Below, piece by piece: positions 1 through 24,228 of a stretch of 24,228 nucleotides of DNA. The notes under the pieces were generated by a model, which was not told where the DNA came from, did not search any database, and worked only from the letters and a program-made list of their open reading frames with translations. Position 1 is the first letter of the stretch. Every line of letters begins with the position of its first letter. The stretch is from a virus. Where the stretch lies: the IMG/VR virus record IMGVR_UViG_3300006844_000229, positions 1 to 24,228 of that record, one strand, 5' to 3'. The position numbers and the translations under genes were made by a program.

Positions 1-1241
1 ACAACACGTACCGCACGATCACTGGCACCCTCACGCTCGACGCGAGTGCTAAGGTCCATCTGACGACGGGGATCACCAACGCTACTCTACCGCTAGCAAA
101 CACCTGTGCCGGCCGTATATACGACTTCATCTGTGCCACCGGCACTAACCTGACGCTGACCCGGTCAGGGACCGACACTATCCAGACGACGACAGGGACG
201 GCTGGTAATACCTATACCTTCACGGTCAACACTCGAGCTAGCTTCGTCAGCGATGGTGTGTCAAAGTGGTACATGCTCTCTGCCGATCCGGCGTTCCCTG
301 GTGGGCCGGCTACGGGCTCGTTGAGTGGTGTCTACCCAAACCCGTCGTTGGCAGCGAACAGTGTCAACAACGCTCAGATCGCTACGGGCGCGATTCAACC
401 GCCGAAGCTCGGGGGGATGGCTCCCGTAGCGGGTGACGCGGCTAAGATTATCACACTTGACCCAACTAACCCGACGACACAGTTCAAGATCTCGCCCGCT
501 ACTGTAAGTGCTGGTGGTGACCTAGTTGCAACAAACGTGACAGCAGGCCAACTCATCTCCACGGGCGCGACAATTTGGGTCGGAACGGCAGCTACAAACA
601 AGGCGCTAATCCAGTCATATGCCTACGGAGGGAGTAGCATTCTTGAACTCTACTCCAACGCGAGCCAGACCATCGCTACTAAGCCGGTGTGGCTGATCCG
701 TGTGGATGCAGGTGGGGGGGCCGACGGTATCCTGTTCATGAGGAACGGCCCCAGCGGGGGCGCGCAGGTGCTTACGCACTGGTTCAACCCAAGTGGCCAG
801 GTCATGTTGCCGACGGCTGGCGGGGGGATGCGTTGCGGTAATGTGGGCTCGGTAGGGGCTGAGGGCGTCTCGAATTCTATTGCCTTCGGGTGGACTGGGA
901 GCGCGGTCGCAGTCCGTGTAGATACGACGCAGCTTGGGACCATGAACGTGACGCCACCGTCGGATGCACGGTGGAAGACCGACGTGCAAGACGACTGCCC
1001 TGGCCTTGATGCGGTCATGGCGTTGCGGCCCGTGACGTTTAGATACGATCAATCGAAGCGAGAAGGGCTCGGCTTCCCTCAGGGGAGGCAATACGGGTTG
1101 ATCGCCCAGGAAGCACAGTCGATCATACCCTCTGCGATCGAGGATGATGGCTCCGAGGACCATTACCTGGGTCTTGACTACCGAAAGGTCGTGCCGGTTC
1201 TGATCCAAGCGATCAAGGAACTGGCGGCAAGGAAAAGCTGA
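1..1241 (+). CDS. Tail fibre/spike C-terminal part with S74 intramolecular chaperone (5' end cut by window)
   Basis: The frame is open from the left edge (first full codon at position 3), so the gene begins outside the window; about 412 residues are visible. The early part is Thr/Ser/Gly-rich and contains a GSLSGVYPNPSLA motif typical of phage fibre stalk linkers. The last ~93 residues match the Peptidase_S74 chaperone of endosialidase-type fibres: SDARWK at about residues 320-325, then ALRPVTFRY, YGLIAQEAQ, YLGLDYRKVVPVLIQAIKEL. In this family the domain trimerises the fibre and then cuts itself off just before the conserved Ser of the SD motif, so release at about S320 is expected. The stop overlaps the next start by one base. 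The product would be a receptor-binding fibre; the receptor cannot be told. Confidence 0.9.
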   Translation, partial: NTYRTITGTLTLDASAKVHLTTGITNATLPLANTCAGRIYDFICATGTNLTLTRSGTDTIQTTTGTAGNTYTFTVNTRASFVSDGVSKWYMLSADPAFPGGPATGSLSGVYPNPSLAANSVNNAQIATGAIQPPKLGGMAPVAGDAAKIITLDPTNPTTQFKISPATVSAGGDLVATNVTAGQLISTGATIWVGTAATNKALIQSYAYGGSSILELYSNASQTIATKPVWLIRVDAGGGADGILFMRNGPSGGAQVLTHWFNPSGQVMLPTAGGGMRCGNVGSVGAEGVSNSIAFGWTGSAVAVRVDTTQLGTMNVTPPSDARWKTDVQDDCPGLDAVMALRPVTFRYDQSKREGLGFPQGRQYGLIAQEAQSIIPSAIEDDGSEDHYLGLDYRKVVPVLIQAIKELAARKS

Positions 1242-1417
1242 TGGATCTACAAAGCCTACGGGTTCGTAAGACCGAACTCATGGAGTCGTTGAAGGAGTCG
1301 CTAATCAACAGCGAGAGGATCCGTGGAGCCATCTGGTTCTGCGACGAGATGATCTCGAAGCTCGAGGGCAACGGGCTCGACGTAACGGAGGTGCCGGCTG
1401 ATGGCGAGGCAGGGTGA
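1241..1417 (+). CDS. Small hypothetical protein (58 aa) after the fibre gene
   Basis: The ATG shares one base with the fibre stop (TGATG) and has AAGGAAAAG upstream. The product starts MDLQSLRVRKTELMESLKES and is mostly charged and helix-prone, with a single Cys. No family is recognised. Its place directly after the S74 fibre and before another small gene suggests a virion-associated or fibre-assembly role, but that is inference from position only. Codon use resembles its neighbours, and its end overlaps the next gene by 17 bases. Confidence 0.6.
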   Translation: MDLQSLRVRKTELMESLKESLINSERIRGAIWFCDEMISKLEGNGLDVTEVPADGEAG

Positions 1418-1739
1418 GGAAGTAGGTAGCTCATATCCAGGCCCGACGTTCCCGCGGCGTGGGGAGGAATGGTTCGAGTGTCACATCTGTGGGTTCGACT
1501 TCCCGCTGAGTGAGTCTCGTCGTCACTACAAGACCAACCGGCTAGTGGATGCGGCCTGTGATGACGAGAAGACTCACAGCGACTACATGGAAGAATTGGA
1601 TCTCCCGAAGGAGGCTCCGAGAGAGACGGAGCAACCTGTAAGTTGTCAGGGCGAGGCCGTGGACGACAACTGGTATGGGGGGTTGTGGTACATGGCAGAA
1701 TGGTACGGGAAGGGCGACCCGTGTGAGAGGAAAGATTAA
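1401..1739 (+). CDS. Small putative zinc-binding protein in tail cluster (112 aa)
   Basis: The ATG at 1401 follows GGAGGTG with a 7-base spacer that lies inside the previous gene. The protein has a CHIC knuckle (C27, C30) in an FECHICGFDFPLSESRRHY context, and H42 and C53 could complete a metal site. The C-terminal half is Trp/Tyr-rich (WYGGLWYMAEWYG). Small Cys-containing proteins of this kind occur among phage tail genes, but I do not recognise a named family. The stop overlaps the next start (TAATG), which fits co-translation with the fibre gene that follows. Confidence 0.7.
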   Translation: MARQGEEVGSSYPGPTFPRRGEEWFECHICGFDFPLSESRRHYKTNRLVDAACDDEKTHSDYMEELDLPKEAPRETEQPVSCQGEAVDDNWYGGLWYMAEWYGKGDPCERKD

Positions 1740-2701
1740 TGAGTATCATTGAACGACCGATCAAACGGGGCAACGTCTTCACCTTCGACGACTCGTACAA
1801 CAAGGGCTTCAAGAACATCTGGGCCAGCGAGGTCGATGCGGAGTTCGAACGGCTATATGGCACCTGGAACTCAGGGAACATTAACATCGCAAATGGCTCC
1901 ATTACGGGGGACATGATAGTAGACGGGGCTATCACCATTGGTAAGCTAGCACCGGATAGCGTTGATAGCTCGAAGATCATCGACGGCAGTATCCTCGAGG
2001 TAGACCTGGATAGCCTGCTCCAGAACCGCCTGCCGCCCCAATGGAGTCCTGGGGAAGCTGATAGAGTTCTGACGGTTGACTCGACGGGCCAGTACTTGTA
2101 CTGGGCCGCGGCGCCGCCGTCCGAGCCGGGTGGGCCTGCGGGGGGTCGGTTGTCTGGCTTCTATCCGGACCCAGACATCGCGGATGGCGCGATGCTGGAC
2201 CGGCATTTTAGCGACAACTCGATCAGCGGGATGAGGATCCAGCCGACCTCGATTAACTACCTGAAGCTAGCCGATGGAACGATTCCGAACGCGAAGCTCG
2301 CGCCGAACGCCGCGATAGCTGGGCAGACGAATACGGTTATCACCAACACCTTGGCTATTGGTGCTCCTAACGAGACGGTGATCGCGACCTTCCCGAACAT
2401 CGTGGTACGTGGGGGTAACGTGCATTTGTCCGGTTCGTGGGGCCTGTATACAACGGGCGCAGCTACCGGGAACATGACCATCACGCTCCGAGTGAAGCGG
2501 GGTGGGACCCTGGTCCACACCGTCCTGTACTTCATCGGGACGAACTTCACCCACCCGATCCCGGTCCCTACGTGCGTCGACGTGGCTGCACCGGCAGGGG
2601 CACATGTGTACACGGTCACGTGCCAACTGACAGGTAACGGGGTTGTCTACTCGCGTGCGGTAACTGCCGAGAACGGCAAGCTCTCGCTAGAGGAGTTCTG
2701 A
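1739..2701 (+). CDS. Tail fibre protein with shared N-terminal anchor module (320 aa)
   Basis: The start is a TAATG overlap with AGGAAAG upstream. The N-terminus (RPIK at residues 6-9, SEVDAEFERLYGTWNSG at 30-46) matches the fibre at 5006-5782. The stalk follows, with imperfect repeats of the type SVDSSKIIDGSI (about 74-85), GSLSG-like GGRLSGFYPDP (136-145) and LADGTIPNAKLAP (177-189). The C-terminal ~130 residues are beta-rich and unlike those of the other fibre, which fits a variable tip. No S74 domain is present. The most likely role is a second receptor-binding or side fibre attached to the tail through the shared N-terminal module. Confidence 0.8.
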   Translation: MSIIERPIKRGNVFTFDDSYNKGFKNIWASEVDAEFERLYGTWNSGNINIANGSITGDMIVDGAITIGKLAPDSVDSSKIIDGSILEVDLDSLLQNRLPPQWSPGEADRVLTVDSTGQYLYWAAAPPSEPGGPAGGRLSGFYPDPDIADGAMLDRHFSDNSISGMRIQPTSINYLKLADGTIPNAKLAPNAAIAGQTNTVITNTLAIGAPNETVIATFPNIVVRGGNVHLSGSWGLYTTGAATGNMTITLRVKRGGTLVHTVLYFIGTNFTHPIPVPTCVDVAAPAGAHVYTVTCQLTGNGVVYSRAVTAENGKLSLEEF

Positions 2702-3309
2702 TGAACCTCCAGACCTACGACGACATCAAGGCCGAGGTCATCAAGCGACTCGGCAACCGTAAGGATCTGAGTGAGCGGATAGACCAGTGGGCGATGGACG
2801 CCTTTACTGAGCTAACTCAGGCCCCGAAGGCTACGTTCCGGGAGCTGGATGCCCTATACGAGTTCACGGCGCAGGCGAATGTGCCGAGGGTTCCGGTGCC
2901 CGCAGACTTCTGGTTCATCCTGTCGTTGCGGGACCCGAACAGGAAGCTCGACCAGGTGCACTGGCAGGTGCTGGACCGCACGTACAGGACGCTTGGGATA
3001 CCGACGAGGTTCGCGAGGTATCAAGACAACATCGAATTCGATCCGATACCGGCAGCAGACCACCAGATGGTCATGCGGTATCGGCGCCGGCTGCCCAAAC
3101 TGGTATCTGGCTTGTCGATCCCGTTGGAGAGGGAGTGGCATGAGATCTTGATAGTCCTCACCGTGGCGAAGGGTCTGGAGGCTCTGCAACGATTCGAGGA
3201 GGCTCTACCATATAAAGGAGCTGTGGATATGGTGCTGAGCCAGAGGCAGGATAACCCCTTGCTGGAAGACGATAACTACGAGACGACAATCGGGGTGCGG
3301 TTCAGGTAA
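2701..3309 (+). CDS. Head-tail adaptor-like protein (T7 gp11/P22 gp4 type, 202 aa)
   Basis: GAGGAG sits 5 bases before the ATG, which overlaps the fibre stop. The protein starts with a helical YDDIKAEVIKRLG segment and a WAMDAFTEL helix. It continues with a beta-rich middle (VPVPADFWFILSLRD, PTRFARYQDNIEFDPIP, MVMRYRRRLP) and a C-terminal helical part (WHEILIVLTVAKGLEALQRFEEA). This order is typical of podovirus adaptor proteins, which form a dodecameric ring under the portal. The length (202 aa) matches T7 gp11, and the next gene is nozzle-like, as in T7 (gp11-gp12). The family was assigned by pattern and gene order, not by a database hit. Confidence 0.7.
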   Translation: MNLQTYDDIKAEVIKRLGNRKDLSERIDQWAMDAFTELTQAPKATFRELDALYEFTAQANVPRVPVPADFWFILSLRDPNRKLDQVHWQVLDRTYRTLGIPTRFARYQDNIEFDPIPAADHQMVMRYRRRLPKLVSGLSIPLEREWHEILIVLTVAKGLEALQRFEEALPYKGAVDMVLSQRQDNPLLEDDNYETTIGVRFR

Positions 3310-3312
3310 TCG

Positions 3313-3337
3313 CTTCACTAATTGAAGGGCCAACAAA
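3313..3337 (+). promoter_or_regulatory. Hairpin leader directly before the nozzle start; copy of a dispersed 25-base element
   Basis: The short gap between the adaptor and nozzle genes can fold into a 5-bp stem (CTTCA/TGAAG) with a CTAAT loop, followed by GGGCCAACAAA and then the GTG start. Twenty-two of its 25 bases match the opposite strand at 22314-22338. The GAAGGG part can serve as the ribosome-binding site, 8 bases or so before the GTG. The function of the repeat itself is unknown. Confidence 0.45.
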
Positions 3338-4999
3338 GTGAGCGTGCAGAACTACACCAGAAACGTCATCCCAATGAAGGGGTTGTACACTAGCGCGGTG
3401 TCCGATGCGATACCGCCCGACTACACCCCGTGGTGCGAGAACGTACGCTTCCGGTTTGGGAACGTCCAGCGGGCACCAGGACGCTCGTTGCCGTTGCAGG
3501 CTCTGCCTCGCGACATCATGGACTACGCGACCCTTACGGACAAGATTGGCGGGAAGAGTCTAATCGCACTGACCGCGAATTCCCTCACCAATATCGTCGC
3601 CCATTCGTACGACGAGAGCACGTTCAGGTTCAGTACGACGCCAATAACGTTGGCGGCCCCGGCCCTGTGGAACATCCGACCCTCGTGGACCCAGGGCGAG
3701 GAGCGACTGTTCGTTTGCCGGGCCTCGAAGGTAGCGGCGATACAACCTGGTGGTGTGGTTGAGGTTCTCACCAGCCCAAAGGGATGCTTCCTCGAGTACT
3801 TCAACAACCGTGTGGTGCTCATGCGCCTTATAGAGCCTCCGTTCGCGCCCCCACCGGGCTCGTCGGTAACTACGGGAATGGGCTCTAGTCGCATCCAGTG
3901 GTCCAAGCAGGGAGTCTACACCGATTGGAGCACCGCAACGGATGGTGGTGGATTCCTTGAACTTTACGACAACTCCGTGGAGCCAATTACGGGGGGCAAG
4001 GTTCTTGGTGATCGGCTTACAGTCTACAGGAAGAGTTCGATCGTGGACCTGGTGCCCACGGGCGTCAGCACGGCGCCCTTCCTACCGGAGAAGCGAAGCA
4101 ACGGTATTGGCTGCGCGTTCCCGTGGACTCTGGCTAGCGCGGGTCAGTTCCATATCTTTGTCGGCAATGACTTCAACGTATATAAGTGGGATGGGTCGAG
4201 GCTGGACCCGATTGGGACGCCCATACATGCGTACGTACGGCAGCTGATAGATCTTGACAAGGATCTACCAGATACGGTAGACTGGAAGTGCACCCCGTTT
4301 GCCACGATGTTCATGGGGTTTAAGGAATACCACCTAGCGATCCCACAGAAGAACGGAAACGTGGTTGTGCTAGTCTACGACTACCTTCGGGAGTCATGGA
4401 CCCGTGATCAGATCCCGGGCATGACCGCGTTCTACGAGTGGCAGCAGAAGGTGGCCGTGGACGCGAGTCGAGTCTACGATATCCTGCCCTACCCTGAAAT
4501 CTTCCCAACCTTGGTAGCAGGACGTAGTAGAGACTTCTTCATCATCGACGAACGCTTCGTTGGTGATTACTTGCCGGTTGGCTCCACCGGGGGAATGGAG
4601 ATGTTCTTCGATTCCCCAGATATGTTCTACGGCAAGGAGGGAGTCACTAACGGGACGCTCCAGCGCATCGTTATCTCGCAGGCTCACCCTACCTTTCTCA
4701 CAGAGGTCAGCTATCTAGTCGAGGTCAGCGTTGACCGGGGCAAGACGTTTGTGGCTGGGTTGCCAGTGCGACCCTCTTATTCACGTAAAGGCTTCGAGTT
4801 CGTAGAGTTCAACATAACGAGCAACGTTCGGAGATACAGATTCCGGTACCCCCTCGGCTCAACTGCCGGGAAGCCAAGCTGGAGAGCTTACACGGATATC
4901 TTTGTTCCTTCGGGGGACTTCTTCCCGACTGAGGGCGACATCGACGCACCGTATGGGATATGGGATGAGACCTTCTGGAATCTCTGTCTATGGGGATGA
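3338..4999 (+). CDS. Tail nozzle / DNA-stabilisation-like protein (T7 gp12/P22 gp10 type, 553 aa)
   Basis: The start is GTG; no earlier in-frame start lies close to a ribosome-binding site. The protein opens with a segment typical of the family: a short Met-Lys-Gly region, then a WCENVRFRFGNVQRAPGR stretch describing the first blade. Repeated beta blades follow, including RIQWSKQGVYTDWS, GGKVLGDRLTVYRKSSIVDLV, FHIFVGNDFNVYKWDGS and VVVLVYDYLRESWTRD. These blade signatures occur in podovirus nozzle proteins (beta-propeller plus outer domains), which form the distal hexameric tube. The 553-aa size is in the range between P22 gp10 and T7 gp12. Its place after the adaptor supports the call and is the main reason to think the phage is short-tailed. 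Confidence 0.72.
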   Translation: MSVQNYTRNVIPMKGLYTSAVSDAIPPDYTPWCENVRFRFGNVQRAPGRSLPLQALPRDIMDYATLTDKIGGKSLIALTANSLTNIVAHSYDESTFRFSTTPITLAAPALWNIRPSWTQGEERLFVCRASKVAAIQPGGVVEVLTSPKGCFLEYFNNRVVLMRLIEPPFAPPPGSSVTTGMGSSRIQWSKQGVYTDWSTATDGGGFLELYDNSVEPITGGKVLGDRLTVYRKSSIVDLVPTGVSTAPFLPEKRSNGIGCAFPWTLASAGQFHIFVGNDFNVYKWDGSRLDPIGTPIHAYVRQLIDLDKDLPDTVDWKCTPFATMFMGFKEYHLAIPQKNGNVVVLVYDYLRESWTRDQIPGMTAFYEWQQKVAVDASRVYDILPYPEIFPTLVAGRSRDFFIIDERFVGDYLPVGSTGGMEMFFDSPDMFYGKEGVTNGTLQRIVISQAHPTFLTEVSYLVEVSVDRGKTFVAGLPVRPSYSRKGFEFVEFNITSNVRRYRFRYPLGSTAGKPSWRAYTDIFVPSGDFFPTEGDIDAPYGIWDETFWNLCLWG

Positions 5000-5005
5000 T
5001 GAAGA

Positions 5006-5782
5006 ATGGCTAACATTCAGAGGCCGCTCAAGACCTTCGGGACACGTACCTACGAGGAGGAGGTCGCTGCCGCGCCAGGTAACAAGGCACCGATTCTCTC
5101 GGCTGAGGTGGATGGGGACCTGAACCTTATCTACGAGGCTTGGAACAACGGTGTCACCGGTGATGACATCGCGCCTGGCTCCGTCGGGACCAACCAGCTA
5201 GCACCGGGCGCCGTGACAAGCGAAAAGATCTTGGATGGTACTATCCAGCTTGCAGACATGGGTTCCAATAGTGTGGACTCATCCAAGATCGTGGACGGAT
5301 CTATTCAGCTTGTGGACATGGGCCCTAACTCCGTGAACTCTAGCAAGATCGTGGACGGCTCCATACTGGTTGGCGACCTAGGGGCGGGTGCCTCGATAGT
5401 TGGGATCGGTAGGCATCGGCGGCAAGGTGAGACCATAGACATCACGAACAGAACCGAGAGTACTTACCTTACTCTCTCCATCGCAGCCCGCTCTGCTTCG
5501 GTGGCTCCCGCTGGGTTGCTCGTTATGCGGGCGCGGGCCTTTGGGCTATTCAGTATCGCGGGGACGGATGGAGTAGTTGGTCTACGGTTGTACCGAGACG
5601 GAGTCAACTTCGACGTGATCTTCATGAAGGGCCAGGGTGATGCGGTGCCGTGGACTGTCTACTACGAGGACCTAATCACCATCCCAGATACCAACGCACA
5701 TACCTACCGTGTTGACGTGTACTCTACCAACGCAACGGCCATCCTACATGGGGGGTCGCTGTTCATGACAGCGCATGCGTGA
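5006..5782 (+). CDS. Tail fibre protein, paralogue of the 1739-2701 fibre (258 aa)
   Basis: The ATG lies 6 bases after the nozzle stop. The N-terminal anchor (RPLK at 6-9, SAEVDGDLNLIYEAWNNG at 32-49) matches the fibre at 1739-2701. The stalk is three tandem 20-residue repeats of the type V-x-S-x-KI-x-DG-x-I-x-x-x-D-x-G (residues 70-129). The C-terminal ~125 residues form a beta-rich tip (MRARAFGLFSIAG, VVGLRLYRDGVNFDVIF, YRVDVYSTNATAILHGG). It is most likely a third receptor-binding fibre using the same docking site. It could be a short baseplate or nozzle fibre instead. The stop overlaps the next start (TGATG). Confidence 0.78.
   Translation: MANIQRPLKTFGTRTYEEEVAAAPGNKAPILSAEVDGDLNLIYEAWNNGVTGDDIAPGSVGTNQLAPGAVTSEKILDGTIQLADMGSNSVDSSKIVDGSIQLVDMGPNSVNSSKIVDGSILVGDLGAGASIVGIGRHRRQGETIDITNRTESTYLTLSIAARSASVAPAGLLVMRARAFGLFSIAGTDGVVGLRLYRDGVNFDVIFMKGQGDAVPWTVYYEDLITIPDTNAHTYRVDVYSTNATAILHGGSLFMTAHA
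5213..5392 (+). repeat. Three tandem 60-base (20-codon) stalk repeats inside the fibre gene
   Basis: Units begin at 5213, 5273 and 5333. Units two and three share KIVDGSI, and units one and two share IQLxDMGxNS. The encoded repeats resemble the single SVDSSKIIDGSI copy in the fibre at 1739-2701. Such in-frame repeats can change stalk length by slippage or recombination. Confidence 0.75.
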
Positions 5783-6411
5783 TGGAATACCGGCCATTAG
5801 TTCTAGTGAGTGGGAAGCTCGAATACCTGTGGAACCGTATGCGGATGTACCCGCAGGTCTTTGATGACGTAATACCACGGACCTTCGAGGCGTTCAAGGA
5901 AACCATGCTCGCGCCGAACAATCAGTTCTACGAGATCCTCGAGGGAGAGGAGACGGTGGGGCTGGCGGCCGCAACGCAGGTCCGCCCGACCCTCGATGCC
6001 AACATGCACGTCGTGATGTTCGACCGGCGGCTGAGGGGCCGGGAGCCCATTCTGCTAGAGGCGCTAAGGGACTTCGGTATCAGGGCGAAGCTACGACGGA
6101 TGACCGTCGTTTTGCCCGAGGACAACAGGACTGCCATCAAGCTCGTTGGGCGGCTAGGGTTCAAGCTCGAGGGCGTGATGAGAAAGGCGCATTTGAGAGA
6201 TGGAATCTACAGGGACTTCCACGTCTTCGGAATCCTCGCCGAGGAGCTATATAGCTACAGCGACGGTGGACGATATGCACATCCTGAGCCAGATGGGGGG
6301 GACATTCGCGAACCTGTACGGAGCGGGCCTGATGAAGTTCGACCCAGCGATCTTCCGCAAGAAGATGACGTCGTTCATGAGTCAGGGCTTGGGGATAGTG
6401 CTCACGGCTAA
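5782..6411 (+). CDS. GNAT-family N-acetyltransferase-like protein (first of a tandem pair; real C-terminus uncertain)
   Basis: The ATG at 5782 overlaps the fibre stop. Residues 1 to about 158 form a GNAT-like fold of the RimJ/RimL type: a beta strand with MHVVMFDRRLRGREP (the acetyl-CoA loop, but without the usual second Gly), then VVLPEDNRTAIKLVGRLGFKLEGVMRKAHLRDGIYRDFHVFGILAEEL. That ending is where such proteins normally stop. Here the frame continues for about 50 Pro/Asp/Gly-rich residues that look like an out-of-frame reading of the next gene. From about 6250 the codon pattern favours the other frame. Substrate unknown; it may modify a virion or host protein. A frameshift to the next gene is possible. 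Confidence 0.75.
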   Translation: MEYRPLVLVSGKLEYLWNRMRMYPQVFDDVIPRTFEAFKETMLAPNNQFYEILEGEETVGLAAATQVRPTLDANMHVVMFDRRLRGREPILLEALRDFGIRAKLRRMTVVLPEDNRTAIKLVGRLGFKLEGVMRKAHLRDGIYRDFHVFGILAEELYSYSDGGRYAHPEPDGGDIREPVRSGPDEVRPSDLPQEDDVVHESGLGDSAHG

Positions 6412-6691
6412 AGAGGGGTTTGAGCTCAAGGGCGCTATCGCAGGCGTCGTGTACGAGAACGTCTTTGATGGCGGGTTGTGCGCCACGGAGCTGTTTTGGT
6501 ACGTGTGGCCTGGAGCGCTGAAGGGCACTGGCGGGAAGCTCCTCGACGCGTTTGAGGACTGGGCTCGCTTCCGCAAATGTACACGGGTAACGATGGCGTT
6601 GATGCGCCACAACGAGGCCGAGCGTTTGGATAGGTACTACACTGACCATGGGTACCAGGTGTTCGAGACCCATTACGTCAAGCTGATATGA
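6200..6691 (+). CDS. Second GNAT-like N-acetyltransferase (start uncertain)
   Basis: The GNAT core is clear: an IATATVDDMHIL first strand (nt 6251-6286), TELFWYVWPGALKGTGGKLLDAFEDWA (strand 4 and the acetyl-CoA loop with GTGG), and a C-terminal RLDRYYTDHGYQVFETHYVKLI. The ATG at 6200 gives 163 aa, but its first 17 residues are Ser/Thr-rich and come from bases that encode the previous gene in another frame. Other starts are GTG 6266 or ATG 6275, which would cut into the first strand. None has a strong ribosome-binding site: AAAGG lies 12 bases before 6200, and GGTGGA lies 5 before 6275. The stop overlaps the next start (ATGA). Confidence 0.7.
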   Translation: MESTGTSTSSESSPRSYIATATVDDMHILSQMGGTFANLYGAGLMKFDPAIFRKKMTSFMSQGLGIVLTAKEGFELKGAIAGVVYENVFDGGLCATELFWYVWPGALKGTGGKLLDAFEDWARFRKCTRVTMALMRHNEAERLDRYYTDHGYQVFETHYVKLI

Positions 6692-7254
6692 CTCCCTACC
6701 TAATGGCCGTTGATGGGGTGTTCCCATACAACGAGTTCCTGATGCTGAGGGAGTACGCGCACATCATGGAGTACAAGGACCGTGAGGGTCCAGACGGTGT
6801 GACCTACAAGGACATTGGTGCGGAGGTTCCCGAGCCGGCCAAGGAGCAGCTTATCTTCGCGCTGACCTGGTTAATGGGCTACCGGATAGCCATGAAGATC
6901 TGTGCCTTCCGATTGTCGGTCGAGGGGACCGTGCCACCTCAGTGGGCGCATAGCGATGCTGAGGTCTCGAAGTGGGCGTCGTTTGTGTACATCAATCCTG
7001 GGCCTGGGGGGACGGCGCTTCTGAGGCATAAGGAAACTGGGATGACCATGCATCCTAGGAACCAAGAGGAGCTCGACATCTGGACCAGGGATTGCAACAG
7101 GCCAGAGGCGTGGTATGTCATCGGGTCGGTGCCGTGTGAGCCCAACCGGGGCCTTGTGATCCCGAGCGACCAACTACATGCGGCTATGCCGGTGCATGGG
7201 TTTGGTCAGTCGCCTAGTGACGGGCGATTGATCCTGTGGAGCTTCTTCGATTAG
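6688..7254 (+). CDS. 2-oxoglutarate/Fe(II)-dependent oxygenase-like protein (188 aa)
   Basis: The ATG overlaps the previous stop (ATGA). The iron-binding facial triad is visible: HSD at residues 88-90 (H88, D90) and H164 in the LHAAMP motif. R180 in DGRLILWSF is placed to bind the 2-oxoglutarate carboxylate. SFVYINPGPGGTALLRH is the expected strand between the HxD motif and the distal His. Enzymes of this fold hydroxylate or demethylate proteins, nucleic acids or small molecules with O2 and 2-oxoglutarate. Phages often carry such genes among structural genes. The nearby GNATs suggest a small virion- or host-modifying cassette, but the substrate is not known. Confidence 0.85.
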   Translation: MTPYLMAVDGVFPYNEFLMLREYAHIMEYKDREGPDGVTYKDIGAEVPEPAKEQLIFALTWLMGYRIAMKICAFRLSVEGTVPPQWAHSDAEVSKWASFVYINPGPGGTALLRHKETGMTMHPRNQEELDIWTRDCNRPEAWYVIGSVPCEPNRGLVIPSDQLHAAMPVHGFGQSPSDGRLILWSFFD

Positions 7255-7265
7255 GAGGTAATACG

Positions 7266-7994
7266 ATGGGCGCAGTAACGGCGGCAGTAATCGCTGGTGC
7301 AGCGACAATGATCTCAACGGGCGTGGGGGTCGCCGCTCAGCAGGGGGCGTTCGGTGGTGGCTCGGGTGGAGGTGATGGTAAAGACTGGTCTCGAACACCT
7401 ATGGACCCCCATCAGAGAGCGATGCGAGATTACTACGCTCGCATGGCAGTCGTGAACCAGGACAAAACATATCCGAGCTTCGGTGCGTTTCTTTCGTCGG
7501 GTGGTGATCCTGCGCTATCAGAGTTCGATCTCGAGAAGCCGGGCATGAAACCCAGCGAGGCCGCTGCACTTGGGCTTGTCGGGGGCCGAGGCGAAGCTAT
7601 TCCGTACTATGACCAGGAGACCATGCCCGCCAACCTAACGGCTGAGCAGCGGATCTATCTCGCGAGGGAGCGCCGCCGCCGTGCCAGGGAGACTGGTAGC
7701 AAGCCGCCCCCGTGGACTCACTCCGAGGCAGTCCTCAACGCGCGGGACCGTTATGCTAGGCGGCGCACTCGGTATGAGGAGGCGGCGGCTACCCCCGAGG
7801 GGGAGCGGACTCTTCGCCAGCAGCGCGCGTACAACAGGATCCCCGCGAAGCTCGAGAACATGGAGTCTAGGTGGCGCCAGTTGGACTTGCAGAATACTGG
7901 AACTGGGCCTGGCGCTCCGCGGCCTCCTCGCAAAGAGGAGGATGACGGCAGCCCGCTCAAGAGGATCATGACTGGCGGCACCAGCGGCAAGTAG
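7266..7994 (+). CDS. Putative internal virion/ejection protein with N-terminal hydrophobic segment (242 aa)
   Basis: I chose the ATG at 7266 because AGGAGGT lies 6 bases before it. Residues 2-24 form an Ala/Gly/Val hydrophobic segment (VTAAVIAGAATMISTGVGVAA), followed by a Gly-rich linker and a long charged, helical region rich in Arg and Glu. A short hydrophobic Gly/Ala start followed by a soluble helical body is common in podovirus internal core (ejection) proteins such as T7 gp14, which insert into the host envelope during DNA entry. It heads a run of four similar genes. No exact family is recognised, so the role rests on composition and order. Confidence 0.6.
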   Translation: MGAVTAAVIAGAATMISTGVGVAAQQGAFGGGSGGGDGKDWSRTPMDPHQRAMRDYYARMAVVNQDKTYPSFGAFLSSGGDPALSEFDLEKPGMKPSEAAALGLVGGRGEAIPYYDQETMPANLTAEQRIYLARERRRRARETGSKPPPWTHSEAVLNARDRYARRRTRYEEAAATPEGERTLRQQRAYNRIPAKLENMESRWRQLDLQNTGTGPGAPRPPRKEEDDGSPLKRIMTGGTSGK

Positions 7995-8007
7995 TGGAGA
8001 AAGTGAG

Positions 8008-8547
8008 ATGGGACAACAATCTAGTTTGCAGCACGCTACCCCTGGGACTAACGCGACAATTGCCCCGTTCTATGTAGGTGGTGGGACAAGCGCTGACGAC
8101 TATCAAAGGATGCTCGCCACGGAGTACGGGGGTATCGAGAACAATACCACCAATCGGTTCGAGGACATGTTCAGCAAGTATGTGGACGTGGCGAACCGGG
8201 AGGCCAACCGGCAAGCTGGCCAGATCGGTGAGACGCTGGGCTCGAGGGGCGCGCTGTACTCGAGCGCGAACCTGCAGCAGCAGGCGGACCTTCGACAGCG
8301 AACCTCGCAGGACATCGCCGCCAAGGGCGCGGAGTTCCAGACCCAGCTTGAGCAGCAGAGGCAGCAGGCCTTGGGCCAGGTCATGACGGGCCAGGCGGGC
8401 CTTGCGTCGGCTGAGATGGGGGGACGTGAGGCGGCAATGTCTCGAGCGTATGCCGACTTCATGCGCCGTAGCGACGTGCCTCCGTTTGTTAACGTTGGTA
8501 TGCAGTGGGGAGCTGGGATGCCGGGCCAAGGGTCTATGGTACGCTAA
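8008..8547 (+). CDS. Putative internal virion protein (179 aa), helical Gln-rich
   Basis: GGAGAAAG lies just before the ATG. The protein is mostly helical and rich in Gln and Arg, with GSRGALYSSANLQQQADLRQRTSQDIAAKGAEFQ in the middle. The pattern 'SRGALxSS' followed by a Gln/Ala-rich helix occurs in many phage proteins of the ejection or internal core class. It ends in a Gly/Met-rich tail. There is no signal peptide or membrane segment. Its position between two other ejection-like genes supports the call. It could instead be a minor tail component. Confidence 0.55.
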   Translation: MGQQSSLQHATPGTNATIAPFYVGGGTSADDYQRMLATEYGGIENNTTNRFEDMFSKYVDVANREANRQAGQIGETLGSRGALYSSANLQQQADLRQRTSQDIAAKGAEFQTQLEQQRQQALGQVMTGQAGLASAEMGGREAAMSRAYADFMRRSDVPPFVNVGMQWGAGMPGQGSMVR

Positions 8548-10214
8548 TGCCATTCGTCGATCTTGGTGCTCAGAGGGCTCAGCGGGCCGCGCAGATACTC
8601 CAAATGATGAACGAGATGCGCGCTCGCTCGGGGAAGCGCCCGTCGGCACTCGACGAGCTGAACAAGGAGTACGAGGAGCTAAAGCGTAAGCGGGCGGAGG
8701 AGGCTCGCCAGGAACGGGACCTCGAGTCTACTCTCAAGACTCGGCAAGGTGGTCTGGACATCCAGGGGTGGTCGGCCGGCCGGAAAGAGATCCACGACGC
8801 CGAGGACGCAGCGCGGGCGGAGGAACTGGCACGCAAACAGAAGGCGCACATTGATGCCCAGACTGAGGCATCAAGGGCCAGTGCTGGGGCCAGTCGCCAG
8901 AGCATTGAGGAGTCAAAGGCTCGCACGGGAAAGGTCGAACTTGAGACCGAGGGCGAGAGGAAAGACCAGAAGACCAAGGCTACCGAGCAGCAAATCAACC
9001 GGGCTCGGGACATCGAGAACGATGCAATTCGCCGGCTCTCGATGGGTGAGACACTGACGGTAGCAGACACGGATGCCCTGCAGGATGCCCGACGGCTCCT
9101 AACTGGCAACCCTAGCTACACGATTCCTCGGAAGCCAGATGGCGTGTGGGATGCACCAAAGAACGTCGCGCGGGGTATGCTGGATAAGAGCGGCATACCT
9201 ACCACCAAGTACGGGGAGGGCATCGAGAAGATCGAGCGGCCCAAGTCCAAGTACGGTCAGTTGGTCGACGATGCACTTGATGCCCGTGAGCGGAGCCACA
9301 ACGATCCATATGTGATGGCTCTGTACGAGGATAAGTTCTTCAAAGAGAATGCCCTGAACAGGAACCAACTCGAGTGGCGCATGTCGAAGAAGTTCATCGA
9401 CGCGGGCGACTACGAGGGTGCGTCCAAGATCATCGGGGGCCTTGCGCAGATCAAGAGCACCAAGGCGAACGGGGCAAAGCTCCCGAGCGTCGAGGAGCGC
9501 CAGGAGTTCGCGCGCCAGGCACGGCTGGTCAAAGAGATGGACGACATGCAGAAGGAGTTTGACCGACTGGTCAACGACGGGAAGATGCCTGTCGGTGCCC
9601 TAAAGCAACCTTTCTACAAGCTGCTGTCCATCATGGAAGGCGACAACCCTGAGGTGACCTCCTTCATCAAGAAGGTCGAGCAGATGAAGGGTGAGTACCT
9701 GTTGTACCTGTCGGGCCGTGCAGCGACGGACGCTGAGCGCGATGACCTCAACAACAGGATACCCACGATCTTCGATAGCCCACAGACGTTCAGGATGTCG
9801 TTGCCCCAATTCAAGGACAAGGTCACGGAGGACATGTCGATCGACGCAGGTATCCTGCACTCGTTCGGCCTGAAGGCCCCCGAAGGCATACCGATCCTCG
9901 ACCCTGGCACGATCATGAAGCGGGACGGGAAGCTCCCGGATTTGATCCTTGACAGTGGGTACTACATTCCCGGCGATATGGCCGCAAGACAGGTCCAGGG
10001 CATAGGCATCATCGGTGGCAATGGGAGCGTGAACGTGGGGGGCACGGGAGAGTTCCGCCAGAAGACTGCCCCGAGTGAGCAACTGGGTGAGTCAACGGAA
10101 TTTCCCAGTGCAGCCCCCAGCACGCTGCCCGCTCCGACCAAGCTGGACCCAATCGAGCGGAACACACTGCAGCGTGAAGCTGACGACCTCGAGCGCCAGT
10201 TGGGGATAAAGTGA
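8547..10214 (+). CDS. Large coiled-coil internal virion protein (555 aa)
   Basis: I chose the ATG at 8547 because it overlaps the previous stop (TAATG); an in-frame ATG at 8505 would lie inside the preceding gene. Residues ~10-190 are extremely charged and alternate Glu, Lys, Arg and Ala, as in a long coiled coil (ELNKEYEELKRKRAEEA and following). The rest is mixed helical with a compact C-terminal region around GGNGSVNVGGTGEF. There is no enzymatic motif and no membrane segment. The size, position and composition fit a podovirus inner-core or ejection protein that leaves the capsid with the DNA. The stop overlaps the next start. Confidence 0.6.
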   Translation: MPFVDLGAQRAQRAAQILQMMNEMRARSGKRPSALDELNKEYEELKRKRAEEARQERDLESTLKTRQGGLDIQGWSAGRKEIHDAEDAARAEELARKQKAHIDAQTEASRASAGASRQSIEESKARTGKVELETEGERKDQKTKATEQQINRARDIENDAIRRLSMGETLTVADTDALQDARRLLTGNPSYTIPRKPDGVWDAPKNVARGMLDKSGIPTTKYGEGIEKIERPKSKYGQLVDDALDARERSHNDPYVMALYEDKFFKENALNRNQLEWRMSKKFIDAGDYEGASKIIGGLAQIKSTKANGAKLPSVEERQEFARQARLVKEMDDMQKEFDRLVNDGKMPVGALKQPFYKLLSIMEGDNPEVTSFIKKVEQMKGEYLLYLSGRAATDAERDDLNNRIPTIFDSPQTFRMSLPQFKDKVTEDMSIDAGILHSFGLKAPEGIPILDPGTIMKRDGKLPDLILDSGYYIPGDMAARQVQGIGIIGGNGSVNVGGTGEFRQKTAPSEQLGESTEFPSAAPSTLPAPTKLDPIERNTLQREADDLERQLGIK

Positions 10215-12403
10215 TGGCAGTAGACGAGAACGATCCAAGAGTCAAGCGGCTACGAGAGATCCAAGCCAAGCTAGCGGCTGATCGGTCGCTGGACCCTCGA
10301 GAGATTACCTCGCCGGGTGTGGCGGGGGCAATCACCGAGCCAGTCCAGACAGCACCGATGCCATCAGTCCTCGCGCCAAGCCAGAGGCCAGGCTGGCCAC
10401 AGTCGGTCGGTGAGTTTGGGGCGAAGGCTTACACGACTATGGCCGGCGGGGCTGCCGGTGCTCGAGCCGCGGCGCCTATGGCGGCAAGGACTGGTAACCC
10501 TCTCGCGGCTGGGGCAATTCTCACTGGAGGTGCGGTACTCGGTTCTGGCCTGGCGGGCTATGGTACCGAGCTGGGCCTCCAGACTATCAAGTCTGCCATG
10601 AGCCTGCCGGGCCAGCCAGATAGCGTCGACACGGCCCTCCAAGCGGGTAGCGATGAGTTCTGGAACTCGGCTATGGGAGAGCTGTGGGGCCGGACCCTGT
10701 TTGGCGCTCCCATGACGTCGCTCTCCCCGTACCGACGGGCTGTGACACCCGAGTCTGCCGAACGAAACAGGGAGATTAGTGCCCGTATCCGTGGGGCGTA
10801 TGAGCAGGTCGGGGGCGCGAAGCTGGTCGAGGACGTCCGAGCTTGGTGGAACCCTGGCCGCTTCTTTGTGCCCCTTGAGACCGAGTTGAATAACCAGGCG
10901 GTCGTCAAGCGTTTGGTAGCCGCGGGCCTCACGCCGGCGAAGGCTCGGGAGGTTGCACTAAGTAATGGGATGAAGCCTAGCGAGATCGACCACAACATCC
11001 TGTCCCGGTGGTGGCAGCAGATTGGTGCTACGAAGATCAAGACAGATGAGGCGTACGAGCGGACCGCCGCTACGCTGCTCCAGGCTGCCAACATGAAGGA
11101 CTTTGGGACGTCCTTCGCTAGGGCTCTACCGCCGGAGGATCTCGGGAAAGCGATCAACCTGGCCGTGTGGAAGCGGTACGATACCCTTACAGGTGCCCGC
11201 ACGGCTGCGATGAACACGATAGATGAGAAGCTCCCGCCTGACCTACTGCTAGACATGACAGGCTTCAAGCAGACCCTGGGAGTTCATCCGGGGAAGAGGA
11301 TGGGTGGGGTATTTATCAGGCCGCCCTCCTCGAAGGCCGCGACCCGACACCCCGCTTTTGATATCGCGTACAACCTACCGGACCATGCCTCCTTCAAAGA
11401 GATCGAGACGACCCGCACGGCGATCGCGACCATGCTTCGCGACCAACGTGTGGACAAGAGTCCCGCAGAGATTGCCGAGCTTGAGAAGGTGTTGGCTAAC
11501 TTCGACGACATGACGGCCAAGGCCATGCCGACGGGGCATAGGGCCAACTATCGGAAGTTCGCTAGGGCGGACAACGAGCGGAACCGGGAGATGTACGACG
11601 CTAACTTCGTGGCTGGCCTCCTTGTGGAGAAGCCGACCATGCGAATCTACGCGCAGGAGATCATTGACAACAAGGACATCGACAGCTTTCGTCAGCTTGA
11701 AAGGGTCTTGTCGAAGCACCCGGATGGCAAGCATATCATCGGGTCTCTGAAGTCCGCGATCTCTGAGAGGTTCATGGTGGACGCCGCCCCGAACGGGATC
11801 ATCGACCCCGATAAGCTGATCTTTGGGCTCGGGTCCCAGGAGCATGGCTACGGCAAGGCGTTCCTCGACGTGGTGCTCGGGCCTCAGTATGGCAAGAACT
11901 ACAAACAGTACATGACTACGATGCAGGAGGTCAACCAGGCTGCTAGCAACGCCGGCGCGACGATCAAAGGCGTCACGACCATCGCGGGCCTGGTGATGGG
12001 TGTCAAGGGCTTGTTCCGGGGGGCACCTGGGATGACTGGTAGCGCAGCGGCAGCCATTGGGACCGCCTTGTTTGCGCCGAAGGCCCTCGAGATCGCGCTC
12101 ACCAGCCCGTATGCGTCGAAGCTACTACTGAAGACTGCCGAGAATGTAGCCACGGGCCGCAACCCTATGAAGGCGGGTCGGCTGGCTGGCAGACTGCTCG
12201 AGGAGATTGGCTACTCGCCGGAGGACTTCGCTAAGGAGTTGGCGCCCCCGATGGCTGGCTTGGCCGAAGCCCCGCCGACCTCGTGGCGGCAGCCTGGGAT
12301 CGCTGGCTTCGCAAAGGCTCCCATCCCTCAGCGCGACCCTGCTGTGCCGATCGGCCAGACGCAGGTACCACGACCCGGACCGCAGAATGAAGCTCCACAG
12401 TAG
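10214..12403 (+). CDS. Large internal virion/ejection protein with hydrophobic segments (729 aa)
   Basis: The ATG at 10214 overlaps the previous stop (TGATG). An in-frame GTG one codon earlier is equally possible. The protein has an N-terminal helical region, a Gly/Ala-rich hydrophobic stretch at about residues 75-115 (AGGAAGARAAAPMAA, AGAILTGGAVLGSGLAGYG), a long helical soluble middle, a second hydrophobic stretch near 600-650 (IAGLVMGVKG, GSAAAAIGTALFAP), and a Pro-rich tail. Two membrane-active stretches on a large helical protein are typical of ejection proteins that form a channel across the envelope. I see no lysozyme or transglycosylase motif. It is the longest and last of the ejection-like run. 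Confidence 0.6.
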   Translation: MAVDENDPRVKRLREIQAKLAADRSLDPREITSPGVAGAITEPVQTAPMPSVLAPSQRPGWPQSVGEFGAKAYTTMAGGAAGARAAAPMAARTGNPLAAGAILTGGAVLGSGLAGYGTELGLQTIKSAMSLPGQPDSVDTALQAGSDEFWNSAMGELWGRTLFGAPMTSLSPYRRAVTPESAERNREISARIRGAYEQVGGAKLVEDVRAWWNPGRFFVPLETELNNQAVVKRLVAAGLTPAKAREVALSNGMKPSEIDHNILSRWWQQIGATKIKTDEAYERTAATLLQAANMKDFGTSFARALPPEDLGKAINLAVWKRYDTLTGARTAAMNTIDEKLPPDLLLDMTGFKQTLGVHPGKRMGGVFIRPPSSKAATRHPAFDIAYNLPDHASFKEIETTRTAIATMLRDQRVDKSPAEIAELEKVLANFDDMTAKAMPTGHRANYRKFARADNERNREMYDANFVAGLLVEKPTMRIYAQEIIDNKDIDSFRQLERVLSKHPDGKHIIGSLKSAISERFMVDAAPNGIIDPDKLIFGLGSQEHGYGKAFLDVVLGPQYGKNYKQYMTTMQEVNQAASNAGATIKGVTTIAGLVMGVKGLFRGAPGMTGSAAAAIGTALFAPKALEIALTSPYASKLLLKTAENVATGRNPMKAGRLAGRLLEEIGYSPEDFAKELAPPMAGLAEAPPTSWRQPGIAGFAKAPIPQRDPAVPIGQTQVPRPGPQNEAPQ

Positions 12404-12698
12404 TTTCGATACCCCCTGGGGGTGCCACGTTCACGTAATCTGCTCTTGCGGCAAAGAGTTCTGTCAACCCATAAAGAGACGCCGGTGGGTGTTCTGCCCA
12501 CAGTGCCACGCTAGCGAGGAGATAGTCACCCTGCTAACGGAGGCCGGGGACAGATACCCACCGGAAGATCCTAACGTTCCGCCGCCACTGGATTCTTCAA
12601 TGGGTGAAGCGCCAACTATTCCTCCCCGACCCAGATATAGGTGGAAGGATGCGATTCGTCGCGCTTCACCATCCCGCTCTCGATTAACGTCTCCATGA
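12387..12698 (+). CDS. Small zinc-ribbon protein, last rightward gene (103 aa)
   Basis: The ATG lies 17 bases inside the end of the previous gene with only a weak ribosome-binding site. The N-terminal half has ICSCGKEF (C19, C21) and FCPQCH (C37, C40), a likely zinc ribbon. C26 is an alternative ligand. The C-terminal half is Pro-rich then Arg/Ser-rich. Codon choice is normal up to about 12615. The last 83 bases overlap the end of the leftward ATPase gene in antisense, so the final ~27 residues may be a by-product of a missing stop. The function is unknown. Confidence 0.6.
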   Translation: MKLHSSFDTPWGCHVHVICSCGKEFCQPIKRRRWVFCPQCHASEEIVTLLTEAGDRYPPEDPNVPPPLDSSMGEAPTIPPRPRYRWKDAIRRASPSRSRLTSP

Positions 12699-13755
12699 TC
12701 ACCTTGAGCTGGTCAGCCCTGCAGGGGTAGAGCTTCCGGAGAACCTCACTATGCCCGACACGCCTAGCCCTTCTGATAAACGTCGCGGCCCGGCTAAGGT
12801 AATTCGTCTGCTGATCCCCTCCTATCTCAGCGAAGGCGTGCGGAGCGTTCCCTTCAACCGTTTCAACAGCCCGCAGGGCACCATCCAGGAAACCCTCGTC
12901 GATTTCCTTCGACAGACACGAGCCAGCGAGCACCATCGCTACTCTCAGCACGTGATCGTGCTTCCGTCCCCACATCCCCTCGAGCCGCTTGTCGGCCGGG
13001 GGCTCCATGTTGTTGTACCAGTTCGTGTACCACTCCCGAGCACCTGGTGTGAGCTTGAACTCACCCTCGAGCTCTCCGATCCTCGACATGATCGCAACCA
13101 GCTCAAGTCGTAGATCCTCGTCCTCAGCCGTCAGCTCAGGCAACGCATTGCGCCTAGGAGTATCTCCTTGATAGACAAAGAGTACCCGCGACGCAAAGCC
13201 CTCGAGCAGCGCGCTTGGTGGAATGCCCTGCGCTACCCCGTCGGGAGTAGTGGCGGCGATGATGCAGAGGAACAGATCCTTGAGGAGGACCTGGCCCTTG
13301 TTCTTTGTCTTGTAGGCCCACTCCTTCGGGCAGTCGTACATGTCGGTCAGGATGTGGATGAGCGGTTCACCATACTGCTGCTTGGTCAAAAACACGCTGA
13401 GTTCACCCGAATGAACAAGGATATTCGGAGCAAGCTGACTGCCCTCGTCCGGTCGAATCTCCTCGATGAAACGCTCGGGGGTGATCTTCCCGGCGATCAC
13501 ACGGGTCGTGGTAACCCCTTTGAGCAGATCGACTCCAATGTTAATCGCTGTCGACTTCCTACACCGGGCAGACCCAGCCACCAAGATCGTGAACAAGTTC
13601 GGGAATAGTCTGTAATAGCCCCGGTTGATAAAGCACTTCCGCCCCAGGGCCGCGGCAACCACGGTCATCCCTACCCACAGGTGGAAGTCGTCCGGCGACT
13701 CCTGCTTGCTTGTGTACTTGAGGTAGAGCCTGAGGAAACTCTCCTCAAGCATCAT
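12616..13755 (-). CDS. DUF3987-like P-loop ATPase, putative replicative helicase (379 aa)
   Basis: The pattern FHLWVGMTVVAAALGRK, then PNLFTILVAGSARCRKSTAINIG, resembles DUF3987/YfjI-type phage ATPases, which often sit beside polymerases as helicase components. The Walker A is GSARCRKS (residues 61-68), with Arg in place of the usual last Gly. A Walker B-like strand is DLFLCIIAATTPDGV. The last ~70 residues look like a winged helix. I placed the start at 13755 (ATG, right after GAGGTGG) rather than at an in-frame TTG 12 bases upstream; the ATG at 13752 is also possible. It overlaps the upstream gene by 11 bases. No primase is seen in the window. The helicase role is inference. Confidence 0.65.
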   Translation of the reverse strand: MMLEESFLRLYLKYTSKQESPDDFHLWVGMTVVAAALGRKCFINRGYYRLFPNLFTILVAGSARCRKSTAINIGVDLLKGVTTTRVIAGKITPERFIEEIRPDEGSQLAPNILVHSGELSVFLTKQQYGEPLIHILTDMYDCPKEWAYKTKNKGQVLLKDLFLCIIAATTPDGVAQGIPPSALLEGFASRVLFVYQGDTPRRNALPELTAEDEDLRLELVAIMSRIGELEGEFKLTPGAREWYTNWYNNMEPPADKRLEGMWGRKHDHVLRVAMVLAGSCLSKEIDEGFLDGALRAVETVEGNAPHAFAEIGGDQQTNYLSRAATFIRRARRVGHSEVLRKLYPCRADQLKVIMETLIESGMVKRDESHPSTYIWVGEE

Positions 13756-14053
13756 CCACCTCGTCAAAGCACAGGTACTCTACGATGATCCTCTTCATTA
13801 AGCACTTTGGTACATCATCCCGGAGCAAGTCAGCCATCTTTGTTACTGGATGTTTGTGTCCTTTGGCGCAGATGAAGTTGTTCGGTAGCTTGGTTCTTCT
13901 GTTTATGGGTTCTACCCTTACCAGCCCCTCCGGTCCGGGGGCGGGGGGCGGGGTGGCGGTGGGGTGGGGCTGCGGAAGAAGCGCTACCGCATCTCTAAAG
14001 GTTTCTTCCCCGACGCTTTCCTTTATCCTTAACAGGAGTTCGAACGTTTCCAC
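13745..14053 (-). CDS. Hypothetical protein with Pro-rich linker (102 aa)
   Basis: The start is GTG with GGGAGGT 5 bases upstream. The N-terminal helix (TFELLLRIKESVGEETFRDA) is followed by a Pro-rich linker (PQPHPTATPPPAPGPEG) and a C-terminal part with FICAKGHKHPVTKMAD and a later Cys, which could bind metal. The linker is encoded by the C-rich complement of the G-run at 13937-13969. No family is recognised. It lies between the polymerase and the ATPase, so a replication-accessory role is possible but unproven. Confidence 0.65.
   Translation of the reverse strand: METFELLLRIKESVGEETFRDAVALLPQPHPTATPPPAPGPEGLVRVEPINRRTKLPNNFICAKGHKHPVTKMADLLRDDVPKCLMKRIIVEYLCFDEVDDA
13937..13969 (+). other. 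G-quadruplex-type G-run on the rightward strand
   Basis: The rightward strand has G5, G6, G4, G2, G2, G4 and G4 runs separated mostly by single bases. This is the template strand of the leftward 102-aa gene and encodes its Pro-rich linker. Such runs can fold into a quadruplex on single-stranded DNA and slow polymerases. Confidence 0.6.
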
Positions 14054-14141
14054 CTTTGACCTCCCTCAGGACTGCATACTCAGCCGGTTTGACCTGCCGT
14101 ATTATGCATACTCCGCTCGGTGTCTTGATCTTGAGATCCAC
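13995..14141 (-). CDS. Possible small overlapping gene (48 aa, basic)
   Basis: An open frame starts at a GTG with GGAGG 4 bases upstream, a stronger signal than many here. It encodes VDLKIKTPSGVCIIRQVKPA and ends in a basic KDKGKRRGRNL tail. It overlaps the polymerase C-terminus (62 bases) and the start of the next gene (59 bases) in different frames. The overlapped polymerase end looks low-complexity, so the small frame may be the one under selection. No family is recognised. It could be chance. Confidence 0.4.
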   Translation of the reverse strand: MDLKIKTPSGVCIIRQVKPAEYAVLREVKGGNVRTPVKDKGKRRGRNL

Positions 14142-16437
14142 TTGTCCTCCATTTGCTGAAGTCTGGTAGTGGTTGATCGAGGAAAACCTCGTGCAGATCC
14201 CCCCAGCTATAGCCGATCTTCAGCTCTACCGGTATAGTAATGGTCCCTCCCCATGTCTCAACTGGCGTTGTCATCGCAGAGTGCAGAGCTACCAGCGATT
14301 GGAGCGCGTCCTCTTCGGGGACTTCGTTGACGATCGAATCGTGTACCTGTGCGACAACGTGGTAGCCCTGCTTGACGAGTTTCCTAACTCCCTGATTCGT
14401 CACCGATACGATAGAGGACTGCGGCCTCTGAGCAAATGCCTTACGGAAGAGGTCCTCATCCATGCGGTCCAGAAACAGCCTTCGTCTCCCGAACGCATCG
14501 TGCACACATCGAGTGGCTCTAACGATACCGCGGATTCGAGGATACCAATTATCTCGGAGTTCCGGAGCAAGGGCGTGGTATGACTCGATGAGGAACTCCG
14601 CCTTCTGCTTCGCACCCCAGATGCCTCTGACTTCGACGTCATCTACGTTAATCCCCGCCAGCCTCAGCAGTATGATGAGCTTCTTCCAGGCCATCCCATA
14701 GTTGCTCGCATGAGTGACCGTCTTGAACGTCTTGTAAAGCACCTCGTCGCTCTTGGTAACGACCTTGTGCAGTGTGCGCGTCGCGAACGCGCAGTACGGA
14801 TTGATCGTGGGATCCGTGTACAGCTTCTGCAGGCTTGGCGACTGGCTGTCGAACGCTACAAACATCGCCTCGGCCCGCATTAGATCCCCTTGTATCAGGA
14901 TGTGACCAGGCGCCGCTACAAACACCTTCCTGGCACGCATCGGGATGTTCTGCAGCTGGGGCCCCTGGCCTCTGCCCCTGCTACTTAAGCGGCCCGACTT
15001 AGTTCCATGGATCAGATAGTTAGCCTTGTACCTACCACCCTCGTCTGTCCGCATGCTAAGGAACCCGCTGAGCATGGTGCGGCGCTCGCGGATCTCTAGG
15101 ATCTGTCTGAACACCGGCGCGTGCTGCGCGCTGTCGTAGCTCAGCTTCCTAAGGGTATCCTCGTCTGTGCTAGGTAGCCCACCCTTCGTTGTCTTGAGCT
15201 TGGGTAGCTTGAGCACGTCATGCAGCAAGTACCTCAGGTCAGGCCCGCTCTTGACATTGATCTCGAACCCGACCATTTGGTTCAGCTGGAGCTGGAGGTA
15301 TTCCCTCTCTAGCTCCATGCGTGTCCTAGCGGTCTCGAGAGCCGGCTGATCTATAACGAACCCTTCGTCCTGCATTGCCATGATCGGTCTGATCAAGGTC
15401 ATGACGTGCTGATCGAAGTATCTAGTCTGCTCTGCTCTTTCCAGCTCAGCCTTGAGACCTAGGTAACACTCATACGTACACGCTGCGTCCTTGCAGTTAT
15501 ACTCCCACAGATTCGTGCTGGACTCATGCTTGTAGTATGGCTCCTCGGTGTAGATAGATACGATGAACCCTAGGTCGTGGTCGAACTCCGGGTAGAGGAG
15601 GTGATGGGCGAGCATCGTATCAAACGTAATGCGCGGGAAAGAGAACCCGTACCTTTCAAGCCTCGTGACGTCGAACTGGATGTTCTGTCCAATGATTCCC
15701 CTGGATCGAAAGAGACGGTCGAGTTTACGCCATACGTACGCAAGCTCGCTAGTTGAGAGACGACCTCCTCTAAACGGGATACATATTGCCCTGGAGGGAT
15801 CGTCAGAGATACCGACACACGTAGGATAGTCCAGCCCGATTGTTTCGATGTCCACCGATATAGGGTCGCCAAGGCCGTCGAGATAGCTAACAGTTTCCTC
15901 AAGCCCGGCGTTAATCGTGAACTTGCGGTGAGGTCTATTGATATGCGGAGAGGCTGCTTCACGTCGTGCCCTCCTTAGGTCGTGCTCGATGATTCTAGTG
16001 AGGGGCCAGTCTCGCAGGGCAGCAGCAGTGTGATATATACCGAGCACCTTTCGGCCTGGCACCAGAGTACATGGCAGGACAGATCCTCGCCATTGCTCAA
16101 TTGATGGCTTACCAGTAAGCGCATAGAGTGCCTGAGCCCCGACGGCGATGAAGAGGTTGGCGCTGGTTGCTGCAAGTTCATCCCGCAGAGCGGGCAATAC
16201 TTCAGCAATTTCGGTGGGGGTTGGGACCGTGTGAGCATCGCTGTAATCCCTCCTTACATTAGTGACGTAGCACTCAGCACGTGAGACACCGGCCAGCCTC
16301 CAAAGCAAATCGCCGGAGGGGCCTGAGAACGGACGGCGGGTGTAGCACTCGTCCATTCCAGGCCGCGCTCCGACGAACGCTATCTGGCAGGCAGGTGTCC
16401 CGCTAGGTGGGACTACCTTGCCGTGCAGATTGCTCAT
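14080..16437 (-). CDS. Family A DNA polymerase with N-terminal uracil-DNA glycosylase-like domain (785 aa)
   Basis: Residues ~15-155 resemble the UDG superfamily: FVGARPGMDE (23-30), RRPFSGPSGDLLWRL, TNVRRDYSD, and GIYHTAAAL in place of the HPS-type motif. Family-4 Cys residues for an Fe-S cluster are not seen. A 3'-5' exonuclease follows: DIET (D196, E198), NIQFD (D256) and YNCKD (Y313, D317). The polymerase has motif A GDLMRAE (D518, E523), motif B YKTFKTVTHASNYG (K572, H576, Y580), and motif C QVHDS (H699, D700). The usual Arg four residues before the motif B Lys is Tyr, the usual Phe after it is His, and HDE is HDS. The exonuclease and polymerase carboxylates are intact. It is the likely replicative polymerase. 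Whether the glycosylase domain is active is not known. Confidence 0.93.
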   Translation of the reverse strand: MSNLHGKVVPPSGTPACQIAFVGARPGMDECYTRRPFSGPSGDLLWRLAGVSRAECYVTNVRRDYSDAHTVPTPTEIAEVLPALRDELAATSANLFIAVGAQALYALTGKPSIEQWRGSVLPCTLVPGRKVLGIYHTAAALRDWPLTRIIEHDLRRARREAASPHINRPHRKFTINAGLEETVSYLDGLGDPISVDIETIGLDYPTCVGISDDPSRAICIPFRGGRLSTSELAYVWRKLDRLFRSRGIIGQNIQFDVTRLERYGFSFPRITFDTMLAHHLLYPEFDHDLGFIVSIYTEEPYYKHESSTNLWEYNCKDAACTYECYLGLKAELERAEQTRYFDQHVMTLIRPIMAMQDEGFVIDQPALETARTRMELEREYLQLQLNQMVGFEINVKSGPDLRYLLHDVLKLPKLKTTKGGLPSTDEDTLRKLSYDSAQHAPVFRQILEIRERRTMLSGFLSMRTDEGGRYKANYLIHGTKSGRLSSRGRGQGPQLQNIPMRARKVFVAAPGHILIQGDLMRAEAMFVAFDSQSPSLQKLYTDPTINPYCAFATRTLHKVVTKSDEVLYKTFKTVTHASNYGMAWKKLIILLRLAGINVDDVEVRGIWGAKQKAEFLIESYHALAPELRDNWYPRIRGIVRATRCVHDAFGRRRLFLDRMDEDLFRKAFAQRPQSSIVSVTNQGVRKLVKQGYHVVAQVHDSIVNEVPEEDALQSLVALHSAMTTPVETWGGTITIPVELKIGYSWGDLHEVFLDQPLPDFSKWRTSGSQDQDTERSMHNTAGQTG

Positions 16438-16445
16438 GATCTATC

Positions 16446-17891
16446 TCATTCAGCAACGACCGGGGGCTGAGGCTCGCCAGCAGGTTCAGGATCAACCACT
16501 GGCGGAACGTCAGATACCGCCTCACTCGCCAGATCACGCGCCACACGATCCACCGCGCTGCGATAGAAGTCCTGATGCTTCTCGATTCCGATGAACTTAC
16601 ATCCCAGCTGAGCCGCTGCAACGAGCGTGCTTCCGCTACCGGCGAAGGGATCAAGTACCACCTCTCCCTTGACGGCTGACGCTTCGACGAGGTGTCGCAT
16701 GAGCGCGACGGGCTTCTCGACGCTGTGGATCTTCTTTCCGACGGTGTCATACTTGAGCACGTTGAACGCCTGTGGCTTGACCAGGACACGGCCCCGGTTC
16801 ACCCAGAAGCAAGGTTCATAGCTGTAGATCCAGGTCCTCGTTGGGTCCCCGATACCTGTGGTCTGCTTGACCCAGATCAGTGGTGTCGCCTCACACTCCC
16901 CGAAGTGCCGCTTGAGCATGAGGTACACGGGCTCGTACCTGGTCATGTGGAAGAAGATGTACGCATGGCCGTCAGGCTTCAGCAGCCGAGCCGCGTGCAT
17001 GAACGTCTCGTCCAGCATGTCCATGATCGTCTTCGGATCGTCGTCGTACATGGCACCTTGAGACTCAGCGAACTTGCTGCTGCTCATTGAGGTGCCTTCT
17101 TTGTAGAGACCAATACCGTAAGGCGGGTCAGTGACAATAAGGTCGATAGAGTTTGCTGGCAGGCCGCGCAGTACATCACGTGCGTCTGCGTGGTAGAACA
17201 CACCAATCCCTCGCCAGACGGCCTTACGGATGGCTTGCCTGACGAACGTGGGTTCTTCCTTTGCTTCGCCTTCTTCGGGGACTTCTTCTTCGTCTTCACT
17301 GAACTGCCCATGGTCTACCCCCGGCGTGCGCTTGGCGAGCTCCTGTCGCAGAGCTGTCTCCTTCAGGCGTCGGAACCTTTTGAAGGCGGAGGACTTCGTC
17401 TTTTCCTCCACGAGATCCGGGTATTCCTGGAGCGCTTTGGCGAGTGCAAGATCCATGCTGATTGACCCGGTAGCACGGTCCAGCTCCCGGGCGGCCTCTT
17501 CGATCCCGTAGCCTCCATTCTCGGAGAGGGGGTTACCTTTTTCGCCATAGCGTGCCTGCTTTGCCATGTACAGTTTGTAGAGTCCAACGACCTCTTCCTG
17601 CCACTCGAGATCCTTCCGCCTGATGTTCTCCTCGAGCTCGAGTTCCTGGCGTGCGATGGGATCGAGGGCCGTCATCCTACGGTACGGGATGTCCAGCCAC
17701 CCGAGGCTCTTGGCTGCCAGTATGCGTCGGTGCCCTGCGATCAGGTTGTTGTCATCATCGAGGACGACGGGGGTCATGAGCCCGAACCGGGCGAGGCTCG
17801 AGGCAAGCTCGTCGATGTTACCGAAGAACTTGCGCATGCGATGCTTCTCGCCGACCGTGATGTCGGTGATGTTTATTCTCGGTTCATCCAT
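16446..17891 (-). CDS. ParB/Srx-domain and N4/N6 DNA methyltransferase fusion (481 aa)
   Basis: I chose the ATG at 17891 because it overlaps the upstream stop (TAATG) with GGAG upstream; an in-frame GTG lies 15 bases earlier. Residues ~5-140 are ParB-like, with GHRR (53-56) and LEENIRRKDLEWQEE. An acidic linker (EDEEEVPEEGEAKEE) follows. Residues ~230-450 are a beta-class methyltransferase with DPPY (255-258) before the SAM motif DPFAGSGST (414 onward). DPPY implies amino methylation of A or C. Phages use such enzymes to protect their DNA from restriction or to mark it, and the ParB part may set DNA contact. The ParB part resembles ParB proteins that hydrolyse CTP, but activity is untested. 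No partner endonuclease is seen. Confidence 0.92.
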   Translation of the reverse strand: MDEPRINITDITVGEKHRMRKFFGNIDELASSLARFGLMTPVVLDDDNNLIAGHRRILAAKSLGWLDIPYRRMTALDPIARQELELEENIRRKDLEWQEEVVGLYKLYMAKQARYGEKGNPLSENGGYGIEEAARELDRATGSISMDLALAKALQEYPDLVEEKTKSSAFKRFRRLKETALRQELAKRTPGVDHGQFSEDEEEVPEEGEAKEEPTFVRQAIRKAVWRGIGVFYHADARDVLRGLPANSIDLIVTDPPYGIGLYKEGTSMSSSKFAESQGAMYDDDPKTIMDMLDETFMHAARLLKPDGHAYIFFHMTRYEPVYLMLKRHFGECEATPLIWVKQTTGIGDPTRTWIYSYEPCFWVNRGRVLVKPQAFNVLKYDTVGKKIHSVEKPVALMRHLVEASAVKGEVVLDPFAGSGSTLVAAAQLGCKFIGIEKHQDFYRSAVDRVARDLASEAVSDVPPVVDPEPAGEPQPPVVAE

Positions 17892-18103
17892 TACTTCTTC
17901 TCCCACGGCTTCTTAGCCATCAGATCGCAGAGGATCTCGACCTGCTTCATGACCGTCTTTTGGGTCGGGAAGCTCTTGATGGCATTCGCCACCCGCTTCT
18001 CGTCGTTGGTCTCGATCCCCGCTATGAGCTCCGCACACCCATCCTCGACGTCGATCATCACGTCTCTGATTGCCGCGAGTTTGTCCTCAGGCTTCGTCTT
18101 CAT
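17891..18103 (-). CDS. Small hypothetical protein (70 aa)
   Basis: I chose the ATG at 18103 because GAGGTGG lies 4 bases before it; a longer frame from 18157 runs into the structured leader. The product is helical and acidic-basic mixed (MKTKPEDKLAAIRDVMIDVE, then KSFPTQKTVMKQVEILCDLM). There is no motif and one Cys. The stop overlaps the methyltransferase start (TAATG), so the two are probably translated together. The folded leader at 18118-18185 sits directly upstream and could control it. Function unknown. Confidence 0.65.
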   Translation of the reverse strand: MKTKPEDKLAAIRDVMIDVEDGCAELIAGIETNDEKRVANAIKSFPTQKTVMKQVEILCDLMAKKPWEKK

Positions 18104-18117
18104 AGTCCACCTCGTTT

Positions 18118-18185
18118 GGATGCCTGACGGCCCCGGGGAGGGACTGCTGGGGGGCAACAGTCTAGTTTGGAACCGCCAGGCATCC
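18118..18185 (-). promoter_or_regulatory. Folded leader: outer 13-bp stem, inner 8-bp hairpin, possible pseudoknot
   Basis: In the leftward RNA, 18173-18185 pairs with 18118-18130 over 13 positions with one G-U pair. Inside, GACUGUUG pairs with CAGCAGUC (one G-U) around a CCCCC loop. A GGGG run follows and could pair with that loop as a pseudoknot. No U tract follows, so it is not an intrinsic terminator. It starts 8 bases after the SSB stop and ends just before the ribosome-binding site of the next gene, as expected of a processing site or translation-control leader. Confidence 0.5.
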
Positions 18186-18192
18186 TGCTAGG

Positions 18193-18588
18193 CTACGCCT
18201 TCGAGTAAGGCGGATTCACCTCGGCCCTGATGGCCGTGGGGTCCGCGTTGTCGGGCTTGTGGTTCACGGTCACGTACACTTCCCTGCCCGCGAAGTCCTC
18301 GACGTGGAATCCGCTGGTGTTGAAGGGGATCTGTGCCGCCTTGAGGAACCGCTTCATGTTCCACATGGCGTTCGGGTGGAAGCTCAGGGTCAGGAAGAGC
18401 TGGCGGTTCCTGAACTTCTCATCCACCTCGAGAGGCGTGAGCCGCACGTCGATGTACGGGTACTCGCTGCCCTCCTTGTGCTTCTTCTGCGCCGACTTGA
18501 CCCGGCACAGCTGGAGGCCCGCGGGGATGGGATCGGACCCATCGTCCACGTCGTCCAGGTTGATCTGAATGAAGTCAGCTTCCGACAT
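18193..18588 (-). CDS. DUF669-like single-stranded DNA-binding protein (131 aa)
   Basis: The ATG at 18588 follows GGAGGT by 5 bases; an in-frame TTG upstream is ignored. The protein has an acidic N-terminus (NLDDVDDGSDPIPAG), an OB-like beta body (LCRVKSAQKKHKEGSEYPYIDVRLTPLEV, QLFLTLSFHP, MWNMKRFLKAAQIPF), then FAGREVYVTVNHK. This is the shape of DUF669-type phage proteins that coat single-stranded DNA during replication and recombination. It sits close to the Sak4-like ATPase, its usual partner, and upstream of the polymerase. Its leader carries two hairpins. The family call is by pattern. Confidence 0.7.
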   Translation of the reverse strand: MSEADFIQINLDDVDDGSDPIPAGLQLCRVKSAQKKHKEGSEYPYIDVRLTPLEVDEKFRNRQLFLTLSFHPNAMWNMKRFLKAAQIPFNTSGFHVEDFAGREVYVTVNHKPDNADPTAIRAEVNPPYSKA

Positions 18589-18601
18589 TGCTACCTCCAA
18601 T

Positions 18602-18641
18602 GGCCTGCTACCGCAGGCCGGTTAAGCCCGGCGTACCGGGC
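18602..18641 (-). promoter_or_regulatory. Two adjacent hairpins in the SSB leader
   Basis: In the leftward RNA, a 6-bp GCCCGG/CCGGGC hairpin with a UACG loop is followed by six bases and then a 7-bp GGCCUGC/GCAGGCC hairpin with a GGUA loop. The second ends 3 bases before GGAGGT of the SSB gene. No U tract follows either. They may set RNA cleavage, stability or ribosome access. The gap from the HNH gene stop to the SSB start is 63 bases and holds nothing else I can see. Confidence 0.5.
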
Positions 18642-18651
18642 GTGAAAGCGT

Positions 18652-18852
18652 TTACCTTCCTCGCTTGTGCCATACCTGGTGAGTGTACCGATCGGTAAGA
18701 ACCAGGTTTGATGGCTCAATGTTGTAGGCGTCGCCGTCCACGTGATGGATTATCTCATCTTTCCTGAGTCTTCGGCCGATCCTGGCCTCCACCAAGTGGC
18801 GAGCGTGCTTCCTTACGACCGTTTCGCTCACATTGTAAGTCTTGAAGGCCAT
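18652..18852 (-). CDS. Small HNH endonuclease (66 aa)
   Basis: The protein has a helical HARHLVEARIGRRLRKDE segment, then IIHHVDGDAYNIEPSNLVLTD and a later His (YTHQVWH). This is the HNH pattern H-H-x-x-G-D-x-x-x-N-x-x-x-x-N-L-x-L, with the metal and catalytic His and Asn present. It is short, but free-standing phage HNH nucleases of this size exist and often move as homing elements. There is no clear ribosome-binding site at the ATG, and the same frame is open upstream into the ATPase gene end, so a longer form cannot be ruled out. Its insertion between the ATPase and the SSB fits a mobile gene. Confidence 0.8.
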   Translation of the reverse strand: MAFKTYNVSETVVRKHARHLVEARIGRRLRKDEIIHHVDGDAYNIEPSNLVLTDRYTHQVWHKRGR

Positions 18853-18898
18853 GACCGGCGCGATGATGATTTTCGACTTTTGACGCGGTGCAGCGTAC

Positions 18899-19672
18899 CT
18901 ACGCGAAGATCTCCGGCCCCGCTAGCGTTTCCGGGTCGAGCCGACGCGAAGTACGCGCTGCTGCCCCGTTTGCAGTAACAGTCTGCAGCTTATACTTCCC
19001 CGATCGTTCGCGCCCAGATAGCCAGTAGGCCTCTGTGAAGAATCTGACGAGGTTATCTCCCATTTGACCAGCCACGGAGGGTCGGATAACGTCTTGTTTA
19101 GTGTCTTCATCAGTTCTTCGCTTTTCGTGAGCGATGACGATTCGATCACAAGGGAGAGTAAGAAACCCATTTAGGTACTCCATCATTCCAGCGAGGTAGA
19201 TTCCCCAAAGCCGCTCGGTCATGAACGACACTCTGTGCGTGTACATGAGCAACCTGGACCAATGGTCGCCTACGGCCGTCAGGGTGTCGAGGACGACACA
19301 ATCGTAATCGAGCCCCTCTGGCTCTCGAGCCTGCTTCAGTAGGTCGTTCGTCACGGCCACGAGCTTCTCGTACCCGAGGGGCTTCTTCGCCGGGATGGTC
19401 CCCGCTTGTACGTTCTTGGGATCCGGGCTCCACGGGATCTCGATGCGGTCAGGATTACCGAGAGGCTCCCCCGGGCGCCATACCTTGATGGCCTCGCGGC
19501 CAGGTAGGACTTCCATCTCGTGTAGCTTCTGATCGACGTCGAGCCAGAGCTTGCGCTTCCCGGGGTGCATCGCTGCTAGGGTCGTCTTGCCGGCCCCGGC
19601 TGGGCCATAGAACAGATATGACCGGGTAGTGCCGCTGCTTGGGATGCTGACGATGTTCTCGAGTTCACTCAT
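18899..19672 (-). CDS. Sak4-like RecA-fold ATPase (257 aa)
   Basis: Walker A is GPAGAGKTT (residues 23-31). Walker B is YDCVVLDT (D129 at the end of the strand). A later IVIAHEKRR, RPSVAGQMGDNLVRFF and an AARTSRR motif complete the AAA_24/Sak4 pattern. Such phage proteins bind single-stranded DNA, help strand annealing or recombination, and work with an SSB; a DUF669-like SSB gene lies just downstream. The start (ATG at 19672) lies inside the end of the miniprotein gene before it, an 8-base overlap that suggests coupled translation. The length is typical of the family. Confidence 0.82.
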   Translation of the reverse strand: MSELENIVSIPSSGTTRSYLFYGPAGAGKTTLAAMHPGKRKLWLDVDQKLHEMEVLPGREAIKVWRPGEPLGNPDRIEIPWSPDPKNVQAGTIPAKKPLGYEKLVAVTNDLLKQAREPEGLDYDCVVLDTLTAVGDHWSRLLMYTHRVSFMTERLWGIYLAGMMEYLNGFLTLPCDRIVIAHEKRRTDEDTKQDVIRPSVAGQMGDNLVRFFTEAYWLSGRERSGKYKLQTVTANGAAARTSRRLDPETLAGPEIFA

Positions 19673-19787
19673 CGTCCTTCACCGCTCCCGTCCCGTTGCA
19701 GTCCTCGCAGTCCTTGTCGTTGCCGCACTCGCCGCACTCAACTACCCCGGTGCCCCCACACTCCTCGCAGTCCTTAGTCTTTGCCAT
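19665..19787 (-). CDS. DnaJ-type zinc-finger miniprotein (40 aa)
   Basis: This short gene has a GGAGG 6 bases before the ATG at 19787 (an ATG one codon earlier is also possible). Its sequence is almost all metal motif: CEECGGTG, CGECG, then CEDCNGTG. CxxCxGxG repeats are the DnaJ central zinc-finger type. It overlaps the gene before it by 14 bases and the ATPase start after it. It may be a stand-alone zinc finger for protein or nucleic-acid binding. No J-domain is present. Confidence 0.7.
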   Translation of the reverse strand: MAKTKDCEECGGTGVVECGECGNDKDCEDCNGTGAVKDDE

Positions 19788-19977
19788 CATCGTCCTCCAG
19801 GTAGCCGAAGCCACCGCAATGCTCGCACCGTTCGTTGTCGAAGACTCCGCTGCCGCCGCATACGGGGCATTCCTCTGTGTCGTCTTCCTGCTTGCGTACC
19901 TTGTATGCCACGTGGAAGCGTCGTATCACTTCCTCGAGGCCATACTCCTCGATCAGCTCCGCAAGGGTCTCACTCAT
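19774..19977 (-). CDS. DnaJ-type zinc-finger protein with N-terminal helix (67 aa)
   Basis: The ATG at 19977 follows GAGGAG by 5 bases. The N-terminal ~35 residues are helical (LAELIEEYGLEEVIRRFH). Then come CPVCGGSG and CEHCGGFG, two CxxCxGxG repeats forming one zinc site. It is the second of two consecutive genes of this type. The role is unknown. Similar short proteins occur in phage early regions, where they may work with the neighbouring nuclease or ATPase. The start overlaps the nuclease stop by 8 bases. Confidence 0.75.
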   Translation of the reverse strand: MSETLAELIEEYGLEEVIRRFHVAYKVRKQEDDTEECPVCGGSGVFDNERCEHCGGFGYLEDDDGKD

Positions 19978-20875
19978 CTTCACTCCTCGGCTCCCAGGGC
20001 ACGACCTCGTATGCTGTCTTCTTCAGCGTCTCCCGTGTCTGGGCAGCGGCTATGCAGAGTGGATAGTAGTCGCAGATCCGGTTGTACGCCCCGCACGCGA
20101 AGGGTGCGGCCTTGGGCCAGAAGCCTGTCTCTCGCATCTCGCTGATGGTGCGCCCGACGTACTGAACCTCACGTTCCCACTGATCGAACTCCTCGGGTGT
20201 CCGGTGGGTAAAGATCCTGGCGAAGCTGTCGTCGCTGATCTTGGTGGTCACCCGTATAGCGTTAGACATAGCCGAGTGGATCTCCCGGCCAGTGAGTTCG
20301 CTGGCTCCCCGCATGTACCCGGTGAACTGGCCCGACAGCTTGAAGCCCGCATCGAAGACCATACCAAAGCGGGTGGTGGTCTTGTGGTCCACGGTCATCG
20401 CGGTGCCCTCGTAGTCCACGATCAAGTCGATGCGACCGATGTACTTGAACGTCGAGTGAACCGTGGTCAAGTAGATCTCAAAGGGCTTCTCAACCGCGAG
20501 CACCCTGAACGGGTCGCGCCTCCACTTGGTCAGGTAGGTTGCGAGAATCTCGAGACCGCGATCAACCGTTCGGATCTCCTTGGGATCTTCGGGATCGTCG
20601 GTGTAGTTAGCTAGGAACAGGGCGCTGAGGCGCGGGATCTCTACTCCCTTACAGTAGAAGCAACCCTGGTCACACAGTGGGCACTTGACTTTGTCGAATC
20701 CAATGCCCTTGTAGAGAGCCTCTAGGGACTTGTGTATCGCGCCTCCGAACATAAGGGCCGACTGTCGTTTGGCGTCTGCGGGCACGAGGTGTTCCTCGTA
20801 CCGATATGCATACTTTTGCGGGCATAGGTTGAACGCCTCGATCTTCGAAGAATCCAACCAAAACTCGTCCCCCAT
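19970..20875 (-). CDS. RecB/Cas4-like PD-(D/E)XK nuclease with Fe-S-type cysteines (301 aa)
   Basis: GGAGGT lies 5 bases before the ATG. The order is SSKIEAFNLCPQKYAYRY (C18), GGAIHKSLE (H48), VEKPFEI (E129), YIGRIDLIVDY (D150), TVDHKTT (D163, K165) and QFTGY (Q183, Y187), the PDDEXK_1 nuclease pattern. C261, C268 and C274 near the end, with C18, fit the 4Fe-4S site of Cas4/AddB-type nucleases. A CPLCDQGCFYC knuckle (C65, C68, C72, C75) is inserted after the H48 helix. In phages these proteins resect or cleave DNA ends during recombination. No cas genes are nearby. The catalytic residues are all present. Confidence 0.85.
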   Translation of the reverse strand: MGDEFWLDSSKIEAFNLCPQKYAYRYEEHLVPADAKRQSALMFGGAIHKSLEALYKGIGFDKVKCPLCDQGCFYCKGVEIPRLSALFLANYTDDPEDPKEIRTVDRGLEILATYLTKWRRDPFRVLAVEKPFEIYLTTVHSTFKYIGRIDLIVDYEGTAMTVDHKTTTRFGMVFDAGFKLSGQFTGYMRGASELTGREIHSAMSNAIRVTTKISDDSFARIFTHRTPEEFDQWEREVQYVGRTISEMRETGFWPKAAPFACGAYNRICDYYPLCIAAAQTRETLKKTAYEVVPWEPRSEDE

Positions 20876-20895
20876 TCGTCACCTCCCCAGGTGCG

Positions 20896-21156
20896 TTAGT
20901 CATCACCCATTGCCTCGCGCATCTGGTCAATGTTGTCGTTCATGTCCTCCACGCACTCGGCACAGATGTTCCCGAGCGTCGTGCTCAGCACGATGGGCGC
21001 TGCCTTGCAGCACGCGTCACATACTTCCTCGGTCGTCTTGTTCAGCTTGACGAACAAGGAGGCTGCAAGCCACAGCATGTCGTTGATCGGCAGCTCGACG
21101 TGGCCGGTCCAGTCAAGCAGCTCCATCTCGCGCATGATCTTCGCCGCCGAGAGCAT
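20896..21156 (-). CDS. Small zinc-binding hypothetical protein (86 aa)
   Basis: The ATG at 21156 follows GGGGAG by 4 bases; a longer in-frame region upstream overlaps the previous gene in another frame. The N-terminal half is helical. CDACC (C46, C49, C50) and ICAEC (C65, C68) form a likely zinc site, followed by an acidic helix. No named family. It lies directly before the nuclease gene and is probably in the same transcript. Confidence 0.65.
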   Translation of the reverse strand: MLSAAKIMREMELLDWTGHVELPINDMLWLAASLFVKLNKTTEEVCDACCKAAPIVLSTTLGNICAECVEDMNDNIDQMREAMGDD

Positions 21157-21157
21157 T

Positions 21158-21427
21158 CTACTCCCCAAAGAGGTCGTCCCGCCATGTCCGTTTTGCGGGG
21201 TCTTTTGGTGGTTTCTTTTCATCGAGTCGCTTTGGTTGCCGAGGCGTTTTGCTGTTGGGTACTCGGACTGCTTGGAGTTCGGTGATGGCGGAGATGAGTT
21301 CTTCATCGGTCATCTCATTCGGCGATTTCCCCATTCGCAACTGCCTTTCAAATTGGCGGTAGTAGTGGATCTCCGCTGTCGTGGTCCCGTAGGGACGGGG
21401 GCCGTTCACTGTCTCCCAGAGAATCAT
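21158..21427 (-). CDS. Hypothetical early protein (89 aa)
   Basis: The ATG at 21427 is preceded by GAGGGG about 8 bases away. The product is basic and helical, with SPNEMTDEELISAITELQAVR in the middle and a Lys/Pro-rich tail (KRLDEKKPPKDPAKRTWRDD). No motif or known family. The stop is two bases before the next start. The coding frame is supported by its tight spacing to both neighbours. Confidence 0.6.
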   Translation of the reverse strand: MILWETVNGPRPYGTTTAEIHYYRQFERQLRMGKSPNEMTDEELISAITELQAVRVPNSKTPRQPKRLDEKKPPKDPAKRTWRDDLFGE

Positions 21428-21446
21428 ACCCCCGTCCCCCTCAGGA

Positions 21447-21740
21447 CTACAGGCCCAGGGACTCGAGGTACTGAGCGCGCTTGCGCTCACGCGGCTCGGT
21501 CTCGGTCTCCTTCTGCAGCTTGGCGCGCTCGACGCCCTGCAGGTACACCACGTGGGCATTGATGAACCGGCGGAATACCGCCTTGTCACCAAGCAACGCG
21601 ACCGCGTCGCCAATGGACGCGGGGAGTTCGGCCTCGAAGTCCTGCTCGGACTTGTCGTCACCCTTCCCGGTGCTCACTTTCAGGGTAACGGTCTTGACCT
21701 TCGCCTCGTGCTTGTCTGGCACTTGAATCACACTCGCCAT
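21447..21740 (-). CDS. Hypothetical early protein (97 aa)
   Basis: AAGGGG lies 4 bases before the ATG. The product begins with a beta-rich MASVIQVPDKHEAKVKTVTL, a DFEAELPAS strand and a helical DAVALLGDKAVFRRFINAHV, then a charged Glu/Arg-rich C-terminal helix. It has no Cys, no signal peptide and no known motif. A hairpin (21755-21773) precedes its ribosome-binding site. Function unknown; it could be a DNA-mimic or regulator, but nothing shows this. Confidence 0.65.
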   Translation of the reverse strand: MASVIQVPDKHEAKVKTVTLKVSTGKGDDKSEQDFEAELPASIGDAVALLGDKAVFRRFINAHVVYLQGVERAKLQKETETEPRERKRAQYLESLGL

Positions 21741-21754
21741 GTTTCCCCTTTTCT

Positions 21755-21773
21755 GGCTGGTTCAAATCCAGCC
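21755..21773 (-). promoter_or_regulatory. Hairpin before the ribosome-binding site of the 97-aa gene
   Basis: A perfect 6-bp stem (GGCTGG/CCAGCC) encloses a 7-base loop. Read rightward, the loop and stem look like a tRNA T-arm (GGTTCAAATCC). No tRNA body exists on either side. In the leftward transcript it lies just before AAAAGGGG and the ATG, like the other leader hairpins here. The 75-base gap holds no gene. Confidence 0.4.
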
Positions 21774-21815
21774 TCGGTTAGATACCCCTTTTAGTAGCAA
21801 TCGGCGTGCCAAGGA

Positions 21816-22259
21816 TCATGGACGGGCGCAGGTCTTGGTATTGACTAGACCAACCTGCGCGCGTAGGGCTACCCTAAGCCGACGCAACAATGGGAACAAC
21901 ACAGCATTCCCCGTGATAGTGGGATCTACTGAAATCTCGGGTGTGATCTGGTACTCTGACCAGGTGAGCTGGCCCGGGGTCGTGCGCTTGGTTACGACGC
22001 GAGCGCCCGTGGGCACCTTGATGTGTAGATCTATCTGCTGCATGATCTCCCGCCGAATGGTGTCTAGCTCCAGTTGTAGTGTTGGATCAACTAGACTGCA
22101 GATCACTTGCGCTAGATGGAACATCTCTACCTGGGCCATACGGTATTGTTCAATTAGCTCCAGCGTCCTGCGCTGCCGTGGCAAGTGCCCATAGTGCTGG
22201 CGCAGGGCGCGGAACCGGCCGATGGATATCTCGAGTAGTGTCTCCCTAGATAGTATCAC
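21816..22259 (-). CDS. Hypothetical protein (147 aa)
   Basis: The start is GTG, with AGGTG 8 bases or so upstream. The N-terminal ~85 residues are helical with many Leu, Arg and Gln (RFRALRQHYGHLPRQRRTLELIEQYRMAQVEM, then LELDTIRREIMQQIDLHI). The C-terminal part is shorter and mixed, with TKRTTPGQLTWSEYQITPEISV. No recognised family. It is the first gene after the folded element at 22286-22403, which could terminate or attenuate transcription into it. Confidence 0.6.
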   Translation of the reverse strand: MILSRETLLEISIGRFRALRQHYGHLPRQRRTLELIEQYRMAQVEMFHLAQVICSLVDPTLQLELDTIRREIMQQIDLHIKVPTGARVVTKRTTPGQLTWSEYQITPEISVDPTITGNAVLFPLLRRLRVALRAQVGLVNTKTCARP

Positions 22260-22285
22260 CTTCTTTCACCTGCCTTTCGTAGAAC

Positions 22286-22403
22286 AAAAAAAGGCCCACA
22301 GCCACACCGCCCTTTTGTTGCCCCTTCAATCGGTGAAGGAGCAACGAGCCCGCCTCGCGGGCATTGCGGTTTCTGGCTGTGGGCCAGTGGGCGCCGTGCG
22401 CCC
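22286..22403 (-). ncRNA. Candidate structured RNA: 5' hairpin, three-way junction and U tract
   Basis: Read leftward, a 6-bp GGGCGC/GCGCCC hairpin is followed by a closing stem: GGCCCACAGCCA (22374-22385) pairs perfectly with 22293-22304, then ACCGC with GCGGT. Inside are two hairpins: GCCCGC-GAG-GCGGGC (22348-22362) and a 12-bp stem (22317-22345) with a CCGAU loop. The only irregular pair in the long stem is U-G leftward but would be C-A rightward. Seven U residues follow the closing stem. The 170-base gap (22260-22429) contains nothing else. It could be a small RNA, an attenuator, or an elaborate terminator. No known RNA family is recognised. Confidence 0.5.
22314..22338 (-). repeat. Second copy of the dispersed 25-base element
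   Basis: On the leftward strand this reads CTTCACCGATTGAAGGGG then CAACAAA. It matches the nozzle leader at 3313-3337 at 22 of 25 positions, and both form a CTTCA/TGAAG hairpin. Here it forms much of the long arm of the three-way junction element. Confidence 0.5.
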
Positions 22404-22414
22404 GACCTGTTTTT
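22389..22414 (+). terminator. Weak rightward intrinsic terminator-like hairpin
   Basis: Rightward, GGGCGC pairs with GCGCCC around CGT, then GACCTG and five T. The six bases between the stem and the T run make it a poor terminator. It would act only on rightward transcripts, and no rightward gene precedes it. Confidence 0.2.
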
Positions 22415-22429
22415 CTACGTTTACACTAT

Positions 22430-22924
22430 CTACCTCAGCTTACTCAGTGCTACTGAACCAAGACCCGTTAAACGGCCCCGGGAATCAACCAGTCCCCTAT
22501 ATACGCAGACTGCCTGAGCGACTGCCATCGTGCTAGGGTCGAACTTATCTAGGCCCTGGAGCACCGCAAGCTCCTCTGGGCTGAGTTTCTTGTTTGGCCC
22601 GAGGGACCAGGTCTGGGCCCGGACCTCGCTACACAACATGAAGCATAGCAAGTCACGTCGCCGGCCGCGGAGCGTTGGTAGGGCCACAACGACCGTGCTG
22701 CTATCGAGCTTGACGGGCTTGCTGTCACGTAGCATCCACCTCTTTACGCTGTAGTCGGTGATATCTATTACCTTGAATCGTAGTCGGGAGGAACCACTGT
22801 ACTTGCTAGCTAGAACCTGAACCTCTGGCGTAGAGATCAGCCAGACGAATCGGCCCTGGTAGCCGATCCGCCGGCAGATCTCCCGCATCACGTCTTGCCT
22901 CCTGTAGACGGATACGGCGTTCAT
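22430..22924 (-). CDS. Hypothetical protein (164 aa)
   Basis: I chose the ATG at 22924 because it lies one base after the upstream stop; an in-frame GTG 21 bases earlier is an alternative. The product has a helical RRQDVMREICRRIG start, a beta-rich middle (GRFVWLISTPEVQVLAS, RLRFKVIDITDYS, STVVVALPTLRG) and a helical C-terminal third (SPEELAVLQGLDKFDP). It has no catalytic motif. Its stop is followed by the structured element. Function unknown. Confidence 0.6.
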   Translation of the reverse strand: MNAVSVYRRQDVMREICRRIGYQGRFVWLISTPEVQVLASKYSGSSRLRFKVIDITDYSVKRWMLRDSKPVKLDSSTVVVALPTLRGRRRDLLCFMLCSEVRAQTWSLGPNKKLSPEELAVLQGLDKFDPSTMAVAQAVCVYRGLVDSRGRLTGLGSVALSKLR

Positions 22925-22925
22925 G

Positions 22926-23267
22926 TTAGATGAGCTTGCCACCACTCTTGGTAATAACGAGGGCCGTGAACCGCACGAGCAACGCGGCGCACGGGATGGA
23001 TGCGATGTGCGGCATATCGTGCTCGTCGATCATGTGCTGTACGAACCAACTCGTGGCTGTGACAGCCGGTTGAACCAGCGCTCCCTTCCCATCGAGGATT
23101 GCCTGGTACCAGCATGACATGAAGTGGTACAGGAACTCCCCCGTGTGATTCATGTGCTGTAGATCGCTGCCACAGTGGGCGACGATAAGCTCGGCCGCGG
23201 CATTGATGGCATGGGTGTGCAGCGGCTCGAGCTCCATCCAGTCGTCGTTGAAGTACATCTCCTCCAT
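22926..23267 (-). CDS. Hypothetical protein (113 aa)
   Basis: I chose the ATG at 23267 because AGGAGGGG is just upstream; the longer frame to 23483 is a shadow of the previous gene. The product is rich in His, Met and aromatic residues (THAINAAAELIVAHCG, HMNHTGEFLYHFMSCWYQ, QHMIDEHDMPHIAS) and mostly helical. The His/Asp-rich helices could bind metal, but no known motif fits. Position in the early operon is the only context. Confidence 0.6.
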   Translation of the reverse strand: MEEMYFNDDWMELEPLHTHAINAAAELIVAHCGSDLQHMNHTGEFLYHFMSCWYQAILDGKGALVQPAVTATSWFVQHMIDEHDMPHIASIPCAALLVRFTALVITKSGGKLI

Positions 23268-23268
23268 C

Positions 23269-23523
23269 CTACCCCTCCTGGCAAATAGACTGTAGGTCTT
23301 CGATGATTGCCTTCCGAATAACCTGCTGGTCCTCCAACGAGAGCTTTGTGATCTCTGCCTCCTCCTCGAGGTCGAATACTCTGTAGTTGAAGACCAACTC
23401 ATCGGGCATGAGTTCGCCTTCGTCGTTGAGATCCCCGTCCTGGATGTAGTGGTCATGAAGCTGCACCAGGACGGGGCGCCCATTGAGCTCTACTGTCAGA
23501 TCAATTGACAACCAGAAGCTCAT
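23269..23523 (-). CDS. Hypothetical protein (84 aa)
   Basis: AGGAAG precedes the ATG, which overlaps the upstream stop (TAATG). The N-terminal half is beta-rich (FWLSIDLTVELNGRPVLVQLHDHYI), and the C-terminal half is acidic and helical (DLEEEAEITKLSLEDQQVIRKAI). No family is recognised. Low pI and small size are common in phage early proteins that bind host factors; that is only a suggestion. Confidence 0.6.
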   Translation of the reverse strand: MSFWLSIDLTVELNGRPVLVQLHDHYIQDGDLNDEGELMPDELVFNYRVFDLEEEAEITKLSLEDQQVIRKAIIEDLQSICQEG

Positions 23524-23666
23524 TACTTCCTGAGCAGCTTTTCCCGCTGCTTCTTGCCGGCCCGGAGGACCTTCTCGTTGAAGGAGAGCTTGTCGTACTT
23601 GGCCTGCCGGGCCTCGGCCTGGGCATTCCTCTCAGCGACGCGGCCGGGGAAGTTCATGCGCTTCAT
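23523..23666 (-). CDS. Small basic hypothetical protein (47 aa)
   Basis: The ATG at 23666 overlaps the upstream stop (ATGA) with GGAGGG three bases before; the ATG at 23657 is also possible. The product is highly basic and helical (RVAERNAQAEARQAKYDKLS, then KVLRAGKKQREKLLRK). It has no motif. Its tight coupling to both neighbours supports it being real. Confidence 0.55.
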   Translation of the reverse strand: MKRMNFPGRVAERNAQAEARQAKYDKLSFNEKVLRAGKKQREKLLRK

Positions 23667-23851
23667 ACGCCCTCCGGCCGCCGGCGGGAGAAGCTGATCG
23701 TCCCCTTGTCGATGCGTAGGGTCCAGCCGCAGTCCTTGTCCATGCAGACCCACGCCTTGTACATCACGGACCCGCCGGAGTCTCCCCCGAAGTCACTTAG
23801 GGGGAGAACCACGTGCTCGCCGCACCTCGGACACTTCGGAAACTCTACCAT
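23663..23851 (-). CDS. Small zinc-ribbon protein (62 aa)
   Basis: Three ATGs in a row follow GAGGAGG; the third (23851) has the best spacing (6 bases), while the second overlaps the previous stop. CPRCG (C7, C10) and CMDKDCG (C36, C41) form a likely zinc ribbon with a WTLRID strand. The Arg-rich end (SFSRRRPEG) could touch nucleic acid. No named family. Confidence 0.65.
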   Translation of the reverse strand: MVEFPKCPRCGEHVVLPLSDFGGDSGGSVMYKAWVCMDKDCGWTLRIDKGTISFSRRRPEGV

Positions 23852-23853
23852 CA

Positions 23854-24000
23854 TCATCCTCCTCTTTTGTGACAAGCGATGCACGTCCGGCATCGCCCGC
23901 CTGGCTTCCACCGATTGGGGTGGAATTCCGTTAGCGGCTTAAATACTCCGCACTTGCGACAGTATCGCTGTAGTATTTTTAGAATGAATGTGCCGATCAT
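23854..24000 (-). CDS. Zinc-finger miniprotein (48 aa)
   Basis: The ATG at 24000 overlaps the stop of the upstream gene (ATGA), and the stop overlaps the next gene's starts. It has CRKCGVFKPLTEFHPNRW then CRTCIACH: C14, C17, C37, C40 and C43 in a pattern common in phage zinc-finger or HNH-associated proteins (CxxCG-x-KPLxEFH...CRxC). No HNH catalytic core is present. It probably binds DNA or RNA. It is easily missed because of its length. Confidence 0.7.
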   Translation of the reverse strand: MIGTFILKILQRYCRKCGVFKPLTEFHPNRWKPGGRCRTCIACHKRGG

Positions 24001-24228
24001 TTTAGTAGATCCAGATCGTCAGCGAGATCGCCCGCCCCACCCCCCGCCCCCCCGCCGGAGTGGGCTGGTGGGGGGCGAACGGGGTGTCTCGTGGCGGGCG
24101 GGCTAGTGGTGCGGGCAGAGAATGCGTAACGAGCACATATCTCAATCGCTTCGTAGATATGCTTGTAGATGTCGTTACGCATCCGCTCGACAGCGAGGTC
24201 TCCAGGCTGACTGTCCCGTATTGCTCGG
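23997..24228 (-). CDS. Hypothetical protein with Pro/Gly-rich tail (5' end may lie beyond window)
   Basis: The frame is open to the right edge (about 76 residues visible). An internal ATG at 24182 would give 61 aa but has no strong ribosome-binding site. The visible part reads helical (ERMRNDIYKHIYEAIEICAR), then has a TSPPATRHPVRPPPAHSGGG linker and an acidic end (DLADDLDLLK). The linker is encoded by the G-run at 24031-24056. The stop overlaps the next start by 4 bases (ATGA). Function unknown. Confidence 0.5.
   Translation of the reverse strand, partial: RAIRDSQPGDLAVERMRNDIYKHIYEAIEICARYAFSARTTSPPATRHPVRPPPAHSGGGAGGGAGDLADDLDLLK
24031..24056 (-). other. G-quadruplex-type G-run on the leftward (coding) strand
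   Basis: The leftward strand has G7, G6, G4 and G3 runs separated by single bases, which fits a very stable quadruplex. It encodes the Pro/Gly-rich tail of the edge gene, so it would be present in the mRNA. G-rich runs also occur on the rightward strand at about 24060-24103. Confidence 0.6.
24122..24182. repeat. Long nested inverted repeat at the right edge
   Basis: ATGCGTAACGA (24122-24132) is a perfect inverted copy of 24172-24182. Nested inside, CATATCT (24136-24142) is inverted at 24155-24161. The outer right arm, read leftward, begins exactly at the candidate ATG of the edge gene. It could be an operator, a start-codon-sequestering hairpin, or chance within coding sequence. Confidence 0.55.

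Follow-up and report, generated by a model that had tools for sequence, protein, structure and literature searches.

Several kinds of dispersed phage site and structured phage RNA have been described with which the present locus can be compared. Stoperators are 13-bp sites that are bound by the phage repressor and have a role in transcription regulation, and the packaging pRNA of phage phi29, about 120 nt long, forms a three-way junction. Bacterial intrinsic (rho-independent) terminators and attenuators are formed by a G+C-rich stem that runs directly into a U-tract, and are found upstream of part of an operon. Within the mycobacteriophages, the stoperators of cluster A have been named as dispersed phage sites, and the phages of cluster K contain the SAS and ESAS, short repeats that occur genome-wide, many of them only a few bases before start codons (PMC3203893). 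The SAS is an asymmetric 13-mer, GGGATAGGAGCCC, found mostly in one orientation; some of the cluster K SAS/ESAS have inverted repeats, the function being left unresolved in that study (PMC3203893). The put element of phage HK022 is an antiterminator of about 70 nt located downstream of the early promoters, whose RNA, part of an early phage transcript, forms two stem-loops side by side, binds the beta' zinc-binding domain of RNA polymerase and acts on termination (PMC9378689).

The locus considered here occupies positions 22286-22403 of the window, by which is meant the whole stretch of DNA that was analysed; it is an entire virus record, 24,228 bases long, classed as linear and probably a fragment. 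Like bacterial intrinsic terminators and attenuators, the locus has a G+C-rich stem followed directly by a U-tract and lies upstream of part of an operon, but unlike them it has 69 bases and two hairpins between the arms of the stem, one of the hairpins being a copy of a dyad that is dispersed through a group of phages. The dyad copies resemble stoperators as dispersed sites and possible blocks to elongation; stoperators are bound by a repressor, whereas no repressor common to the phage group of the dyad was found. With the SAS/ESAS the dyad shares its character of a short sequence dispersed through the genome, but it is symmetric, 29-30 bp long, present also between convergent genes and unrelated in sequence, its consensus differing from the 13-bp GGGATAGGAGCCC core. 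Compared by architecture only, the element and the HK022 putRNA both have two adjacent hairpins in an early phage transcript, although put is without an enclosing terminator-like stem and U-tract. The phi29 pRNA is likewise a phage three-way junction of about 120 nt, but the element belongs to a phage with a PolA-type replication module, has a fold that is not conserved in relatives and, as had been predicted from the letters, matches no RNA family (no Rfam match at gathering score). Neither the sequence nor the symmetric two-block design of the dyad is found in the stoperators, the SAS/ESAS or the putRNA. Intrinsic terminators are themselves known, and what is new here is a putative terminator with a structured, dyad-bearing loop.

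The folded element and its gene setting

The rightward virion genes of the window span 258-12403 and the leftward genes 12616-23900, the latter set including a primase/helicase, a PolA-type DNA polymerase, a ParB-methylase, an SSB, Sak4 and an exonuclease. The element sits in a gap of 170 bases flanked by two leftward genes without known function, gene A (22430-22945, minus strand, 171 amino acids), which is upstream of it in leftward transcription, and gene B (21816-22259, minus strand, 147 amino acids), which is the first gene past it. At 212 bases the gap between the convergent genes (12404-12615) is longer, so that the A/B gap is not, as the earlier note had it, the longest without genes. 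Downstream of gene B are the exonuclease, Sak4, SSB, methylase, DNA polymerase and primase. The stop codon of gene A lies about 45 nt ahead of the 5' arm of the closing stem, so that ribosomes on gene A should not disturb the stem.

Read on the minus strand, the whole folded element (22286-22403) begins with a 5' hairpin of 6 bp, GGGCGC-ACG-GCGCCC (22389-22403), and continues with a 12-bp, terminator-like closing stem, in which the 5' arm GGCCCACAGCCA (22374-22385) pairs with the 3' arm TGGCTGTGGGCC (22293-22304); the U7 tract (22286-22292) is immediately 3' of this stem. Within the closing stem there is an inner helix of 5 bp, formed by ACCGC (22366-22370) and GCGGT (22306-22310), and then two arms, one a 6-bp hairpin, GCCCGC-GAG-GCGGGC (22348-22362), that is not conserved, and the other a 12-bp arm that is the copy of the dyad, GTTG-CTCC-TTCA-CCGAT-TGAA-GGGG-CAAC (22317-22345). 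All of the stems described in the earlier note, together with the U7, are thus present in the computed fold. On the plus strand an outer 7-bp inverted repeat encloses the element, with CGTAGAA at 22278-22284 and TTCTACG at 22413-22419.

The leftward RNA, from 22403 to 22286, has a folding energy of -76.9 kcal/mol (z -7.9), and none of 200 shuffled sequences was as stable. The closing stem has a pairing probability of 0.99 in three sequence contexts with no competing fold, which makes a riboswitch-like alternative fold unlikely. When the 170-base gap was subjected to 1000 dinucleotide shuffles, no inverted repeat of more than 7 bp appeared before a T5, as against the actual 12 bp and T7, and a perfect 12-bp repeat anywhere in the gap was obtained in only two. 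The plus strand folds nearly as well (-73.1 kcal/mol, z -7.3), the nested palindromes making both strands nearly equally stable, and hence fold stability does not choose the strand. The earlier note had relied on a position that is U-G when read leftward and A-C when read rightward; the position exists, but it is weak evidence for the strand, as it is a single one and falls in an N4 segment, where the repeat family shows no constraint. The leftward polarity itself is upheld, more convincingly, by the stem being followed by U7 and by the leftward genes on both sides.

A dyad dispersed through a phage group

Relatives were collected from IMG/VR by way of the DNA polymerase, gene A and C97, which gave about 18 useful sequences, seven of them contigs of 46-49 kb; genes in these contigs were called with a simple codon-bias script and their borders are approximate. 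C97 (21447-21740, minus strand) encodes a 97-amino-acid protein in the replication part of the window and is a very conserved gene of unknown function, its product being 74-95% identical in nearly all relatives and 60% identical in the most distant one. A search of genome contigs for relatives of C97, as a prophage or host test, found none. One contig, G001 (48,059 bases), is probably a near-complete genome because its two ends overlap at the protein level. The gene order A-gap-B-C97-D-exonuclease-Sak4 is retained among the relatives. The group has no close isolated members: the best DNA polymerase matches in isolated phages are below 30% identity, a blastn search of isolated phages with the element gave no match, and the capsid proteins of one relative and of Alcaligenes phage vB_Af_QDWS535 share 36% identity.

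The dyad has the consensus [GC]T[TA]G-N4-TTCA-N5/6-TGAA-N4-C[AT]A[GC], which is matched exactly at 22317-22345. Two further copies in the window are also intergenic, one at 12588-12616 between convergent gene ends and the other at 3306-3334 in a 28-base gap between two rightward virion genes, making three in all. The core, TTCA-N4..6-TGAA, is present 7-11 times per contig in the seven 46-49 kb contigs, against 0-2 times for a control in which the pattern was reversed, and when up to 2 mismatches are tolerated the full dyad is counted 3-7 times in a genome, compared with 0-0.4 in shuffled sequence; in the more distant relative G015 the full dyad is not enriched. Intergenic DNA makes up about 10-17% of most contigs, and 65 of 85 dyad copies (76%) are intergenic. 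The homologous junctions that carry a dyad copy are those upstream of the terminase, downstream of the capsid gene and between two tail genes, the meeting point of the convergent arms, the A/B gap (where most relatives keep it), the junction that follows a small early gene, and the middle of the divergent early region. Most genomes have a spacer of 5, and G006, G008 and G009 mostly one of 6; over some 60 places in G001-G012 besides the window, which of the two lengths occurs depends mostly on the genome. The exact pattern matched 67 viral stretches, of which none outside the phage group had convincing further copies, and in a limited search of an open-access library the dyad family appears to be undescribed.

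If the dyad is the binding site of a regulator, it would provide a handle on gene timing in these phages. As candidate binders, C97 and the product of gene B were modelled (mean pLDDT 83 and 80, respectively), and since neither had a fold match in the PDB at E <= 0.001, neither was identified as the binder. An XRE-type protein was rejected as a universal binder, the HTH gene being found only in G001 and G002. An origin of replication at the A/B gap was also discarded, as the cumulative GC skew has no turning point there.

DNA palindrome and RNA hairpin at the junctions

Selection for an RNA stem predicts that the flanks of the dyad pair within each copy. At position +-8, over 64 copies, pairing is 0.48-0.51 against 0.42-0.47 expected under independence, and the left base at this position is only G or C at co-directional sites. 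The terminase, tail, convergent and divergent junctions give no excess pairing of the flanks. Because the flanks do not covary at most junctions, the dyad there behaves, on the evidence of sequence, as a protein-bound DNA palindrome would. Pairing is above chance after the capsid gene (p 0.002) and in the early leader (p 0.0002), p values that ignore relatedness, and more weakly so in the A/B gap (p 0.008, relatedness again being ignored), where it is carried by the window, L135 and G012. At two or three junctions, then, the dyad is also an RNA hairpin. Should it work as DNA in some places and as an RNA hairpin in others, nature would here be using a single palindrome at both levels.

Shortly downstream of the small early gene, seven related phages have an RNA composed of an outer helix, an internal loop and a hairpin (L094:12631-12699, L041:6758-6826 and L044:18667-18736 on the minus strand; L112:4077-4145, L048:7912-7981, L139:373-442 and L119:2809-2877 on the plus strand). 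In G001 this early-leader RNA lies about 3.7 kb upstream, past the end of the window. In six genomes the outer helix encloses a dyad hairpin of 12-13 bp, with compensatory changes at 13 of the 24 pairs, and covariation is 0.583 against 0.194 when shuffled and 0.02-0.09 when slid. A model built on these six matched the held-out seventh (L119:2809-2877) with 35 bits and an E value of about 1e-5, and scored better on the transcribed strand in all six genomes. The window fits only the hairpin of this model, R2, in which the dyad hairpin is placed in a 9-bp outer helix with an internal loop; its arm scored 18.9 bits (E 0.19), and as only the hairpin part matches, and weakly, the window element was not filed under R2. 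The early-leader RNA is probably a better RNA candidate than the element at 22286-22403. On its own, a fold seen in a single genome would merit no more than a passing mention, but it pointed the way to a dyad at about seven conserved junctions and to this covarying RNA.

Possible termination and the competing readings

The element had been proposed as a three-way-junction RNA under selection, a view that the relatives do not support; the earlier note had said that it would fall if close relatives lacked the stems, and apart from the dyad they do lack them. In the A/B gap of a dozen or so relatives that keep the gene order, with DNA polymerases 71-85% identical, the closing stem, the 6-bp hairpin and the U7 are all missing, and after gene A, at the place of the 5' hairpin, G001 and G002 have GGGCGCCATGCGCCC. 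An alignment of 11 copies of the homologous site yielded a consensus fold with zero pairs, and no compensatory changes. Scored against itself, a covariance model of the element gives 150 bits; its best foreign match in 615 kb of window and relatives reaches 19.7 bits, and the clear partial matches are copies of the 12-bp dyad arm only. A search of viral contigs for an exact 20-mer of the element produced one match, a chance one inside an unrelated coding region. On these comparisons the three-way junction as a whole is private to one phage.

The chances seem about even that the element is a lineage-specific leftward intrinsic terminator or attenuator, with the dyad in its loop, at the border between the early small genes and the replication operon. 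The 12-bp closing stem would be the terminator helix, followed by U7, and the loop would enclose two hairpins, one of them this phage's copy of the dyad that the group keeps at A/B and at about six other gene junctions. Polymerase would terminate here, although only in part or under regulation, because no separate promoter is visible for the replication genes downstream; full termination would starve them, so that either partial termination or relief by a factor would be needed. A dyad-binding protein, of the phage or of the host, may take part, and the dyad in the loop would be a natural place for a relief factor.

The G+C-rich stem passes directly into the U run (12 bp, U7, no gap), and its length and U-tract are similar to those of the plain hairpin terminators of the group. 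The sequence between the arms exceeds the short loop (about 3-10 nt) of an intrinsic terminator, and a simple terminator scan with loops of 3-8 does not list the element, which by its anatomy would be a terminator in all but loop length and not a textbook member of the class. Plain terminators, with a G+C-rich stem of about 10-14 bp and then T5-T8, are found after an early rightward gene in six relatives (G001 oriented 45608; G002 2055; G004 31745; G006 24389; G008 25125; G010 7188). Against termination stands the presence of the terminator in one genome only, the relatives managing without it at the A/B junction, and it may therefore be neutral or recent. Moreover, it would cut the expression of essential replication genes unless overcome, and a search for an antiterminator fold or factor found none.

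A scan of the A/B gap revealed no visible sigma-70-like promoter. TTGACA-N17 promoters with A-tracts do occur in the early regions of relatives, and the strong sigma-70-like promoters there suggest that the early region is transcribed by the host polymerase. Strong examples (A-tract, CTTGACA, N17, TANNNT) are at 24629 in G008, 4863 and 46402 in G010 and 22618 in G006, all in oriented contigs. The earlier note had offered a small RNA or an attenuator of the downstream genes; the attenuator half still stands, its position about 27 nt before gene B and leading into the replication operon being a fitting one, whilst a free small RNA gains no support.

It is possible, though doubtful, that only the DNA dyad is functional, as a protein-binding palindrome of the stoperator or operator kind, and that the RNA folds only as a side effect of inverted repeats lying one within another. 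Such an explanation accords with the retention of the dyad at the A/B junction in most relatives when all other stems are lost, with symmetric half-site conservation in which G/C at +-8 does not covary (0.51 observed against 0.47 expected), and with the lack of a pairing excess at the TerL, tail-gene, convergent and divergent junctions. It does not account for a perfect 12-bp closing stem joined to U7, and the above-chance pairing at A/B within the group, driven by three genomes, also speaks against it.

Rather unlikely is an arrangement in which the dyad is a phage-specific start point (a promoter or activator site) within the terminator loop, such that early read-through would stop at U7 and dyad-started transcripts, without the 5' arm, would pass. 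If true, the terminator would shield the replication operon from early transcription and its control would pass to a dyad-binding factor; an early-to-middle switch of this kind would be new. A phage small RNA, processed or separately transcribed and ending at U7, would suit the very stable fold and the terminator-like 3' end; it is quite improbable, since the gap shows no promoter, Rfam gives no match and the fold is not conserved. The same phages have a conserved, covarying RNA on the same dyad at another junction, which lends something to the idea of a conserved structured leader acting in cis on gene B through the three-way junction, but the relatives share only the dyad stem at A/B and their consensus fold has no pairs, and such a leader is very improbable. 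A small MITE-like insertion bounded by the 7-bp repeat CGTAGAA/TTCTACG would explain nested inverted repeats in one genome only, but is extremely unlikely: neither the window nor about 600 kb of relatives has a second copy, a clear target duplication is lacking, and the core is the dyad common to the relatives.

An integron attC was also rejected, the GTT...AAC of the element being in the wrong order. Read rightward, the 5' hairpin is followed after a few bases by T5 (22388-22404, plus strand), so that a weak rightward terminator-like site overlaps the element.
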